Assembly (NCBI RefSeq): GCF_023016525.1 | Contig: NZ_JALKCG010000010.1 | Span: 1-64,000 of the forward strand | Origin: Ancylobacter koreensis | GTDB taxonomy: Bacteria; Pseudomonadota; Alphaproteobacteria; Rhizobiales; Xanthobacteraceae | Direction: 5' to 3' | Length of the DNA: 64,000 nucleotides | Part shown: positions 1 to 64,000 of the stretch, one piece after another | Numbering within the stretch: position 1 is the first letter of the stretch | Layout of the letters: every line of letters begins with the position of its first letter | Position numbers and translations under genes: made by a program | Notes under the pieces: generated by a model | Databases searched by the model: none | Told to the model about the DNA's origin: nothing | What the model saw: only the letters and a program-made list of their open reading frames with translations

Positions 1-75
1 GCTCCGCACGCCCGAGAGGGAAAATCCAACCGTCAGGGCGAACTCACAGCTGGATAGAAGTTGGGGGCAACGTCA
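1..75. repeat. Possible right terminus of an IS3-family element
   Basis: Positions 63-75 read GGGGGCAACGTCA, whose reverse complement TGACGTTGCCCCC matches the right terminal inverted repeat of the complete IS at 4441-5631 over all 13 bases. The DNA inward of it (1-62) is not otherwise the same as that IS, so this would be a related but different copy whose body lies left of the window. No transposase reading frame is visible in the 75 bases available. Calling this an IS end is inference from the shared terminus. Confidence 0.45.
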
Positions 76-112
76 CCGCCAACTGCATCGCAGCAGCCGT
101 CATTCTTCTAAA

Positions 113-1342
113 TTAAGCCGCTTCGCTGTCCCGGAAGATTGCTCCACGGCCCAACCCGGTGCCCGGATGAGCGGAGTCACTATCCACGAGATGAAGGAAC
201 TTCTTGGCTACGGGGAGTCGCCGCGCTGGGCTGGGAATAGATCCTTGCACAGCAGGAATCAGTGTGGCGGGACGAAGCACGCCACGAACTCCGAAGAATT
301 GTGCGGCAACCTCGCGCGCTAATGTCTCGGCCAAGGCAGACGGCACGGCGTTGCCGACCATCTTCTGAATGTCGGCATGCCCGCATTCAAATCGCAACCC
401 ATCAGGGAACGTTTGGAGACGACAAAGCTCTTCGGCAGACAGTCTACGATTTTCCCAATGAAAAGGACCGGTTGCCGGTCCCGGCTGAGCTTGGATCGTC
501 CAAGACGGCTTATCCTTTGCAAGCTTCAAAAGGAAATTCCAATAGCGCCGACGCCATCCAAAGAGCGGGACGCCTCCGCCACGATCCGTATGCCACAGAT
601 AGTTGTGTCCCTCTGGGATCGATGGAAGTAAGTCAGCCCATTTGCCTTTGACTCGAAGGGACGCGTTGTCTTTTACAGGGGCGAGGTCCGCGAGTGCATC
701 CCATGTCGTCCGATGGGCCTCACCTCCAGCTAGGGCTTCCTCGCTATCGGGGCGGAAATGAGTTTGGGCAGGAAACTTGAATCGCTTCCCCTCGCTCGAC
801 CCGATGATGAACACCCTCTCACGCAATTGCGGGACACCATAATCGGCAGAATTGAGAGCACGGAACTCCAAGGCATAGTTGGTTCCGAGATCACGATTGA
901 TCTCCTCGACGCCAGCCTTCAAAGCTTCAATGCCCTCACTCTTACCCCGATAGGCAAGGCCGGGAACGTTCTCCAATAGGAACGCCTTAGGGCGTGTATC
1001 GCGAAGCACCCGAAGATATTCGGTCAAGGTATCTGCTCGGGGATCGGAAAGTCGCCGAGAGTCGCCACGCGCCCAATATCCGGATTTGCTGAACGGCTGG
1101 CAGGGCGGTCCTCCAATTAGGATATCAGCCTCGCCAGGCTCCAATCGAGCCGTCTTTAATATCAGTTCGGAGGAGATTTCACCTATTGGTCCTTCCAATA
1201 CCGGCCAATCACGGTTCAGACGAACCGTGGCGCAAGCGACGGGATCAAAATCGAGCGCAACACGCGTCTCATAGCCTGCAGCTTCGAATCCAAAGTCGAG
1301 CCCTCCGATGCCAGTGAACAAGGAAATTGCTTTGAGTTTCAC
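113..1342 (-). CDS. DNA (cytosine-5-)-methyltransferase of a type II restriction-modification system
   Basis: The 409-residue product shows the ordered C5-methyltransferase motifs: motif I SLFTGIGGLDFGF near residues 7-19 (AdoMet binding), motif IV GGPPCQPFS with the catalytic Cys near residue 81, motif VI ENV near 124, motif VIII QLRERVF near 172, and motifs IX and X (LQTFPDG, MVGNAVP) at the C-terminus. It should methylate cytosine in a short recognition site and protect host DNA from the neighbouring nuclease. I chose the GTG at 1342 because GTGAGG lies just upstream and the preceding gene stops at 1350; the reading frame stays open to 1423. Base composition is lower in GC than the surrounding genome (29 of 60 bases at 841-900), which suggests acquired DNA. 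The recognition sequence cannot be read from the sequence. Confidence 0.93.
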   Translation of the reverse strand: MKLKAISLFTGIGGLDFGFEAAGYETRVALDFDPVACATVRLNRDWPVLEGPIGEISSELILKTARLEPGEADILIGGPPCQPFSKSGYWARGDSRRLSDPRADTLTEYLRVLRDTRPKAFLLENVPGLAYRGKSEGIEALKAGVEEINRDLGTNYALEFRALNSADYGVPQLRERVFIIGSSEGKRFKFPAQTHFRPDSEEALAGGEAHRTTWDALADLAPVKDNASLRVKGKWADLLPSIPEGHNYLWHTDRGGGVPLFGWRRRYWNFLLKLAKDKPSWTIQAQPGPATGPFHWENRRLSAEELCRLQTFPDGLRFECGHADIQKMVGNAVPSALAETLAREVAAQFFGVRGVLRPATLIPAVQGSIPSPARRLPVAKKFLHLVDSDSAHPGTGLGRGAIFRDSEAA

Positions 1343-1349
1343 AGACACC

Positions 1350-2564
1350 TCACGCCGCCCTTGCATAGTACATATCAAACACATTTCCAGCGTTCGCTGA
1401 GAAAGTCGGCTCGGCGACACCAATCATGTTGGCCAATCTGCCATCGCAGGTCTTGTGCGGCTCCAAGTCAGAGGTAAGTGCAAACCGGAACTCCCAGTTT
1501 TCCGTCACGGCGTGAAGGCAAGCAGCGAGAACTGGAAAATCCTGTGGCCGATAGTAGCGAGAACAAGGGTCTCCCTTCGACGCCCGTGTCTTCTGGAAAT
1601 CGACCTTCGGTCTGCCGTCAGCGTAGGTGGTGCGCAGCGTGTTCTTGCACTCGATCAAAATTGGGGCTCCGCCCTTCCATCTGAGCGACAGGTCGGGCTT
1701 ACCGTCCGCCTCCAATCGAATACACTCGGATACACCGTCTAGACTCTGGAGTGCGTCAAAAAGGTGCCGCTCGGCAACCCAACCCCGCACCGCCATCTTC
1801 AACCGGCTCGCACCCTCGATGAGGTCGAAGAGGGCTTCAGGTGCGATCCCAAATTCTTTCAGGACAGCGTGCGACACCGCCTTCGGGTTCGGTTTCAGCT
1901 CCTTTAGCTTGTCGGCTACGAGGTGACGTTCGCCGGGGTCCAATCCACGAGCGATCCGCTCCAGCGCAACAAGGTCAAGTAGTCGATCTTGCTTGCCACC
2001 GACGAGCACTTCGGTGCGGAAATCTTCAAGATCAGCGGTAGGGCGATCCTTGGATTTGCCCGGTCGCCGATCGCGTTCCCACACGGCCCATCCATCACTT
2101 TGAATGAGGTCGACATGGTCGCGCTTGAACTCGATTGAGCGCGACATAGGGGCTGGCGTGTTCATCAACGGGTCGGCCGCGACGAACACACCCTGGGCGG
2201 TATCGATACCGAGGAACAGCGTTGTAACCAGGTTCTGAGGGTCGACCGCGACCTCCAAAATACCCTTCAGGTTGCCGCCATACTTGATCTGGAATCGGTG
2301 TTCGTCAGAAGGGCGATTCTTTATGTGGTTAGAGTTAGCGAAGAATGCATAAACGAGCACGCCCTGGCGCTCACCGGACGGCGTATCGAATACGATGTAG
2401 AATGGAGCCCGGTTGGGTTCACTTGCGTGAACGATGCGACAGTCCCGCATTTCCAGCGCCCGCAGCAGGAAGGCAAGTAGCGGCTCTTTATCGGAGCGGC
2501 TTACCGCGTAGCTTTTCCACTCCAAAGCGGAGAGGATGTTCTTATGGGCATCAAACGGGTTCAT
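1350..2564 (-). CDS. Putative type II restriction endonuclease (PD-(D/E)XK fold)
   Basis: This 404-residue protein lies immediately upstream of the C5-methyltransferase on the same strand and has a vsr gene on its other side, the usual arrangement of a type II system. Near its C-terminus it contains D291 followed by 13 residues and then E305-C-K307, in a beta-strand-like context (ILIECKN). That is the D-X(n)-EXK metal and catalytic signature of PD-(D/E)XK nucleases. I do not recognise the N-terminal two thirds and cannot name the specificity. Its GC content is low, like the methyltransferase. Function as the cognate nuclease is inferred from neighbours plus the motif; another PD-(D/E)XK DNA-processing role is possible. 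Confidence 0.72.
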   Translation of the reverse strand: MNPFDAHKNILSALEWKSYAVSRSDKEPLLAFLLRALEMRDCRIVHASEPNRAPFYIVFDTPSGERQGVLVYAFFANSNHIKNRPSDEHRFQIKYGGNLKGILEVAVDPQNLVTTLFLGIDTAQGVFVAADPLMNTPAPMSRSIEFKRDHVDLIQSDGWAVWERDRRPGKSKDRPTADLEDFRTEVLVGGKQDRLLDLVALERIARGLDPGERHLVADKLKELKPNPKAVSHAVLKEFGIAPEALFDLIEGASRLKMAVRGWVAERHLFDALQSLDGVSECIRLEADGKPDLSLRWKGGAPILIECKNTLRTTYADGRPKVDFQKTRASKGDPCSRYYRPQDFPVLAACLHAVTENWEFRFALTSDLEPHKTCDGRLANMIGVAEPTFSANAGNVFDMYYARAA

Positions 2565-2772
2565 TCGGCGACATTAGCGATCTGGCGACGATTCGAGAAT
2601 CACCGCCTTATGGCTCCCCCACTTTATTGCGATTCGGAACCCTAATGGGATTGTATGAACGAAACAAGAACAAACGCAGGCGAGATGGGAGGGGGAATGG
2701 GCAATTGGTTTCACAGGTGAGGCAAGCTGGAGCGGGTGCGTACATGATCATTGCACCAGACTGGTGCCTGTC

Positions 2773-3213
2773 TCAATCTCGAACAGGAGAAGGCTCGAGA
2801 AACTCTCTCAGTCGCTGCGCCAAAGCATCACGATCATTGATCTCACATTCCCAGATCACCAGCACATCCCAGCCTAGCTCTCGAAGCGAGACATTGATCT
2901 TCCTATCTCGTTCCACGTTACGCGTCAGTTTAGGCAGCCAATAATCGGTTCTAATCTGGGGCTTGTTTGCGAGGCGGCAGGCATCATGCTGGTGCCAAAA
3001 ACACCCGTGAACGAAGATCACCTTCCGGCGGCCGGGGAACACAATGTCAGGGGTGCCGGGCAGATCTCGACGATTGATTCGAAATCTGTATCCGAGCATG
3101 TGCGCGAGTCGGCGAACCTGCATCTCCGGCTTGCTGCCAGTTTTGCGGATGCGTGACATCCGGCGACGGATGGCCTCGGGAACATCAGGAAAGGGCATGG
3201 GGCGCGGCGACAT
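2773..3213 (-). CDS. vsr: Vsr very-short-patch-repair endonuclease
   Basis: Vsr nicks DNA 5' of the T in T:G mismatches that arise when 5-methylcytosine deaminates, so the methylated site is restored. The 146-residue product has the family hallmarks: MSRIRKTGSKPEM near the N-terminus, GTPDIVF with the catalytic Asp, FVHGCFWHQHDAC with the metal-binding and mismatch-intercalating region, and W-(D/E)VLVIWECE near the C-terminus. Length fits the family (about 135-150). The ATG at 3213 is preferred, with CGAGGC just upstream; the frame is open to 3300. It lies 208 bp upstream of the endonuclease gene and matches the C5-methyltransferase functionally. Confidence 0.93.
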   Translation of the reverse strand: MSPRPMPFPDVPEAIRRRMSRIRKTGSKPEMQVRRLAHMLGYRFRINRRDLPGTPDIVFPGRRKVIFVHGCFWHQHDACRLANKPQIRTDYWLPKLTRNVERDRKINVSLRELGWDVLVIWECEINDRDALAQRLREFLEPSPVRD

Positions 3214-3884
3214 GCCTCGAGCCTGAAGGTTCGGTTCCACCGGCGGCAGCTTTTGCCTTCTCCCAGAGGTCGTACATGGCGCCGATCGCGGCGGAAGCAA
3301 TCGTCAAGCTCGTATTTGCCGTCGTTGCGGTATTCGACACGGCTGCTAAGCCGAGCGCACCACTCTGCTGCGGCTTACTCCGGAGCGTGAGGGATGCGAA
3401 CGTGGATGAAACGCACGTTCCGCGCTGACATGTTTTGCCGTGCATTCCGGCGCCCCTTGACTTCGAAACTTCGCCCAAGCCCATTCCTTGGCACTTTCTA
3501 AACCGCCACAATTTCAATAACATAGGTGTTCGCGGTTTCACTTTGGTCGGCGCGCCAGGCTTTTTCTATTTTCATGTCTGCATGTTGCTGATCGCATTGA
3601 TTCAGCGACCCAAGAACGGACATGCACGCCGGGCTGCTGCCTGCCTTCGACCCGAGCCGCGTTCGATTAACTTCCTTTCCTCCGGCGCTTCCGCCTCGGC
3701 AGTCCCGCCCGAGCCCCGCTTGCCGGTTGCCAGCACGCCTCAATCGCAACGTATTGGTACGGTAGTCATTCGGGCGTCGCAGCTGCGGCCTAAGCCCCAT
3801 CCCATGATGCCGGGCTCTTCTCACTCACACATGGACGCACCAGCGTCAGCCGCCGACCACGGGTCGAAGCGGCCAAGAGGATAT
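3214..3884. other. Intergenic region upstream of vsr, no convincing gene
   Basis: Several overlapping open frames exist on both strands, but none has a recognisable domain, a good ribosome binding site and coding-like composition together. A 118-codon minus-strand frame (3185-3541) overlaps the vsr start and reads as low-complexity sequence. A 191-codon plus-strand frame (3435-4010) has only a plausible C-terminus, listed separately. The stretch probably carries the promoter of the vsr-nuclease-methyltransferase genes and the junction between island and host DNA. Confidence 0.5.
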
Positions 3885-4010
3885 ATGCGTAACCACAAGC
3901 TCACCCCGCTCGCGCCTTCCATCGTCCGCTCCAGCCCTGATTGGAAACCCGAACCCTGCGGCCTCACGCGCGAACAGATCCGCGCCATCGTCATCGAGCA
4001 GATCGGCTGA
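3885..4010 (+). CDS. Small hypothetical protein, 41 residues
   Basis: An ATG at 3885 is preceded by a good ribosome binding site (AAGAGGA, five bases upstream) and opens a 41-residue frame ending in a helical-looking stretch, LTREQIRAIVIEQIG. The first half is rich in Pro and Ser. No domain is recognised and no partner is suggested by the neighbours. It stands between the restriction island and the IS-disrupted regulator. The longer in-frame extension to 3435 lacks coding character, so I prefer the short form. It could still be a chance frame. Confidence 0.4.
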   Translation: MRNHKLTPLAPSIVRSSPDWKPEPCGLTREQIRAIVIEQIG

Positions 4011-4034
4011 TTCACCACTTCGGGAGGGTGCTCC

Positions 4035-4440
4035 CTACGCGCCCCGATCGCGGTCGGGTTGCCCCGTCCCGCTCGCGGCGCGGCGGAAGTCCGTCGGTGC
4101 CATGTCGGCCCATCTCCTGAACGCGTGGTCGAAGGCGCTGTTCGCGGAATAGGAGAGCGCCTCCGCGATCCGTCCGACCGGCAGACGCGTCAGGGTCAGC
4201 AGTTCGCGGGCGATGGCGAAGCGTACCTCGTCCTTGATCGCCTCGAAGCTGGTGCCAGAGCGCGCGAGGTGCCGGGCCAGGGTGCGCGGCCCCATGCCCA
4301 TCTCCCGCGCCACCGCCTCGCGGTCGGCCTCGCCCGTCATCAGGCGTGGCCGCAGCAGGTGACGGACCTGCGCGGCGACGTCGTTGAGATCGCCGCTCAG
4401 CGTCGACTGGATCGCCGCGCGCAGCCGCTGGTGGCGCCCG
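4035..4440 (-). pseudogene. AraC-family regulator, 3' fragment (HTH domain) cut off by an IS
   Basis: This fragment encodes the C-terminal AraC-type double helix-turn-helix domain: REMGMGPRTLARHLARSGTSF for the first HTH and GRIAEALSYSANSAFDHAFRRW for the second. The frame continues upstream into the IS boundary at 4440/4441 as GRHQRLRAAIQSTL. Removing the IS and one CCCG copy joins it in frame to the N-terminal fragment at 5632-6258, giving a protein of about 342 residues, normal for this family. An internal ATG at 4340 could in principle start a free DNA-binding domain. Confidence 0.92.
4437..4440. repeat. IS target-site duplication, left copy
   Basis: CCCG directly abuts the left inverted repeat of the IS and is repeated immediately after the right end at 5632-5635. 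A 4-bp duplication is typical of the IS407 subgroup of IS3 elements and indicates a single, fairly recent insertion. Confidence 0.85.
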
Positions 4441-4466
4441 TGACGTTGCCCCTTGTTTGCCCTCGT

Positions 4467-5318
4467 TCATAACTGGACTCTGTTCTCGCTGTGGTCCGTT
4501 CTGGATCGGGTTGCAAACTCGTTCGGGGTGAGGCCGCCAAGGCTCGTATGCGGCCTGTGGGCGTTGTAGTCCGTTCTCCATTCCTCGATCAGCCGGCGAG
4601 CGCTCGGCAGGTTTCGGAACATGTGCTCGTTCAGGCATTCGTCCCGGAAGCGGCCGTTCAGGCTCTCGACGAAGCCGTTTTGCATGGGCTTGCCTGGTGC
4701 GATGTAGTGCCACTCGACCCGGCTGTCTTCCTGCCATTGCAGGATCGCGCGCGAGGTCAGTTCGGTGCCGTTGTCGCTGACCACCATGAGCGGCCGGCCG
4801 CGAAGGGCGATGAGTGCATCGAGCTCCCGGACAACGCGCTGGCCGGAGAGCGAAATATCGACGACGAGCGCCAGGCACTCTCGCGTAAAGTCGTCGACGA
4901 TGACCAGGACGCGGAAGCGGCGGCCATCGACGAGCTGGTCCGCGATAAAGTCGAGGCTCCAGCGCTGGTTCGGCCCCTGTGGCATGGTCATCGGCGCCCG
5001 TGTCCCGAGCGCGCGCTTGCGCCCGCCACGCCGGTGCACCGTTAGCCGCTCCTCCCGATAGAGCCGGAACAGCTTCTTGTGGTTCAGCGCGATGCCGTCC
5101 CGCCGCAGCAGGATGTGCAGGCGCCGATAGCCGAACCGCCGACGCTGACCGGCCTTCAGCCGCTCCCGGATCTCCACGTCGTCGGACCGCCGCGAGGCAT
5201 AGCGATAGGTCTTCGGGTCGAGCCCGATCAGACCGCAGGCCCGACGCTGCGAATAGCTCTTCTCTTCGATCGCCCAGTTCACGAACGCTCTCCGCGATCC
5301 GGGCTTCAGAAGTTTTTT
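4467..5318 (-). CDS. IS3-family transposase OrfB (catalytic domain, made by -1 frameshift)
   Basis: This is the DDE/rve integrase part of the IS transposase. It shows an HTH_21-like N-terminal segment ([18 protein letters not shown]), then the catalytic acidic residues in [11 protein letters not shown] (first D), [11 protein letters not shown] (second D) and [13 protein letters not shown] (E), followed by the usual [15 protein letters not shown] tail. There is no start codon of its own near the beginning. The -1 frame is entered at the A AAA AAC site (5312-5318), so translation as OrfAB is expected. The frame is also open further upstream, but that part is a shadow of orfA. Confidence 0.93.
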
Positions 5319-5572
5319 CCGAGTGCCTCGCGCAGCGTCGCGACGTCCAGCATCGACTCGGCCAGAAGCTTCTTGAGCTTGCGGTTCTCGTCGTCGAGCG
5401 CCTTCAGCCGGCGCGCGTCCGACACATCCATCCCGCCGTAGCGATTGCGCCAGTTGTAGAAGGTCGCGTCGCTGATCCCGTGCTTGCGGAAGATATCCGC
5501 CACCGCAATCCCCGCCTGATGCTCCTTCAGCACCGCAATGATCTGCTCTTCGCTGAACCGGCTCTTCTTCAT
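5306..5572 (-). CDS. IS3-family transposase OrfA (HTH and leucine zipper)
   Basis: The 88-residue product begins [18 protein letters not shown] and contains the HTH segment [22 protein letters not shown], followed by a heptad-rich stretch ([16 protein letters not shown]) that normally mediates multimerisation. This is the typical OrfA of IS407-type IS3 elements and binds the inverted repeats. The start at 5572 has AAGGAGACGGAG directly upstream. The frame ends at a TGA three codons past the slippery run, so most ribosomes should give OrfA and a fraction OrfAB. Confidence 0.95.
5312..5318 (-). other. Programmed -1 ribosomal frameshift site A AAA AAC
   Basis: On the minus strand the codons GGA AAA AAC contain the canonical X XXY YYZ heptamer A AAA AAC in the orfA phase. 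Slipping back one base gives the orfB frame (KKLLKPGS). This is the standard IS3-family mechanism for making the OrfAB transposase. Efficiency cannot be judged from sequence; I did not establish a stimulatory downstream structure. Confidence 0.85.
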
Positions 5573-5631
5573 CTCCGTCTCCTTCCGACGGAGTCCAATT
5601 CAAACCGAGGGCGCTTCAGGGGGCAACGTCA

Positions 5632-6258
5632 CCCGGCATGCGCGCCCGGCAGCGGGTGGTCCATGTCGCCCCCGGCGATGACGACGCCGGTATGCTCCTG
5701 ATCGAAGAGAATGGGCGCGCGCAGGATCTTGCGGTGATGCGCAAGTTGAGAGGGCCGCCCGGCCCCAATGAGAACATGCCGCGCCTGCACCTGCCCGCCC
5801 GTGAGCGAGCGCACGAGATTGACGCCCATCGCCGCGACCAGATCGTGGACCTGGCGGCCGCCGCTGGCGGCGTAAAGGCCGTAGCCGATGAGGCAGTCAT
5901 CACCGGACCGCTGGAGATAGACCACCGCGCCGCGCGAATAGCCGATCTGGACGCCGACATAGTCGCGGAAGGCGTCGCCGAGCGTCGGCGCGCTGGCCAT
6001 CATCTCGCCGACCTGGCCGAGGGCGCGGTGATCGCTGCGCCCGCCGACCAAAAGGCCGAGATGCGGGCAGCGGGCGACCACGGCGGAACGCTCCAGCAGG
6101 CCGATCAGCGCGGTGTAGGCGAGGCGCGCGTCGGGCTGCAGCGCGTCGGGCGCGATACCGGAGCCGGCGAACGCCGCCTCGGGGCTGACGCAAAGGTCCT
6201 TGAGCACCTCCGGCAAGCACGCGAGCGGACCCACCCTCTGGAGGGGAACATGATTCAA
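5632..6258 (-). pseudogene. AraC-family regulator, 5' fragment (sensor domain)
   Basis: The fragment starts at 6258 with MNHVPLQRVGPLACLPEVLKDL and encodes about 209 residues that resemble the N-terminal 'arabinose-binding' type domain of AraC regulators related to OruR and ArgR, with the GLLERSAVVARCPHLGLLVG and HHRKILRAPILFDQEH segments. It runs into the IS right end at 5631 after HPLPGAHAG. The DNA-binding half lies at 4035-4440 beyond the IS. The gene is divergent from the DUF1254 and outer-membrane protein genes, which it probably once controlled. The regulator should now be non-functional. Confidence 0.92.
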
Positions 6259-6663
6259 AATTACCGGTTCCTGTCCTGAAATAGCAAGCGGACATGACCT
6301 TCATAAGCTATGTCTCCGCTGGACGGCAAGATGTCCTGCCTCGCAGCGTCGCAGTCAGGAGTTTTCCGATCTGTCTTGTTGTCGCAGCGGAATTTAGATT
6401 TCGCGCGAACTTCGAGACTCGTCCGGCTCTACTTTCGAGTTGCATGTGTGCAAGCATTCGCCTTCATCCAACGTGCCGAGCCGCCGGGTTTGCGACACCC
6501 GGCCGACCGGAGCGCGCTGACGCACGTTTCCTCCAGGTGCACGCTGGCGGCCGATGCGTTCGTGCCATCGGCGAGCGACGCGCCCTTACCCTTTTTCTCG
6601 GCAAGCCGTCGCGCGCGAACCCGCGCCGGACGCGGAGCTGCATCACCCCCCACGGAGACTTCC
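6259..6663. other. Divergent intergenic region between the broken araC and the DUF1254 gene
   Basis: This 405-bp stretch lies between the start of the disrupted AraC gene and the start of the exported DUF1254 protein. The frame of the latter stays open through it, but the translated sequence (many Arg, Ser and Cys, no domain) does not look like protein, and the better start is at 6664. It should hold both divergent promoters and the former AraC sites; no clear operator could be picked out by eye. Confidence 0.5.
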
Positions 6664-8100
6664 ATGAACGTTTCGCGCCGCATGCTGCTGCTCGGCGGCA
6701 CCGCCTTCGGACTCGCGGTGGCCGGCCGGCCGCACGATGCCCTCGCCTGGGACGGCCCTCTCTTCGACGTCGTCGAGGGTGCTGAGGACTTCAAGGTCGC
6801 CTCGGACGCCTATGTCTTCGGCTACCCGCTCGTCACCATGGAATACACCCGCCGGGTGATGACCAATGTCGCCACCGCGGCAGGCACGCGCGCGCCGATG
6901 GGCACCATCATGAAGGCGCGCTCCTATCCCGACGCCTCGTTCCGCGACGTGACCGCGCCCAACGCCGACACGCTCTACACCACCGCCTTCTTCGACGTCG
7001 GCGACGAGCCGTGGGTGGTCAGCATCCCGGACATGAAGGGCCGCTACTTCCTGCTGCCCTTCCTCGACGGCTGGACCAATGTGTTCCAGGTGCCGGGCTC
7101 GCGCACCACGGGCACCGGCGCGCAGACCTTCCTCGTCACCGGCCCGGGCTGGAACGGCACGGTGCCGGCGGGCATGACGCAGCTCAAGTCGCCGACCAGC
7201 CTCGTCTGGATGCTGGGGCGCATCTACTGCACCGGCACGCCGGAGGATTACGCGGCCGTGCATGCGCTGCAAGACCAGTTCAAGCTGTTCCCGCTCAGTT
7301 CGCTCGGCAAGCCCTTCACGCCGCCGCCTGGCAAGGTGGATTCGACGATCGACATGAAGACGCCGGTGCGCGAGCAGGTGAACGCGCTCTCCACCGTCGA
7401 GTATTTCACGCTGCTCGCCGAACTGATGAAGCGCAATCCGCCCTCGCCCAAGGACGCGCCGGCCCTGGAGCGGTTCGCGTCCATCGGGCTCACGGCGGGC
7501 CAGAGCTTCGATGCCAAGGCCGTCGACGCGCGCTGGGACAAGCGCCTGCCGGCGCTCTCCTTCGACCGCATCATGCTGCACTTCAAGTTCAGCGACGGCG
7601 ACGTCAAGGACGTGAACGGCTGGGGCTACACCACCAAGACCGGCACCTATGGCACCGACTACCTCCAGCGCGCGCTCATCACCGCCATCGGCCTCGGCGC
7701 CAACCGGCCGCAGGACGCGGTCTACCCGACCTCGCTCAAGGACAAGGATGGCCGGGACTACAGCGGCGCGGACAAGTACGCGCTGCGCTTCGCTCCCGGC
7801 CAGCTGCCGCCGGTGAAGGGGTTCTGGTCGCTGACCATGTATGACGAGAACTATTTCTTCGTCGCCAACCCGATCAACCGCTACTCGATGAGCGTGCGGA
7901 CCAACCCGACCTTCGAGGCCGACGGTTCGCTGCTCATCTATGTGCAGAACGAGAACCCCGGCACGGCCAAGGAGGCCAACTGGCTGCCCGCGCCGAAGGG
8001 GCAGTTCTACCTCATGCTGCGCCTCTACTGGCCGGACGAGAACGATCCGTCGATTCTCGACGGTTCATGGGTCATTCCGGCCGTGACCAAGGGCGCCTGA
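6664..8100 (+). CDS. Exported DUF1254/DUF1214 domain protein
   Basis: The 478-residue product starts at the ATG at 6664, preceded by GGAGACTTCC. It carries a Tat-like signal (SRRMLLLGGTAFGLAVAG, then AHDALA-type cleavage), followed by an N-terminal DUF1254-like half (YVFGYPLVTMEYTRR, PNADTLYTTAFFD) and a C-terminal DUF1214-like half (GFWSLTMYDENYFFVANPINRYS, NWLPAPKGQFYLMLRLYWP). Such proteins are predicted periplasmic and their biochemical role is not established. It is followed by an outer-membrane barrel gene, probably co-transcribed, and was presumably regulated by the divergent AraC gene now broken by the IS. Confidence 0.9.
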   Translation: MNVSRRMLLLGGTAFGLAVAGRPHDALAWDGPLFDVVEGAEDFKVASDAYVFGYPLVTMEYTRRVMTNVATAAGTRAPMGTIMKARSYPDASFRDVTAPNADTLYTTAFFDVGDEPWVVSIPDMKGRYFLLPFLDGWTNVFQVPGSRTTGTGAQTFLVTGPGWNGTVPAGMTQLKSPTSLVWMLGRIYCTGTPEDYAAVHALQDQFKLFPLSSLGKPFTPPPGKVDSTIDMKTPVREQVNALSTVEYFTLLAELMKRNPPSPKDAPALERFASIGLTAGQSFDAKAVDARWDKRLPALSFDRIMLHFKFSDGDVKDVNGWGYTTKTGTYGTDYLQRALITAIGLGANRPQDAVYPTSLKDKDGRDYSGADKYALRFAPGQLPPVKGFWSLTMYDENYFFVANPINRYSMSVRTNPTFEADGSLLIYVQNENPGTAKEANWLPAPKGQFYLMLRLYWPDENDPSILDGSWVIPAVTKGA

Positions 8101-8123
8101 CGGCACCCACCGTTTTCATCCAC

Positions 8124-8151
8124 GCGATGCCGGCCGCCCGGCCGGCATCGC
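8124..8151. terminator. GC-rich hairpin between the DUF1254 and barrel genes
   Basis: A perfect 12-bp stem (GCGATGCCGGCC and its complement) closes a 4-base loop just after the DUF1254 stop codon. No T-run follows, so it may attenuate transcription or protect the upstream mRNA 3' end rather than fully terminate, since the next gene begins 32 bp later. Confidence 0.5.
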
Positions 8152-8183
8152 ATCAGTTCTTCGGCCGAGCGGAGATCGCCGCC

Positions 8184-9050
8184 ATGCGTTTCACGACCCA
8201 TGCCCCGAGCGGGCGCTTCTTCCGCATCTATGGGCGGCGGAGCCTGCTTGCGGCGGTACTTCTGGCGACGTCCCTCGCTGCCGGCCGGGTGCAGGCGGCG
8301 GACCTTCCCTCGGCGGCTCCCTCCCCGGCAGCGGAGGCCCCCGCCCCCTCCGCCTCACAGTGGCGATACCAGGCGACGCTCTATGGCTGGGCGACCGCGA
8401 TCAATGGCGATGTCGGTGTCGGGCGGCTACCCTCCGTGCCCGTGAACGCCACGATCCCGGATGTGCTCGAAAAGCTCGACGGCGCGGTGATGGGCAGCTT
8501 CTTCGCCCGCAATGACCAGTGGATGGTGCTGGCGGACCTCGTGCTCGCCCGGCTCTCGCATGACAGCCATGTCGGCACTTTCGGCGGCACGGCGCTCGAT
8601 GCCGAGCTTTCGCAGACGGTCGCCACCGGCGCGGTGGGCTACTGGTTGCCGCTCGGGCTTTCAAATATCGACATCGCCGTCACCGGCGGCCTGCGCTACA
8701 TGCGCATCTCCGGCGACCTGTCTCTGACCCCCGACGTGATGCCGCTGGCGCTGGCCGCCAGCCAGAGCAAGGAGTGGCTCGACCCGACCGTCGGCCTGAC
8801 CGCACAATGGAAGATCGACGAGCGCTGGTTCATGAACGCGATTGCCGACATTGGCGGCTTCGGCGTCGGCTCGAAGCTGTCGAGCTCGGGCTATGTCGGC
8901 CTCGGCTATATGTGGACGCCGTCGATCTCGAGCGCGGTGGGCTACCGCTACCTCTACGAGGACTACGAGAGCGGCAACGCACAGGGCGGCGCCTTCCGCT
9001 ACAACACCACCATGCACGGCCCGACATTAAGCGTCGCCTGGCACTTCTAG
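8184..9050 (+). CDS. Outer-membrane beta-barrel protein (porin-like, unknown function)
   Basis: The 288-residue product has a signal peptide (RRSLLAAVLLATSLAAGRVQAADL) and a Pro/Ala-rich linker, then alternating amphipathic strands such as WRYQATLYGWATAINGDVGV, GAVGYWLPLG, VGLGYMWTP and SAVGYRYLYEDY. It ends in LSVAWHF, the terminal Phe being the usual signal for Bam-dependent insertion. I picked the ATG at 8184, which gives a compact signal peptide; the frame is open further upstream. It follows the DUF1254 gene and is likely in the same operon. A role in envelope function or as a small-molecule pore is possible but not shown. Confidence 0.85.
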   Translation: MRFTTHAPSGRFFRIYGRRSLLAAVLLATSLAAGRVQAADLPSAAPSPAAEAPAPSASQWRYQATLYGWATAINGDVGVGRLPSVPVNATIPDVLEKLDGAVMGSFFARNDQWMVLADLVLARLSHDSHVGTFGGTALDAELSQTVATGAVGYWLPLGLSNIDIAVTGGLRYMRISGDLSLTPDVMPLALAASQSKEWLDPTVGLTAQWKIDERWFMNAIADIGGFGVGSKLSSSGYVGLGYMWTPSISSAVGYRYLYEDYESGNAQGGAFRYNTTMHGPTLSVAWHF

Positions 9051-9105
9051 GCGGGACGCGTAGCCACTAACCTGGGGCCACGTGCCCTGCTCGTCGCCAC
9101 ATCAC

Positions 9106-9138
9106 GATTCCGGGCGACCCATAAGGCCGCCCGGAATC
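9106..9138. terminator. Bidirectional hairpin between convergent genes
   Basis: GATTCCGGGCG at 9106-9116 pairs perfectly with CGCCCGGAATC at 9128-9138, with an 11-base loop. It sits between the stops of the plus-strand barrel gene and the minus-strand DJ-1/PfpI gene, which is where a shared terminator is expected. Confidence 0.7.
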
Positions 9139-9145
9139 GGGCGGT

Positions 9146-9766
9146 TCACGCCGCGCGCGTCGCGGCGGCCGGGGCATCGCCGGAATGGCGGATCTCGGTG
9201 CCGAGCACCTTCAGGCATTCGCGCATGAAGGCGGCCAGCGCCGTCCAGCCCTTGGCCGAGACCATATTGCCGTCGACCAGCGCTTCCGTCGGCGAAAGGT
9301 CGACATAGGTGCCACCCGCCAGCCGCACTTCCGGCTCGCAGGCACCGAGCGCGCCGACGCGCTTTCCGGTCAGCACCCCGTCTACCGCCATCAGGATCTG
9401 TGCCCCGTGGCAGATGGTGAAGATCGGCTTGCCGGTCTCATGGAAGTGGCGAACCATCGCCTGGATGCGCTTGTCGGTGCGGATATATTCCGGGCCGCGC
9501 CCGCCGGCGCAGTACACCGCGTCGTACTCGTCGAGCTTCACCTCGACGAAGGTCTTGTTGATGTCGGCGAGATGGCCGTAGCGCTCGATATAGGTTTGGT
9601 GTCCCTCGAAATCGTGCAGCGAGGTCTGAATCTTGTCACCGGCCTTCTTGTCCGGGCAGACGACATGGACGGTGTGGCCCACGGCTTCCATTCCCTGCTG
9701 GAACACGAAGATCTCGTATTCCTCGGTGAACTCACCCGTGAGCATCAGGATTTTCTTGCCTGGCAT
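9146..9766 (-). CDS. DJ-1/PfpI family protein
   Basis: The 206-residue product belongs to the class I glutamine amidotransferase-like DJ-1/PfpI superfamily: KKILMLTGEFTEEYE at the N-terminus, AVYCAGGRGPEYIR with the conserved Gly-rich turn, and TICHGAQIL with the nucleophile-elbow Cys followed by His. Known members act as glyoxalases, deglycases, proteases or chaperones, and the sequence does not decide between them. The start at 9766 is preceded by GGAGAAACGACC. It is the last gene of the sugar ABC transporter operon (55 bp after the binding-protein gene), which suggests a role tied to handling a sugar or its reactive breakdown products. Confidence 0.88.
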   Translation of the reverse strand: MPGKKILMLTGEFTEEYEIFVFQQGMEAVGHTVHVVCPDKKAGDKIQTSLHDFEGHQTYIERYGHLADINKTFVEVKLDEYDAVYCAGGRGPEYIRTDKRIQAMVRHFHETGKPIFTICHGAQILMAVDGVLTGKRVGALGACEPEVRLAGGTYVDLSPTEALVDGNMVSAKGWTALAAFMRECLKVLGTEIRHSGDAPAAATRAA

Positions 9767-9821
9767 GGTCGTTTCTCCGCTTGTGTCGGGATGTAGCGGG
9801 GCGCCGGACCGCCCCTGGTGA

Positions 9822-10772
9822 TCAGAACGGCGAATCCGGAAAGTGGTATTCGGCGGCATTCGCCTTGGTGATCAGCGGCGCATCGAGCTTGAGGGAGCCG
9901 CGCACCGGCGCATGGCCGGCGAAATGGGCGGCCGTCAGATAGATGGCGGTCTTGATCATGGACGGCGGATAGGGCGTCTCGACCGGCGTCATCGCGTCGC
10001 CCGCCATGACCTTCTCGATGATCTCCTTCATGCCGTTGCCGCCGAGCGCGAACTTGATGTCCTTGCGCCCGGACTGCTTGATCGCCTCCAGCACGCCGAG
10101 GAGCATGTCGTCGTCATTCGCCCACACCGCGTCGATCTGCGGGTATTTGGCGAGGTAGTCCTGCATCAGCTTGAAGGCTTCGTCGCTGTTCCAGTTGGCG
10201 TACTGGATGTCGAGGATCTTGAGGTCGGAGCCCTTGATCCCGTCCTGGAAGCCCTTGATGCGCTCGTCGTCGATGACGGTCGGGATGCCGCGCAGCACCA
10301 CGAGGTTGCCTTTGCCGCCCATCTTCTCGACGAGGAACTTCGCGGTGTTGAAGCCAACCGCGATGTTGTCGCCGGCGACGTAGAGATCCTGGATGTTGGG
10401 GTCGTTCAGGCCGCGATCGACCACGGTGATGAAGCTGCCCTTCTCCTTGATGGTTTTGACCGGCGTGGTCAGTTCCTCTGAGCTGTGCGGCAGGATCACC
10501 AGCGCGTCGAGCTTGCGCGTTGCCGACAGGTCCTCGATGGCGCTGACCTGCGCGCTCGCCGAGGGCGAGGTCTTCACGATCACTTCGAGATCGGGAAAGG
10601 CCTTGTTGATTTCCTTGGCCGCAGCATTGGCATGGTAGACGACGCCGGCCGTCCAGCCATGGTCCGCCGCCGGAATGGAGACGGCGATGGTCTTCTTCTC
10701 GGCGGCCGAGGCCGGGCCGGCGGCCAGCAGGGCCGTCGTGACGCCGGCGGCGATCAGGGCATTTCTGAGCAT
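9822..10772 (-). CDS. Sugar ABC transporter, periplasmic substrate-binding protein (RbsB-like)
   Basis: The 316-residue protein has a clear Sec signal peptide (LRNALIAAGVTTALLAAGPASAA) and the peripla_BP_4 type I fold of the ribose/galactose binding proteins: KTIAVSIPAADHGWTAG, DALVILPHSSEEL, ITVVDRGLNDPN, and DAVWANDDDMLLGVLEAIKQSG. The start at 10772 has GGAGG upstream. With the permease and ATPase encoded just upstream it forms a complete CUT2-type importer. The ligand (ribose, allose, a sugar alcohol or similar) cannot be assigned from the sequence alone. Confidence 0.92.
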   Translation of the reverse strand: MLRNALIAAGVTTALLAAGPASAAEKKTIAVSIPAADHGWTAGVVYHANAAAKEINKAFPDLEVIVKTSPSASAQVSAIEDLSATRKLDALVILPHSSEELTTPVKTIKEKGSFITVVDRGLNDPNIQDLYVAGDNIAVGFNTAKFLVEKMGGKGNLVVLRGIPTVIDDERIKGFQDGIKGSDLKILDIQYANWNSDEAFKLMQDYLAKYPQIDAVWANDDDMLLGVLEAIKQSGRKDIKFALGGNGMKEIIEKVMAGDAMTPVETPYPPSMIKTAIYLTAAHFAGHAPVRGSLKLDAPLITKANAAEYHFPDSPF

Positions 10773-10853
10773 GTGTTTCCTCCGAGGTATGGCAGTCTTG
10801 TTGATGTCCGGCACATCGCGGCTGCCTCGCGCGCGCCGGCTCGTCGGTGCCGC

Positions 10854-11846
10854 CTACCTCTTCGACATGCGCTGGATCAGCATGGCGATGATGATGATCA
10901 CGCCCTGAACCGCGGCGACGAGGTACTCGGAGACGAAGTCGGAAAGCACCATCAGGTTGGCGATGAATTCGAGGATCACCGCGCCCGCCACGGTGCCCCA
11001 GACGCGCCCTCGCCCGCCGCGCAGCGCCGTACCGCCGATGACGACGGCGGTGATGACCTGCAGTTCCCACAGCAGGCCGGTCGTCGGGGTCGCCGCGCCA
11101 AGACGGGGCACGTAGCAGATGGCGGCGATGGCGACGCAGGCGCCCTGGATGACGAAGGCCATGGTGCGCACCCGCGCGACCGATATGCCGGAATAGCGCG
11201 CCACGTCCTCATTCGCGCCCACCGCCACGCAGCGCCGTCCATAGCGGGTGCGGTAGAGCACATAGGCGGCGACCAGCGCGACGGCGAGCGAGACCAGGAT
11301 CGGGATCGGCACGCCGAGCACATCGCCGAAATAGACCGGGCGGTAGGCGTCGCGCAGGCTGCGGTCGATCGCCACCGTGCCGCCATCGGTCATGTAGGTG
11401 ATGAGGGCGCGAAAGATGCCCATCGTGCCGAGCGTGGCGATGAACGGCTCGATGCGCCCGATGGTGACGATGGTGCCGTTCAGTAGCCCGCAGGCAATGC
11501 CGGTGACGAGGGCGACCGCCATGCCGAGCGGAATGGCTGCCGTGCCGACGCTCGGCGCCGCCCAGTTCATCACGAGGATCATCACCCCGGTGATGAAGGC
11601 CGCCATGGAGCCGACCGAGAGGTCGAGGCCGCCGGACGAGATGACGAAAGTCGCGCCGATGGCGATGATGCCGATGAAGGCGCTGCGTGTGACGACGTTG
11701 GCGATGTTGTTCGCCGACAGAAAATCCGGATTGATCAGGAAGCCGATCAGCACCAATGCGGCGAGTGCCAGGAACGGGCCCGCATCGCCCCAGCCAATGG
11801 ACCAGCCGTGCTGGGCGCGCGGCGGCGCGGCGGCGAGGTCAGCCAT
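10854..11846 (-). CDS. Sugar ABC transporter permease (RbsC-like, CUT2)
   Basis: This 330-residue polytopic protein has multiple hydrophobic helices and the BPD_transp_2 pattern, for example NIANVVTRSAFIGIIAIGATFVISSGGLDLSVGSM and YSGISVARVRTMAFVIQGACVAIAA, with the GGTALRGGRGRVWGT loop expected of RbsC relatives. It would form the transmembrane channel as a homodimer. The start at 11846 has GGGAGGA upstream and overlaps the end of the ATPase gene by 8 bp, indicating translational coupling. The binding-protein gene follows 81 bp later. Confidence 0.93.
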   Translation of the reverse strand: MADLAAAPPRAQHGWSIGWGDAGPFLALAALVLIGFLINPDFLSANNIANVVTRSAFIGIIAIGATFVISSGGLDLSVGSMAAFITGVMILVMNWAAPSVGTAAIPLGMAVALVTGIACGLLNGTIVTIGRIEPFIATLGTMGIFRALITYMTDGGTVAIDRSLRDAYRPVYFGDVLGVPIPILVSLAVALVAAYVLYRTRYGRRCVAVGANEDVARYSGISVARVRTMAFVIQGACVAIAAICYVPRLGAATPTTGLLWELQVITAVVIGGTALRGGRGRVWGTVAGAVILEFIANLMVLSDFVSEYLVAAVQGVIIIIAMLIQRMSKR

Positions 11847-13419
11847 CTGAAGTCCTCCCAGATATATTTTCATTGGTCGCGCTGCTGGTGGCGCAGAGCG
11901 CGACATTGCTTTCGGTCATGGCCTCGCCGGCGAGCTCGCCGTTGATCCGGCCGGCGCGCATGACGAGGATGCGGTCGCACAGGCCGATCAGTTCCTGCAT
12001 CTCGGACGAGATGACGATGCAGGAGCGCCCCTCGCGCACCAGCGCATGGATGAAGGCGTAGATCTGGCTCTTGTTGGCGATGTCGATGCCGCGCGTGGGC
12101 TCGTCGATGATGAGCACCGAGGGCTCGTTCAGCATCACCTTGGCCAGCAGCAGCTTCTGCTGGTTGCCGCCCGAGAGCTGGCCCGCTTTCGCCTCGCGGC
12201 TGCGCAGGCGTATGTCGTAGCTCGCGACGGCGCGGTCGAGCAGCTGCGCCTCGCGCGCAAGATCGAGCCCGGCGGCCGGGTGAACGCGGTCGAGCGCGGC
12301 AAGGGTGAGGTTCGGCGCCAGCCGCTCCTCCAGCAGCAGGCCTTTTCCCTTGCGGTCCTCGGTGAGATAGCCGATGCCCAGCTCCGCCGCATGGGCCGGG
12401 GAACGGAAGGCGGCCAGTTCCCCGTGCAGGCGCACCGCGCCGAAGCTGGCGGGCCGCAAGCCGAGCAATCCTTCGAACAACTCCGTCCGACCGGCGCCGA
12501 TCATGCCGGCGAGCCCGAGGATTTCCCCCTTGTGCAGGGTCAGCGACACCTCCCGGACGAATCCGGGGACATGAGCGTTCTCGATCTCCAGAGCGGGAGC
12601 GGCGTCACCGCCGGCGAGCCGCGCGGGGTCCTGCCGCGCGGGATAGAGGCTGGCGAATTCGCGCCCGACCATCAGGCTGGCCATGCGGTGCGGCGTGAGG
12701 CCCTGCGCGTCGTAGGTGCCGACCATCCGCCCGTCGCGCAGCACCGTCACCCGGTCGGCGAGGCGTTCCACTTCGTCCAGCCGGTGGCTGATGTAGAGGA
12801 TGGCGACGCCGCGCTGCTTCAGCTCGACGATGATGTCGAGCAGCGGATCGACCTCGTCGTGGGTCAGCACGGCGGTCGGCTCGTCGAAGATGACGACGCG
12901 GCGGGTGCCGAGCAGCGCCTTGGCGATCTGCACCAGCTGGCGGTTGGCCAGCGAGATGTCCCGCACGAGGGCGGTCGGCGACACCTTGCAGCCGATTTCG
13001 GCAAGCTGGGCAGCGGCCGCCTCGCGCATGGCGCGCTCGTCGAGCCGGCCGAAACGGGCGATCTCGCGGCCGATGAAGATGTTCTCGGTGACGGTCAGCG
13101 CGTCGGCGAGCAGAATCTCCTGATGGACGAGGGCGATCCCGGCCGCCTGCGCATCCGCCGGCGCGTGGAAGTCGACCGGTGCGCCATCCATGAAGAGCGC
13201 ACCTTCGCTGGGCTTCAGGTAGCCCGAGAGCAGACGCATCAGCGTCGACTTGCCGGCGCCGTTCTCCCCGATGACCGCGTGGATCTCGCCCGCGCGGATG
13301 TCCAGCGACACGTCGGAGAGCACCCGTACCCCGCTGAACTCCTTCGCGAGGTGCTCGGCGCGCAGCACGGGCTCGGCGGTGTCTCCGGCCGGAGCAAGGG
13401 CGAGGGAGGCGCCGCTCAT
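11839..13419 (-). CDS. Sugar ABC transporter ATP-binding protein, tandem ATPase (RbsA-like)
   Basis: The 526-residue protein contains two ABC cassettes, as in RbsA/MglA. The N-terminal one has Walker A GENGAGKST at residues 51-59 and Walker B VVIFDEPTAVL. The C-terminal one has a degenerate Walker A GMIGAGRTE, signature LSGGNQQK and Walker B VLIIDEPTRGID. The asymmetric second site is normal in this family. It energises the RbsC-like permease. It overlaps the upstream GntR regulator gene by 4 bp (ATGA) and the downstream permease gene by 8 bp. Confidence 0.94.
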   Translation of the reverse strand: MSGASLALAPAGDTAEPVLRAEHLAKEFSGVRVLSDVSLDIRAGEIHAVIGENGAGKSTLMRLLSGYLKPSEGALFMDGAPVDFHAPADAQAAGIALVHQEILLADALTVTENIFIGREIARFGRLDERAMREAAAAQLAEIGCKVSPTALVRDISLANRQLVQIAKALLGTRRVVIFDEPTAVLTHDEVDPLLDIIVELKQRGVAILYISHRLDEVERLADRVTVLRDGRMVGTYDAQGLTPHRMASLMVGREFASLYPARQDPARLAGGDAAPALEIENAHVPGFVREVSLTLHKGEILGLAGMIGAGRTELFEGLLGLRPASFGAVRLHGELAAFRSPAHAAELGIGYLTEDRKGKGLLLEERLAPNLTLAALDRVHPAAGLDLAREAQLLDRAVASYDIRLRSREAKAGQLSGGNQQKLLLAKVMLNEPSVLIIDEPTRGIDIANKSQIYAFIHALVREGRSCIVISSEMQELIGLCDRILVMRAGRINGELAGEAMTESNVALCATSSATNENISGRTSDG

Positions 13420-14132
13420 AGGTCGAACGCCGGTGAGAGGCGTTCGCGCGAACGCTCCAGATGCACCCGCATCGCCACGCGCGCCGCCTCGACATCGCGG
13501 GCGGCAAAGGCCGCCAGGAGCGCCTCATGCTCGTCGAGCGCCTCCTCGGTCACAAGGGCATGGAACATCAGGCGGAAAATGTGAAAATGGGTGTGCTGGT
13601 GCGCCAGCGTCTCCCGCACGAGTTCGTTGCCGCCGACCTCCAGGATCATGTCGTGGAAGACCGCGTCCTGCCGGGCGAACTGGGGGTAGCGCGCGCGCTC
13701 GTCCGCTCCCGCACCGCGCAGATTGACGCCGGCGGCCCCGGTGAGCGCGCTGAGCGCCTCGTCCGTCATGGCGGCTGCCGCGCGGCCCGCCATCTCGGGC
13801 TCAAGCAGGAGGCGCAGATCGTACAGCTCCTCGAAGCGCGCACGGGTGATCTGCGGCGCGGCGCTGTAGCCGACGAGGTGGGTCTTGATGACGAGGCCTT
13901 CGCCTTCGAGCCGGCCGAGCGCTTCGCGGATCGGCGTCTGCGACACCGCCAGCTCGCGCACGAGGTTGTCGACGGTGATGCGTGCGCCGGGAGGAATCTT
14001 GAGCGCCATCAGGCGCGCGAAGATCGCGTCATACACTTCTTCGGAGAGGCTGGCGGCGCGATGCACCGCCGGCCCAGACCCGCCGTCTTCAGGCAGATAG
14101 CGGGAAATAACGTTAGGTTTCGAACCGCGCAT
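13416..14132 (-). CDS. GntR-family transcriptional regulator (FadR/FCD subfamily)
   Basis: The 238-residue protein has an N-terminal winged HTH (SLSEEVYDAIFARLMALKIPPGARITVDNLVRELAVSQTPIREALGRLEGEGLV) and a C-terminal all-helical FCD ligand domain with the metal-binding D/H pattern (ELYDLRLLLEPEMAGRAA, RQDAVFHDMIL, DEHEALLAAF). I chose the ATG at 14132 with AGGGG upstream; a TTG at 14153 is in frame. It is the first gene of the sugar transporter operon and probably autoregulates it from the AT-rich divergent region just upstream. Confidence 0.92.
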   Translation of the reverse strand: MRGSKPNVISRYLPEDGGSGPAVHRAASLSEEVYDAIFARLMALKIPPGARITVDNLVRELAVSQTPIREALGRLEGEGLVIKTHLVGYSAAPQITRARFEELYDLRLLLEPEMAGRAAAAMTDEALSALTGAAGVNLRGAGADERARYPQFARQDAVFHDMILEVGGNELVRETLAHQHTHFHIFRLMFHALVTEEALDEHEALLAAFAARDVEAARVAMRVHLERSRERLSPAFDL

Positions 14133-14189
14133 AGCGTTGCCCCTTGACAGCAATCAACAGCTAGCACGATCCTTTCAATCGCTCAATAC

Positions 14190-14220
14190 GATATCCTATA
14201 CGATTTTATACAGGGATATC
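14190..14220. promoter_or_regulatory. Dyad in the AT-rich divergent promoter region of the GntR operon
   Basis: GATATCC at 14190-14196 and GGATATC at 14214-14220 form a 7-bp inverted repeat around a TATAC...TATAC core. It lies in an unusually AT-rich stretch between the GntR gene and the plus-strand ORF at 14279. This is the most likely site for GntR binding and for both divergent promoters. It is inferred from symmetry and position only. Confidence 0.4.
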
Positions 14221-14278
14221 GCTCAGGAGACTGGAATTTATTATTACTATATACGTTATACCAGACGAGGAGAGCGCC

Positions 14279-14542
14279 GTGACACTGTCCTCCGCCGCGC
14301 GGCTGCCGCTGTATCAGGCGGGGCTGGCGGTCCGGGTCCATGACCGCCTCCCGCCCGAGGTGACGGGGTGGCTCGCCGGCGTCGGCATCGCTACGACGCG
14401 CATGCCGCTCGCCTTCGAGCGGTTGATCAGGAACGGTCTGCGCCCCACGGCCGCCAAGAACATGCGCCGCGTGCGTGACGCGACCCATACCGGCGACCGC
14501 CGCGCGGCGGCCATCGTCCTCGAATCGAAAGTCCAGCCATGA
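14279..14542 (+). CDS. Small hypothetical protein, 87 residues
   Basis: A GTG at 14279 has a good ribosome binding site (GAGGAG) and opens an 87-residue, Arg/Ala-rich frame (LPLYQAGLAVRVHDRLPPEV, LAFERLIRNGLRPTAAKNMRRV). No domain is recognised. It is divergent from the GntR operon and its stop overlaps the start of a second small ORF (ATGA at 14539-14542), which in turn overlaps the esterase start. The chain of overlaps suggests a translationally coupled set, but a decayed gene remnant is also possible. Confidence 0.4.
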   Translation: MTLSSAARLPLYQAGLAVRVHDRLPPEVTGWLAGVGIATTRMPLAFERLIRNGLRPTAAKNMRRVRDATHTGDRRAAAIVLESKVQP

Positions 14543-14691
14543 CCCTCGCCATGCCCTCCATCCCGCTCGCGGCGGAGCGCATCGATCCGGCGGCTTCCTT
14601 CAGCGGCACCCGTGAGTCCGGGCCCGGTCGCGAGGGCGGCACGCAGGGCGTGCCGGAACTCCCGGAGGCGAAATGCGTCCCCATCCTCTGA
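14539..14691 (+). CDS. Very small hypothetical ORF, 50 residues
   Basis: This frame starts at the ATG that overlaps the previous stop and ends at a TGA inside the start region of the esterase gene (14673). The product is rich in Pro, Gly, Glu and Ala with no recognisable feature. It may act only as a leader whose translation brings ribosomes to the strong GGAGG ahead of the esterase start. A non-coding explanation is equally possible. Confidence 0.25.
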   Translation: MTLAMPSIPLAAERIDPAASFSGTRESGPGREGGTQGVPELPEAKCVPIL

Positions 14692-15521
14692 ACGGGATCG
14701 CGGCCATGGCCGACCCGTTCCGCACCCGCGACCACGTGCCGGATTTCGACCAGCACGTCATGGCCTATGGCGCCCGCAGCGCGCAGACACGGGCGCGCCT
14801 GCCGATGCGTGCCGACATCGCCTACGGCTCTGGCCCCGGGGAACGGCTCGATCTGTTCCTCCCGCCACCCGACCGACAGACTGGGGCGGTGCACATGTTC
14901 ATCCACGGCGGCTATTGGCGGATGTTCGCCAAGGAGGATTTCTCCTTCGTGGCCGATACCGTTACCGCGGCCGGCGGTATCGCGGTCGTCATCGACTACG
15001 CCCTCATGCCCTCGGTGCGGATGGAGGCGGTCGTCGACCAGGTGCGCCGGGCGCGGGACTGGTGTCAGCGTCACATAGCCGAGCATGGCGGCGATCCCGC
15101 CCGTTTGACGATCAGCGGCCATTCGGCGGGCGCCCAACTCGGCGCGCTGCTGTTCGAGGTGGGCCAGCCGTCCCCGGGCATCGCCGGTGCGCTGCTCCTG
15201 AGCGGCGTCTACGACCTCGCGCCGTTGCAGCATTCCTTCCTGCGCGACCTCATCGACATAACCGATGACGAGGTGGAGCGCTTCAGCCCCCTGCGCCTTG
15301 CCTATGATGCCTGCCCGCCGATCGAGATCGTCACGGGGAGCCATGAGACCGCCCCCTTCCACGAACAGGCGAACGCGTTCGCGGTCCACCTCACGCGCGC
15401 CGACGCCAGGCCGCGCGTGCGCACCCTCGCGGGCGCGGATCACATGAGCATCGTGGCCGATCTCGGCACGCCCGTTAGCGAGGCCGGCGGCCTGTTGAAA
15501 CGGCTCGTCTCGCTGTCCTGA
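14673..15521 (+). CDS. Alpha/beta-fold hydrolase, esterase/formamidase-like
   Basis: The 282-residue protein shows the oxyanion-hole motif FIHGGYW near residues 73-79, the nucleophile elbow SGHSAGAQLG, and late Asp/His candidates (GSHETAPF, AGADHMSIV). The HGGYW form is shared with arylformamidase (kynurenine formamidase) and related carboxylesterases. No tryptophan-catabolic gene is nearby, so a specific substrate cannot be given. GGAGG six bases before 14673 supports that start; a second in-frame ATG lies at 14706. It is probably cytoplasmic, as no signal peptide is seen. Confidence 0.85.
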   Translation: MRPHPLNGIAAMADPFRTRDHVPDFDQHVMAYGARSAQTRARLPMRADIAYGSGPGERLDLFLPPPDRQTGAVHMFIHGGYWRMFAKEDFSFVADTVTAAGGIAVVIDYALMPSVRMEAVVDQVRRARDWCQRHIAEHGGDPARLTISGHSAGAQLGALLFEVGQPSPGIAGALLLSGVYDLAPLQHSFLRDLIDITDDEVERFSPLRLAYDACPPIEIVTGSHETAPFHEQANAFAVHLTRADARPRVRTLAGADHMSIVADLGTPVSEAGGLLKRLVSLS

Positions 15522-15648
15522 CTATCCCGTTACGGCACGCGTCGAATCCGTTCGCATACGCGGAACCGGGAAAGGCGCCCGCACGTTAGGCGATCAAGGC
15601 AACGACGCAGTCATGCGACGTCGCCGATCGAGCGGAACGGGTGCCGAC

Positions 15649-15897
15649 ATGCGATCGCTGCGCGAAATTCTCCTGAACATGGACATCGAACTGGAGGACT
15701 ACACCTCCGCCATCGGGCAGGCCCGCAATCCGATGTTGTCGGATGACGACCGCCTGATGCTGCTGCGGTCGGGCGAGGCGTCGTGGAAACGTCTGGAAGC
15801 GGCGCACCGTGAACTCGCGGTTCGGGCCGCAGGTCTGGGCCGCACTCCCGCGAACGACGCGAAGACGACGACGCCCAAGGCTTTCGCCTCCACTTGA
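15649..15897 (+). CDS. Small hypothetical protein, 82 residues
   Basis: The product is mostly helical in appearance: MRSLREILLNMDIELEDYTSAIG, then a charged stretch SDDDRLMLLRSGEASWKRLEAAHRELAVRAAG, and a Thr/Ala-rich tail. The frame opens at 15613, but the first residues (MRRRRSSGTGAD) are not protein-like, so the ATG at 15649 is preferred. No family is recognised. It precedes the glgX operon by 124 bp on the same strand and has no evident link to it. Confidence 0.5.
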   Translation: MRSLREILLNMDIELEDYTSAIGQARNPMLSDDDRLMLLRSGEASWKRLEAAHRELAVRAAGLGRTPANDAKTTTPKAFAST

Positions 15898-16021
15898 TAC
15901 GTTCGATACGTTCGACGTTTTCGTTCTGAGCAGATGAGCAGCGGCGAGCCACGGCCCCGCCGCGCCAACTCATGTTGCCCGTTCCAACAACCCTTCCTCT
16001 TCCGCGAAAGATGGCCGCCGC

Positions 16022-18085
16022 ATGCGCAAGGTGCTCCCGGGTTCCGCGTTTCCTATTGGCGTGACGCTGGACGGAGGGGGTACCAATTTCGCGCTCTTCT
16101 CCGACAACGCGACAGGCGTCACGCTCTGTCTGTTCGACCGGTACGGCGAGACGGAGCAGGAGCGCATCGACCTCCACGAATGCACCAACGGCGTCTGGCA
16201 CTGCTACCTGCCCGGCGTCGGGCGCGGCCAGGTCTATGGCTGGCGCGTGCACGGGCCGTGGGCGCCGGATGCGGGGCACCGCTTCAACCCGAACAAGCTG
16301 CTGCTCGACCCCTATGCCCGCATGCTGGTCGGCGATCTGGTGTGGGACGACGCTCTCTATGGCTACACGATCGGCTCCGGGGACGATGCCGATCTCATCA
16401 TGGACGAGCGCGACAGCGCTCGCTTCATGCCTAAAGCCCGCGTGGTCACCGGCACGCGGATGGCGGCGACCAGCCATCCGCGCGTCTCCTGGGCGAAGAC
16501 GGTGATCTATGAGGGCCATGTGCGCGGACTGACCATGCGCCACCCGCTGATCCCCGACTCTATTCGCGGCACCTTCACGGCGCTCGGCCAGCCGGAATTC
16601 ATCGACCATCTCGCCAAGCTCGGCGTCACCGCGCTGGAGCTGCTTCCGGTGCACGCCTTCACCCAGGACCGCCATCTGCTCGACCGCGGGCTTGCCAATT
16701 ACTGGGGCTACAACACGCTGAACTTCTTCGCCCCTGAGCCGCGCTATCTCGGCGCAGACGGGCTCGACGCCATCGGCGAGGCGGTGGACCGGCTGCATCA
16801 GGCAGGCATCGAGATCATCCTCGACGTGGTCTACAACCACACCTGCGAGGGCAATCATCTCGGGCCCACGCTCTCCTTCAAGGGCATCGACAACGCTTCC
16901 TATTACCGGCTGCTGCCCGGCAATGGCCGCTATTACGACGACCTTACCGGCTGCGGAAACTCGGTGAACACCGACCATCCGCGCGTGCTGCAGATGGTGA
17001 TGGACAGCTTGCGCATGTGGGCCTCGGTCTACGGCATTGACGGCTTCCGCTTCGATCTCGCCACCACGCTCGGCCGCCGGCCGGACGGCTTCGACGCCGG
17101 ACATGCCTTCTTCAACGCCATCCTTCAGGATCCCACCCTCGGTGGCTTGAAGCTCATCGCCGAACCGTGGGATGTCGGCCCCGGCGGCTACCAGCTCGGC
17201 GCCTTCCCGCCCGGCTTCTCCGAATGGAACGGCGACTATCGCGACAAGGTGCGCGAGTTCTGGTGCGGCTCGGAAGGGCTGATGCCGAGCTTCGCCACGC
17301 GCTTCGCCGCCTCGCAGGACATTTTCTCGGAAGGGCGGCGCCGGCCGTGGTCGAGCCTCAATTTCATCACCGCCCATGACGGCTTCACCCTGCACGACCT
17401 CGTGACCTACAACGACAAGCACAACGAGGCGAATGGCGAAGGCAACCGCGACGGCCACGACGACAACAAGAGCTGGAATTGCGGCGTCGAGGGCGAGACC
17501 GACGACGAGGGCATCAACGCGCTGCGCCGGCGCCAGAAGCGCAACTTGATCGCCACGCTGTTCCTCTCGCAGGGCGTGCCGATGCTGCTGGCCGGCGACG
17601 AGCGCTCGAACTCGCAGGGCGGCAACAACAACGCCTATTGTCAGGACAACGAGATCGGCTGGGTCGACTGGTCGGACGACGACCCGGAACTGCCGGAATT
17701 CGTCGCCCGCCTGTCCGCCCTGCGCAAGCAGCACGCCTGCCTGTCGCGGCCGGAATTCCTCACCGGCGTACGCAACGAGATGGGCCAGCCCGACGTCGCC
17801 TGGCTGAACACCTCCGGCGAACGCATGAGCGAGGAGAACTGGGCCGATCCGCACTCCAAGTGTCTGACCCTGCGCCTCGCCCCGGTGCTGCCGGACGAGC
17901 CCTCGCTCGTCATCATGCTCAATGCCTCGCATGTGGGCGTGGATTTCATCGCTCCGGCCGTTCAGTCCGGCCGTTGGGAGGCGGTGCTTGCCACCGGTGA
18001 CGACCTTGAAGGCTCCTCCGTCGAGGGCCGCGGGCAGTTCCACGTGCCGGGCCGCACCCTCATCGTCTGGGAATGGCGCGCATGA
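16022..18085 (+). CDS. glgX: Glycogen debranching enzyme GlgX (TreX type)
   Basis: GlgX/TreX hydrolyses alpha-1,6 branches in glycogen and releases linear maltodextrins for TreY. The 687-residue protein has an N-terminal CBM48 (PIGVTLDGGGTNFALFSDNATGVTLCLF) and a GH13 barrel with DVVYNHTCEGN, GFRFDLATTLG (nucleophile Asp), LIAEPWDVG (acid/base Glu) and NFITAHDGFT (transition-state Asp). The SFKGIDNASYYRLLPGNGRYY segment is typical of GlgX. Length fits the family. It overlaps treZ by 4 bp, so glgX, treZ and treY are translationally coupled. Confidence 0.96.
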   Translation: MRKVLPGSAFPIGVTLDGGGTNFALFSDNATGVTLCLFDRYGETEQERIDLHECTNGVWHCYLPGVGRGQVYGWRVHGPWAPDAGHRFNPNKLLLDPYARMLVGDLVWDDALYGYTIGSGDDADLIMDERDSARFMPKARVVTGTRMAATSHPRVSWAKTVIYEGHVRGLTMRHPLIPDSIRGTFTALGQPEFIDHLAKLGVTALELLPVHAFTQDRHLLDRGLANYWGYNTLNFFAPEPRYLGADGLDAIGEAVDRLHQAGIEIILDVVYNHTCEGNHLGPTLSFKGIDNASYYRLLPGNGRYYDDLTGCGNSVNTDHPRVLQMVMDSLRMWASVYGIDGFRFDLATTLGRRPDGFDAGHAFFNAILQDPTLGGLKLIAEPWDVGPGGYQLGAFPPGFSEWNGDYRDKVREFWCGSEGLMPSFATRFAASQDIFSEGRRRPWSSLNFITAHDGFTLHDLVTYNDKHNEANGEGNRDGHDDNKSWNCGVEGETDDEGINALRRRQKRNLIATLFLSQGVPMLLAGDERSNSQGGNNNAYCQDNEIGWVDWSDDDPELPEFVARLSALRKQHACLSRPEFLTGVRNEMGQPDVAWLNTSGERMSEENWADPHSKCLTLRLAPVLPDEPSLVIMLNASHVGVDFIAPAVQSGRWEAVLATGDDLEGSSVEGRGQFHVPGRTLIVWEWRA

Positions 18086-19872
18086 GCACGCCGCCACCCC
18101 CGCCGCGCCGCTTCGGCCCGCTGGTGGCAGACGGCGGCGCGCAATTCCGGCTCTACGCCCCCGATGCGGCGGCGGTCGATCTGACCATCGAGGGCAAGGC
18201 GCCCATCGCGATGACGCGCGACCCCGACGGCTTCTTCCGGCAGGATGTGGCGGGCGCCCAGCCCGGCACGCTCTACCGATTTCGCGTCGGCGAGCATCTC
18301 GTGCCGGACCCCGCCTCGCGCCTGCAGGCACAGGACTCGGACGGATGGAGCGTGCTGGTCGCCGGCCCGGTGGCCGACGCCCCTGCCCCGGCGGGGCTGC
18401 GCCCCTGGCATGAGGCGGTGATCGCCGAGATCCATGTCGGTACGGCGACCCCCGAGGGGACGTTCCACGCGCTGATCGAGCGGCTGGACCATTACCGCGA
18501 CGCCGGCTTCACCGCCATCGAGCTGATGCCGGTCGCCGACTTTCCCGGTCGGCGGAACTGGGGCTATGACGGTGTGCTGTTCTACGCGCCCGACCGCGCC
18601 TACGGCACGCCGGACGATCTGCGCGCGCTGGTCGCGGCCGCCCACGAGCGCGGGATCGCGGTGCTCCTCGACGTCGTCTACAACCATTTCGGGCCGAGCG
18701 GGAACTACCTGCCGCTCTACGCGAAATCCTTCTTCCGCGAGGACGTCGCGACGCCCTGGGGGCCGGCGATCGATCTCGAAAACGAGACCGTGCGGGCCTT
18801 CTTCAGCGAGAACGCGGCCTATTGGCTGGCGGATTTCGGCTTTGACGGGCTGCGCTTCGACGCGGTGCACGCCCTCGCGACCGACGGCGCCGAACCGTTC
18901 CTGCGCGAAATCGCGGGCGCCTGCCGCGCCGTGCGCCCCGACGCGTATCTCGTGCTGGAGAACCACGACAATATCGGCGGCTGGCTCACGCGTGACGAGG
19001 ACCTGTTCACCGCGCAGTGGAACGATGACTGGCACCATGTCTTCCACGTTCTGGCGACCGGCGAGCGTACCGGCTATTACGCGCCCTATGCGCAGGACTC
19101 GGTGGTCAGTGCCGCGCGTGCGCTGACGGAAGGCTTCGTCTTTCAGGGCGAGCCCTATCCCGACGCGCACGGCCATCCCCGGGGCACCTCCTGCGCCGAT
19201 CTGCCTCCCGACGCCTTCGTCAGCTTCGTGCAGAACCACGACCATATCGGCAACCGCCCCCTCGGCGACCGGCTGGCCGCCTCGCTTGCGCCCGAGCGCC
19301 TGGCCTTCCTGCGCTTCGTGCTGATGCTGTCGCCGGAGATTCCGTTGCTGTTCATGGGGGAAGAGGCGCTCGCGCGCACGCCCTTTCCCTTCTTCTGTGA
19401 TTTCGAAGGTGATCTCGCGACCGCCGTGCGCGAGGGAAGGCGCTCGGAGTTCGGTGCGTTCTTCGAGGCTCACGGGGACGCCACCTTCCCCGACCCGCTC
19501 GACGAGGCCACCTTCCTCGCCGCGAAATTGCGGCCGGAAGACATGGCGACGCCCGACGCACAGAGGGCGCTCGACGCCTTTCGGCGCCTTGCCGAACAGC
19601 GGCGGAGGCTGGTCTGGCCGCTGGCCGCCAGCGGCTATGTCGGAGCCTCTTCGCGCCGCTTCGGCAGCGCCCTGCATATTCTCTGGCGCTTCGAGGCGGG
19701 CACACTGGTGATGGCGCTCAACCCCGGCGAGAAGGCGATCGTCACCGACGCGCCGACCGGAATTCCCGGCATGCCCGCCGCCGCCAGCCTGCACGATGTG
19801 ACCCATGAGGCCGACGGGCGCCTGGCGCTCGGCCCCTTCGCCGCCGCAGTGTGGAGCGTGGAGACCGCATGA
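18082..19872 (+). CDS. treZ: Malto-oligosyltrehalose trehalohydrolase
   Basis: TreZ cleaves trehalose from the end of maltooligosyltrehalose. The 596-residue product has an N-terminal E-set domain (PLVADGGAQFRLYAPDAAAVDLTIEG) and a GH13 barrel with FTAIELMPVADFPGRRNWGYDG, DVVYNHFGPSGNYLP, GLRFDAVHAL, VLENHDN and VQNHDHIGN. The ATG at 18082 overlaps the glgX stop as ATGA. Its own stop overlaps the treY start in the same way. Confidence 0.96.
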   Translation: MSTPPPPPRRFGPLVADGGAQFRLYAPDAAAVDLTIEGKAPIAMTRDPDGFFRQDVAGAQPGTLYRFRVGEHLVPDPASRLQAQDSDGWSVLVAGPVADAPAPAGLRPWHEAVIAEIHVGTATPEGTFHALIERLDHYRDAGFTAIELMPVADFPGRRNWGYDGVLFYAPDRAYGTPDDLRALVAAAHERGIAVLLDVVYNHFGPSGNYLPLYAKSFFREDVATPWGPAIDLENETVRAFFSENAAYWLADFGFDGLRFDAVHALATDGAEPFLREIAGACRAVRPDAYLVLENHDNIGGWLTRDEDLFTAQWNDDWHHVFHVLATGERTGYYAPYAQDSVVSAARALTEGFVFQGEPYPDAHGHPRGTSCADLPPDAFVSFVQNHDHIGNRPLGDRLAASLAPERLAFLRFVLMLSPEIPLLFMGEEALARTPFPFFCDFEGDLATAVREGRRSEFGAFFEAHGDATFPDPLDEATFLAAKLRPEDMATPDAQRALDAFRRLAEQRRRLVWPLAASGYVGASSRRFGSALHILWRFEAGTLVMALNPGEKAIVTDAPTGIPGMPAAASLHDVTHEADGRLALGPFAAAVWSVETA

Positions 19873-22337
19873 CGCCTGCCCTTCGCGCCACTTACAGGCT
19901 GCAGTTCCATCGTGGCTTCACCTTTGCCGATGCCGAGGCACTGGTGCCCTATCTCGTCGATCTCGGCATCAGCCATCTCTACGCCTCGCCGATCACCATG
20001 GCTGTGCCGGGCTCGACTCATGGTTATGACGTCGCCGATCCGACTCGGATCAACCCGGAACTGGGCGGCGAAGAAGGTTTCGAACGACTCGCCCGGCGCC
20101 TCGGCGAGCATGGCATGGGCGTGCTGCTTGACATCGTGCCGAACCACATGGCGGCGTCGGGGCATAACCCGTTCTGGCTGGACATGCTGGAGCACGGCCC
20201 GGCCTCGCCGTCGGCGCGGCTCTTCGACGTGGCGTGGGACAAGGGCCAGCTTCTGCTCCCGGTGCTCGGCGATCCCCTGCGTGCGAGCATTGAGGCCGGG
20301 ACACTGACCCTTCGCGCCGATCCGCCGGCGGAGCGCATCTGGCTCGTCTATGCTGACCACCGTTTCCCACTGCGGCCGGAAAGCGTCGCGCACCTCTGCG
20401 CGGCGGCCGGCGTGCAGGAACTGGCCGGCCTCGACGGCGACGCGCGGACACGGCTCGACGACGTGCTGGCGAAAGCCGACATCGCTTCCCTTGTCGACTC
20501 CCAGCACTGGCGGCTCGCCTGGTGGCGCACGGCGGCCCATGACCTCAACTACCGGCGCTTCTTCAACATCACCGATCTCGCCGGCGTGCGGATCGAGGAG
20601 CCCGAGGCGTTCGAACTCATCCACCGGCTGCCGCTCGACCTCCTGCGGCGGGGCCTGATCCACGGCCTGCGGATCGACCACATAGACGGCCTCGCCGACC
20701 CCGCCGGCTACTGCGCACGCCTGCGGGCGGCGGTCGGCCCCGACATACCGCTTCTCGTCGAGAAGATTCTGGAGCCGCGCGAGGCGTTGCGCGACTGGCC
20801 GATCGACGGCACCACCGGCTACGAGCGGCTGAACGACATCAACGGGCTCTTCCTCGACGCCGAAGCCTATGGCGCCTTCGAGGAGGATCTGAGGTCGCGG
20901 CACCTCCTGACCGGCACGCCGGCCGCCCGGCTCGCGGCCGCCAAGCGGCAGGTGCTGGACACCAGCCTCAACGCCGAGGTCGATGCGCTCACCGCGCTGG
21001 CCCGCGACGGGCTGGATGCCGACATACGCGCCGGCGACCTTACGGAACCGGCCATCCGGCAGGCCGTCGTCGCGCTCATCGTCCACTGTCCCGTCTACCG
21101 CTCCTACGCTCTGGCGAGCACGCATGACGCGCGCGACGAGGCGATCTGGCAGGCCATCGGCGACGCCATCGGCGCCAGCGAGGACCCGCTGACGCAGGCC
21201 GCCGCTGGCGTGCTGCTGGACCGGCTGCGTCAGCCACGGCTCGACAGCGACCGCGCCTTCCGCCTGCGCTTCCAGCAGCTCAGCGGGCCGGCCATGGCGA
21301 AGGGCTTCGAGGATACCGAGCTGTACCGCTACCCCGTGCTGCTCAGCGTCAACGAGGTCGGCGGCAGCGTGCAGCACCCCGCGTGCACCATCGAGGACAT
21401 CCATGCCGTGAACGTCGCGCGCGGCGCGACCCGCGCGGCCGACCTCATCCCGCTGGCGACGCACGACACCAAGCGCGGCCCCGGCACGCGCGCGCGGCTG
21501 ACGAGCTTGAGCTTCCAGCCGGAGCGCTGGCTGCGCTTTCTCGACGATACGCGCGAGCCCTGTGCTGAGCTGGCGCAACGTCACGAGGGCGCGATGCAGC
21601 CCGACGCGCTCGACCAGCTCATGATCCTGCAGATGCTCGTCTCGGCCTGGCCGATCAACGAGGAACGCGTCGCGGCTGGCCTCACCAAGGCGCTTCGCGA
21701 GGCCAAGCGCCACACCAATTGGGAAACGCCGGACGAGGGCTATGAGGCGGCGAGCCTCGCCTTCGCCGCTGCCATACTGAACGGCGCCGAGGCCGCTCCC
21801 CTGCGCGACGAGATCGGCCACCTGCTTGCCGCGCTGGCGCCCGCCGAACGGGTTGTCGGCCTGTGCCAGATCGTCCTCCAGCACACGCTGCCCGGCACGC
21901 CGGACATCTATCAGGGCACCGAATTTCCCGACTACTCGCTGATGGACCCGGACAATCGCCGGCCGGTCGACTGGGCAGCGCGGCGCGCGGCAGTGGCCGG
22001 CAGCGGCGAAGTCGGTACGGGAGACCGGGAGACCTTCGACCTCATCCGCGCGCTGCTGGGCTTGCGCCGCCGCGAGCCCGCTCTCGTCGAAGGCGGCTAT
22101 GCGCCGCTTTCCCTGCCCGCCTCGCCGTGGCGCTGGTTCGGCTTCGAGCGAGGGGCCGGCGATTCCCTCGTCCGCGTGGTCGTCCCTACGCGCGTTCCGC
22201 CGGAAGCGCGCACGAACGCGCCGCCCTTCCCGGTCGAGGCGCGCGAGCCGGGCCTGTGGCACGATCTCCCGGTCGGGCGGCGCGATGCCACCGACCCGCC
22301 CCGCCCCTTCCTGATCCTCACGCGCGCCCGGCGCTGA
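19869..22337 (+). CDS. treY: Maltooligosyltrehalose synthase
   Basis: TreY isomerises the reducing-end alpha-1,4 bond of a maltodextrin to the alpha,alpha-1,1 bond of trehalose. The 822-residue protein starts MTPALRATYRLQFHRGFTF and shows HLYASPITMAVPGSTHGYDV, DIVPNHMA, GLRIDHIDGLADP, VEKIL and THDTKRGPGTRARL, the diagnostic TreY series. The ATG at 19869 overlaps the treZ stop (ATGA). It completes the GlgX-TreZ-TreY route from glycogen to trehalose, used for osmotic and desiccation stress in many Hyphomicrobiales. Confidence 0.96.
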   Translation: MTPALRATYRLQFHRGFTFADAEALVPYLVDLGISHLYASPITMAVPGSTHGYDVADPTRINPELGGEEGFERLARRLGEHGMGVLLDIVPNHMAASGHNPFWLDMLEHGPASPSARLFDVAWDKGQLLLPVLGDPLRASIEAGTLTLRADPPAERIWLVYADHRFPLRPESVAHLCAAAGVQELAGLDGDARTRLDDVLAKADIASLVDSQHWRLAWWRTAAHDLNYRRFFNITDLAGVRIEEPEAFELIHRLPLDLLRRGLIHGLRIDHIDGLADPAGYCARLRAAVGPDIPLLVEKILEPREALRDWPIDGTTGYERLNDINGLFLDAEAYGAFEEDLRSRHLLTGTPAARLAAAKRQVLDTSLNAEVDALTALARDGLDADIRAGDLTEPAIRQAVVALIVHCPVYRSYALASTHDARDEAIWQAIGDAIGASEDPLTQAAAGVLLDRLRQPRLDSDRAFRLRFQQLSGPAMAKGFEDTELYRYPVLLSVNEVGGSVQHPACTIEDIHAVNVARGATRAADLIPLATHDTKRGPGTRARLTSLSFQPERWLRFLDDTREPCAELAQRHEGAMQPDALDQLMILQMLVSAWPINEERVAAGLTKALREAKRHTNWETPDEGYEAASLAFAAAILNGAEAAPLRDEIGHLLAALAPAERVVGLCQIVLQHTLPGTPDIYQGTEFPDYSLMDPDNRRPVDWAARRAAVAGSGEVGTGDRETFDLIRALLGLRRREPALVEGGYAPLSLPASPWRWFGFERGAGDSLVRVVVPTRVPPEARTNAPPFPVEAREPGLWHDLPVGRRDATDPPRPFLILTRARR

Positions 22338-22458
22338 AACGACTGGTCGCCCGTTCCGCGATGGCACGGCCGCCCCGCATGGGCCTGTTCCGCGCGCGCC
22401 CGGATGCGCCTATCTTCGTGGCCATCGCGCTGAGCCGCCATGCCGCGAGGAACCCGCC

Positions 22459-23709
22459 TTGCAGCCCTTCCCACCCGAAAACGGCCCCTCAGCCGCCGGA
22501 CTGCTGTCTGCGGCGGCGCGCCTCATGTTCGTCAACGGCCTCGCCTCGGAAAGCGCGGAGACGGCACTTCGCCGGCTGGGTCGTGGGCTGGGCGTCGAGG
22601 TCGGCATTCTGCCGCGCTGGGGCGAAATCGTGCTGCTGACCGGCGTACGCGAGGCACCGACCATTGTCGCTGCCACGCCGACCGGCGTGGACATGAGCCG
22701 CGTGACGGCCACCCTCGGGCTGGTCGAAGAGGTCCATGCCGGCAGGCTCGACAGGCACGGCGCGGCCCGCGCCCTCGATGCCATCGCCAGCGTCCCGCCC
22801 GTATCCCTGATGCGGCTCGTACTGTTCGCCGCTCTGGGGGCGGCGGCGCTGGGCATCATCTTCGGCGCCGGCAATCTCGGCACGCTCGCGGTCATCGCCC
22901 TCAGCGCGGGAGGCGGCGCGCTGCTGCGGCGCGGGGCGGCGCGGATTTCCGGCAATGCGCTGCTCCAGCCCTTCGCGGCTGCGGCGTTCGCCGGGCTGGT
23001 CGGACCACTTGCCATCCGGATGGGCCTCGGCGTCGACACGCGACTGGTGCTCCTGTGCCCCTGCATGGTGTTGGTACCCGGCCCACATGTTCTTAACGGC
23101 ACCATCGACCTCGTGCGCAGCCGCATCGCCATCGGTGCCGCGCGGATTGTCTTCGCCGGCATGGTCGTGCTGGCGATCAGCACGGGCCTGTTGCTCGGCC
23201 TCGCGCTGGCGCGGGTCGACCTGCCGCTGACGACGCCGCCTGTCGCCGTGCCATGGATATGGGACGTGCTGGCGGCCGGCGTCGCCGTAGCCGCCTATGG
23301 CACCTTCTTCAACATGCCCTGGCGCATGCTGCCGGTTCCGATCCTCGCCGGCATGCTGGCGCACAGCCTGCACTGGCTGCTGCTGTCGCTCGGCTTCAGC
23401 CAGCCGCTGGCGAGCTTCGCCGCGTGCCTCGCGGTCGGCATCTGCGCCACGCCGGTCGCCGAGCGCCTCCACTATCCCTTTGCCGCGCTCGCCTTCGCCT
23501 CGGTCGTCTCGATGATGCCGGGCGTGTTCCTGTTCGACGGCGCCGCCGCGCTCGTGGAGCTCTGCGCCGCCGGCCCGTCCGCCCCGCCCGCGCTCCTCGT
23601 CGCGGCGGCGGCGAACCTGACGCAGGCGGCGCTGATCGTCCTCGGAATGACCATGGGTCTGATCGTCCCGAAGATGATGCTTGGGCCGTGGTTCACGCCG
23701 GCGCCATAG
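22459..23709 (+). CDS. ThrE-type threonine/serine exporter family protein
   Basis: The 416-residue protein fits the ThrE family. A soluble N-terminal domain (SAAARLMFVNGLASESAETALRRLGRGLGVEVGILPRWGEIVLL) is followed by about ten membrane segments, including LVLFAALGAAALGIIFGAGN, LVLLCPCMVLVPGPHVLNG and PFAALAFASVVSMMPGVFLF. ThrE proteins export small amino acids. The start is a TTG at 22459 with GAGGAA upstream; no in-frame ATG gives the full N-terminal domain. It lies alone between treY and ybaK, whose 3' end it faces at 11 bp. Confidence 0.85.
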   Translation: MQPFPPENGPSAAGLLSAAARLMFVNGLASESAETALRRLGRGLGVEVGILPRWGEIVLLTGVREAPTIVAATPTGVDMSRVTATLGLVEEVHAGRLDRHGAARALDAIASVPPVSLMRLVLFAALGAAALGIIFGAGNLGTLAVIALSAGGGALLRRGAARISGNALLQPFAAAAFAGLVGPLAIRMGLGVDTRLVLLCPCMVLVPGPHVLNGTIDLVRSRIAIGAARIVFAGMVVLAISTGLLLGLALARVDLPLTTPPVAVPWIWDVLAAGVAVAAYGTFFNMPWRMLPVPILAGMLAHSLHWLLLSLGFSQPLASFAACLAVGICATPVAERLHYPFAALAFASVVSMMPGVFLFDGAAALVELCAAGPSAPPALLVAAAANLTQAALIVLGMTMGLIVPKMMLGPWFTPAP

Positions 23710-23720
23710 GGCGCGCCGCC

Positions 23721-24194
23721 TTAAGCCACCACCGGCGCGACGACGGCGGCGAGGGCGGCCTGCGCGTCGCGCGGCGCGAGCCGGACTTGCAGCCCGCGCT
23801 GGCCGCCATTGATGTAGACCGCCTCATGCTCCAGCGCGGCCGCCTCGATGACCGTCGGGACTTTCCGCATCTGGCCGAAGGGGCTGATGCCGCCGACCTT
23901 ATAGCCGGTGGCGCGCTCGGCATCGGCGGGCCTCATCATCTGCGCCGACTTGGCCCCCAGCGCCGCCGCGAGCTTCTTCATCGACACCTCGCGGTCGGAC
24001 GGCACGATGACGCAGGCGGGCCTGCCGTCCACCAGCGTCATCAGCGTCTTGAGCACGCGGGCGGGGTCCTCCCCGAGCGCGGCCGCCGCCTGAAGGCCGA
24101 TATGTTCGGCATCCGGATCATAGTCGTAACTGTGCACCGTGAAGGCGATGCCGGCCTCCTCAAGCGCCCGCGTGGCGCGCGTTGCCTTCGACAT
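23721..24194 (-). CDS. ybaK: Cys-tRNA(Pro) deacylase, YbaK/EbsC family
   Basis: YbaK hydrolyses mischarged Cys-tRNA(Pro) in trans. The 157-residue product carries the editing-domain signatures FTVHSYDYDPDAEHIGLQAAAALG, VLKTLMTLVDGRPACVIVPSD and GYKVGGISPFGQMRKVPTVIE, the last being highly characteristic, with an invariant Lys in TGYKVGGISPFG. The ATG at 24194 has GGGAG upstream; the frame is open to 24233. It is divergent from the L,D-transpeptidase gene. Confidence 0.94.
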   Translation of the reverse strand: MSKATRATRALEEAGIAFTVHSYDYDPDAEHIGLQAAAALGEDPARVLKTLMTLVDGRPACVIVPSDREVSMKKLAAALGAKSAQMMRPADAERATGYKVGGISPFGQMRKVPTVIEAAALEHEAVYINGGQRGLQVRLAPRDAQAALAAVVAPVVA

Positions 24195-24419
24195 GGCGGG
24201 CTCCCGCGAATATTGCCGCGCTTCTCCTAGCACCGCCGCCGCCCGCGCACATCCCGACAGGCGGCGGATAGGCCGGGTAACGCTTTGGATACCATGTTGG
24301 CGCTAGCTGTGGATGCTGCGCCGTCCCGCCGCAGGCGGCGCCACCACCACGCCACCTTTGTTCGTCACGGGAAGACAGTCGGTCGACCGACAATCCCGGC
24401 AGACCCAGGGCGCCTTGCG

Positions 24420-25439
24420 ATGAATCTGTTGCGTACCGCCATTCTTGCCTGCCTCGCGGCGCTGCTCGCCGGCTGCGCGGGCGGCGACTACGATGATCGC
24501 GGCTCGCTGCCGATCCCCGCCAAGCTCATGCAGGAGATGGCGGCGAAGGGCATGAGCCCCGACGATCCGATCATGGTGCGCATCTACAAGAAGGAGAGCG
24601 AGCTGGAGGTGTGGAAGCGCACCAGCTCCGGCCGCTACGCCCTGCTCAAGACCTATCCGCTGTGCCGCTGGTCCGGCAAGCTCGGGCCGAAGACCCGCGA
24701 AGGCGACCGTCAGGCACCCGAGGGCTTCTACACGATCACGCGCGGGCAGATGAACCCGCGCTCGCAATATTACCTCTCCTTCAATCTCGGCTACCCCAAC
24801 CAGCTGGAACGGGCGCTCGGCTACAGCGGCAGCGCGCTGATGGTGCACGGCGCCTGCACCTCGGCCGGCTGCTTCGCCATGACCAATGACGGGGTGGGCG
24901 AAGTCTATGCGGTGGCGCGCGAGGCGCTGGCCGCCGGGCAGCCGGGCTTCCAGGTGCAGTCACTGCCCTTCCGCATGACGCCGGCCAATTTCGCCGAACA
25001 CCGCAACGATCCCAACATGCCGTACTGGCGCAACCTGAAGCAGGGCACGGACCTGTTCGCGGTGACGAAGGTGCCGCCGAACGTCTCCGCCTGCGGGGGA
25101 CGCTACCGATTCACGCCGGGCAACGAGCCGGCGCCGCCCGCCGGCGATCCGCTCGCGCCCTGCCCGATGGCGGCTCCCGATCCGGCGGTCGAGGCGGTGG
25201 CCAGCAAGCAGGCCAATGACGAGCAGACGATCGCGCAGCTCGCCGCCTCGCGCGGGGCGGCCACATGGACCTATGTCGACGGCGGCATGCATCCGAGCTT
25301 CCGTGACATCCTGCGCCGCTCCGGCCCGCAGAAGCTGGCCGCGATGACTTCGGCCGACAAGGTGCCGGTGAGCGCGCCCGAAGCCGCCCTCGCCGACCCC
25401 TACAAGGGCGACGAGCCTCCCGAGACGGACACGCCGTAG
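24420..25439 (+). CDS. L,D-transpeptidase-family lipoprotein, YafK/DpaA-like
   Basis: The 339-residue protein has a lipoprotein signal peptide ending in the lipobox LLAGC and a YkuD-type catalytic domain with VHGACTSAGCFAMTND around the active-site Cys. The GCFAM form matches the YafK branch rather than the usual GC(I/V)R(M/L). E. coli YafK (DpaA/LdtF) detaches Braun lipoprotein from peptidoglycan. The C-terminal third is Ala/Pro-rich and outside the domain. The start at 24420 places the lipobox at a normal distance. It should act at the periplasmic face of a membrane. Confidence 0.87.
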   Translation: MNLLRTAILACLAALLAGCAGGDYDDRGSLPIPAKLMQEMAAKGMSPDDPIMVRIYKKESELEVWKRTSSGRYALLKTYPLCRWSGKLGPKTREGDRQAPEGFYTITRGQMNPRSQYYLSFNLGYPNQLERALGYSGSALMVHGACTSAGCFAMTNDGVGEVYAVAREALAAGQPGFQVQSLPFRMTPANFAEHRNDPNMPYWRNLKQGTDLFAVTKVPPNVSACGGRYRFTPGNEPAPPAGDPLAPCPMAAPDPAVEAVASKQANDEQTIAQLAASRGAATWTYVDGGMHPSFRDILRRSGPQKLAAMTSADKVPVSAPEAALADPYKGDEPPETDTP

Positions 25440-25531
25440 CGCGGTTTCCCCACATGGCGGCGCGCGGGGGGCTTTCCCGCGCCTTCCGCTTGCGGCACAA
25501 GGGCCGCGAGGAAACAACAGGTCGGGACACG

Positions 25532-25918
25532 ATGGCCGCGCGCGTAAGTTTGAACCAGATGCAGGCGGAGGTCGGCCGGCTTTCCCGCCTGCCCTTCACC
25601 GCCGCCGAACTCGCCGCGATCCGGCAGGCCACGCCCGCCGTGGCGCCCAAGCTCTCCGCCAAGTTCGAGCCGGAGAACGGCTTCTGCTACATGGTGGCGT
25701 CGCAGCTCCATATGGAGTTCGTGGTGGTGAAGTCGGCGCGACTGCGCCTGCCCTTCGGCCTCTCCCTGCCGCGCTACACCATCTATATGGGCTTCGAGCA
25801 CGGCGAGATCTGGGAGAAGGGCCCGCGGGTCAACCGGCTGCGCGCCGTCACCTATGTGTTCCAGCGTCTCGTCGCGACCGACAGCTGGCTCGACACGGAA
25901 TATGGCCGCAAGCACTGA
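25532..25918 (+). CDS. Hypothetical protein, 128 residues
   Basis: Starting at the ATG at 25532 (AGGTCGGG upstream) the product begins ARVSLNQMQAEVGRLSRLPFTAAELAAIRQATPAV and continues with an alternating hydrophobic region MEFVVVKSARLRLPFGLSLPRYTIYMGFEH, then VTYVFQRLVATDSWLDTEYG. No signal peptide, membrane helix or known motif is seen. Composition and codon bias look coding. The role is unknown; the neighbours (a lipoprotein and a small exported protein) give no clear hint. Confidence 0.65.
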   Translation: MAARVSLNQMQAEVGRLSRLPFTAAELAAIRQATPAVAPKLSAKFEPENGFCYMVASQLHMEFVVVKSARLRLPFGLSLPRYTIYMGFEHGEIWEKGPRVNRLRAVTYVFQRLVATDSWLDTEYGRKH

Positions 25919-26044
25919 CGTTTCCGGACAAGGCGCCATAAAGCTCTGAACGGCGTTTCCGCCCGATTGCTTTCATTCGGGGGCGGCGCGATAGATTCGC
26001 GCGCGGCTCGCGCTCCTGCGGCTGCATCAGGGGGGATTTCCGCC

Positions 26045-26389
26045 ATGTTCGCCGCGCGCTCGATGCTCGCCGCCGCCTCGCTTGTCGCCGCCTCGCTTGC
26101 CGTCCTCGTCGCGACGCCCGCGCTGGCGAAGGACCGCAACGTCGACATCGTGAACGAGTCCGGCTTCACCATCACCAGCTTCTACGCCTCCGCCGTCGAC
26201 GAAGACACCTGGGAGGAAGACATGCTGGACAACGACACGCTGAAGGACGGCGAGACCCTGGAAGCCGAGATCGACGACGGCACCGATGCCTGCATCTACG
26301 ACTTCAAGGCGGTGTTTTCGGACGGCGACGTCGCGATCAAGCGCAAGGTCAATGTCTGCGAGATCGGCACTTTCACTTTCAAGCCGTGA
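26045..26389 (+). CDS. Small exported acidic protein of unknown function
   Basis: The 114-residue precursor has a signal peptide (ARSMLAAASLVAASLAVLVATPALA) and an acidic mature part beginning KDRNVDIVNESGFTITSFYAS, with many Asp and Glu (DEDTWEEDMLDNDTLKDGE) and two Cys residues that could form a disulfide. The all-beta look and the WEEDML and CIYDFKAVF segments recall small periplasmic proteins seen widely in Hyphomicrobiales, whose function is not known to me. The ATG at 26045 is the start consistent with the signal peptide. Confidence 0.72.
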   Translation: MFAARSMLAAASLVAASLAVLVATPALAKDRNVDIVNESGFTITSFYASAVDEDTWEEDMLDNDTLKDGETLEAEIDDGTDACIYDFKAVFSDGDVAIKRKVNVCEIGTFTFKP

Positions 26390-26400
26390 GATCGGGGCCG

Positions 26401-27213
26401 CTAACGCAAGCGCGGCGCCGGCGGGTGGCCGGCGACGAGCAGCAGGTCGCTTTCGTCCTTGAGGCTTACGCCGGTGAGGCGACGCGCCAGCGCTTCCTTC
26501 AGCAGCCATGCCAGCTTGAACGCGGCGTGCTCGTGCGAAAGACCCTCGCCACGCACGTTGGAGATGCAGTTGCGCTCGGCGTCCGAACGCCCGACGCGCG
26601 GCGCGAAGGTAAGGTAGAGGCCGAGGCTGTCGGGTGAGGAGAGACCCGGCCGCTCGCCGACCAGCACCACCACGGCCTGCGCCTTCAGGATCTCGCCCGC
26701 CTCGTCGCCCAACGCCACCCGCGCCTGGCTGGCGACGACGACTGGTGCGAGGCTCCAGCCCGCCTCCGCCACGCGCGCCTTGAAGGCCGCGAGGAAAGGC
26801 ACCGCCTGCGCGTGAATGGCGGTGGAGGACAGGCCGTCCGCCACCACGATGGCGATGTCGACGGGCTCGCCCGCCCGCTCCCGCAGGGCCGCGCGTCCCT
26901 CCTCCGACAACCGACGGCCGAGATCGGGGCGGCGCAGATAAACGTCGCGCGCCGGCGCGGCCGAGGCGACCTCGACCGTCTCGAAGCCGAGCGCGGCGAT
27001 GTCCGCCGTCACCTGCGCGGAATCGAACGGGGTATGCACCGCGTCGCGCGCCTGCGCATGGGCGAGCGCGAAGCGCAGCACCTCGCGGGTCGGCAGGCCG
27101 GTGCCGGCGCGCCCGAGCGCGATGCGCGCGGGGGTGATGCCGGCCAGCTTTTCCCACACGTCGTGGATCACGTAATCGGATGCGTGCGCGTGGGTCGGTT
27201 TGTCTTCGCTCAT
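26401..27213 (-). CDS. eutC: Ethanolamine ammonia-lyase small subunit
   Basis: EutC pairs with EutB to convert ethanolamine to acetaldehyde and ammonia with adenosylcobalamin. The 270-residue product shows [79 protein letters not shown] and [15 protein letters not shown], all diagnostic. The ATG at 27213 overlaps the eutB stop (ATGA). No microcompartment shell gene or EutA-type reactivase is adjacent. Confidence 0.95.
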
Positions 27214-28598
27214 GCCGCCAGCTCCGGCGCCGCAGCCAGCAGCGGATGGTTGCCGCGATGCGCCTTCAGCCGCCCGTCCGGCCCGGTGATGCCCATGCGC
27301 TGGAGCCATGCCTCGAATTCCGGCGCCCGCTTCAGGCCGAGCACCTCGCGCAGGTAGAGCTGATCGTGGAAGGAGGTGGACTGGTAGTTCAGCATCACGT
27401 CGTCCGAGCCGGGAATGCCCATGATGTAGGTGACGCCCGCCGCGCCGAGCAGCGTCATCAGCGTGTCCATGTCGTCCTGGTCGGCCTCGGCGTGGTTGGT
27501 GTAGCAGACGTCGCAGCCGAGCGGCACGCCCATCAGCTTGCCGCAGAAATGGTCCTCCAGCCCGGCGCGGATGATCTGCTTGCCGTCATAGAGATATTCC
27601 GGCCCGATGAAGCCGACGACGGTATTCACCAGCAGCGGCTCGAACGGCCGGCACACGGCATAGGCGCGCGCTTCCAGCGTCTGCTGGTCGACCCCGTGAT
27701 GGGCGTTGGCGGAGAGCGCCGAGCCCTGCCCGGTCTCGAAATACATCACATTGTCGCCCAGCGTGCCGCGCTTGAGCGAAAGCGCCGCCTCACGCCCCTC
27801 CTTCAGCACGGCGAGGTCGATGCCGAAGGAGGCGTTGGCCGCTTGCGTGCCTGCCACGGACTGGAACACGAGGTCCACCGGCACGCCGCGATTGATCACT
27901 TCCGTCGAGGTGGTGACATGGGTGAGCACGCAGGCCTGCGTCGGAATCTCGAAGCGCTGGATGATGCCGTCGGTGAGCTTCAGCAGTTCGCTCAGCGCAG
28001 GAATGCTGTCCGAAGCCGGGTTGATGCCGATCACCGCGTCGCCGCAGCCATAGAGCAGACCGTCGAGTATGGAGGCGGTAATGCCGGCCGCATCGTCGGT
28101 CGGGTGGTTGGGCTGCAAGCGCACCGCCATGGTGCCGGGCAGGCCGATGGTGTTGCGGAACTTCGTCACGACGCGACACTTGCGGGCGACGGCGATCAGG
28201 TCCTGGTTGCGCATCAGCTTGGAGACGGCTGCCGCCATCTCCGGCGTCACGCCGGGCGCCAGCGCCGCCAGCGCCTCCGAAGTGGCGGACGCCGAGAGCA
28301 GGAAATCGCGGAAGTCGCCCACCGTCATGTGGGAGACCGGCCGGAAGGCGGCGGCGTCGTGCGTGTCGATGATCAGACGTGTCACCTCGTCCGCCTCATA
28401 GGGCACCAGCGCCTCACTGAGGAAGGCGGTGAGCGGCACCTCGGCGAGACACATGCGGGCGGCGACGTTCTCCTCCGCCGAGGCGGCAGCGACGCCGGCC
28501 AGCATGTCGCCGGAGCGGAGCGGCGTCGCCTTCGCCATCAGGTCCTTCAGGTCAGCGAAGGCGTAGGTCTGCGGCCCGACGACGTGGCGATACGGCAT
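27210..28598 (-). CDS. eutB: Ethanolamine ammonia-lyase large subunit
   Basis: The 462-residue catalytic subunit contains [76 protein letters not shown] and [21 protein letters not shown], as expected for EutB. It binds ethanolamine and the corrin cofactor with EutC. The start is the ATG at 28598 (MPYRHVVG); the frame extends upstream without protein-like sequence. The acetaldehyde and ammonia products would feed central metabolism. The gene is divergent from the hydrolase at 28780. Confidence 0.96.
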
Positions 28599-28779
28599 GA
28601 TGGATACCCTTTCGCGCCGTAGTCTGCTTGTTTCGGCGCCATGGGCAAAATGTATCCCGACGCATCGGCGGCGGGAAGCGCGACGTGCAATGCTCGGCTC
28701 GATGGTCGACCCCATGCCAATGCTGGACGGGCGCCGCCGCAGCGGCTAGGACCGCGCCAGACGGCAGGGGAGACACGCC

Positions 28780-29523
28780 ATGGCCACCTACATTCTCATC
28801 CACGGCTCCTGGCACTGGGGCGGCTGCTTCCAGAAGGTGGCGAACATTCTCGGCGCCGCCGGCCATGCGGTGATCGCGCCGGACCTCGCCAGCCACGGCT
28901 TCGACACCACGCCGACCGCCGCCGTCACGGATATCGCGATCTATGCCGCGCCGGTGCGCGCTGCGCTGGAGGAGGTGGACGGCAAGGCGATCCTCGTCGG
29001 CCATTCGGTGGGCGGGGCGACCTGCACCTGGCTCGGCGAGGAGATGACGGAGCGGGTCGAGGCGCTGGTCTATCTCACCGGCTTTATGGCGCCCGCCGGC
29101 AAGACCGCGCGCGACTTCGTCATGACGCCGACCTATCTGAAGGACCCCGCCATCGTGGAGACGCAGGGCATGCTGCGGCTCGGCAAGGAAGGGCTGGGCC
29201 TCGACCTCTCGCGCCGCGACCTCATCGCCCGTTCGCTCTATTCCGATTGCACGGAGCATGACATCGAGCGCGCCCTGCCGAATCTCGTGCGCGTCACCCC
29301 GCACGCGCCCTTCGCCGCCGTCTCGGCCATCACGCCGCACCGCTTCGGCCGGCTGCGCCGGCACTATATCGAGTGCCTTCAGGATCGCGGCCTGCCGCTC
29401 GCCGTGCAGCGCGAAATGCAGGCGGCGGTGCCGGGCGCGCATGTGCACCAGCTCGACACCGGCCATTCGCCCTTCCTGAGCGCGCCGGAAGCGGTGGCAG
29501 AGATATTGTTGAACATCCGCTGA
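28780..29523 (+). CDS. Alpha/beta-fold hydrolase, esterase-like
   Basis: The 247-residue protein has TYILIHGSWHWGGCFQKVANIL (oxyanion loop), the nucleophile elbow VGHSVGG, and a late His in LDTGHSPFLSAPEAV. The GSWHWG and DTGHSPF forms resemble the plant methylesterase and hydroxynitrile lyase branch and its bacterial relatives. No signal peptide is visible. It lies between eutB (divergent) and the agmatinase gene; the substrate is not evident. Confidence 0.88.
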   Translation: MATYILIHGSWHWGGCFQKVANILGAAGHAVIAPDLASHGFDTTPTAAVTDIAIYAAPVRAALEEVDGKAILVGHSVGGATCTWLGEEMTERVEALVYLTGFMAPAGKTARDFVMTPTYLKDPAIVETQGMLRLGKEGLGLDLSRRDLIARSLYSDCTEHDIERALPNLVRVTPHAPFAAVSAITPHRFGRLRRHYIECLQDRGLPLAVQREMQAAVPGAHVHQLDTGHSPFLSAPEAVAEILLNIR

Positions 29524-29644
29524 GCCCGCAGCGCCACACCTCGCCGCATCCGACGAAGGAGCGGCGCGTGCCCCCTCCCCGTCCGCGCCGGCACCGGCTA
29601 GCCTGACCGCTCTTCCAGAGCCAGAAGGCCAGCACGAGGCACGA

Positions 29645-30700
29645 ATGTCCGATCACGAGAAGCTCGCGAAGCTGCGCGCGAAATATGCCGGCGTCGGCGG
29701 TGGCGTCGTCTATGACGAAACCTTCAAGCGCGTCGCCGAGCTCCAGTTCAAGGACGGCGAGAAGCGCGTCTGGCCATGGGCCGGCGCCGCGACCCTGCTC
29801 GACGCGCCCTATCGTCCGGATGCACAGGAACTCGCCGATTTCGGCGGGCTCGACATGGCGCTGATCGGCGTTCCGATGGATCTCGGCGTCACCAACCGGG
29901 CCGGCTGCCGCCTTGGACCGCGCGCGGTGCGCGCCATCGAGCGCATCGGACCCTATGAGCACGTGCTGAACATGGTGCCTGCTGCCGAGGTCAAGGCCGC
30001 CGATATCGGCGACGTGCCGTTCCGCTCGCGCTTCAGCCTCGACAGCTGCCACGAGGACATCGAGGCCTTCTACAAGAAGATCGTCGCGGCGGGTGTCATT
30101 CCGCTCTCGGTCGGCGGCGATCATTCCATCACCGGCTCGATCCTGCGCGCCGTCGGCGAGAAGCGGCCGGTCGGCATGCTGCACATCGACGCCCATTGCG
30201 ACACCTCGGGCACCTATGAGGGCGCCAAGTTCCACCATGGCGGGCCGTTCCGCAACGCGGTGCTCGACGGCGTGCTCGACCCCGCGCGCACGATCCAGAT
30301 CGGCATTCGCGGCGGCGCCGAGTTCCTGTGGGAATTCTCCTATGAGAGCGGCATGACGGTGATCCATGCCGAGGAGGTCACGGGCCTCGGCGTGCCGGCG
30401 ATCATCGAGCGGGCGAAGCAGGTGCTGGGCGACGGGCCGGTCTATGTGTCCTTCGACGTCGACAGCCTCGACCCCGCCTTCGCGCCGGGCACCGGCACGC
30501 CGGAGATCGGCGGGCTGACCACGCGCGAAGTACTGGAGATCATCCGCGGCCTCAACGGGCTCGACGTGATCGGCGGCGACGTGGTGGAGATCGCACCCCA
30601 GTACGACGCAACGTCCAACACCGCCCACGCGGCGGCGCAGGTGCTGTTCGAAATCTTCTGCCTTTCGGTGACGGCGCTCAAGGCGCGGCGGGGCGCGTGA
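29645..30700 (+). CDS. Ureohydrolase family enzyme, agmatinase-like
   Basis: The 351-residue product has the binuclear manganese motifs of the arginase/agmatinase family: SVGGDHSITG, MLHIDAHCDTSG and YVSFDVDSLDPAFAPGTGTPE, and the late GGDVVEIAPQYD. Agmatinases release urea and putrescine; related enzymes act on guanidinobutyrate, guanidinopropionate or other guanidino compounds, so the exact substrate is open. An N-terminal extension of roughly 70 residues precedes the core. It overlaps the following nitrilase gene, pointing to a joint guanidine or amide pathway. Confidence 0.9.
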   Translation: MSDHEKLAKLRAKYAGVGGGVVYDETFKRVAELQFKDGEKRVWPWAGAATLLDAPYRPDAQELADFGGLDMALIGVPMDLGVTNRAGCRLGPRAVRAIERIGPYEHVLNMVPAAEVKAADIGDVPFRSRFSLDSCHEDIEAFYKKIVAAGVIPLSVGGDHSITGSILRAVGEKRPVGMLHIDAHCDTSGTYEGAKFHHGGPFRNAVLDGVLDPARTIQIGIRGGAEFLWEFSYESGMTVIHAEEVTGLGVPAIIERAKQVLGDGPVYVSFDVDSLDPAFAPGTGTPEIGGLTTREVLEIIRGLNGLDVIGGDVVEIAPQYDATSNTAHAAAQVLFEIFCLSVTALKARRGA

Positions 30701-31500
30701 TGCGGCTCGCCATGCTCCAGACGGCGGGCGATTCCGCCAACCGTCCCGCTGCCAATCTCGACCTGCTGGAAGCGGCCGCCGCCCGCGCAAAGGCGGGCGG
30801 CGCGGACCTGCTGCTGGCGCCGGAGATGTTTCTCTCCGGCTACAATATCGGCCGCGAGGCGGCGCTCGCCGTCGCCGAACCGGCGGACGGACCGGCCGCG
30901 CAGCGCGCCCGCGAGATCGCGCGCGCCCACGACATCGGGCTCTGCTACGGCTATCCCGAGCTGGGCGAAGGCGGCGCGGTCTATAATTCCTGCCTGCTCG
31001 TCGGCCGCGACGGCACAGTGCTGCTCAACTTCCGCAAGACACACCTGTTCGCCGCGCTGGACCGCGCCATGTTCGCGCCCGGCGAGGGCTCGGCGGCGCT
31101 CGCGGAGGTGGAGGGTTTCAAGGTCGGTATGCTGATCTGCTACGATGTCGAGTTCCCCGAGGCGGTGCGCGCCCTCGCGCTCGCCGGGGCCGACCTCGTG
31201 CTGGTGCCGACCGCCAACATGAAGCCCTATGACGCGGTGTCCCACTTCGTGGTGCCCTCCCGCGCCTTCGAGAACGAGCTGTTCGTCGCCTATGCCAATC
31301 GCTGCGGGCAGGAAGGCGAGCTCGACTATATGGGGCTGAGCTGCGTCGGCGATCCCAATGGCGGCAATCTGGTGCTCGCCGGCGAGGGCGAGGAACTGGT
31401 CTTCGCCGATCTCCTGCCCGATCGGTTGAAGGCGGCGCGCGCCATCAACACCCATGTGCCGGACCGCCGGCCGGACGTTTATGAACGGCTGAACCGTTAA
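30700..31500 (+). CDS. Carbon-nitrogen hydrolase (nitrilase superfamily)
   Basis: The 266-residue protein shows the Glu-Lys-Cys triad of the superfamily: LLLAPEMFLSGYN (Glu), LLNFRKTHLF (Lys) and GMLICYDVEFPEAVRALALAGADLVLVPTA (Cys). Members hydrolyse amides, N-carbamoyl groups or nitriles. Its ATG overlaps the agmatinase stop (TGATG), so the two are coupled; an upstream GTG at 30697 is an alternative start. By context the substrate is likely the amide or carbamoyl product of guanidino-compound breakdown, but this is inference. Confidence 0.88.
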   Translation: MRLAMLQTAGDSANRPAANLDLLEAAAARAKAGGADLLLAPEMFLSGYNIGREAALAVAEPADGPAAQRAREIARAHDIGLCYGYPELGEGGAVYNSCLLVGRDGTVLLNFRKTHLFAALDRAMFAPGEGSAALAEVEGFKVGMLICYDVEFPEAVRALALAGADLVLVPTANMKPYDAVSHFVVPSRAFENELFVAYANRCGQEGELDYMGLSCVGDPNGGNLVLAGEGEELVFADLLPDRLKAARAINTHVPDRRPDVYERLNR

Positions 31501-31501
31501 G

Positions 31502-31595
31502 CGTCATCCCGGCCGACGGCAAAGCCGTCGAGCCGGGATCGTTTTCCATTTCACGAAGCGATCCCGGATCGGCCTTGCGGCCGTCCGGGATGACG
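31502..31595. repeat. Palindromic dispersed repeat, copy 1
   Basis: CGTCATCCCGG opens the unit and CCGGGATGACG closes it; inside are CCGGGATCG and CGATCCCGG around a TTTTCCATTTC core. It would fold as nested hairpins. A second copy with the same architecture lies at 39228-39316. It sits between convergent genes (nitrilase and MFS transporter) and could also terminate both. Confidence 0.8.
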
Positions 31596-31610
31596 TCCGT
31601 CCTGTCAGCC

Positions 31611-32921
31611 TCAATGCGCAGGCGACTGGCGCCCGCCGGCCAGCGCAACCGGCGCCTCGGCTTCCACCGCGCTGCGGGCGATGAAGCGCGCGCGTAGCGG
31701 CTTCAGCACGAACAGGGCAAGGAAGGCCGCCGTGGCATTGAGCCCGACGGCGATGGCGAACACCGCGTACCAGCCGTAGATGGCGGCGACGACGCTGGCG
31801 AGCGGCACCAGCAGCGCCGCCGTGCCCTTGGCGGTGTAGAGCATGCCCGCATTGGTCGCGGCGAACTTCGAGCCGAAGGTGTCGCCGCAGGTCGCCGGGA
31901 ACAGCGAATAGATCTCGCCGAACACGCCGAAGAAGCAGGCCGTCGCCAGCACGAACACGACCGGGTTCGAGCCGTGATAGACGAGCAGCAGAAGCATGAC
32001 GGCTGCCGTGCCGAAGGCGATGAACATAGTGTTCTCGCGGCCGATACGGTCCGAGACATAGCCGAAGACCGGGCGGCCGAAGCCGTCGAAGATGCGGTCG
32101 AGCGAGATGGCGAACGTCAGCGCCGCCGCCGAGATGCCGAGGATGCTCACCGGCGTGTCGGCGACGCCGAGATCGTGGGCGATGGGGCCGATCTGCGCCG
32201 CCGCCATCAGGCCACCCGAGGCGACCATGACGAACATGAGGTAGAGCAGCCAGAACACCGGCTTGGTCAGCGTCTGGTTGGGCTGGTAGTCGACCTTGCT
32301 CTGCGGCAGGCCCAGCGCCTTCTTCGGCGCCGCGATCTTGAACTTCGGGGGATAGAGGAACTGCGCGGCGATCAGGACGACGATGCCCTGCCCGATGCCG
32401 AACCAGAAGAACGCCGTCTGGTAGCCGTGCGCCGCGATGGTGTTGGCGATCGGCACCACGGTCAGGGCCGCGCCGGCACCGAATCCGGCGGCGGTGGCGC
32501 CGGCGGCGAGGCCGCGGCGGTAGGGGAACCACTTCAGCGCGTTGCCGACGCAGGTGCCGTACACCGAGCCGGCGCCGATGCCGCCGAACACCGCGCCGAC
32601 ATAGAGCATGGTGAGCGAGGCGGCGTAGGAATTGATGATCCACGCCAGCGCGATCATCACCGCGCCGAAGGACAGGACGATGCGCGGGCCGTAGCGATCC
32701 ACGAACCACGCCTCGACCGGCACCAGCCAGGTCTCGGTCAGCACGAAGAGGGTGAAGGCGGTCTGGATCGCCGCCCGGCCCCAGCCATGGGCGTGGTCGA
32801 TCGGATCGACGAACAGCGTCCAGCCATATTGAAGATTGGCGATCATCGCCATGCAGAGGATGCCGCAGGCGAGCTGGAACCAGGGTTCCCAGGCGCGCGT
32901 GCTCGTGGTGCTCGCTTCCAT
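31611..32921 (-). CDS. MFS transporter, oxalate/formate antiporter (OFA) family
   Basis: The 436-residue protein has about twelve membrane segments and the OFA pattern: WFQLACGILCMAMIANLQYGWTLFVDPI, VPVEAWFVDRYGPR, GGIGAGSVYGTCVGNALKWFP, RRGLAAGATAAGFGAGAALT and FDGFGRPVFGYVSDRIGRENTMF. OxlT exchanges oxalate for formate; many relatives carry other monocarboxylates or dicarboxylates. No oxalate catabolic genes are adjacent, so the substrate is uncertain. The gene converges on the nitrilase gene across a palindromic repeat. Confidence 0.9.
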   Translation of the reverse strand: MEASTTSTRAWEPWFQLACGILCMAMIANLQYGWTLFVDPIDHAHGWGRAAIQTAFTLFVLTETWLVPVEAWFVDRYGPRIVLSFGAVMIALAWIINSYAASLTMLYVGAVFGGIGAGSVYGTCVGNALKWFPYRRGLAAGATAAGFGAGAALTVVPIANTIAAHGYQTAFFWFGIGQGIVVLIAAQFLYPPKFKIAAPKKALGLPQSKVDYQPNQTLTKPVFWLLYLMFVMVASGGLMAAAQIGPIAHDLGVADTPVSILGISAAALTFAISLDRIFDGFGRPVFGYVSDRIGRENTMFIAFGTAAVMLLLLVYHGSNPVVFVLATACFFGVFGEIYSLFPATCGDTFGSKFAATNAGMLYTAKGTAALLVPLASVVAAIYGWYAVFAIAVGLNATAAFLALFVLKPLRARFIARSAVEAEAPVALAGGRQSPAH

Positions 32922-33561
32922 TGACGTTTCCTTGACCTGTTGGAATTCCGCGCAGCTCTTGCCGGCCGCTTCGGGTGTCGCGTTCCGCGCCGTGGCGCGG
33001 CAGTCCGTGCATCGTCAGCGCCGGGAAGAAGAGCGGATAATTCCGCCTCATTCCTACTTACCGAACGTCAATACTTGCCGTTCCGTCATTCGTGCAATGC
33101 TGCGAATACATCGTTATCGACTTGGACATTAGAAATAACATGTCTTTTCTGCCGTTCAATATGAAATATACCAAGGTATGTTTACGCAACGACACCTTAT
33201 CGCGACACATTTTCCACCAGGCAAACCATCAAGATGTCGCGACAACTTCGACAATAAGTCTGCTCGGCGCGCCTTTCTTTCGTGTTCGACCGGTGGCGCG
33301 GGACGCAGCGGAGCGCGACATCTGACGCAGCGGTTCCGTCCCGCGCTTTTCCGCTCTACCGCCGCTCTTCAGCCACGTCCTGCGCTCGCGCCTGTCGACC
33401 GGCCACGCGGTATCCTGCGTCATCCCCAGAGTAAGGCGGCGCCCCGCCGTTCCGGTGCAAGGGAACCGCCGGGCGCGCCCGGCGTTCTGTTACCGCTCGA
33501 CAGAGCATCGCCCCCGGCTTCCCGGGCCGGAGCGGCGCACATCGAACGCAGGAGAACACCC
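32922..33561. other. Long intergenic region with an AT-rich core
   Basis: About 640 bp separate the OFA transporter start from the 47-residue ORF. The part near 33040-33260 is clearly more AT-rich than its surroundings and probably holds the transporter promoter. Frames of 60-175 codons cross it but none is protein-like, apart from the end of one that is the small membrane protein at 33562. I see no RNA gene. Confidence 0.5.
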
Positions 33562-33705
33562 ATGAGTCGCACCTTGCTCACCGTCGTCGTGCTGGTCCTC
33601 GCCGGCGTCGCGGCCTTCTTCGCCTATCAGGCCTATGAGCGCGACCGGAACTCGCTGCAGATCGAGGTGGGTCCGCAGGGCGTGAAGGTCGATCCGCCGG
33701 GCTGA
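33562..33705 (+). CDS. Small single-pass membrane protein, 47 residues
   Basis: The ATG at 33562 has AGGAGAA upstream. The product has one N-terminal hydrophobic helix (LLTVVVLVLAGVAAFFAYQAY) followed by a short charged and polar tail ending LQIEVGPQGVKVDPPG. This is a plausible inner-membrane-anchored small protein with a soluble tail. No partner is known; the next gene is an MHS-family transporter 151 bp downstream. Confidence 0.65.
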   Translation: MSRTLLTVVVLVLAGVAAFFAYQAYERDRNSLQIEVGPQGVKVDPPG

Positions 33706-33856
33706 GCCGGGGCACCGATCCGTTGCGAAAACGCACGTCCTTTCGAAAGTATGAGGCCGGCACGCTGCATTTGCCGGCCTCGTGGTCTAAAAGGGCCTCC
33801 ACATCCGCCGCCCCGCGCCCGCTGCGCCCGGCCGGCCGACCGTTTCGGAGCCCGCA

Positions 33857-35206
33857 ATGTCCTCCACCCTCGCCGCCGCGCCCGCCGGCGCTGTTGCCAA
33901 TCCGCGCTCGCGCGTCATCCTCGCCAGCCTGATCGGCACGACCATCGAGTTCTACGATTTCTACGTCTACGCCACCGCCGCCGTGCTGGTGTTCCCGCAC
34001 CTGTTCTTTCCGGCCGGCAACGACACGGCGGCGCTGCTCGCCTCCTTTGCCATCTTCGGCGCCGCCATGGTGGCCCGTCCGCTCGGGGCGATCTTCTTCG
34101 GGCATCTCGGCGACCGCAGCGGGCGCAAGGTGACGCTGGTCGGCGCGCTGCTGACCATGGGCATCGCGACCTTCCTGATCGGTGTGTTGCCGACCTTCCA
34201 TCAGGCGGGATGGCTGGCGCCGGCGCTGCTGGTGGTGATGCGGCTCGCGCAGGGCTTCGCGCTCGGCGGCGAATGGAGCGGCGCCGCGCTGGTGGCGACC
34301 GAGAACGCCCCGCCCGGCAAGCGCGCCGTGTTCGGCACCTTCCCGCAGCTCGGCGCGCCCCTCGGCTTCATTCTCGCCAACGGCCTGTTCCTCATCATCG
34401 CCGCGCTGATGCCCTCCGAGGACCCGAGCCGGCCCTCCGACGCCTTCCTGAACTGGGGATGGCGCATCCCCTTCCTGTTCTCCATCGTGATGGTGGCGAT
34501 CGGCCTGTGGGTGCGGCTCAACCTCGTGGAAAGCGCCGCCTTCGAGAAGACGGTGAAGTCCGGCAAGGTGCGCAAGCTGCCGCTCGCCTCGGTGTTCCGC
34601 ACCCATGGCCGCGAGCTGGTGCTCGGCACCTTCTACATGCTCGCGACCTATGTGCTGTTCTACCTGATGACGACCTTCTCGCTCAGCTATGGCCGCGCCG
34701 CCGTCGCCGCGAAGCTGCCCGGGCTCGGCTACGACTACACGACCTTCGTGCTGATGATGATCATCGGCGTGGTGTTCTTCGGCATCTTCACCATGCTGTC
34801 CGGTCCCTGGGCGGACCGGTGGGGCCGCCGCCGCACGCTGATCGCGGTAACGCTCGGCATCATCGCCTTCGGCCTCGTCTGGGTGCCGATGCTGGCCGCC
34901 GGGCCGGTCGGCGTCATGGCGTGGCTGATCCTCGGATTCAGCCTGATGGGCATGACCTTCGGTCCGATGGGCGCGCTGCTGCCGGAGCTGTTCCCGGCCA
35001 ATGTGCGCTACACCGGCTCGGGGATCGCCTACAACGTCTCCTCGATCCTCGGCGCCGCCGTCGCGCCCTTCATCGCCGTGGCTTTGTGGAGCTACGGTGC
35101 CGGAAGCCCGTTCTGGGTCGGCGTCTATCTCTCCTCCATGGCCGTGCTCACGCTCATCGCGCTGCTGCTCGGCCACGAGACGCGCGACGTCGACATCGAC
35201 GCGTGA
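33857..35206 (+). CDS. MFS transporter, metabolite:H+ symporter (MHS) family
   Basis: The 449-residue protein shows the MHS signatures: LIGTTIEFYDFYVYATAAVLVFPHLFFP, ARPLGAIFFGHLGDRSGRKVTL, MRLAQGFALGGEWSGAALVATENAP and ELFPANVRYTGSGIAYNVSSILG. Family members (ShiA, KgtP, ProP, citrate transporters) are proton symporters for organic acids or osmolytes; the substrate is not determined here. Its stop lies 6 bp from the end of kdpE, which converges on it. Confidence 0.92.
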   Translation: MSSTLAAAPAGAVANPRSRVILASLIGTTIEFYDFYVYATAAVLVFPHLFFPAGNDTAALLASFAIFGAAMVARPLGAIFFGHLGDRSGRKVTLVGALLTMGIATFLIGVLPTFHQAGWLAPALLVVMRLAQGFALGGEWSGAALVATENAPPGKRAVFGTFPQLGAPLGFILANGLFLIIAALMPSEDPSRPSDAFLNWGWRIPFLFSIVMVAIGLWVRLNLVESAAFEKTVKSGKVRKLPLASVFRTHGRELVLGTFYMLATYVLFYLMTTFSLSYGRAAVAAKLPGLGYDYTTFVLMMIIGVVFFGIFTMLSGPWADRWGRRRTLIAVTLGIIAFGLVWVPMLAAGPVGVMAWLILGFSLMGMTFGPMGALLPELFPANVRYTGSGIAYNVSSILGAAVAPFIAVALWSYGAGSPFWVGVYLSSMAVLTLIALLLGHETRDVDIDA

Positions 35207-35212
35207 GCGCGC

Positions 35213-35896
35213 CTACTCGCCGGCCCGGTAGCCGATGCCGGGCTCGGTGAGGATCAGCGCGGGATTGGCGGGATCGGCCTCCAGCTTGGTGCGGAGCTGG
35301 CCGACATAGACCCTGAGATACTGCGTGTCGTGTTCGTGGGCGGGACCCCACACCTCGCGCAGGATCTGGCGATGCGTCAGCACCCGCCCGGCATGGCGGA
35401 CGAGGAAGGCAACGAGGTCGAACTCCTTCGGCGTCAGCTTTATCTCCACGCCCTCGCGCAGCACGCGATGGCGGGGAATGTCGATCTCGATGGGGCCAAG
35501 CCGCAGCACCGGCGTCTCGCCCTTTTCCTGCATGCGGTGGCGCAGCGCCGCGCGCAGCCGCGCCATCAATTCGCCGATGCCGAAAGGCTTGTTGACGAAA
35601 TCGTCGGCGCCGAGGTCCAGCGCCTCGATCTTCTCGATCTCGCGGTCGCGCGCGGACAGCACCACGACCGGGATATCCGACCATTCGCGCAGTCGCCGGA
35701 TGACCTCCTTGCCGTCCATGTCGGGCAGGCCGAGGTCGAGCACGACGATGTCCGGCCGCCGGTTCACCGCCAGCGCCAGCGCCTGCGCGCCCGTGTCGGC
35801 CCTCAGCGCCGTGTAACCGTTGGCGGCGAGCGCCGGCGCCATGAAGCGGTGGATCGCCGGTTCGTCGTCGACCACCAGAACGCTGACTCCGGTCAT
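35213..35896 (-). CDS. kdpE: Response regulator KdpE
   Basis: KdpE activates the kdp operon when phosphorylated by KdpD. The 227-residue protein has a receiver domain with VLVVDDEPAI, the phospho-acceptor Asp in DIVVLDLGLPDMDG and the conserved Lys in DFVNKPFG, followed by an OmpR-type winged helix (LTPKEFDLVAFLVRHAGRVLTHRQILREVWG). The start overlaps the kdpD stop (ATGA at 35893-35896). It is the last gene of the operon. Confidence 0.97.
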   Translation of the reverse strand: MTGVSVLVVDDEPAIHRFMAPALAANGYTALRADTGAQALALAVNRRPDIVVLDLGLPDMDGKEVIRRLREWSDIPVVVLSARDREIEKIEALDLGADDFVNKPFGIGELMARLRAALRHRMQEKGETPVLRLGPIEIDIPRHRVLREGVEIKLTPKEFDLVAFLVRHAGRVLTHRQILREVWGPAHEHDTQYLRVYVGQLRTKLEADPANPALILTEPGIGYRAGE

Positions 35897-38598
35897 GCCC
35901 CCTCCTCCGCCGCCGGTTCCGTCTCAGGCTGGGGCGCCAGCGGGAGCCGCAGGGCGACGCGCGTGCCGTTGCGCTGGCCCGGCGCCGGACTGCGGGCCGA
36001 GACGCTACCGCCATGGGCCTCGACGATACCGCGCGTGATGGCAAGGCCGAGCCCGGAGCCGTCGCCGCCGTCGCCCGTGCCGCGCGAGGCGCGCACGAAC
36101 TTCTCGAATACATGAGGCAGCGCCTCGGCGGGAATGCCGGGCCCGTCATCGGTCACGGCGATCACCAGTTGCCCGTCGATGACGGTGGCGGACAGTCCGA
36201 TGCGGGCCTCACGCCCGGCATAGCGCACGGCATTGGCCACAACGTTGCCGAGCGCCTGGTCCATAAGGCTCTGGTCGGCCTTCACCAGCGGCAGGCTCGG
36301 CGCCGAGGTCACGACGAAGCGCTGCGTGGCGCCGCGCCGGCGCACCGCCGAGACCGCGCGGTTCATCAGTTCGACCACGTCCACCCAGTCCTGATGCAGC
36401 TCCAGCGCGCCGGACTCCAGCCGCGTCATGGACAGCAGGTTGCGCACCATCTGGTCGAGGTTCTCCGCCTCCTCGCGCATCTGCAGCAGCAGGTCGCGGC
36501 GCGTCGCGGCGGGAATCTCCGGGCCGTAGTCGATCAGGCTGGTGGCGGCGCCGAGGATGGAGGCGAGCGGGGTGCGGAAGTCATGGCTGATCGAGGCCAG
36601 CAATATGTTGCGCACGCGCTCGGTCTCGGCGGCGGTGCGCGCCCGCGTCACCTCGGCGGAAAGCATGGTGCGCACCAGTGCGGCGGCGGTCTGGTCGCAG
36701 AGCGAGCCGACGATACGCTCGCTTTCGGTGTCCAGCAGCGGGCTATCGAGGCTGCGCTCGACGCCGACCACGCCGATGCGCGCGCCGCCTTCGCTGCCTC
36801 CGAGTGGGCGGAACAGCCAGGCGACGCTCGGCAGCGTGCCGGTGCCAGCGCCCGCCGGCTCGCCATGGTCGAAGGCCCAGGCGGCGGCGGTCATCGAGGC
36901 GGTGTCGAGCCGGTCCTCCGGCGGCCAGGCGGCGCCGATGGAGAGCGCGCCCTGGTCGGAGAGCAAGATCACGCTCGGGCGTCCCAGCGTGGCGTGCAAC
37001 TCGACGGCGGCGGCTTCCGCCACCGCGCCCCGGTCGGCGAGCGCGGAGAGCTTGCGGGAGAATTCGTAGAGCCGCCGCGTCGCCCGCATGCGCTGGGCGG
37101 CGATGCGGGTCTGCTCGCGCGCCCGCCCCGCCAGCGCCGAGATGAGCACCGCGACGATCAGGAACACCAGCAGCGCCAGCAATTCGTGCGGGCGCGCCAC
37201 GGTGAAGGTGTCCACCGGATCGATGAAGAAGAAGTTGTAGGCCAGGAAGGACAGGGCCGAGGCCGCGATGGCCGGCCACACGCCGTAGAGCAGCGCCGGC
37301 AGCAGCACGGCGAGCAGATAGAGCATCGAGACGTTGGGCAGCGCCACGAAGCGCGACAGGAACAGGCCGACGCCGGTGGCGATCGCCACGCCAAGCGTCG
37401 CCGCCGCATAGCCGGGCAGCGTGCCCAGCGGCGGCAGGTCGAACCGCCGGCCGCCGGCCTCGTCCGCCTCCGCCGTCACCACATGCACGGCGACGCCATC
37501 CGCCGCCGTCACCAGAGCATCGGCCAGCGAACCGCGCAGCCACGCCACGGGACGGCGCCGCCGGGCCTTGCCGATGATGATCTGGGTGATGTTCTCGAAG
37601 CGCGCGAAGCGCAGCAGCTCGGCGGCGACGTCGGGCGCGACCAGCGAGCGCGTCTCGGCACCCAGCGTCTGTGCGAGCCTCATGCCGGCCTCCAGCCGCT
37701 TGCGGTCTGGCCCCGACATGACGTGTCCGGGCCGCTCGACCGTCACCGCAAACCAGGTGGCGCCCATCAGGTCGGCGAGGCGCTTGGCTTCCCGTACGAC
37801 GCGTTCGGCGGCGATGTCGGGACCGACGCAGACCAGCAGCCGCTCGCCGGCCGCCCACGGCCCCTTGATGGCGGACCCCTGCATGCGCTCGACGAGGTCG
37901 CTGTCCACCCGGGCCGCGACCCGCCGCAGCGCCAGCTCGCGCAGCGCGGTGAGGTTGGAGGGCTTGAAGAAGCTCTGCACCGCCCGCGTCGCGGTGTCCT
38001 CGATATAGACCTTGCCGTCCGCCAACCGCTTGATCAGTTCGTCCGAAGGCAGATCGACGAGGATCATCTCGTCGGCCTTCTGCAACGCCGTGTCGGGCAC
38101 GGTCTCGCGAACCCTGACGCCGGTGATGCGCTGCACGACGTCGTTGAGGCTCTCGACATGCTGAATGTTGAGCGTGGTCCACACGTCGATGCCGGCGGCG
38201 AGCAGTTCCTGCACGTCCTGCCACCGCTTTGGGTGGCGGCTGCCGTCGACGTTGGAATGGGCGTATTCGTCGACCAGCAAGAGGCCCGGACGGCGGACAA
38301 GCGCCGCCTCCAGGTCGAATTCGGGCACCAGCCGGCCGCGATACGGCACGCCCTTGCGCGGCAGCATCTCCAGATCCGCGACCAGCGCCTCGGTTTCGGC
38401 GCGCCCGTGCGTCTCGACGATGCCGGCCACGACGTCGCCGCCCGACGCCTTCACGGCGCGGGCGGCGGAGAGCATCGCATAGGTCTTGCCGACGCCGGGA
38501 GCGGCGCCGAGATAGATGCGCAGCCGGCCGCGCGTCTCGCGTTCCGCCGCCGCCAGCAGGGCTTCCGGATCGGCCCGCGATGGGTCGTCTATGCTCAT
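35893..38598 (-). CDS. kdpD: Sensor histidine kinase KdpD
   Basis: The 901-residue membrane kinase senses K+ limitation or osmotic stress. In order it has the KdpD N-terminal domain with Walker A GAAPGVGKT (near residues 32-40) and VDEYAHSN, a UspA-like domain (RLLVCVGPDIAAERVVREAKRLADLMGA), four closely spaced membrane helices, a GAF-like region, HisKA with ISHDFRTPLASILGAATSLIDYG, and a HATPase_c domain ending in DDGPGIPAE and GDGSGLGLAITRGIVEAHGG. Length is normal. It starts 13 bp after kdpC and overlaps kdpE by 4 bp. Confidence 0.97.
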   Translation of the reverse strand: MSIDDPSRADPEALLAAAERETRGRLRIYLGAAPGVGKTYAMLSAARAVKASGGDVVAGIVETHGRAETEALVADLEMLPRKGVPYRGRLVPEFDLEAALVRRPGLLLVDEYAHSNVDGSRHPKRWQDVQELLAAGIDVWTTLNIQHVESLNDVVQRITGVRVRETVPDTALQKADEMILVDLPSDELIKRLADGKVYIEDTATRAVQSFFKPSNLTALRELALRRVAARVDSDLVERMQGSAIKGPWAAGERLLVCVGPDIAAERVVREAKRLADLMGATWFAVTVERPGHVMSGPDRKRLEAGMRLAQTLGAETRSLVAPDVAAELLRFARFENITQIIIGKARRRRPVAWLRGSLADALVTAADGVAVHVVTAEADEAGGRRFDLPPLGTLPGYAAATLGVAIATGVGLFLSRFVALPNVSMLYLLAVLLPALLYGVWPAIAASALSFLAYNFFFIDPVDTFTVARPHELLALLVFLIVAVLISALAGRAREQTRIAAQRMRATRRLYEFSRKLSALADRGAVAEAAAVELHATLGRPSVILLSDQGALSIGAAWPPEDRLDTASMTAAAWAFDHGEPAGAGTGTLPSVAWLFRPLGGSEGGARIGVVGVERSLDSPLLDTESERIVGSLCDQTAAALVRTMLSAEVTRARTAAETERVRNILLASISHDFRTPLASILGAATSLIDYGPEIPAATRRDLLLQMREEAENLDQMVRNLLSMTRLESGALELHQDWVDVVELMNRAVSAVRRRGATQRFVVTSAPSLPLVKADQSLMDQALGNVVANAVRYAGREARIGLSATVIDGQLVIAVTDDGPGIPAEALPHVFEKFVRASRGTGDGGDGSGLGLAITRGIVEAHGGSVSARSPAPGQRNGTRVALRLPLAPQPETEPAAEEGA

Positions 38599-38610
38599 GG
38601 AGCCTTTCCG

Positions 38611-39204
38611 TCACGAACCCGGCGCGGGCGCGGTGGCGGCCGGCGCCGCCGCGTCGAGCGCGAGGTTCAGGGCAAGCACGTTGACACGCGCATCGCCGAA
38701 CACGCGAAGCTGCGGTCCGCTTATGTGAGCCGCGATCAGATCGCGCACAAGGGCCTCGTCCACCCCGCGCGCACCGGCCACGCGGGCCGCCTGGGCAAGC
38801 GCGTTGGCCGGCGAGATGTCGGGATCGAGCCCGCTGCCCGAGGTGGTGATCGCGTCGGCGGGAATCGGCCCGGTGACGCCCGCCGCCCGCAGCGCCGCCG
38901 CGTCGGCCTTCAGCCGGTCGGCCAGCTTGGCGCTGGTAGGACCAAGGTTGGTGCCGGACGAGGCGGCCGCGTCGTAACCGTTGCCGGCCGCCGAGGGGCG
39001 CGGATGGAAATAGCGCTCGGCGGCGAAGTTCTGGCCGATCAGCGACGAGCCTATCACCTGCCCGTCCCGCTCGACGAGCGAGCCGCGCGCCTGCGTGGGA
39101 AAGAGGGCCTGCGCCAGTTCGGTCATCGCCAGCGGATAGGCGATGCCGGTGATCAGGGTGAAGGCGACGAGCAGGGTCGCCGCCGGGCGGAGGAAAGTGA
39201 GCAT
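38611..39204 (-). CDS. kdpC: Potassium-transporting ATPase subunit KdpC
   Basis: KdpC is the single-span subunit that assists K+ uptake by KdpFABC. The 197-residue protein has one N-terminal helix (FLRPAATLLVAFTLITGIAYPLAMTELAQ) and the conserved GSLVERDGQVIGSSLIGQNFAAERYFHPRPSA, SSGTNLGPTSAKL, TTSGSGLDPDISPANALAQAARVA and FGDARVNVLALNLALD. The ATG at 39204 has AGGGAATT upstream. It is separated from kdpB by 122 bp that hold a palindromic repeat. Confidence 0.96.
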   Translation of the reverse strand: MLTFLRPAATLLVAFTLITGIAYPLAMTELAQALFPTQARGSLVERDGQVIGSSLIGQNFAAERYFHPRPSAAGNGYDAAASSGTNLGPTSAKLADRLKADAAALRAAGVTGPIPADAITTSGSGLDPDISPANALAQAARVAGARGVDEALVRDLIAAHISGPQLRVFGDARVNVLALNLALDAAAPAATAPAPGS

Positions 39205-39227
39205 GGGTGAATTCCCTGTGTGTTCGT

Positions 39228-39316
39228 CGTCATCCCGGACGGCCGGAGGCCGATCCGGGATCGCTTTCCAATTCGGCATACGATCCCGGCTCGCGCTTCG
39301 CTTGGCCGGGATGACG
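39228..39316. repeat. Palindromic dispersed repeat, copy 2, inside the kdp operon
   Basis: The unit opens with CGTCATCCCGG, closes with CCGGGATGACG and has CCGGGATCG and CGATCCCG around a CTTTCCAATTC core, matching copy 1 at 31502-31595 in layout while the hairpin arms differ. It fills most of the kdpB-kdpC spacer, so it will be part of the kdp mRNA. Confidence 0.8.
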
Positions 39317-39326
39317 CCGGAGGGTC

Positions 39327-41393
39327 CTAGGCGAGCCCCATCGCCGTGATGGCGAGGTCGATCAGCTTTATGCCGGCGAAGGGCAGCACGATGCCGCCGA
39401 GGCCGTAGATCAGCAGGTTGCGGGCGAGCACCGCCCCCGCCTCCTGCGCGCGGTACGTCACGCCGCGCAGCGCCAGCGGGATCAGCGCGATGATGATCAG
39501 CGCGTTGAAGATCACCGCCGACAGGATGGCGCTCTGCGGCGTCGACAGCCCCATCACGTTGAGCAGGCCGAGCTCGGGGATGGCGGCGATGAACAGCGCC
39601 GGGATGATGGCGAAATACTTCGCGACGTCGTTGGCGATGGAGAAGGTCGTCAGCGCGCCGCGGGTCATCAGCAACTGCTTGCCGATGCCGACGATCTCGA
39701 TGAGCTTGGTCGGGTCGCTGTCGAGGTCGACCATGTTGCCGGCCTCGCGCGCCGCCTGCGTGCCGGACTGCATGGCGACGCCGACATCGGCCTGCGCCAG
39801 AGCGGGCGCGTCGTTGGTACCGTCGCCGCACATGGCGACCAGCCGGCCCTGGCGCTGCTCGGTGCGGATATAGGCGAGCTTGTCCTGCGGGGTGGCCTCG
39901 GCGATGAAGTCGTCGACGCCGGCCTCCGAGGCGATGGCGGCGGCGGTCACCGGGTTGTCGCCGGTCACCATGACCGTGCGGATGCCCATGCGGCGCAGCT
40001 CCGCGAAGCGCTCCTTGATGTCCGGCTTCACCACATCCTTCAGTTGGATGACGCCGAGCAGGCGGCCGTTCTCGGCAAGGCCGAGCGGCGTGCCGCCGGA
40101 ACGGGCGATCTTCTCCACCGCCGCGTCGAAGGCGGCGATGCCGGTGCTGGCCTGCGGATCGACCGAATGGACGAAGCGCTTCACCGCGTCCACCGCACCC
40201 TTGCGGATGCGCCGGCCGGCGACATCGACACCGGAAAGGCGCGTGGCGGCCGAGAACGGCACGAAGCTCGCCCCCTCCAGCCCGACCCGCTCGGAGGCGA
40301 TGCCGTATTTGTCGCGAGCCAGCGCCAGGATGGAGCGGCCCTCGGCAGTCTCGTCGGCAAGGCTCGCCTGCACGGCGATCAGCGCCGCCTCGTGCTCGGT
40401 GATGCCCGGCACGGGGATGATCTCGCTCGCCATGCGGTTGCCGAAGGTAATGGTGCCGGTCTTGTCGAGCAGCAGCGTGTCAACGTCGCCCGCCGCCTCC
40501 ACCGCGCGGCCCGACATGGCGAGCACGTTGTGGCGGATGAGGCGGTCCATGCCGGCGATGCCGATGGCCGAGAGCAGGCCGCCGATGGTGGTCGGGATCA
40601 GCGTGACCAGCAGCGCGACGAGGATCGGCACCGGCACGTCGGCGGCCGAATAGCGGCCCAGCCCGGCCAGCGAGACGACGGCGATCAGGAAGATCAGCGT
40701 CATGCCGACCAGCAGCACGGAGAGCGCCAGCTCATTCGGCGTCTTCTGCCGCTCGGCGCCTTCCACCAACGCGATCATGCGGTCGAGAAAGGAGGAGCCG
40801 GGCGCCGCGGTGATGCGCACGACGAGCCAGTCGGAGATGACCGTGGTGCCGCCCGTCACGGCGGAACGGTCGCCGCCGGATTCGCGGATGACGGGCGCGC
40901 TCTCTCCGGTGATCGCCGCCTCGTTGACCGAAGCGATGCCCTCGACGATCTCACCATCGCCGGGGATGAGGTCGCCGGCCTCGACGAGCACATGATCGCC
41001 GAGCCTGAGGTCGAGCGCCGAGACGCGCTCGAAGCGGGTGCGGGCCGCCGGGTCCTTCAGGCGCTTGGCCACCGTGTCGGTGCGCGCCTTGCGCAGGGAA
41101 TCCGCCTGCGCGCGCCCCCTGCCCTCCGCGACCGCCTCGGCGAAATTGGCGAACAGCACAGTGAACCACAGCCAGGCCATGATCTGGCCGGTGAAGGCGA
41201 GCGGATTGCCGACGAGGAAATCGCGCACGAACAGCACGGTGACGAGCGCCGCCACCACCTCGGTGACGAAGATGACCGGGTTGCGCATCAGCGCCACCGG
41301 GTTGAGCTTGAGGAAGGCATCGCGGATCGCCCGGCCGATCAACTCGGGCGAGGCGAAGGCGGAACCGCTCCTGGCGGGGGTATGGGTGGTCAT
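39327..41393 (-). CDS. kdpB: Potassium-transporting ATPase ATP-binding subunit KdpB
   Basis: KdpB is the P-type ATPase that powers K+ uptake. The 688-residue protein shows the phosphorylation motif [15 protein letters not shown], the actuator [13 protein letters not shown], the KGA nucleotide-binding segment ([10 protein letters not shown]), [12 protein letters not shown] and the hinge [21 protein letters not shown]. The start at 41393 is 22 bp after the kdpA stop. All expected domains are present. Confidence 0.97.
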
Positions 41394-41414
41394 GGAGGTG
41401 TCTCCCGTGCGCGC

Positions 41415-43124
41415 TCAGAAGGTCTTGCCCGCCAGCATCTGCACCTGCTCGGCGATGGGGCCGAGGGCGAGAGCGGGGAAGAACTGCAGACCGCCGAGGA
41501 TGAGGATGACGCCGACCAGCAGGCCGACGAAGAGCAGGCCATGGGTCGGGAAGGTGCCGGACGAGGCGGTGAGCCGCGTCTTGCCCGCGAGCGAGCCGGC
41601 AATCGCCATCATCGGAACGATGTAGGCGAAGCGGCCGAGCAGCATGGCGAGGCCCAGCGTGGTGTTCCACCAGGGCGAGTTGGCGGACAGGCCGCCGAAA
41701 GCCGAGCCGTTGTTACCCGCGGCCGAGGAATAGGCGTAGATGATCTCCGACAGCCCGTGCGGACCGGCATTGCCGAGCCCGGCCAGCGCATCGGGCAGCA
41801 CGGCCGCCACCGCCGAGAAACCGAGGATCGCGCAGGGCAGGATCAGCACGGCGAGGATCGCCATCTTCACCTCGGCCACCTCGATCTTCTTGCCGAGATA
41901 TTCCGGCGTGCGCCCGACCATCAGCCCGGCGACGAAGACCGCGATGATGGCCATCACCAGCAGGCCGTAGAGGCCCGAGCCATTTCCGCCGGGAAGAATC
42001 TCGCCGAGCTGGATGAGGAACATCGGCGCGAGGCCGCCCAGCGGCGTGAAGGAACCGTGCATGGCGTTCACTGCGCCGTCCGACAGACCCGTCGTCACCG
42101 CCGCGAACATCGAGGAGGCGGCGAGGCCGAAGCGGACCTCCTTGCCTTCCATGTTGCCGCCGGCCGGATCGATGCCGGCAGCCAGCAGCGAGGGCGTACC
42201 GGCCGCCTCCGCCCAGTAGGTGACGGCGATGCCGGCAACGAGGATGACGGCGATGGCCGCGAGCAGCGCGCGGGCCTGCCGGCGGTCGCCGATCATCCGG
42301 CCGAAGGCGAACACCAGTGCGGTGGAGATCACCAGCATCTGCCAGATCTCCAGCGCATTGGCGAACGGGCTGGGGTTCTCGAAAGGGTGCGCGGCGTTCA
42401 CGTTGAAGAAGCCGCCGCCATTGGTGCCGAGCTGCTTGATCGCCATTTGCGTCGCCACCGGGCCGACCGCGATGGTCTGCGAGGCGCCTTCCAGAGTGGT
42501 GGCGGCGACGGCGGCGTCCAGCGTTTGCGGCACGCCCATCGCCACCTGCACCAGCGCGGTGAGGATGGCGAGCGGCAACAGCACGTAGAGCACCGAGCGC
42601 GTCATATCGACGAAGAAATTGCCGACGGTCGAGGCGTTCGAGCGGGCGAAGGCCCGCGTCAGCGCCACCGCCAAAGCAAGGCCGGTGGCGGCGGAGAGGA
42701 AGTTCTGCACCGTGAGCCCGGCCATCTGGCTGAACAGGCTCATGGTGGTCTCGCCGCCATAGGACTGCCAGTTGGTATTGGAGACGAAGCTCACCGCCGT
42801 GTTGAAGGCGAGATCGGGCGAGAGCGCGCCGAAGCCCAGCGGATTGAACGGCAGCAGGCCCTGCAGCCGGAGCAGCGCGTAGAGCAGCACGACGCCGGCA
42901 AGGTTGAAGGCAAGCATGCCGAGCGTATAGGCCAGCGCGCCCTGCTCGCGCGCCGGATCGACGCCGGCCAGACGATAGAGGCCCCGCTCCACCGGAGCGA
43001 GAACGGCCGAGAGCACGGTGCGCTCGCCGGCATAGACGCGCGCCATGTAGCCGCCGAGCGGCACGGCCGCGGCGAGGACGAGCGCGAGGATGATGGCTAT
43101 CTGAAGCCAGCCGAGAACGGTCAT
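41415..43124 (-). CDS. kdpA: Potassium-transporting ATPase subunit KdpA
   Basis: KdpA binds and conducts K+ and is related to SKT-type K+ channels. The 569-residue polytopic protein shows the four pore-loop selectivity segments: [52 protein letters not shown] and [19 protein letters not shown]. Start and end fit the family. It is downstream of the two microproteins and upstream of kdpB. Confidence 0.97.
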
Positions 43125-43158
43125 GGCAAAATCGCTTTCAGGAAGGGGACGGGGCGCG

Positions 43159-43245
43159 TCAGAACCGCTCGGGCCGCAGCAGCGCGGCGACGAGATAGAC
43201 GGCGAGCGCGAGGGCTACGGTGCTGCCGAGAAGAAGGTCGAACAT
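43159..43245 (-). CDS. kdpF: KdpF, small stabilising subunit of the Kdp-ATPase
   Basis: A 28-residue frame starts at 43245 (GGTGAG upstream) and reads as one hydrophobic helix, [20 protein letters not shown], ending in the characteristic ALLRPERF. KdpF is a small lipid-like subunit that stabilises KdpFABC. Position directly before kdpA is the usual one. It is too short for standard ORF cut-offs. Confidence 0.92.
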
Positions 43246-43249
43246 CGGC

Positions 43250-43333
43250 TCACCCCTTCGACACGGCGCGCGCATAGACCGCCATCAGCAGGAAGAAGCC
43301 GAGGGCGATGGCGAGATAGAGAAGATCGAGCAT
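43250..43333 (-). CDS. 27-residue hydrophobic microprotein leading the kdp operon
   Basis: The ATG at 43333 has a near-perfect ribosome binding site (AAGGAG, seven bases upstream). The product MLDLLYLAIALGFFLLMAVY plus ARAVSKG is one membrane helix with a basic tail. Its stop is five bases before the kdpF start. It resembles KdpF in shape but lacks the LLRPERF ending, so it is a separate gene. A role as an extra Kdp small subunit or regulator is inferred from position only. Confidence 0.75.
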   Translation of the reverse strand: MLDLLYLAIALGFFLLMAVYARAVSKG

Positions 43334-43481
43334 AACCAGCTCCTTTTTGTTGAGCTGGCCGGGATGTAAGCCGGTGCCGATAAGGGTTCGATCCGGAATG
43401 CGGGCGCCGGGCATAAGGGAGCCGTAAAGACGCGCGGGCCCGGGCCGACTGGGGTTTCATATTACCTCCAATAACTGACAA

Positions 43482-43506
43482 AAAAGCAGGGCCGCGCCCT
43501 GCTTTT
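43482..43506. terminator. Strong bidirectional intrinsic terminator
   Basis: AAAAGCAGGG at 43482-43491 pairs with CCCTGCTTTT at 43497-43506 around a short CCGCG loop, with A and T runs on the two sides. It follows the KGG-protein gene on the minus strand and separates it from the kdp promoter region. A second GC-rich dyad (GGCCCGCC and GGCGGGCC, 43524-43552) lies just before it. Confidence 0.85.
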
Positions 43507-43562
43507 CCGCCGGTCGAAAGGCCGGCCCGCCCCGGATGATCCGAGGCGGGCCTGAATTCCGA

Positions 43563-43805
43563 CTATCGCTGGCCGCCCTTGCGGCCCGCTTCGCTAGCGC
43601 GCTCCGGGTCGTTGGCGAAATTGCCCGGGTTGTTCTGGCCGGGCTGGCCGGCCTGCTGGCGATTCTCGCCGCCGGACTGGTTCTGCTGACCGCCGTGAGA
43701 ATGCTCGCCGCGGGAATTTTCACCACCCTTTCGGCCGGCTTCGCTGGCGCGCTGGCGATCATCGGCGAAGTTGCCGGAACCACCACGATGCTGCTCGTTA
43801 GCCAT
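43563..43805 (-). CDS. KGG-motif stress protein (YciG/Con-10-like)
   Basis: The 80-residue hydrophilic protein contains two near-identical KGG modules, NFADDRQRASEAGRKGGE and NFANDPERASEAGRKGGQ, separated by a Gln/Gly/Asn-rich linker. Such proteins are often induced by general stress and thought to be disordered; the biochemical role is not settled. The ATG at 43805 has GGAG six bases upstream; several in-frame ATGs precede it. A strong terminator follows. Confidence 0.88.
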   Translation of the reverse strand: MANEQHRGGSGNFADDRQRASEAGRKGGENSRGEHSHGGQQNQSGGENRQQAGQPGQNNPGNFANDPERASEAGRKGGQR

Positions 43806-44099
43806 CATCATCTCCATTGGTTTGCCCCTCAGACACCCCGACAACAAGGAACGCGCAATGGTGGTTCCATGGTAAAATTCTCTACCATCGGGATCTCATT
43901 GCGCCAAATCCACATATGAAGATGCATTCAGCGCGATGATACCTTATCGGAAGACACGCCTGATAAATACTTCATGCCTGAGGTACGATATTCCACTTCT
44001 CGGCCGGCACGAACACTTGACACCGACTGCCGCAACGTCAGCATGGTCAGAAGTCATAACTATGCCTTTATTATCGACGACTCACGCCGCTCGTGCACC

Positions 44100-44918
44100 C
44101 TAGGGACGCTCGCCGCGTGCGAGGCGGCCATTGATGGCGGCGAGCACCGGAAGCAGGTCCCCGACGCCGTCGATCACATAATGCGCGCCCGCCGCCGCCA
44201 GCTTCTCGGCGGCGCGCCGGCGCCGCTCGGCGAAGGCGTCCACCGGCAGCGCCGCCGTGTCGGCGCGCGACAGGCCGAACACATTGCCGGTGACGGCGAC
44301 GCCGACGGTCCAGGCGCCGCCGTTCAGCCCTTCGCCGATGCCCACCTCGGTGTCGTCGACCTTCACCACCGACCAGGCGGGATGGATCTGCAGCTCGGTC
44401 AGCACCTTCCACATCAGGAAGGGCGTCGGGCGCCCGTCCGGCACGTCGCCGGTGCAGGCCATCGCGTCGGCGACGAAGCCCTGCTCGGCGGCGCGGGGGG
44501 TGATCTTCGCCATGATCTCGCGTGTGTAGCCGGTGGTGCTGCCGATCTTCAGCCCGCGCTCGCGCAGGGCGGCGGCGGTTTCTGCGGCACCGGGGATGAG
44601 GTCGGCGAAGCTCTCGGCCACCGCGATGTTCTTCGGCACGAACACGTCATACACCGCGTCGATATCCGCCTCGTCCGGCGCGTGGCCGTGCACGCGCTGC
44701 CATTCGGCGGCGATGCGCGGCATCGCCATGAGCGCGGCGACATGCGGGCGCTTGGCCATGCCCATCGGCACGCGTGCCTCGTCGATGGTCACGGCGACAT
44801 CGAATTCGGCGAAGGCCTCGACGAAGGCGCCCATCGGCGCCAGCGAGCCGAAATCGACCACGGTGCCGGCCCAGTCGAAGACGACGGCCTTGAGGTGAGA
44901 CAGTGACATGGCGTTCAT
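44100..44918 (-). CDS. phnX: Phosphonoacetaldehyde hydrolase (phosphonatase)
   Basis: PhnX splits phosphonoacetaldehyde into acetaldehyde and phosphate. The 272-residue HAD-superfamily protein has the nucleophile motif VVFDWAGTVVDFGS (D15), the Schiff-base Lys in MGMAKRPHVAAL (about K56) in the cap domain, IGSTTGYTREIM (motif II) and VVKVDDTEVGIGEGLNGGAWTVGVAVTGN (motif III). Length and all catalytic residues fit. It is the last gene of the phnW-pbfA-phnX set. Confidence 0.95.
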   Translation of the reverse strand: MNAMSLSHLKAVVFDWAGTVVDFGSLAPMGAFVEAFAEFDVAVTIDEARVPMGMAKRPHVAALMAMPRIAAEWQRVHGHAPDEADIDAVYDVFVPKNIAVAESFADLIPGAAETAAALRERGLKIGSTTGYTREIMAKITPRAAEQGFVADAMACTGDVPDGRPTPFLMWKVLTELQIHPAWSVVKVDDTEVGIGEGLNGGAWTVGVAVTGNVFGLSRADTAALPVDAFAERRRRAAEKLAAAGAHYVIDGVGDLLPVLAAINGRLARGERP

Positions 44919-44939
44919 CCGGTTTCGGGGGGCGGAGGT

Positions 44940-46301
44940 TCAGCCGGCGAGGATCGCGGCTTCGACGATATCGAGCGCCCGGTCGAGCTCCTCGCGAGAG
45001 ATGACCAGCGGCGGCGAGAGGGTGAGCACGTTGCCCTGGCTGATCTTGAAGCTCAGCCCGGCTTCGAGGCAGCGATAATATACCGTCTCGGCACGCGCAC
45101 GGTCCGGCGAGCGGTCGTCCCTGCCGGCGACGATCTCGACGCCGAACAGCAGCCCGCGCCCGCGCACGTCGCCGACATGGGGCGAGCGCGCCATCAGATC
45201 GCGCATACGCCCCATGGCGTGGGCGCCCAGCTCGGCGGCGCGCTCGGCAAGTCCCTCCTCGCGGATGATGGCGATGGTGGTCAGCGCGGCGCGCGCGGTG
45301 ACGGGGTTCTTCTCATGCGTGTAATGGCCGATGGCGTAGTCGCCGGCGACGTCGAGGTCGTGCCGGGCGATGACCGAGGCGATGGGAAGTATGCCCCCGC
45401 CCAGTGCCTTGCCGAGCACGATGATGTCCGGCGTCACCCCGTCATGCTCGCTGGCGAAGAAACGGCCGGTCTTGCCGAGGCCGGTCGGAATCTCGTCGAA
45501 GATCAGCAGCGTGCCGTGACGGTCGCAGGCCGCGCGCACGGATTGCCAGAAGCCCGGCGCCGGCACCAGCGGCGTCGCCCGCATCGGCTCGGCGATGAAG
45601 GCGGCGAAGTCGCCTTCCCGCTCCAGCACATAGGCGATCATGGCAGCGCAGGCGCGGGCGGAATCTTCCAGATTGTCCTGCCCATAGGCGCAGCCATGCG
45701 GCGCCCAGGGCGCGACATGCTCGGCGCCGGGAAGCAGCGGCCCGGCAATGCCGGAACGGAACGTCGCCTCCCCGCCCACGCTCGCCGCGCCGAAGCCGGC
45801 ACCGTGGAAGGCGTCCCAGAAGGAGAGCGTCTTGAAGCGGCCGGTGGCGGCACGGGCGATCTTCAGCGCCACCTCCACCGCGTCCGAGCCGCCGGTGGTG
45901 AACAGCACCTTGTCGAGCGCCCCGGGCGCAAGACGGCCGAGCGTCTCGGCCAGTTCCACCGCCGGCTCGCAGGTGAAGCGGCGCGGGGCGAAGCAGAGTT
46001 CGTCGAGCTGCGCCTTGATCGCCTCCTTCAGCCGGGGATGGCCGTAGCCGATGTGGTGGACGCTGTTGCCATGGAAATCCATGCAGCGCCGGCCGGTGGT
46101 GTCCTCGATCCAGATGCCCTCGGCCTTGGCGATGGCGCTGAGGCAGGGGCTGGACAGGCTCTGGTGCAGGAAGGCGTCGGCGTCGCGCTTAAGGAGTTCG
46201 CGCGTGAAACCGTCCGGCTGGCGTGCCGCCCAGGCGGCACGCGCGGCGGAGGTGTTGGATTCGCCTTCCGTATGGACCGGCATGGACGATGTGGCGGGCA
46301 T
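44940..46301 (-). CDS. pbfA: Class III PLP enzyme, probable (R)-1-hydroxy-2-aminoethylphosphonate ammonia-lyase
   Basis: The 453-residue protein is a fold-type I class III PLP enzyme with GSDAVEVALKIARAATG, LLIFDEIPTGLGKTGRFF and the PLP Lys in IIVLGKALGGGILP. Its N-terminus (DADAFLHQSLSSPCLSAIAKAEGIWIED, MDFHGNSVHHIGYGHP) and its place between phnW and phnX match PbfA, which turns (R)-HAEP into phosphonoacetaldehyde and ammonia. The alternative is an ordinary AEP or other omega-transaminase. The ATG at 46301 has GGGAGA upstream. It ends 22 bp before phnX. Confidence 0.82.
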   Translation of the reverse strand: MPATSSMPVHTEGESNTSAARAAWAARQPDGFTRELLKRDADAFLHQSLSSPCLSAIAKAEGIWIEDTTGRRCMDFHGNSVHHIGYGHPRLKEAIKAQLDELCFAPRRFTCEPAVELAETLGRLAPGALDKVLFTTGGSDAVEVALKIARAATGRFKTLSFWDAFHGAGFGAASVGGEATFRSGIAGPLLPGAEHVAPWAPHGCAYGQDNLEDSARACAAMIAYVLEREGDFAAFIAEPMRATPLVPAPGFWQSVRAACDRHGTLLIFDEIPTGLGKTGRFFASEHDGVTPDIIVLGKALGGGILPIASVIARHDLDVAGDYAIGHYTHEKNPVTARAALTTIAIIREEGLAERAAELGAHAMGRMRDLMARSPHVGDVRGRGLLFGVEIVAGRDDRSPDRARAETVYYRCLEAGLSFKISQGNVLTLSPPLVISREELDRALDIVEAAILAG

Positions 46302-46390
46302 GGCTGTCTCCCGGCGAGGCATCGCCCGGCAATGAACGTGTGATCCAACGCGCGGATGACACCCGCGCCACCACCGGAGGAAAACCCGCC

Positions 46391-47593
46391 TCAGGCGACG
46401 AGCTTCGCCCGCTCGCCCAGAACGTGCGGCGCCGGCGCCGCCGAGGCGACCTTCATCTCGGCAAGCGAACGCGTGGCCGCCGCGACGACGGCGCGCATCA
46501 CATCGGCGTCGAGATGGCCGATGCAGCCGACCCGGAAGCTCTCCACCGCCGTCAGCTTGCCGGGATAGATCAGGAAGCCCTTCTCCTTCATCAGCTCGTA
46601 GAAGGCGGGGAAGGAGAAGTTCGGATCGGCCGGGCAGAAGAAGGTGACGATGATCGGCGACAGCCAGCGCTCGTCCAGCAGCGTCTCGAATCCCGCTGCG
46701 CGCATGCCGGCCACCAGCACGTCGCGATTATTGGCGTAGCGCGCGCCGCGCCCGGCGACACCGCCCTCGGCCGCGTGCTGGTGCAGGGCCTCGATGAAGG
46801 CGGCGACCACGTGGGTGGGCGGGGTGAAGCGCCACTGGCCGGTCTTCTCCATCACCGTCCATTGGTCGTGCAGGTCGAGGCTCAGCGAATGGCTGTTGCC
46901 CTTCGCGGCCTCCAGCTCGCTGCGGCGGACCAGCACGAAGCCGAAGCCGGGCACGCCTTCGATGCACTTGTTGGCCGAGGAAACGATGGCCTCGTAGCGC
47001 AGCGTGCGCAGGTCGGTCGGCACGGCGCCGAACGCGCTCATCGAATCGATCAGCAGCTTGCGGCCGCGCGCGTACGTCGCCTGCGCGATTTCCTCGACCG
47101 GATTGAGAATACCCGAGCTGGTCTCGCAATGGATCGCCAACACATGGGTGATCGCCGGGTCGGCATCGAGGGCGGCGCCGACTTCCTCGCCGCGCGGGGG
47201 CAGGTAGTCGCCCTTGTCGATCACCGTATGAGCCCGGCCGAGCGCGCGCAGCGTCTGCGCCGCCCGCAGGCCATAGGCGCCATTGGCGAGCACCAGCACC
47301 TTGCCCTGGCGCGGCACCAGCGTGCCCAGCATCGCCTCGACGCAGAAGGTGCCGCTGCCCTGCATGGGTACGCATTCGAACGCGCCGTCGACATCGCCGA
47401 TCATCGCCAGCAGCCGGCGGCGCAGTTCGGCGGTAAGGGCGCGGAAATCGGCGTCCCACGATCCCCAGTCACGCAGCATCGCCTGCTTGGTCGCCAGCGA
47501 GGTGGTGAGCGGCCCCGGCGTCAGCAGATAGGGCTCGCCGAGCAGGGGCCGTTCGAAGCCCAAGGGGGAGGCCTCGTTCTCTCGCGCTGGCAT
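46391..47593 (-). CDS. phnW: 2-Aminoethylphosphonate--pyruvate transaminase
   Basis: PhnW transfers the amino group of 2-aminoethylphosphonate to pyruvate, giving phosphonoacetaldehyde and alanine. The 400-residue class V aminotransferase shows [54 protein letters not shown] and the PLP Lys in [16 protein letters not shown]. The ATG at 47593 has GAGGAA upstream; the frame is open to 47638. It is the first gene of the phosphonate operon and is divergent from a LysR-type regulator. Confidence 0.96.
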
Positions 47594-47669
47594 GGGGTTC
47601 CTCACGGGATGATCGCACCGCATAAGACGCCCGTTCAAACCATTTGAGAAATCGCTATTTCGTATTTAT

Positions 47670-47688
47670 CTATAGCTCCTACTTATAG
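47670..47688. promoter_or_regulatory. LysR-type regulatory dyad between phnW and the regulator gene
   Basis: CTATA at 47670-47674 and TATAG at 47684-47688 form a dyad containing a T-N11-A arrangement, the usual LysR-regulator binding form, in an AT-rich 118-bp divergent spacer. It is 24 bp before the regulator start, where autorepression and activation of phnW would both be possible. Assignment is by symmetry and position. Confidence 0.5.
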
Positions 47689-47711
47689 CTTGGCGAGAGA
47701 GGCCTCCACGG

Positions 47712-48620
47712 ATGCGCTACGTCCAGCTCCGCGCCTTCCACCATGTCGCAATCTCCGGCGGCTTCTCGCGCGCGGCGGCGGAGCTCTTCCTCACCCAGCC
47801 GGCGATCTCCGATCAGGTCCGTAAGTTGGAGGCCGAATACGACGTCCTGCTGTTCAGCCGCGAGCGCCGACAGGTGACGCTGACGCCCGACGGCGAGAAG
47901 CTATTGGCGATCACCCGGCGGTTGTTCGACGCCGAGAGTCAGGCGCTGGAGTTCCTTGCGGAATCGCGCGCCCTGCGCTCCGGCACGCTGCGCATCGTCG
48001 CCGACGCCGCCCACCACATCGTCGACATCCTGCACGCCTTTCGCGAGCGCTATCCCGGAGTCACGATCTCGATCCGCGCCGGCAACACCGAGAGCGTGGT
48101 CGCGAACCTCATGAGCTATGACGCCGATATCGGCGTGCTGGGCGATCCCAATCCGAGTCGGGAGTTCGAGGTGATGCGGCTCAACGCGACGCCGATCACC
48201 GCCTTTGTCGGGCGCGACAGCCCGCTCGCCGCGTCGCCGCCGCTGTCGCTGGCCGAGCTGGCGCGGCTCCCGCTGGTCGGCCGGGAGGGTGGCTCCAAGA
48301 CGCGGCGGCGGCTGGAAGAGAGCGCGGCGCAGGTCGGCGTGGAACTGACCTATGTCATCGAGGCGGAGGGCCGCGAGGCGGTGCGCGAGATCGTCGCCTC
48401 CGGCCTCGGCGTCGGCTTCGTCTCCGAGGCCGAGTTCGGGCTCGATCCCCGGCTGGTCACGATCCCGATCCGGGGCGAGCCGGTGCTGATGGAGGAAACG
48501 CTGATCTGCCTCAGCGAGCGCCGCGAGGCCAAGACAATCCGCGCCTTCCTCGACCTTGCCCGCGCGATGAGCGGGGACGGGCGAGTGCAGACGCCGAAAC
48601 CTCATGCCCGACATTCATGA
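47712..48620 (+). CDS. LysR-family transcriptional regulator of the phosphonate genes
   Basis: The 302-residue protein has an N-terminal winged HTH (LRAFHHVAISGGFSRAAAELFLTQPAISDQVRKLEAEYDVLLFSRERRQVTLT) and a LysR substrate-binding domain (GTLRIVADAAHHIVDILHAFRERYPGVTISIRAG). It is divergent from phnW-pbfA-phnX, which suggests it activates them in response to a phosphonate such as AEP or HAEP. The palindrome ATTCATGAAT overlaps its stop codon. Confidence 0.93.
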   Translation: MRYVQLRAFHHVAISGGFSRAAAELFLTQPAISDQVRKLEAEYDVLLFSRERRQVTLTPDGEKLLAITRRLFDAESQALEFLAESRALRSGTLRIVADAAHHIVDILHAFRERYPGVTISIRAGNTESVVANLMSYDADIGVLGDPNPSREFEVMRLNATPITAFVGRDSPLAASPPLSLAELARLPLVGREGGSKTRRRLEESAAQVGVELTYVIEAEGREAVREIVASGLGVGFVSEAEFGLDPRLVTIPIRGEPVLMEETLICLSERREAKTIRAFLDLARAMSGDGRVQTPKPHARHS

Positions 48621-48776
48621 ATAGCCGGCGCCGGAATCACGACTGCGTGTGAAAACACCGGCGCACGACGCCCGTCATTTGTTCTATATCTCATGAAATA
48701 TAGCACAAACCCAACCTTTCCCGGCCTTCCGCGCCCGCCGCCCGCCCTGGCGCGCGATTCATGAATGACCGACATA
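48613..48776. promoter_or_regulatory. Three TCATGA-centred palindromes upstream of the Mo-hydroxylase genes
   Basis: ATTCATGAAT occurs at 48613-48622 (over the lysR stop) and again at 48767-48776. Between them, at 48684-48703, is a 20-bp near-perfect dyad with CTATAT and ATATAG arms around CTCATGAA. All three share TCATGA at the centre. The region holds no gene (48621-48917) and precedes the oxidoreductase operon. It may be a regulator's operator array; no regulator is assigned. Confidence 0.4.
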
Positions 48777-48917
48777 AGCCCATGCGGCCGGGAGCCGGTA
48801 AACACGGCTCTTACCCACCGTTAGCGTCCCACCACCAAGAGCGACGGGCGAAGAACGGCGGCGATCATCCGTGCCGAGCCGCCCGCGCGAGCCGAAACCT
48901 CAAGCCGGGAGCGCGAG

Positions 48918-49376
48918 ATGGCCAAGCTGAACATCAATGGCAGGATCGTCGAGGTGGATGTCGAGGACGACACGCCTCTTCTGTGGGTCATAAGGGAGCA
49001 TGTCGGCCTGACCGGCACCAAATATGGCTGCGGTGTCGCCCAGTGCGGCGCCTGCACCGTGCATGTCGACGGCGTGGCGACCCGCTCCTGCGTGTTGCCG
49101 ATCAGCGCGGTCGAGGAAAGCGAGAAGATCGTCACCATCGAGGGGCTGGGGGCGGAGAAGCCGCATCCGGTGCAGCAGGCCTGGGCTGAACTCGACGTTG
49201 CGCAGTGCGGCTACTGCCAGGTCGGCATGATCATGGCCGCCTCTTCCCTGCTCGCGCAGAACCCGAATCCGAGCGACGCGGACATCCGCGCCGAGATGAC
49301 CAACATCTGCCGCTGCGGCACCTATGGGCGCGTTCTGGCCGGCGTGAAGCTCGCCGCCGAGCGCATGCGCGGTTGA
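48918..49376 (+). CDS. (2Fe-2S)-binding small subunit of a molybdenum hydroxylase
   Basis: The 152-residue protein has a plant-type ferredoxin domain with YGCGVAQCGACTVHVDG and a later Cys (ATRSCVLP), and a helical second cluster domain with CGYCQVGMIM and CRCGTYGRV. Together they bind two 2Fe-2S clusters that pass electrons from the Mo cofactor of the large subunit encoded 14 bp downstream. This IorA-like two-subunit form has no FAD subunit; the electron acceptor is not encoded nearby. Confidence 0.94.
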   Translation: MAKLNINGRIVEVDVEDDTPLLWVIREHVGLTGTKYGCGVAQCGACTVHVDGVATRSCVLPISAVEESEKIVTIEGLGAEKPHPVQQAWAELDVAQCGYCQVGMIMAASSLLAQNPNPSDADIRAEMTNICRCGTYGRVLAGVKLAAERMRG

Positions 49377-49390
49377 GGGGGGACCCATCT

Positions 49391-51571
49391 ATGAGCACGA
49401 TCTCTTCCCTCCCCGCCGTTTCGCGTCGCGGCTTTCTCGGCGGCGGCGCGGCCATGGCCGGCGCCTTCGCCTTCGGCTTTTCCTTTCCGTTGCCCGGCCG
49501 CGCCGTGGCGCAGCAAGCCGCCCGCGAGGTCAATGCCTGGGTGGTGATCCAGCCCGACGAGACGGTGATCATCCGCATTGCCCGTGTCGAGATGGGTCAG
49601 GGCTCGCTCACCGGCCTTGCCCAGCTCGCAGCCGAGGAACTCGACTGCGACTGGGACAAGGTGCGCTTCGAGCTCGTCAAGCCGATGGCCAACCGCAGCC
49701 GCGACAAGGTCTGGAAGGACCTGTCGACCGGCGGCTCGCGCGCCATTCGCGGCTCGCAGGACTATGTGCGCATGGGCGGCGCCACCGCGCGCGCCATGCT
49801 CGTGGAGGCGGCAGCGCAGGGCTGGGGCGTGCCGGCCTCGGAGTGCCGGGTCTCGAAGGGCGTGATCAGCCATCCCGCCAGCAGCCGTTCCACGACCTAC
49901 GGCGCGGTCGCCGGCGCGGCCAATGCCATCATCCCGCCCACCGACATCACGTTGAAGGACCCGGAGGACTGGACCATCGCCGGCCAGCCGCTCAAGCGCA
50001 TCGACACGATGGACAAGCTGAACGGCTCTCTCGTCTACGGCATGGACATAAGCATGCCCGACATGCTGGTGGCCATACCCAAGGCCTGCCCGGTTCATGG
50101 CGGCAAGCTGAAGAGCTTCGACGCCGCCGCCGTCTCCGGCATGCGCGGGGTGAAGCACGTCATCAAGGTCGATGACGAGACCGTCGCCGTGGTCGCCGAC
50201 ACCTTCTGGCGCGCGAAGACCGCGCTCGACGCGCTGCCCATCGAGTGGGATGAGGGCGAGAACGCCAGGGTCTCCAGCGCGGACATCGCAAAGATGCTGC
50301 GCGAGGGGCTGACCGCCGACACGCCCTATGTCGGCAACCGCGTCGGCGACGCGAAGGCCACCCTCGGCGGCGCGGCGCGGGTGATCGAGGCGGATTACAG
50401 CTTCCCCTATCAGAATCATGCACCGATGGAGGTGCTCTCGGCCACCGTCCGCTGGACGCCCGAGCGCTGCGAGATGTGGGGACCGACTCAGGTGCCCGAC
50501 GCCGCGCTCGACACCCTGGCAAGCGCGGCCGGGCTGCCGCCTGAAAAGTGCGAGGTCCATGTCATGCGTATCGGCGGCAGCTTCGGCCGCCGCCTCTTCA
50601 CCGACTACGTGCGCATGGCGACGCTGATCGCCAAGCAGGTGCCCGGCGCTCCCGTGAAGATGATGTGGACCCGCGAGGAGGACATGGTGCAGGGCCGGTT
50701 CCACCCGGTCACGCAGTGCCGCCTGCGCGCCGCGCTCGACGCCGACGGCGAGGTGGAGGCACTGCACATGCGCATCTCCGGCCAGTCGATCATGGCCTAT
50801 ATGCGCCCCAACATCATGACGGAGAACGGCGATCCGATCATGTTCCAGGGCCTGATGCCCGGCGGCGCCGAGATGGCGATCGGCTACAGCTTCCCGAACC
50901 TGCTGATCGACCACGCCATGCGCAACCCGCATGTGCGGCCCGGCCCCTGGCGCGGGGTGAACCTCAACCAGAACGCCGTCTATCTCGAATGCTTCATCGA
51001 CGAGATCGCCGCCGCCACGGGACAGGACCCGCTCGCCCTGCGGCGCAAGCTAATGAAGAACCACCCCAAGCACCTCGCGGTGCTGGAGGCGGCGGCCAAG
51101 GGCATCGGCTGGGACACGCCGCCCGAAAAGGGACGTGCGCGCGGCCTCGCCCAGATCATGGGCTTCGGCAGCTATGTCGCTGCCGCCGCCGAGGTGTCCG
51201 TCACCAACGGCGAGCTGCGCATCCACCGCATCGTGGCGGCGACCAATCCCGGCTATGTGGTGAACCCGCAGCAGGTCGACGCGCAGATTTCCGGCTCGTT
51301 CGTCTACGGCCTCTCGGCGATGCTGCATGGAGAATGCACGGTGAAGGACGGGCGCATCGAGCAGGAGAACTTCGACAGCTACACCGTGATGCGGCTCGAC
51401 GAGATGCCTGACGTCGAGGTCATCTCCATGCCGTCCGGCGGCTTCTGGGGCGGCGTCGGCGAGCCGACCATCGCGGTCGCGGCGCCCGCCGTGCTCAACG
51501 CGGTGTTTGCCGCCACCGGCAAGCGGGTGCGCAACCTGCCGCTGAAGAACGCCGACCTCAACATGAGCTGA
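49391..51571 (+). CDS. Molybdopterin large subunit, isoquinoline 1-oxidoreductase (IorB)-like
   Basis: The 726-residue protein begins with a twin-arginine signal (SRRGFLGGGAAMAGAFAFGF) and has the xanthine oxidase-family Mo-binding domains: RIARVEMGQGSLTGLAQLAAEEL, MSMPDM-type N-domain, VMRIGGSFGRRLFTDYV, RGVNLNQNAVYLECFIDEIA, and near the C-terminus GFWGGVGEPTIAVAAPAVLNAV with the active-site Glu. IorB relatives oxidise N-heterocycles or aldehydes; the substrate is unknown. The Tat signal suggests a folded periplasmic enzyme. The following xdhC-like gene supports sulfuration of its cofactor. Confidence 0.92.
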   Translation: MSTISSLPAVSRRGFLGGGAAMAGAFAFGFSFPLPGRAVAQQAAREVNAWVVIQPDETVIIRIARVEMGQGSLTGLAQLAAEELDCDWDKVRFELVKPMANRSRDKVWKDLSTGGSRAIRGSQDYVRMGGATARAMLVEAAAQGWGVPASECRVSKGVISHPASSRSTTYGAVAGAANAIIPPTDITLKDPEDWTIAGQPLKRIDTMDKLNGSLVYGMDISMPDMLVAIPKACPVHGGKLKSFDAAAVSGMRGVKHVIKVDDETVAVVADTFWRAKTALDALPIEWDEGENARVSSADIAKMLREGLTADTPYVGNRVGDAKATLGGAARVIEADYSFPYQNHAPMEVLSATVRWTPERCEMWGPTQVPDAALDTLASAAGLPPEKCEVHVMRIGGSFGRRLFTDYVRMATLIAKQVPGAPVKMMWTREEDMVQGRFHPVTQCRLRAALDADGEVEALHMRISGQSIMAYMRPNIMTENGDPIMFQGLMPGGAEMAIGYSFPNLLIDHAMRNPHVRPGPWRGVNLNQNAVYLECFIDEIAAATGQDPLALRRKLMKNHPKHLAVLEAAAKGIGWDTPPEKGRARGLAQIMGFGSYVAAAAEVSVTNGELRIHRIVAATNPGYVVNPQQVDAQISGSFVYGLSAMLHGECTVKDGRIEQENFDSYTVMRLDEMPDVEVISMPSGGFWGGVGEPTIAVAAPAVLNAVFAATGKRVRNLPLKNADLNMS

Positions 51572-51648
51572 CGGCTCGCCGCCAGCCGCGCCGCCGCCGC
51601 GAGGCGGCGGCGCTCTCCTTCCATTCCATACTTGCCGAGGATGAACGC

Positions 51649-52653
51649 ATGCGGATGCCGGATGGACGCTGGGATCCCTTCGACGACTATGTCATCGACT
51701 TCGCGCTGGAGCGCATGCGCGCCGGCCAGCGCGTCGCCCTCGTCACGCTGGCCGCCATTGAGGGCTCCTCGCCGCGCCCGCTCGGCGCGCAGATGGCCGT
51801 GACCGAGGCCGGAGAATGGGTGGGCTATCTCTCGGGCGGCTGTGTCGAGCGCGCGGTGGTGGAGGAGGCCATCGCAGCGATCCGCGCCGGCGAGAACCGG
51901 CGCGTGCGCTACGGGCGCGGCTCGAAATACATGGACATCCGCCTGCCCTGCGGCAGCGCCATCGAGCTCGATTTCGACGTGACGCTGGGCGAGCGCGCGC
52001 TGGAGGCCATCGACCATCGCGTGCGTAACCGGCACACGGCCTTCCTCGAAACCGACGGCGCGCCGTCGCTCGCCTGTGAGACCGGCGAGCCGCGCGCCTA
52101 TCCGCCACGCCTGCGTCTCGTCGTTCTCGGTGTCGGCCCGGCGGCGGTCTGCCTCGCCCGGCTCGCCCGCGCCGCCGGGCTCGACACGCTGCTCGGCTCG
52201 CCCGATGCCGCCACCCGCGCTGCGGCGGAAGGCGTCGCCCTTCTCCCACTCGGCATGTCGGCACCGGCAAACGGCATTCCGGCGGATGCGCGCACCGCCA
52301 TCGCCTTCATGTTCCATGACCATGAATGGGAGCGCCTTCTGCTGCCCGCCGCGCTGGAAACGCCCGCCTTCTATATCGGCGCGCTGGGTAGCCGCCGCAC
52401 GCAGGCGAACCGGCTGCGCCTGCTGCGCGAGGCCGGCACGAACGAGGCGCAGATCGCCCGCCTGCGCGGTCCCGCCGGCCTGTTCCACGGCGCCCGCAGC
52501 GCGCAGGCCATCGCCGTTTCCATCCTCGCCGAGATCATGGAGGCCGATATCCGCCGGGCCATGCCGGAGGACCAGGAGACGGCACCGGACATCGCGTTCG
52601 AACCCGCCTGCGTTCAGGCGAGCCGCATCACCAGCGCCGCCAGCTCCGCCTGA
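51649..52653 (+). CDS. XdhC/CoxI-family molybdenum cofactor maturation protein
   Basis: XdhC binds molybdenum cofactor and helps insert its sulfurated form into hydroxylases. The 334-residue protein has the N-terminal XdhC_CoxI domain (VALVTLAAIEGSSPRPLGAQMAVTEAGEWVGYLSGGCVE) and the C-terminal XdhC_C Rossmann domain (LRLVVLGVGPAAVCLARLARAAG, AFYIGALGSRRTQANRLRLL). It follows the IorB-like gene by 77 bp. Its 3' end overlaps the convergent LuxR-type gene by 40 bp. Confidence 0.92.
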   Translation: MRMPDGRWDPFDDYVIDFALERMRAGQRVALVTLAAIEGSSPRPLGAQMAVTEAGEWVGYLSGGCVERAVVEEAIAAIRAGENRRVRYGRGSKYMDIRLPCGSAIELDFDVTLGERALEAIDHRVRNRHTAFLETDGAPSLACETGEPRAYPPRLRLVVLGVGPAAVCLARLARAAGLDTLLGSPDAATRAAAEGVALLPLGMSAPANGIPADARTAIAFMFHDHEWERLLLPAALETPAFYIGALGSRRTQANRLRLLREAGTNEAQIARLRGPAGLFHGARSAQAIAVSILAEIMEADIRRAMPEDQETAPDIAFEPACVQASRITSAASSA

Positions 52654-53720
52654 CGGCGCGTGCCGGTCTTGGCGAAGGCCGATTGCAGGTATTTGCGGGC
52701 GGTGTCCGCGCGGTAGCCGAGCCTTCGCGCCGCCTCGGCGGGGGTTTCGCCGCCGACGATGGCCAGCACCAGTCGCGCCTCCGCGAGGGTCAGCGCAAAG
52801 CTGGCCTGCAGCAGCGCCTCGGCCGGCAGGCGGATGGCCTGCGGGTCCTCGAACAGGATGAGCGCGCCGCTGGCGCTGAAGATTTCCTCGCCGCCGCCCC
52901 GCAGCGGTATGGCAGAGGCGAACAGCGGCAGGCGTCCGGTGCCCCGGCTCAGCGCGATGCGCGCTGGCTCGTCGCGCATCAGCGGCAAGGTGCCGCCGGC
53001 TACGGCCCGGACGAGCGCCTGGAATCGGTCGTCGCTCGCCCTGTCGGTCGCCGCCAGCCGGCCTTCGCGAATCTGGACACCCGCTCCGACGAGCGCCTCG
53101 AAGCGCGCATTGAAGCGGACGAGCCGTCCCTTCGGGCTGACCAGCGCCGCCGCCCGGCCCATGGCCTCCAGCATGTCAAGGCCGCCGAGGTCGCGCTCGC
53201 CTTCCAGCGCCACGGAAATCTCGATGGCGCGCCGCAGATGCGCCAGCACGCCGTCGAGCACCGTGACCTCGGCGCGCGTGAAGGGCTCGTCGACGAGCCG
53301 CCGTTCGCAGGTGATGGCGATGGTGCTGCCATTGGGGCCGGCCGCGACCGCTCCGGCGAACCACATGAACCGCGTCGGTATCAGCAGTTCCTGATACATC
53401 GGCAGGCGGTCCAGTTCCTCCCGCGTGAACACGTCGGCCTCGGTGATGAAACCCTTGGGTTTCAGAGGCAGGATGCGGTTCGCCCGGTCGTTGCGCTCGA
53501 ACCACCTGTCGCGGGCGAAAGGTTCGATATGTACGTCCAACCCCTCCGAGATCAGGCTGGCGTTTCCGTTGTTGCCGAAGCGCAGCAGGCCGACACCCTC
53601 GCTGCCGGTCGCCTCCGCCATCGCCTTCAGCGCGGAGCGCCAGCGATCCGGCAGCAGGACGGCCTCGTAGATCGCGTCGATCGACTTCGCCAATGCTTCG
53701 GAGTTGAGCTGCCGAGCCAT
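52614..53720 (-). CDS. LuxR-family transcriptional regulator
   Basis: The 368-residue protein ends in a LuxR HTH (FALTLAEARLVLAIVGGETPAEAARRLGYRADTARKYLQSAFAKTG, shown here in two contiguous halves) and has an N-terminal region of about 300 residues without a clear named domain, perhaps PAS or GAF-like. It converges on the xdhC-like gene with a 40-bp tail overlap, so it may regulate the Mo-hydroxylase genes, or the genes to its right. The signal is unknown. Confidence 0.85.
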   Translation of the reverse strand: MARQLNSEALAKSIDAIYEAVLLPDRWRSALKAMAEATGSEGVGLLRFGNNGNASLISEGLDVHIEPFARDRWFERNDRANRILPLKPKGFITEADVFTREELDRLPMYQELLIPTRFMWFAGAVAAGPNGSTIAITCERRLVDEPFTRAEVTVLDGVLAHLRRAIEISVALEGERDLGGLDMLEAMGRAAALVSPKGRLVRFNARFEALVGAGVQIREGRLAATDRASDDRFQALVRAVAGGTLPLMRDEPARIALSRGTGRLPLFASAIPLRGGGEEIFSASGALILFEDPQAIRLPAEALLQASFALTLAEARLVLAIVGGETPAEAARRLGYRADTARKYLQSAFAKTGTRRQAELAALVMRLA

Positions 53721-53884
53721 GCCAACGCCTCCTCAACCAACGGAAGAGTTGCAGACGAACTTCGCGCGCTCAAGCGAAAACGCCGGGATGGACGCGAGCC
53801 GGCCGAAGCGATCCGCGCGCCGGTTGGCTTCGCCGGGACGATGGCTTATCGGTTCCCTCCCTTTCCCGTTCAGGACGCCTCCCG

Positions 53885-54178
53885 ATGCAGTTCGTTCTCA
53901 CCGCCCATGACCGCCCCGGCGCGCTTGCCCTGCGACTGGAGACCCGCCCGGCACATCTCGACTATCTGCGCGCCATCGCCGGCAGCCTCGTCTTCGCCGG
54001 CCCGATGCTGGACGAGGACGGCAAGCCCTGCGGCTCGGTGATGGTCTATGAAGCGGAAGACCGCGCGGCGGCGGAAGCGCTCGTCGCGCAGGACCCCTAC
54101 AGCAAGGCCGGCCTGTTCGCGCAGACCGAGCTGAAGGGCTACCGCGTCGTCGTGAAGGATGGCGTCGTCGGAGCCTGA
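53885..54178 (+). CDS. YciI-family protein
   Basis: The 97-residue protein is a short ferredoxin-like alpha+beta protein: MQFVLTAHDRPGALALRLETRPAHLDYLRAIAGS, GPMLDEDGKPCGSVMVYEAEDRAAAEALVAQDPYSKAGLF. The conserved His in RPAHLDYL and Asp in AQDPY match the YciI family, some of which have dehydratase or dechlorinating roles in catabolic pathways. Specific function is unknown. It lies next to the convergent Fe-ADH gene. Confidence 0.9.
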   Translation: MQFVLTAHDRPGALALRLETRPAHLDYLRAIAGSLVFAGPMLDEDGKPCGSVMVYEAEDRAAAEALVAQDPYSKAGLFAQTELKGYRVVVKDGVVGA

Positions 54179-54196
54179 GGTCCTACCGCCGGGGCG

Positions 54197-55357
54197 CTAC
54201 GGCGCTCCGGCGGGCTGTTCCACGCGCGAGACGCGCTCAAGCAGTGAATGGAGATCGTCGGCCGTCAGGGCGCGCGGGTTGGTCGCGCTGCTGTGGTCGG
54301 CGAGCGCGCGCTCGACAATCCAGTCATGGCTGTCGCGCCTCACGCCGAGCGAGGTCAGGTCGGCCGGGATGCCGAGCCGGCGGTTCAGCGCGTCCAGTTC
54401 GCCGGCAAGATCGGCCGCCGGGTCGAGCCCCAGCGCGCGGTTCAGCCTCTCCGCCTTGTCGCCGACATGGGGCAGGTTGAAGCGCAGCACCTCGGGCATC
54501 AGCAGCGCGTTGAGCGTGCCATGATGCAGGTTCGGCTCGCCGAGCCCGCCCAGCGCATGGGACAGCGAATGCACGGCGCCAAGCCCCTTCTGGAAGCTGA
54601 GCCCGCCCTGCAACGAACCCATCATTAGCTCGCGCCGCGCCTGTGCGTCGCCTCCGTCCTGGAAGGCGCGCTCGATATGGCGCCAGATACGCCCGGCACC
54701 GTCGAGGGCGATGGCCTCGGCGGGCGGGTTGTAGCGCGGTGACAGGAAGGTTTCGACGCAATGCGACAGCGCGTCGAGAGCGGTCGCGGCGGTGAGGAAG
54801 GGCGGCAGCCCATAGGTCAGTTCGGGATCGCACACCGCCTTGCGCGGAATGAGATGCGGGCTGATGAAGCCGAGCTTGCGTCCATCGGCCAGCGTCAGCA
54901 GCGCCGCGCGCCCGACCTCGGCGCCGGTTCCCGCCGTCGTCGGCACAGCGATGACAGGAGCCACGGCCGGCGTGATGCGCGCCAGCCCGCCATAGATGAC
55001 GGCGTAGCGCTCCAGCGGGCCCTCATGGGTGGCGAGCAGGGCGACGCCCTTGGCGAGATCAATCGGCGATCCCCCGCCCAGCGCCACGATGCCGTCGGCG
55101 CCGCTGTCGCGATAGGCGGCGAGGGCAGCTAGAACGGCCGCCTCGGTCGGATTCGACGGAACATCGAGGACGACCGACGTCCCCGGCGGGCAGAGCGCGG
55201 CGATGCGCTCCACCAGCCCCGTCGCGGCAAGCCCGCGGTCGGAGACGATGAGCGGGCGGCGGATGCCGGCCGCCGCGAGGTGCTCGCCCAGGCGAGCGCT
55301 GGCGCCCTCCCCGAACTCGATGGTCGTGAGATAAGCGATGGTGGCCTGCACGGGCAT
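54197..55357 (-). CDS. Iron-containing alcohol dehydrogenase (group III)
   Basis: The 386-residue protein shows the NAD-binding [41 protein letters not shown], and metal-ligand motifs [17 protein letters not shown] and [35 protein letters not shown]. Family members include 1,3-propanediol, 4-hydroxybutyrate and lactaldehyde dehydrogenases and maleylacetate reductases. By context it would handle a short-chain alcohol or aldehyde intermediate. It is co-directional with, and 55 bp downstream of, the HMG-CoA-lyase-like gene. Confidence 0.92.
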
Positions 55358-55411
55358 TCCTCCTGAGAATGCGCCCGGACGCGAAAGGCGTCGCCGGCCC
55401 GGGCGGACGCC

Positions 55412-56332
55412 TCACGCCGCCTGCCGGTAGGTGCGCGGAATGCCGGCCTTGTTCACATTGCCGAGCAGCGCCGCCCCCGGCAAGCCGCGCTTGAGCACCT
55501 CCCGCGCGCGGAAAAGCCCGTCGAGGTCGATACCGGTCTCGAAGCCCATGCTCTCCAGCATGAAGACGAGATCCTCGGTCACGATGTTGCCGGAGGCGCC
55601 GGGCGCGAAGGGGCAGCCGCCGAGACCGGCGAGCGCCGAATCGAAGCAGCGTATGCCTTCCTCCAATCCCGCCAGCGCATTGGCAAGGCCGAGGCCCATC
55701 GTGTCGTGCAGGTGCAACCGGTTCAGCACCGGGCCGATCTCCTGATGCACGGCGCGGATGACGGCGCGCACCTGTGCGGGATTGCCGTAACCCACGGTGT
55801 CGGCCAGCACCACGCCGTCCACCCCCGCCTGCGCGAGCGCGGCGGCAACCATCACCACGCGCTCCTGCGGCACGGCGCCCTCGATGGAGCAGCCGAAGGC
55901 GGTGGCGCAGCCGGCATCGACCTTCATCGGCCGCTCCTGCGCCTTCACCCACTCGACGATGGCGCGGACCTCTTCGACCTGCTGCAGGCTGCCCTTGTTG
56001 GTGTTGGCGCGGCTGTGCCCCTCGCTGACCGAAACCGGGATGATGACGACGTCGGCGCCGCTCTCATGGGCGCGCTGCGCGCCCTTCAGGTTCGGCGCCA
56101 GCGTGACGATGGTCAGCCCGGCAATGTCGCGGCTGGCGCGCACCACCTCGCCGGTGTCGGCCATCTGCGGAATGAGCTTGGGCGGCACGAAGCTGCCGAC
56201 CTCGATCTCGTGCAGCCCGGCGGCGACGAGGGAGCGGATCCACTCGATCTTGACCTCGGTCGGCATGATCGCCTCGGCCATCTGCAGCCCGTCGCGCGGG
56301 CCGACCTCGCACACCCTGACCTTCTCGCCCAT
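55412..56332 (-). CDS. HMG-CoA lyase-like enzyme (HMGL/pyruvate-carboxyltransferase family)
   Basis: The 306-residue TIM-barrel protein begins VRVCEVGPRDGLQM, the HMG-CoA lyase signature, and has GSFVPPKLIPQMADT, ISVSEGHSRAN-type loop, HLHDTMGLGLANALAGLEEG (metal His pair) and GLGGCPFAPGASGNIVTEDLVFMLESMG with the catalytic Cys. It should cleave a 3-hydroxy-3-methylacyl-CoA or related hydroxyacyl compound. The ATG at 56332 has GGGAGGA upstream. A LacI-type operator lies 29 bp before the start. Confidence 0.92.
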   Translation of the reverse strand: MGEKVRVCEVGPRDGLQMAEAIMPTEVKIEWIRSLVAAGLHEIEVGSFVPPKLIPQMADTGEVVRASRDIAGLTIVTLAPNLKGAQRAHESGADVVIIPVSVSEGHSRANTNKGSLQQVEEVRAIVEWVKAQERPMKVDAGCATAFGCSIEGAVPQERVVMVAAALAQAGVDGVVLADTVGYGNPAQVRAVIRAVHQEIGPVLNRLHLHDTMGLGLANALAGLEEGIRCFDSALAGLGGCPFAPGASGNIVTEDLVFMLESMGFETGIDLDGLFRAREVLKRGLPGAALLGNVNKAGIPRTYRQAA

Positions 56333-56360
56333 GATCGCATCCTCCCGTGCCGATCTATAT

Positions 56361-56375
56361 TTGAAACGTTTTCCC
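56361..56375. promoter_or_regulatory. LacI-type operator upstream of the HMG-CoA-lyase-like gene
   Basis: TTGAAACGTTTTCCC contains GAAACGTTTTC (56363-56373), a dyad around the central CG typical of LacI-family operators. The same 11-mer occurs as its reverse complement at 58734-58744, and a relative at 63621-63632. It lies in the divergent spacer between this operon and LacI regulator 1. Confidence 0.65.
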
Positions 56376-56588
56376 ATGCGAACCTAGGACGTCCGGCAGA
56401 GGCCGGTCAAGGGCGCGCGCGCCGGCCGCACCTTCCGCGAGAGGATTGCCGGTGCAGCCGCTTGCGGACATCGGGGATGGGCGTGGATGACGTCGCGGCT
56501 GCGATGCGAACAGCGTCGCGCGGCGGGCGCAGATCGGCTAAGCATGGAACGTTCTCGCGCAGCGGGACGCATTGCGAGTGTCTGACGT

Positions 56589-57632
56589 ATGGATGAAACC
56601 AAACCCGCGAAGGTGACCCCGGCCCGCGCAACGATCAGCGATGTCGCGCGCCATGCGGGTGTCTCGATCGGCACCGTCTCGCGCGTGCTCAACAAGGCGC
56701 GCAACGTGAAGCCGGCCTTGCAGCGCCGCGTGCTCGACGCCGCCGCCGCGCTCGACTACCGGCCGGACAGCTTCGCGCAGGGCATGCGCTCGAAGAAGAC
56801 CCACGTCATCGGCGTCATCGTGCCCGATTTGCGCAACCCCCTCTCCTCGGAGGCCGCCGCCGGCGTCGAGGAGGAGCTCACCCAGCAGGGCTATTCCTTC
56901 TTCCTCGCCAATTCGCGCTATGAGCGCGGCCGCGAGGAGAACATCCTCAATGAGTTCGCGCGCCGTCGCGTCGACGGCATCATCGCCATCCTCGCCCACG
57001 ATCAGGACCCCCGCACGGTCGAGCAGCTGCGCCGCCTGCCCATGCCGGTGGTGCTGCTGGAACGCGAGATCGGCGCCGAATTCGACGCCGTGCGCACCGA
57101 CCAGGTGCAGGGCACCTACCGCGCCACCCGCTATCTCGCGGCGCTCGGCCACCGGCGCATCGCGCTCATCACGGTGCCGACCGACAACATGTCCGGCCGC
57201 TACCGCCTGCAGGGTTATACCGAGGCGCTGGCCGATGTCGGCGTTGCGGCAAACCCCGACCTGATCCACATGGCCGGCTACACCCGCGATTACGCGGTGA
57301 ACGCCGCCTATTCCGTGCTCTCCATGCGCAACAAGCCCACCGCACTCATCGTCTCCGGCGGCATGCTGCCGGGCGTGCTCGACGCCATGCGCCAGCTCAA
57401 TCTCTCGATTCCCGACGAGCTGTCGCTGGTCGTGCTCGGCGACACCGAGCTCGCCGCCCTCACCCGCCCGGGCATCACCGCCATACGCTACGACTGGGCG
57501 CAGACCGGACGCGTCGCCGCGCGCCTGACCATCTCGCGCATCGGCGGCAGCGAGACGCCGCCGGAGCGCGTGATCGTTCCCTACGAGTTCATCCTGCGCG
57601 AATCCTGCCAGGAGCTCGTCGGCGCCGTTTAG
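56589..57632 (+). CDS. LacI-family transcriptional regulator 1
   Basis: The 347-residue protein has the LacI HTH and hinge (ATISDVARHAGVSIGTVSRVLNKARNVKPALQRRVLDAAAALDYRPDSFAQGMRSKKTH, divided here by the linker) and a periplasmic-binding-like ligand domain (VIGVIVPDLRNPLSSEAAAGVEEEL). It is a paralogue of the regulator at 62520; long stretches align without gaps, including ITAIRYDW and LGDTELAAL. It is divergent from the HMG-CoA-lyase-like gene and its tail overlaps the Gfo/Idh gene by 4 bp. Confidence 0.94.
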   Translation: MDETKPAKVTPARATISDVARHAGVSIGTVSRVLNKARNVKPALQRRVLDAAAALDYRPDSFAQGMRSKKTHVIGVIVPDLRNPLSSEAAAGVEEELTQQGYSFFLANSRYERGREENILNEFARRRVDGIIAILAHDQDPRTVEQLRRLPMPVVLLEREIGAEFDAVRTDQVQGTYRATRYLAALGHRRIALITVPTDNMSGRYRLQGYTEALADVGVAANPDLIHMAGYTRDYAVNAAYSVLSMRNKPTALIVSGGMLPGVLDAMRQLNLSIPDELSLVVLGDTELAALTRPGITAIRYDWAQTGRVAARLTISRIGGSETPPERVIVPYEFILRESCQELVGAV

Positions 57633-58636
57633 CCGGCCGCCGGCATCGGATTCGCCGGCAGCAGCGGCGTGGCGGCGGCCTTGGCATAGGCCTCGTCCAT
57701 CAGCCGCAGGATCGGCACCATGTCGGAGAGGTCGGCGAGTGGCGGCTTGCCCGTGTGCACCCGCTCCAGCACGTCGTGCACGAAGGTGCGGTAGTGCGGC
57801 ACATTGGTGGTGAAGTAAGGCCACTGGCGGGACGTGCCGTCATTGGCAAGGCTTTCCACCGTCTGCGTGTCATGCGCGATGGTGTAGCTGCGCGGCGAGC
57901 GCAGCGCGTAGTGCATGTCGAAATTGCTGGTCGGCGCGGGGTAGAGATAGCCGGTCTCGACCACGCACAGCGCGCCCGCCCGCTCGAAAGTGATGACCGA
58001 ATAGTCCTCCACCCGCTCGCGCCAGGCATGGTTGGCCATGGTGGCGTTCAGCACGCGCACATCCGGGCCGAGCAGGCGCAGCGCGAGGTCGAAGAAATGG
58101 ACGGCGAGGTTGATGGTGCAGCCCCCGCCGGAGAGTGAGGGATCGAGCATCCAGCCGCAGCCGGCCTGCCGGTAGCGGGCGGGGAAGCCGGCGATGAAAC
58201 GGAACGTCGCGTAGCTGAGGTCGCCCTCTTCCTTCAGCGATTCGAGGTGGCGGGCGAAATCACCGTTGCGGAAGACCAGCGGCACCGCCGCGAAGGCGCC
58301 CGCGCGAGCCGCCAGCTCGGCAATCGGCGCCACATCGGCTGTCGACAGGCCGCAAGGCTTCTCCAGCGCGAAGGGAATGCCTTCCTCGATCAGGAAGCGC
58401 GCCTCCTCCGGCATGTCGGCGTGACGGCCGAGGGCGAAGACGAAGTCGGGACGCAGCCGTCGGCAAAGGGCGCGGTAATCGGTATCGCCCGCGCAGCCGA
58501 AGCGGCGCGTCAGCCGCTCCACCGCTTGCGGATCGGGATCGGCGACGCCGACCAGCTCGGCGCCTGCGACCTCCAGCAGCGGGAGGACATAGAGATCGAG
58601 GTGCCAGTGCGAGGCCCCGATAAAAACGATTTTCAT
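57629..58636 (-). CDS. Gfo/Idh/MocA-family oxidoreductase
   Basis: The 335-residue protein has an N-terminal Rossmann fold (MKIVFIGASHWHLDLYVLPLLEVAGAELVGVADPD) and the family EKP motif in PFALEKPCGLSTADVAPI, with a C-terminal alpha/beta domain containing GGGCTINLAVHFFDLALRLLG. The GASHWH variation in place of GxGxxG is unusual. Family members oxidise sugars, inositols or related polyols with NAD(P). The ATG at 58636 is used. A shared LacI-type operator lies about 100 bp upstream, toward the hydratase genes. Confidence 0.9.
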   Translation of the reverse strand: MKIVFIGASHWHLDLYVLPLLEVAGAELVGVADPDPQAVERLTRRFGCAGDTDYRALCRRLRPDFVFALGRHADMPEEARFLIEEGIPFALEKPCGLSTADVAPIAELAARAGAFAAVPLVFRNGDFARHLESLKEEGDLSYATFRFIAGFPARYRQAGCGWMLDPSLSGGGCTINLAVHFFDLALRLLGPDVRVLNATMANHAWRERVEDYSVITFERAGALCVVETGYLYPAPTSNFDMHYALRSPRSYTIAHDTQTVESLANDGTSRQWPYFTTNVPHYRTFVHDVLERVHTGKPPLADLSDMVPILRLMDEAYAKAAATPLLPANPMPAAG

Positions 58637-58731
58637 ACTGTTTCCCACAAAAGGCACTGTTTCCAACCCTGGGCGCCACAAGTCAACGTATCAGCGCCGT
58701 TCGACGTGCAGTCTGCCATGAGCTTCGCATA

Positions 58732-58747
58732 TTGAAAACGTTTCATA
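58732..58747. promoter_or_regulatory. LacI-type operator between Gfo/Idh and hydratase genes
   Basis: TTGAAAACGTTTCATA contains GAAAACGTTTC (58734-58744), the exact reverse complement of the operator core at 56363-56373. It lies in the divergent region between the oxidoreductase (minus) and the hydratase pair (plus), placing both under the same kind of regulator. Confidence 0.65.
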
Positions 58748-58842
58748 TGCAGCTACAGTGACCGCCAAGACAGGCGCGGCCGCAAAGGACGCACCTCCCG
58801 CCTGCGGGCGGCAGAAGAAGACGGCAAGGCGAGGAGACATGC

Positions 58843-59385
58843 ATGGCTTTTGATGAATTGGTGAACCACATCACCCCCGAGGTGCGCGCCGTCATCGGTG
58901 CTCGCTCGGACTGGCAGGAGGCGCCCCATCCGGTGGAGGCCAGCGAGGTGCGGCGCTTCTTCCAGGCGCTGATGGACCCCAACCCGCGCTACTGGGACGA
59001 TGAACACGCCGCCGGCACACGCTACGGCGCACTCGTCGCACCGCCCGGCTTCCCGGTCCATGCCTTCCGCCGGCCGGCGGACGAGTTGAACGATTCCCTC
59101 GCCGCAGCGGGCGATCCCGATTTCGACGGCCTCTCGCGCGCCATGCGGCCGGGACTGCCGAAGCTGCCGATCCCGCTCTCGGGCATCCTCAATGGCGGCT
59201 ACGAATACGAGTTCTACAGCTACCCCAAGGTCGGCGAGCGCATCCAGTGCCGCTCGGCCTATCTCGACATCTACCAGAAGCAGGGCAAGGCCGGGCCGAT
59301 GGTGATGGTCGTCATCGAGGACGAGTACCGCGCCGCCGATGGCCGGCCGCTGCTGAAGTCCCTGAACACCATGATCATGAGATAG
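58843..59385 (+). CDS. Two-subunit enoyl-CoA hydratase, FAS1-like dehydratase subunit
   Basis: The 180-residue hot-dog-fold protein shows FFQALMDPNPRYWDDEHAAGTRYGALVAPPGFPVHAF, the FAS1-like dehydratase pattern. It keeps the Asp of the hydratase motif (D45) but has Tyr where the catalytic His normally stands (Y50). It is followed 3 bp later by a MaoC-type subunit, so the active enzyme is likely a heteromer like other two-gene MaoC hydratases. The substrate is presumably an unsaturated acyl-CoA. Confidence 0.85.
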   Translation: MAFDELVNHITPEVRAVIGARSDWQEAPHPVEASEVRRFFQALMDPNPRYWDDEHAAGTRYGALVAPPGFPVHAFRRPADELNDSLAAAGDPDFDGLSRAMRPGLPKLPIPLSGILNGGYEYEFYSYPKVGERIQCRSAYLDIYQKQGKAGPMVMVVIEDEYRAADGRPLLKSLNTMIMR

Positions 59386-59388
59386 ACG

Positions 59389-59868
59389 ATGGCCGAGACC
59401 GTGTATTTCGAGAACGTCGCGATCGGCGACGACATTCCTGTGCTCACCAAGGGCCCGATGACGACGGCCCATATCGTCCGCTGGTCGGCCGCGATGGAGA
59501 ACTGGCACAAGATCCACTACGACTGGCGCTACGCCACCGAGCATGACGGCCTGCCGGACGTGCTGATCAACGGCTCGTGGAAGCAGCATGTTCTGGCGCA
59601 GGTGCTGTCCGACTGGGCCGGCGAGACCGGCTGGCTGTGGAAGATGAACTTCCAGTATCGCGGCATGAACATTCCCGGCGATACGCTGTTCGCCTGGGGC
59701 CGCATCACGGGCAAGAACCAGCGCGGGAACTACGGCGTCATCGAGCTGGAGATCGGACTCAAGGACCAGAACGGCAAGGAAGGCTCGCCCGGTACGGCGA
59801 CCGTGGTCCTTCCGCTGCGCGGGGGGCCAGCGGTGCCCTACCCGTTCGATCCCGCCGCGCTGAACTGA
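59389..59868 (+). CDS. Two-subunit enoyl-CoA hydratase, MaoC-like subunit
   Basis: The 159-residue protein has the MaoC-like segment AAMENWHKIHYDWRYATEHDGLPDVLINGSWKQHVLAQVL. The catalytic His is present (H43, in KIHYD), but the position of the partner Asp is Asn (N38). Together with the preceding subunit, which has the Asp but not the His, a split or rearranged active site is suggested. The pair is translationally close (3 bp apart) and under the operator at 58732. Confidence 0.85.
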   Translation: MAETVYFENVAIGDDIPVLTKGPMTTAHIVRWSAAMENWHKIHYDWRYATEHDGLPDVLINGSWKQHVLAQVLSDWAGETGWLWKMNFQYRGMNIPGDTLFAWGRITGKNQRGNYGVIELEIGLKDQNGKEGSPGTATVVLPLRGGPAVPYPFDPAALN

Positions 59869-60034
59869 CGGCCTGCGCTCTCCGTCTTCGCGCCCCGCGC
59901 AGGGACGGAGAGCGCCATCGACATCGCGCACAAAAGCGGCCGGGTCACGCCCGGCCGTTCCCGTTCGATGGGCACGACGCCATGTCCCACATCGTCCCGA
60001 CCGCTCACGAAGCGACCGGGGCGACTGCCGGAAG

Positions 60035-60619
60035 TCAGTACAAGGCGTAGTTGTTTGCCATGTCGAGATAGGGCGCCGCCTCGCCGAAGGCATCGACATT
60101 CAGCGCCATTTCCTCCGGCCCGCGCAATCCCGCCAGCACGATGAAATCGACAGCCCCGTCGCGGGAATAGGCGAAGACACGGAGCTGCACCGTATTTGAT
60201 TTGCCGGCAAAGTTCGACGTCGCACCGGCGATGACCGTGTCCGCCAGAGCCGCCGGCGTGCCGCTGAAGCGCAGCAGCGTGCTGCGCACGGTCGGCACCG
60301 TGACCTCGTCGCCGGGATAGATCTGTGCGCCGGCGGAGCGATAAACTTTCACCCGGCTGGTCACCCGCCGCGTCCAGGGGCTGGCCCGGTCGGCCGAGAC
60401 GCGCAGATAGGATTCGGTCTCCAGCACCGCCTCGTTCACCATGTCGTACATGGCGAGGTATTTCGGATAACCGTCGAGGCAGACATAGCGGCGCCCGCTT
60501 TCGAAGCCCTCCACCGCCACGCGCTCGGGCACATGCTCGGTGTCGTACCAGGCGTTGAATTCGTCCTCGAAGGCCGGCGGCGGCTGCATCAGGACGAGGA
60601 GGAAGCCTTTATTGCTCAT
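60035..60619 (-). CDS. Dimeric alpha/beta-barrel-like protein of unknown function
   Basis: The 194-residue product begins KGFLLVLMQPPPAFEDEFNAWYDTEHVPERVAVEGFESGRRYVCLDG, the EthD/DUF4286-like pattern of short dimeric alpha/beta-barrel proteins, then has YLAMYDMVNEAVLETESYLRVSADRASPWTRRV. The NAWYDTEHVPER stretch with its His is typical of such catabolic accessory proteins. No catalytic activity can be assigned. The ATG at 60619 is preferred over the GTG at 60625. It is downstream of two hydrolase genes in the same direction. Confidence 0.75.
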   Translation of the reverse strand: MSNKGFLLVLMQPPPAFEDEFNAWYDTEHVPERVAVEGFESGRRYVCLDGYPKYLAMYDMVNEAVLETESYLRVSADRASPWTRRVTSRVKVYRSAGAQIYPGDEVTVPTVRSTLLRFSGTPAALADTVIAGATSNFAGKSNTVQLRVFAYSRDGAVDFIVLAGLRGPEEMALNVDAFGEAAPYLDMANNYALY

Positions 60620-60634
60620 GGTCACACTCCGGAC

Positions 60635-61411
60635 TCAGGCGGGGCCGGCCTCGCGGCCGGCGAAATCGAGAACGAGCTCGGCGAAGCGCGCGGGCTGCTG
60701 GTAGGGCACGAAATGCGCCGCGCCTTCCATAACCGCGAGCTGCGCATGCTGCACGAGCGCCTTCACCGCTTCCGCGCGCTCCATCGGCAGCAGGACATCG
60801 TGGCGGCCCGGCACAAGAAGGGTCGGGCACGTCACGCGCGTGAAGGCCCGCGTCGCATCGGCCTGCGACGCCGCCAGCAGCGCCCAGGCATAGGAGGCCG
60901 GGTCCTGCGCGGCGAAACGATTCATGTAGCGCACATAGCGCTCGTCCTGCGGCTGTCCGAGGAAGGCACGCTCGACCGCGCTGGGCAGCACCGCCGCCAT
61001 GCCGCCCGCGCGCACGGCGTCGGCGCGGTCCGCCAGCATCTGGCGAGCGGCGGGCGCACTGGCTGGGGTGGGATTGGCCAGAACGAGGCCGGCCACGGCC
61101 TCCGGACGGGTGGCGGCATAGACGCCGGCCGTCATCGTGCCGACCGCGCAGGCGACGATCACCACATTCCCGATTCGGAGGTCGCGCCGCACTTCATCGA
61201 GCGCGGACGCCTGCGCCTCAAGAGACACCGGCGCTGCGGGGCCGGGACTGCCGCCGGCGCCGGGCAGGTCGACGGCCAGCGTCGTCGCCCGCCCGTCGAC
61301 GGCACGCACGAAATCGTCCCAGAAGGTGAGATCCGCGCCGAGCGGATGGATCAGCAGTAGCGCGGGATCGCGCCGGTCGCCGGTGAGCACATGGGAAAGC
61401 GGCTGCGCCAT
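60635..61411 (-). CDS. Alpha/beta-fold hydrolase homologue lacking the nucleophile Ser
   Basis: The 258-residue protein has the fold of 3-oxoadipate enol-lactonase and related enzymes: PALLLIHPLGADLTFW at the oxyanion strand, a late Asp in LLVPGRHDVLLP and a His in MEGAAHFVPYQQP. At the nucleophile elbow, however, it reads VACAVGTM, so the usual Ser position (A89) is Ala. The neighbouring paralogue at 61418 keeps GLSFGG. It may be catalytically inactive, a partner of the paralogue, or use another mechanism. It starts 7 bp after that gene. Confidence 0.82.
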   Translation of the reverse strand: MAQPLSHVLTGDRRDPALLLIHPLGADLTFWDDFVRAVDGRATTLAVDLPGAGGSPGPAAPVSLEAQASALDEVRRDLRIGNVVIVACAVGTMTAGVYAATRPEAVAGLVLANPTPASAPAARQMLADRADAVRAGGMAAVLPSAVERAFLGQPQDERYVRYMNRFAAQDPASYAWALLAASQADATRAFTRVTCPTLLVPGRHDVLLPMERAEAVKALVQHAQLAVMEGAAHFVPYQQPARFAELVLDFAGREAGPA

Positions 61412-61417
61412 GATCGC

Positions 61418-62197
61418 CTAGCCCACGCCGAGCGGGCGGCCCGCCAGGAAATCGCCGACGGTTTCGGTAAACAGGCCGCTGCTCTCCAGCTGCATCATAT
61501 GCGGCGCGCCTGGAAGCGTCGCGACACGGGCGCCGGGTATCGCCGCCGCCAACGCGGCAGAAGCCGCCGGCGAGGTCGCCGCGTCGTGTTCGCCGGCGAC
61601 GACCAGCGTCGGCACATTGATAGCGCCGAGGCGCGCCAACGCGTCGAAACCGCTGATCGCCTGCCAACCTTCCGACCAGGCGCGCACGCTGTTGCCGCGC
61701 AGCCGCGCGCGAACGCGCTCGACCACAGGATTGCCGACGAAGCCGGGAGTAAACCAGCGCTCGATCGTCAGCGGCACGATGGATTCCATCCCGTCCCGCT
61801 CGGCGGCGAGGCCGCGCTCGCGCAGAGCGTCCCGCGCCTGTTCGGGAATGCCGCCGGGACAGCCGCACAGGATGAGGCGCGATACGCTGTCGGGATGATC
61901 GAGCGCAAGCGTCTGAGCGACCATGCCGCCGAAGGAGAGCCCCAGCACCGCCGGCCGGGCGAAGCCGTGCCGCCGGATCGCCCGGTGCACATCGGCCGCA
62001 TAGGCCTCGATAGACGCCGCCCGCGGACCGAGCGGAGAACTGCCGAAGCCGCGCAGGTCGAGCCGCAGTACCCGGTGCGAATGGGCGAGGATCGCCGGCA
62101 TCGGGCCCCAGAAGCTGTTGTCGAGACCGATGGGGTGAAGCAGAACCAGCTCCTCGCCGGAGCCTTCGACGATGCCGTGCAGATCGACCAGTTCCAT
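61418..62197 (-). CDS. Alpha/beta-fold hydrolase, 3-oxoadipate enol-lactonase-like
   Basis: The 259-residue protein has VLLHPIGLDNSFWGPM at the oxyanion loop, nucleophile elbow VLGLSFGGMVAQ (S88), Asp in LVVAGEHDAATSP and His in LPGAPHMMQLE, a complete triad. It resembles PcaD-type enol-lactonases and other C-O or C-C bond hydrolases. It is first in a three-gene minus-strand group with the Ala variant and the alpha/beta-barrel protein. The 320-bp region upstream is shared with LacI regulator 2. Confidence 0.9.
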   Translation of the reverse strand: MELVDLHGIVEGSGEELVLLHPIGLDNSFWGPMPAILAHSHRVLRLDLRGFGSSPLGPRAASIEAYAADVHRAIRRHGFARPAVLGLSFGGMVAQTLALDHPDSVSRLILCGCPGGIPEQARDALRERGLAAERDGMESIVPLTIERWFTPGFVGNPVVERVRARLRGNSVRAWSEGWQAISGFDALARLGAINVPTLVVAGEHDAATSPAASAALAAAIPGARVATLPGAPHMMQLESSGLFTETVGDFLAGRPLGVG

Positions 62198-62255
62198 GAC
62201 GGGCGTACTCTTCAGGATGGTGTCGCGGCCAAAGTGAGCGCGCAGCGGCGTCCCA

Positions 62256-62271
62256 ACAAATGTCGACTTGT
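62256..62271. promoter_or_regulatory. GTCGAC-centred dyad 1 in the hydrolase/LacI-2 intergenic region
   Basis: ACAAATGTCGACTTGT is a dyad with ACAA and TTGT arms and GTCGAC at its centre (62262-62267). A second dyad with the same centre lies at 62327-62347, its centre 73 bp away, close to seven helical turns. This differs from the CGTTTC operators of the cluster, so another regulator may bind here. It is within the gene-free stretch 62198-62519, which shows no other feature. Confidence 0.4.
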
Positions 62272-62326
62272 CGCCTCGTCGAAGCGCTACGGCGATTTAA
62301 TTCCGGCGCCACCGATCAAGTCAACA

Positions 62327-62347
62327 CAAATAGTGTCGACAGATTTG
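62327..62347. promoter_or_regulatory. GTCGAC-centred dyad 2 in the hydrolase/LacI-2 intergenic region
   Basis: CAAAT and ATTTG arms (62327-62331 and 62343-62347) flank AGTGTCGACAG. It shares the GTCGAC centre and the outer A/T-rich arms with the dyad at 62256-62271. It lies between the divergent hydrolase and LacI-2 genes. Confidence 0.4.
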
Positions 62348-62519
62348 GAGTCTCACCTCAAGGCTGTCAAGCGGACCACCGGATCCGCGCGCGTCGCCCG
62401 GAGACGCCGGCACCTTTTGCCGACCCGGCTTGCTGCGCCCGCTCTGGCCAGCCTAGAGTACGCCTCGCGGGACGTCATGCGCCGCAAGGTTGCCGCGCCG
62501 TCCAGCCCCGAATCACGAC

Positions 62520-63569
62520 GTGAAAAACAAGTCCGCCACCCCCGCGACGATCACCATCAAGCATGTCGCCCAGCATGCGGGGGTTTCGCTCGGCACCGTC
62601 TCGCGCGTGCTGAACCGCGCCGGAAATGTCGATGCGGCGCTGCGCCGGCGCGTCGAGGAGGCGATCCTCGATCTCGGCTATGAGCCCAACCCCGTCGCCC
62701 AGAGCCTGCGTTCGCGCCAGAGCCGCGTCATCGGCGTGCTCATGCCGGACATACAGAACCCGCTCACCGCCGCCGCCGTGACGGGCCTCGAACCGGTGCT
62801 GGCGCGGGCCGGCTACACGCTGTTCCTCGCCAACTCGCATTCCGACCGCGAGCGCGAGAGCGACGTGCTGGAGCAGTTCAAGCGGAGGCGCGTCGACGGC
62901 GTCATCGTCATGGTGGCGAACGACAATGACGAGGCGACCCGCGCCCAGCTGCGCGATTTCTCCGTGCCGCTCGTCATGATGGAACGCGTCATCGACCTCG
63001 ACGTCGACTGCGTGCTGACCAACCAGTATGACGGCACCTACCGCGCCACCCGCTACCTGCTGGGACTCGGCCATCGCCGCATCAGCCTCATCACCGTGCC
63101 GGCGATCACCCATTCGGGGCGCGAGCGGCTGCGCGGATTCGAGGCCGCCTTCGGCGATCTCGGCGTCGAGGTGCCGCGCGATCTGATCCATTCCGAGGGC
63201 CGCCAGCATCCCTATGGGCGCGACGCCGCCTATTCCTCGCTGATCGGCCGCGAGCCGGCAACCGCGATCGTCGCCAGCGGCGGGCATCTGGCCGGCGTCA
63301 TCGAGGCGGTGCGCCTGCTCAATCTCAGCGTGCCCCAGCATCTGTCACTGGTCACGCTCGGCGACACCGAGCTGGCCGCACTCATCGAGCCGCCGATCAC
63401 TGCCATCCGCTACGACTGGCCGGCGACGGGACGCTGCGCAGCGGAACTGCTGCTGGACCAGCTTTCCGGCGGCCATGGCGCCACACGCCAGCGCATCATC
63501 GTGACCCACGAATTCATCATCCGCGGCTCCTGCGCGCCGCCGAAGGCGAGCGCCCCGCGCACCGTCTAG
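62520..63569 (+). CDS. LacI-family transcriptional regulator 2
   Basis: The 349-residue protein is a LacI-type repressor or activator with the HTH/hinge (ITIKHVAQHAGVSLGTVSRVLNRAGNVDAALRRRVEEAILDLGYEP, then NPVAQSLRSRQSR) and a ligand-binding domain (VIGVLMPDIQNPLTAAAVTGLEPVLARAG). It is a close paralogue of the regulator at 56589. I selected the GTG at 62520, which matches the length of the paralogue; a TTG at 62490 is also in frame. It is divergent from the hydrolase genes. A LacI-type operator follows downstream at 63621. Confidence 0.93.
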   Translation: MKNKSATPATITIKHVAQHAGVSLGTVSRVLNRAGNVDAALRRRVEEAILDLGYEPNPVAQSLRSRQSRVIGVLMPDIQNPLTAAAVTGLEPVLARAGYTLFLANSHSDRERESDVLEQFKRRRVDGVIVMVANDNDEATRAQLRDFSVPLVMMERVIDLDVDCVLTNQYDGTYRATRYLLGLGHRRISLITVPAITHSGRERLRGFEAAFGDLGVEVPRDLIHSEGRQHPYGRDAAYSSLIGREPATAIVASGGHLAGVIEAVRLLNLSVPQHLSLVTLGDTELAALIEPPITAIRYDWPATGRCAAELLLDQLSGGHGATRQRIIVTHEFIIRGSCAPPKASAPRTV

Positions 63570-63620
63570 CCTCGCCCATCCGCGCACGCCGCCTGCCGAC
63601 GGCATCTCGCATTTCAGTGA

Positions 63621-63632
63621 TGAACCGTTTCA
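63621..63632. promoter_or_regulatory. LacI-type operator downstream of LacI-2
   Basis: TGAACCGTTTCA is a near-perfect dyad around CG and resembles the GAAAACGTTTC operators at 56363 and 58734. It lies downstream of LacI-2 and upstream of the right window edge, so it probably controls a gene that starts near or beyond the edge. Confidence 0.5.
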
Positions 63633-63715
63633 TTTCTTTCTTGCCACATCGTTTCGCGCAGCATATCGTCTTCCCAATTCGACCTGCACAGACAGGTTCA
63701 GGACGTCGCCGGCGG

Positions 63716-63832
63716 TCATCGGCTCCAGCCGATTCCGAACAGTGCGACGCCGCTCAGGAGGAAAACATGCCCCAGCCTGGAGAGCCGCGCTGCCGCGCGG
63801 TCGTGCGCGCGCTCATTGTCGGACAGTTTCAC
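63716..63832 (-). CDS. Possible small membrane protein, 38 residues or longer
   Basis: A minus-strand frame ends at 63716 with SDNERAHDRAAARLSRLGHVFLLSGVALFGIGWSR, a charged helix followed by one short hydrophobic segment, with GC-rich third positions. The GTG at 63832 is the nearest start; the frame continues open to 63979 with less protein-like, Arg/Gly-rich sequence. No domain is recognised. An ATG with AGGAGG exists on the opposite strand at 63767, so only one of the two is likely real. Confidence 0.35.
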   Translation of the reverse strand: MKLSDNERAHDRAAARLSRLGHVFLLSGVALFGIGWSR

Positions 63833-64000
63833 CCGGCGTTCCGCCACCCGCCCCGTTCGCGGGCGGCCGACGCTTGGGCCGGCGGCGCCATCCCGGTCGC
63901 GCCGCGCCCCGGACGCCCGCCCGCTTCCCGCGCGGACGCCTTTCGCCATGGCGCTTCCCGCCCGGCCGCTTCCCACCACGTCCCCTTCCGCCGCTTCCCT

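What the first reader, a model, noticed from the sequence alone, without database searches (positions are those of the whole stretch)
53885..63640. Uncharacterised catabolic cluster run by two LacI paralogues sharing one operator type
Seen: two LacI-family paralogues (56589-57632 and 62520-63569) lie about 6 kb apart. With them are an Fe-alcohol dehydrogenase, an HMG-CoA-lyase-like enzyme, a Gfo/Idh oxidoreductase, a two-subunit hydratase, a dimeric-barrel protein and two alpha/beta hydrolases. The core GAAACGTTTTC (56363) recurs as its exact reverse complement at 58734, and TGAACCGTTTCA lies at 63621. Known: LacI-family proteins bind such CG-centred dyads. Inference: a pathway passing through an unsaturated acyl-CoA, a hydroxyacyl lyase step and a lactone or ester hydrolysis. 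I cannot match the gene set to a named pathway.
Basis: partly seen in the sequence, partly recalled or inferred. Interest (0 to 1): 0.7.

Follow-up and report, generated by a model that had tools for sequence, protein, structure and literature searches.

The report
LacI-controlled CoA-ester degradation cluster
A group of bacterial genes that probably imports an organic acid, attaches it to coenzyme A, adds water and splits it, and that seems to be switched by two sister repressor proteins through conserved DNA sites; the parts are of known kinds, but the combination and its food molecule have not been worked out.

Summary
The window is from Ancylobacter. The block HMGL–LacI1–Gfo/Idh–MaoA–MaoB–barrel–two hydrolases–LacI2 continues past the window into ABC importer–CaiB1–CaiB2–SBP, in the same order in all 6 of 30 genus genomes that hold MaoA. 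LacI1 and LacI2 are sister clades, 53% identical. Six-genome footprinting finds five CG-centred dyads near the promoters with cores invariant in 6 of 6. Four have AACGTT or CCGTTT cores. The fifth, ATAGTGTCGACAGA, differs; it occurs exactly in 6 of 6 cluster genomes and 0 of 24 others. So 'one operator type' is only partly supported. The missing first enzyme is a CoA-transferase pair resembling benzylsuccinate CoA-transferase, giving activation, hydration and HMG-CoA-lyase-type cleavage of a probably branched dicarboxylate. The same five-enzyme core occurs in Caballeronia and Paraburkholderia without matches to these LacI genes. Substrate, effector, and which LacI binds which site are unproven. 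New variant of a known kind.

The parts
53885..54178 (+). YciI-family protein (peripheral; seen only in this genome among the six stretches held)
   Evidence: Pfam PF03795 6.4e-21; not found in the other five stretches at E<=1e-20
54197..55357 (-). Fe-containing alcohol dehydrogenase, 4-hydroxybutyrate-dehydrogenase-like; found in 4 of 6 cluster stretches
   Evidence: NF058672 564.5 bits, cut-off 500
55412..56332 (-). HMG-CoA-lyase-like retro-Claisen lyase (ATG at 56332 preferred over 56377, because site 1 lies at 56360-56374)
   Evidence: NF004283 291.8 bits; invariant R13-D14, E44, H207/H209, C240, N249 in 8 of 8 homologues aligned
56360..56374 (.). site 1: TTTGAAACGTTTTCC at the HMGL promoter
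   Evidence: AAACGTTTTCC invariant in 6 of 6; outer bases differ in G931 and G922; position
56382..56410 (-). putative HMGL promoter: -35 TTGACC (GGTCAA on +, 56405-56410), -10 region at 56382-56388
   Evidence: GGTCAA invariant in 6 of 6; hexamers assigned by eye
56539..56553 (.). site 4: TAAGCATGGAACGTT upstream of LacI1 (possible autoregulation; no promoter assigned)
   Evidence: invariant in 6 of 6; the following bases, which complete GAACGTTC here, differ in G922
56589..57632 (+). LacI1, LacI-family regulator
   Evidence: PF00356 and PF13377; sister clade of LacI2
57629..58636 (-). Gfo/Idh/MocA oxidoreductase
   Evidence: PF22725, PF02894, PF01408; only weak PDB relatives, best 5.7e-6
58732..58745 (.). 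site 2: TTGAAAACGTTTCA, overlapping the putative -35 of maoA
   Evidence: invariant 14 of 14 in 6 of 6; exact TGAAAACGTTTCA once in each of 6 cluster genomes, in 2 of 24 others
58754..58759 (+). putative maoA -10 TACAGT
   Evidence: fixed 28-base distance in 6 of 6; TACAGT itself in 4 of 6
58843..59385 (+). MaoA, MaoC/FAS1-dehydratase-region subunit
   Evidence: PF13452 1.4e-23
59389..59868 (+). MaoB, probable catalytic hot-dog hydratase subunit (ENWHxIH)
   Evidence: motif invariant in 14 of 14; 34% over 77 aa to an itaconyl-CoA-hydratase-type protein; hot-dog model, mean pLDDT 73.6
60035..60619 (-). possible tandem ferredoxin-like (dimeric alpha/beta barrel) protein, function unknown
   Evidence: no Pfam or NCBIfam family at 1e-3; model pLDDT 53, so the fold is only suggested
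60635..61411 (-). alpha/beta hydrolase 1, PcaD-like
   Evidence: TIGR02427 133 bits, cut-off 256
61418..62197 (-). alpha/beta hydrolase 2, PcaD-like
   Evidence: TIGR02427 171 bits, cut-off 256; nearest PDB sequence 3-oxoadipate enol-lactonase 2xua 1.1e-32
62330..62343 (.). site 5: ATAGTGTCGACAGA, near the expected -10/start of the hydrolase operon; different core from sites 1-4
   Evidence: invariant in 6 of 6; exact once in each of 6 cluster genomes, 0 of 24 others
62365..62371 (-). putative -35 TTGACA of the ABH2-ABH1-barrel operon (TGTCAAG on +)
   Evidence: invariant in 6 of 6; block of 41-42 bases with site 5
62520..63569 (+). LacI2, LacI-family regulator
   Evidence: 53% to LacI1 over 344 aa
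63618..63636 (.). site 3: TGATGAACCGTTTCATTTC, 4 bases upstream of the putative -35 of the importer operon
   Evidence: invariant 19 of 19 in 6 of 6
63641..63669 (+). putative promoter of importer/CoA-transferase operon: TTGCCA - 17 - TATCGT
   Evidence: fixed 52-base block in 6 of 6, -35 hexamer differs in G931
63767..64000 (+). small ORF with conserved ribosome site and start (MxQPGxP...), out of frame with the ABC ATPase; runs past the window end

Best explanation
This is a local regulon of two sister LacI-family regulators controlling a CoA-dependent carboxylate pathway. An importer of the PhnSTU2/AfuA type takes up an anionic compound. Two PcaD-type hydrolases, a Gfo/Idh enzyme and often an Fe-ADH prepare it (lactone or ester opening, redox; inferred). 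A BbsE/BbsF-like two-part class III CoA-transferase makes the CoA ester. The split MaoA/MaoB hydratase adds water. The HMG-CoA-lyase-family enzyme cleaves the 3-hydroxyacyl-CoA into acetyl-CoA (or a homologue) and an oxo-acid. Without inducer the LacI proteins sit on CG-centred dyads at the promoters of the cluster. At hmgL, maoAB and the hydrolase operon the dyad overlaps or follows the putative promoter (repressor position). At lacI1 a dyad lies between the HMGL promoter and the start codon (possible autoregulation). At the importer operon the dyad lies just upstream of -35, so activation or looping is possible there. Shown: gene order, orthology, paralogy, footprints. Inferred: binding, direction of control, enzyme substrates. 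The most likely substrate class is a branched C5-C6 dicarboxylate (itaconate, mesaconate, 3-methylglutaconate or a substituted form).
For: Same gene order in 6 of 6 MaoA-holding genus genomes of 30 searched. Five footprints with runs of 11-19 bases invariant in 6 of 6; no column shuffle of 5000 reached those lengths. Sites 2 and 5 track the cluster: 6 of 6 cluster genomes against 2 of 24 and 0 of 24 others. LacI1 and LacI2 are sister clades (100/100) among the rows sampled, with matching species order, and 9 of 10 recognition-helix residues are identical. CaiB1 and CaiB2 each have a different benzylsuccinate CoA-transferase subunit as best PDB match (9fn0_A 5e-17, 9fn0_B 3e-45), and are fused in one 806-aa ORF in L101. 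MaoA, MaoB, CaiB1, CaiB2 and HMGL recur together in 4 of 4 Caballeronia/Paraburkholderia loci (L020-L023), which have no match to LacI1 or LacI2 at 1e-8. The importer travels with CaiB and Mao in another genus (L101). Of 14 loci of related LacI genes, 7 carry CoA-ester enzymes within the stretch held, one with an itaconyl-CoA-hydratase-type protein (8khg, 8e-51) and a CitE-type lyase beside LacI.
Against: No expression, binding or enzyme data. Site 5 has a different core, so one regulator type may not explain all sites. The importer permease passes the NCBIfam model for a putative 2-aminoethylphosphonate permease (717 bits, cut-off 593), and the SBP's nearest PDB relatives are 4r72 (AfuA, recalled), 8x1a and a pyridoxal-phosphate-binding protein; none points to a dicarboxylate. 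Gfo/Idh enzymes (recalled) and LacI proteins usually go with sugars (for LacI: PMC4052901 passages). MaoB's similarity to itaconyl-CoA hydratase is short and MaoA showed no match to the related protein of L148. CaiB1's best PDB match is only just ahead of another CaiB protein (4ed9, 1.5e-16). HMGL is only a family assignment. L101 has no HMGL in the 20 kb held. No background control was made for the 7 of 14 LacI neighbourhoods; CaiB genes are common. MaoA was found in only 1 of 385 class-wide genomes, the own one, so the core is rare.
Confidence: 0.6

Rival explanations
1. The paralogues have divided the operators: LacI1 binds the AACGTT/CCGTTT sites (1-4), LacI2 binds TGTCGACA (site 5) beside its own gene, so the hydrolase operon answers to a different signal.
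For: Site 5 core differs from the rest and its 14-base form is private to the cluster (6 of 6 against 0 of 24). It lies between ABH2 and LacI2. LacI-TFs mostly have even palindromes with a CG centre, as site 5 has (PMC4052901 passages).
Against: The recognition helices differ at one residue of ten (I/L), which predicts like operators; site 3, on LacI2's other side, is of the TGAA..CG type.
Confidence: 0.3
2. Same regulation, but the pathway degrades 3-hydroxy-3-methylglutarate or 3-methylglutaconate (free or as plant HMG esters opened by the hydrolases) to acetyl-CoA and acetoacetate, not a C5 acid.
For: The lyase is of the HMG-CoA lyase family with its catalytic residues (residue roles recalled); CaiB2 also matches succinate-hydroxymethylglutarate CoA-transferase (9br6, 4.8e-35). 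The other three PF00682 matches of this genome lie in longer open frames (566, 438 and 1178 aa) and were not identified further.
Against: No thiolase or acetoacetate gene was recognised in the cluster genes read; the hydratase subunit's nearest named PDB match is itaconyl-CoA hydratase, though short.
Confidence: 0.3
3. A sugar-type LacI regulon (Gfo/Idh, hydrolases, AfuA-like sugar-phosphate importer) that merely neighbours the CoA enzymes.
For: LacI proteins mostly serve sugars; the SBP is nearest to 4r72 (AfuA recalled).
Against: Sites 1-3 stand at the promoters of the CoA-enzyme operons themselves; importer and CoA-transferases are in one run of genes here and near each other in L101; related LacI genes neighbour CoA-ester genes in 7 of 14 loci (no background control).
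Confidence: 0.07
4. The conserved dyads belong to an unrelated global regulator or are promoter elements only.
For: Sites 1, 2 and 5 overlap or adjoin promoter elements, which are conserved anyway.
Against: Exact sites 2 and 5 are absent from 22 and 24 of 24 congeners without the cluster, and site 3 lies outside its putative promoter; a global regulator would be expected to leave sites elsewhere.
Confidence: 0.08

Closest known systems
Bacterial itaconate degradation (Ict-Ich-Ccl / RipABC)
   Same: CoA-transfer, MaoC-type hydration and C-C cleavage in one cluster; MaoB resembles itaconyl-CoA hydratase 8khg over a short stretch. The ict-ich-ccl operon is named in the abstract of PMC12599236 (search listing).
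   Different: Two-part BbsEF-like transferase, hydratase split in two genes, and an HMG-CoA-lyase-family lyase in place of a CitE-family citramalyl-CoA lyase (family recalled); LacI in place of the LysR-type control that I recall for it.
Benzylsuccinate CoA-transferase BbsE/BbsF
   Same: Each CaiB protein matches a different Bbs subunit best in the PDB.
   Different: CaiB1's match is weak; no acyl-CoA dehydrogenase was recognised among the cluster genes, and a lyase follows the hydratase.
HMG-CoA lyase (leucine degradation)
   Same: Family and catalytic residues.
   Different: Sits with a CoA-transferase pair and split hydratase, with no leucine-degradation gene recognised in the cluster.
AraQ/MalR1 pair of Bifidobacterium (PMC6882875, passages)
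   Same: Two LacI proteins with near-identical operators and largely overlapping regulons.
   Different: There on central carbon metabolism; here local, neighbouring paralogues in a CoA-ester cluster.
Putative 2-aminoethylphosphonate importer PhnSTU2
   Same: Permease over the TIGR03262 cut-off.
   Different: SBP below the phnS2 cut-off (365 of 393); no phosphonate-degrading enzyme recognised among the genes read.

Membership tests
LacI-family transcription factors | N-terminal LacI HTH and periplasmic-binding-like effector domain | tested here: met
   PF00356 and PF13377 for LacI1; PF00356 hits for both; LacI2 aligned over its length with LacI1
LacI-family transcription factors | CG-centred palindromic dyads at promoters of neighbouring operons (binding apart) | tested here: met
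   five conserved CG-centred dyads; binding itself not tested
LacI-family transcription factors | sugar effector (usual, not defining) | tested here: inconclusive
   at the place of the usual Asn and Asp of the sugar site (positions recalled, matched by eye) both paralogues have Ser/Gly and Gly; several relatives differ too
Itaconate degradation pathway | itaconate CoA-transferase | tested here: inconclusive
   class III CoA-transferase pair, best NCBIfam models succinate-glutarate and mesaconate or formyl-CoA transferases, all below cut-off
Itaconate degradation pathway | itaconyl-CoA hydratase | tested here: inconclusive
   MaoB to 8khg 2.9e-5 over 36 residues; split in two genes; MaoA no match to the L148 homologue
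Itaconate degradation pathway | CitE-family citramalyl-CoA lyase (RipC/Ccl) in the cluster | tested here: not met
   no such match among the cluster genes scanned; the lyase is PF00682; the rest of the genome was not searched for CitE
HMG-CoA lyase | PF00682 with conserved catalytic residues | tested here: met
   (residue roles recalled)
HMG-CoA lyase | cleavage of HMG-CoA | not testable with these tools
   needs enzyme assay
Benzylsuccinate CoA-transferase | two different class III subunits acting together | tested here: inconclusive
   two adjacent subunits, fused in L101; the class III Asp (recalled) is aligned in CaiB2 of 3 of 3 genomes compared, and in CaiB1 here and in L101 but not in L020; PDB matches
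PhnSTU2 2-aminoethylphosphonate importer | permease and SBP over NCBIfam cut-offs | tested here: not met
   permease yes, SBP no

The most novel reading that the evidence does not exclude
An undescribed dicarboxylate pathway in which an HMG-CoA-lyase-family enzyme, not a CitE-family one, cleaves citramalyl-CoA or a substituted analogue made by a two-part CoA-transferase and a two-part hydratase. It is controlled by a duplicated LacI pair that senses an organic acid or its CoA ester instead of a sugar, the two copies having begun to split their operators inside one cluster.
Probability: 0.2. Interest if true: 0.65.

Novelty: new variant of a known kind. Interest (0 to 1): 0.45.

Why it matters
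It gives a testable, compact case of repressor duplication: two sister LacI proteins, five conserved sites, one local regulon, six species. It also points to a five-enzyme core (two-part CoA-transferase, split hydratase, HMG-CoA-lyase-type lyase) in some Alpha- and Betaproteobacteria whose substrate I could not assign. Such lyases are annotated as hydroxymethylglutaryl-CoA lyase (for example); here that name may mislead.

Tried and rejected
Loose-motif scan: at 3 mismatches TGAAAMCGTTTCA is not enriched in the window, so the operator case was not built on it. The two other genome matches with 1 mismatch were read: C11:521396 lies inside the coding frame called at L011:5398-7032; C13:89826 lies in the first codons of the frame called at L012:4316-5839, by sequence a citrate synthase, whose real start may be further in. 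Neither was counted as a regulon member, and the second was not followed up. Literature: no paper in the held library holds four of the five terms CoA-transferase, MaoC, hydroxymethylglutaryl-CoA lyase, itaconate, LacI; one paper on another subject holds the five terms; the 10 of 56 listed papers (Ancylobacter, LacI, CoA-transferase, two of three) showed nothing on this cluster in title or abstract start. Other searches: 37, 40, 41, 42, 80. An unlisted description is not excluded. Structure: the model of the barrel protein was too poor (pLDDT 53) to search with. The MaoB model has pLDDT under 50 in residues 35-62, which hold the catalytic motif, and its matches have TM-scores of about 0.5-0.6 with rmsd mostly near 10-11, so it supports the hot-dog fold only. 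Rfam found nothing at gathering score in 53000-64000. Plasmid records of two LacI relatives had no gene table. A vitamin-B6 or phosphonate pathway was considered because of the importer and set aside because no other gene of either was recognised among those read; the genome was not searched for them.

Rows dropped before counts: the 14 LacI-relative loci were chosen from the 17 match rows and the 24, not all of them. The 80 HMGL loci are the best of 290 stretches; 8 of 80 have MaoA in the DNA held, and many of the 80 are short contigs. In one search the pattern used to pick LacI rows caught 9 of 18 loci tried (9 of 16 relatives, neither of the two other own-genome LacI loci), besides the 12 cluster rows; so the sister relation is shown only against those 9, several on long branches that the tool warned of.

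Full report
What is there. Pfam and NCBIfam confirm a YciI protein, an Fe-ADH (over the cut-off for 4-hydroxybutyrate dehydrogenase), an HMG-CoA-lyase-like enzyme, a LacI-family protein (LacI1), a Gfo/Idh oxidoreductase, a MaoC-type N-terminal dehydratase protein, and two PcaD-like hydrolases; MaoB and the barrel protein match no Pfam family at 1e-3. The genome has 4 matches to the LacI DNA-binding family, two of them LacI1 and LacI2. The window is C1:1-64000 of a 91,018-base contig.

The cluster is longer than the window. Reading on, LacI2 is followed by an ABC ATPase (frame C1:63816-65195; the start is probably at about 64023), a double permease (65192-66904), CaiB1 (66961-68190), CaiB2 (68187-69359) and a solute-binding protein (69434-70468), then a 2-keto-4-pentenoate-hydratase-like gene. 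The permease passes TIGR03262 PhnU2 (717 bits, cut-off 593), while the SBP falls below phnS2 (365, cut-off 393). The nearest solved SBPs are 4r72 and close behind it 8x1a and 6wce (pyridoxal-5-phosphate binding protein); that 4r72 is AfuA, a sugar-phosphate binder, is recalled. CaiB2 is best matched by chain B (3e-45) and CaiB1 by chain A (5e-17, just ahead of 4ed9) of benzylsuccinate CoA-transferase 9fn0.

Conservation. Of 149 family genomes 6 hold MaoA at E<=1e-20, three of these at only 43% identity; of 385 class-wide genomes only the own one does. In the genus, 6 of 30 genomes hold it at E<=1e-40. In 6 of 6 the order HMGL-LacI1-Gfo/Idh-MaoA-MaoB-barrel-ABH1-ABH2-LacI2-ABC-CaiB1-CaiB2-SBP is the same. 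Fe-ADH is in 4 of 6, the keto-hydratase in 3 of 6, and YciI only here, among the stretches held and at E<=1e-20.

Operators. In six-way alignments the longest invariant runs are AAACGTTTTCC (11; HMGL promoter), TTGAAAACGTTTCA (14; maoA), TGATGAACCGTTTCATTTC (19; importer), TAAGCATGGAACGTT (15; lacI1) and ATAGTGTCGACAGA (14; between ABH2 and LacI2). No column shuffle of 5000 reached any of these lengths. This control keeps column make-up but not the clustering of conserved columns in real promoters, so it overstates significance; promoter elements also appear (GGTCAA, TGTCAAG, TATCGT), and so does the ribosome site CAGGAGGAA. The intergenic MaoB-barrel region, as a contrast, has no invariant run over 3. 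Genus-wide, exact TGAAAACGTTTCA is found in 6 of 6 cluster genomes, always about 100-120 bases before maoA, and in 2 of 24 others. Exact ATAGTGTCGACAGA is found in 6 of 6 and 0 of 24; at one mismatch three others and a second place in G922 match. The HMGL-site form GGAAAACGTTTCA was found once in each of the 4 cluster genomes searched and in none of 5 congeners; in G931 and G922 the outer bases differ. In this genome all five dyads have CG at the centre of an even palindrome of 8 bases, or 6 of 7 pairs at site 3; sites 1 and 2 can also be read as odd palindromes. At site 4 the eighth base is changed in G922. Ravcheev and others report even, CG-centred palindromes for most LacI proteins, and autoregulation for 72% (PMC4052901, passages).

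Layout. The maoA site overlaps the putative -35, with a TACAGT-like -10 at a fixed distance; the importer site lies 4 bases upstream of TTGCCA-17-TATCGT; the HMGL site lies just past the putative -10, and the hydrolase site lies where the -10 or start would fall after TTGACA (hexamers chosen by eye, no promoter assigned for lacI1). This suits repression at HMGL, maoA and the hydrolases, and leaves activation or looping open at the importer.

The two regulators. LacI1 and LacI2 share 53% of 344 positions: 57% in the DNA-binding part, 53% in the effector domain, 9 of 10 in the recognition helix. In a 21-row tree they form sister clades (100/100), each with G931 outermost, then G922 and G921 (one of these forks only 85/71), as expected from one duplication before these species split; only 9 outside rows were in the tree. 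Other matches in family and order are 34-42% identical. Of 14 such loci read, 7 (L147, L148, L149, L152, L153, L155, L156) carry CoA-transferase, CitE, HMGL or itaconyl-CoA-hydratase-type genes in the stretch held. In L148 the LacI gene adjoins a 275-aa protein matching itaconyl-CoA hydratase 8khg at 8e-51 and a CitE-type lyase. The other 7 of 14 do not show this, and no background rate was measured. At the place of the usual sugar-binding Asn and Asp of LacI proteins both paralogues have other residues (roles and positions recalled, matched by eye).

The pathway. MaoA, MaoB, CaiB1, CaiB2 and HMGL stand together in 4 of 4 Caballeronia/Paraburkholderia loci (L020-L023), with no match to LacI1 or LacI2 at 1e-8; L022 has a different LacI-looking frame 8 kb away. 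L017 has all but MaoB. L101 has MaoA, MaoB, the importer and a fused CaiB1-CaiB2 ORF, but no HMGL in the 20 kb held. Looser versions with HMGL, MaoA and MaoB occur in L104, L105, L168 and Diaphorobacter L176, with other activating enzymes in some. HMGL keeps R-D, E, H-x-H, C and N in 8 of 8 aligned homologues. MaoB has an invariant ENWHxIH motif in 14 of 14 and a hot-dog model of middling quality whose matches include two-part hydratases such as ChsH1-ChsH2 and HadAB. MaoB, but not MaoA, matched the L148 hydratase. The order activate, hydrate, cleave is inferred from these families. In Mycobacterium one enzyme, Rv2498c (CitE family, recalled), cleaves both citramalyl-CoA and HMG-CoA and is unlike HMG-CoA lyases in sequence (PMC6689899, passages), so the converse use of an HMG-CoA-lyase-type enzyme on citramalyl-CoA is possible but unshown.

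Verdict. A conserved, cluster-specific set of sites and two LacI paralogues over a CoA-ester pathway, most likely one local regulon. The parts are of known kinds; the combination was not found in the searches. PMC5592240 (passages) describes mesaconate CoA-transferase and a MaoC-type mesaconyl-CoA hydratase, the nearest chemistry seen for the first two steps.

Noticed in passing
63757-64000 (continues to C1:64033): A strong ribosome site (CAGGAGGAA) and an ATG three bases on, conserved in 6 of 6 genomes, start a small ORF (MxQPGxP...), out of frame with the ABC ATPase; in this genome it ends over the likely ATPase start. Its length varies (49-88 aa). Possible leader peptide or coupled translation.
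   Followed up: partly
L168:4332-15558 (genome G931): A second, different MaoA-MaoB-HMGL cluster in one congener, with what look by sequence like a SucC/SucD-type ligase pair, an enolase-superfamily protein, a D-2-hydroxyacid dehydrogenase and a tripartite tricarboxylate transporter in place of CaiB and ABC.
   Followed up: partly
L148:7977-10773: A LacI relative (41%) directly beside an itaconyl-CoA-hydratase-type gene and a CitE-type lyase gene, suggesting related LacI proteins that serve CoA-ester pathways.
   Followed up: partly
L101:7402-9822: CaiB1 and CaiB2 fused in one 806-aa ORF, evidence that the two act together.
   Followed up: yes
L012:5826-5838 (C13:89826): A one-mismatch operator-like site TGAAATCGTTTCG in the first codons of the called frame of a citrate-synthase-like gene; if the real start is further in, it would be upstream.
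   Followed up: no
57629-58636, start codon region near 58636: The first codons of the Gfo/Idh gene read TGAAAATCGTTTT, operator-like, but this is coding sequence (MKIVF) and may be coincidence.
   Followed up: no
L020:10956-12407 and L022:10976-12412: A protein that by sequence looks like a citrate-synthase-like domain with an N-terminal DNA-binding-like segment, beside the core genes; found in 4 of 4 of L020-L023.
   Followed up: no
49205-53720: Upstream neighbours read by eye as a molybdenum hydroxylase large subunit, an XdhC-like protein and a LuxR-type regulator; not searched.
   Followed up: no
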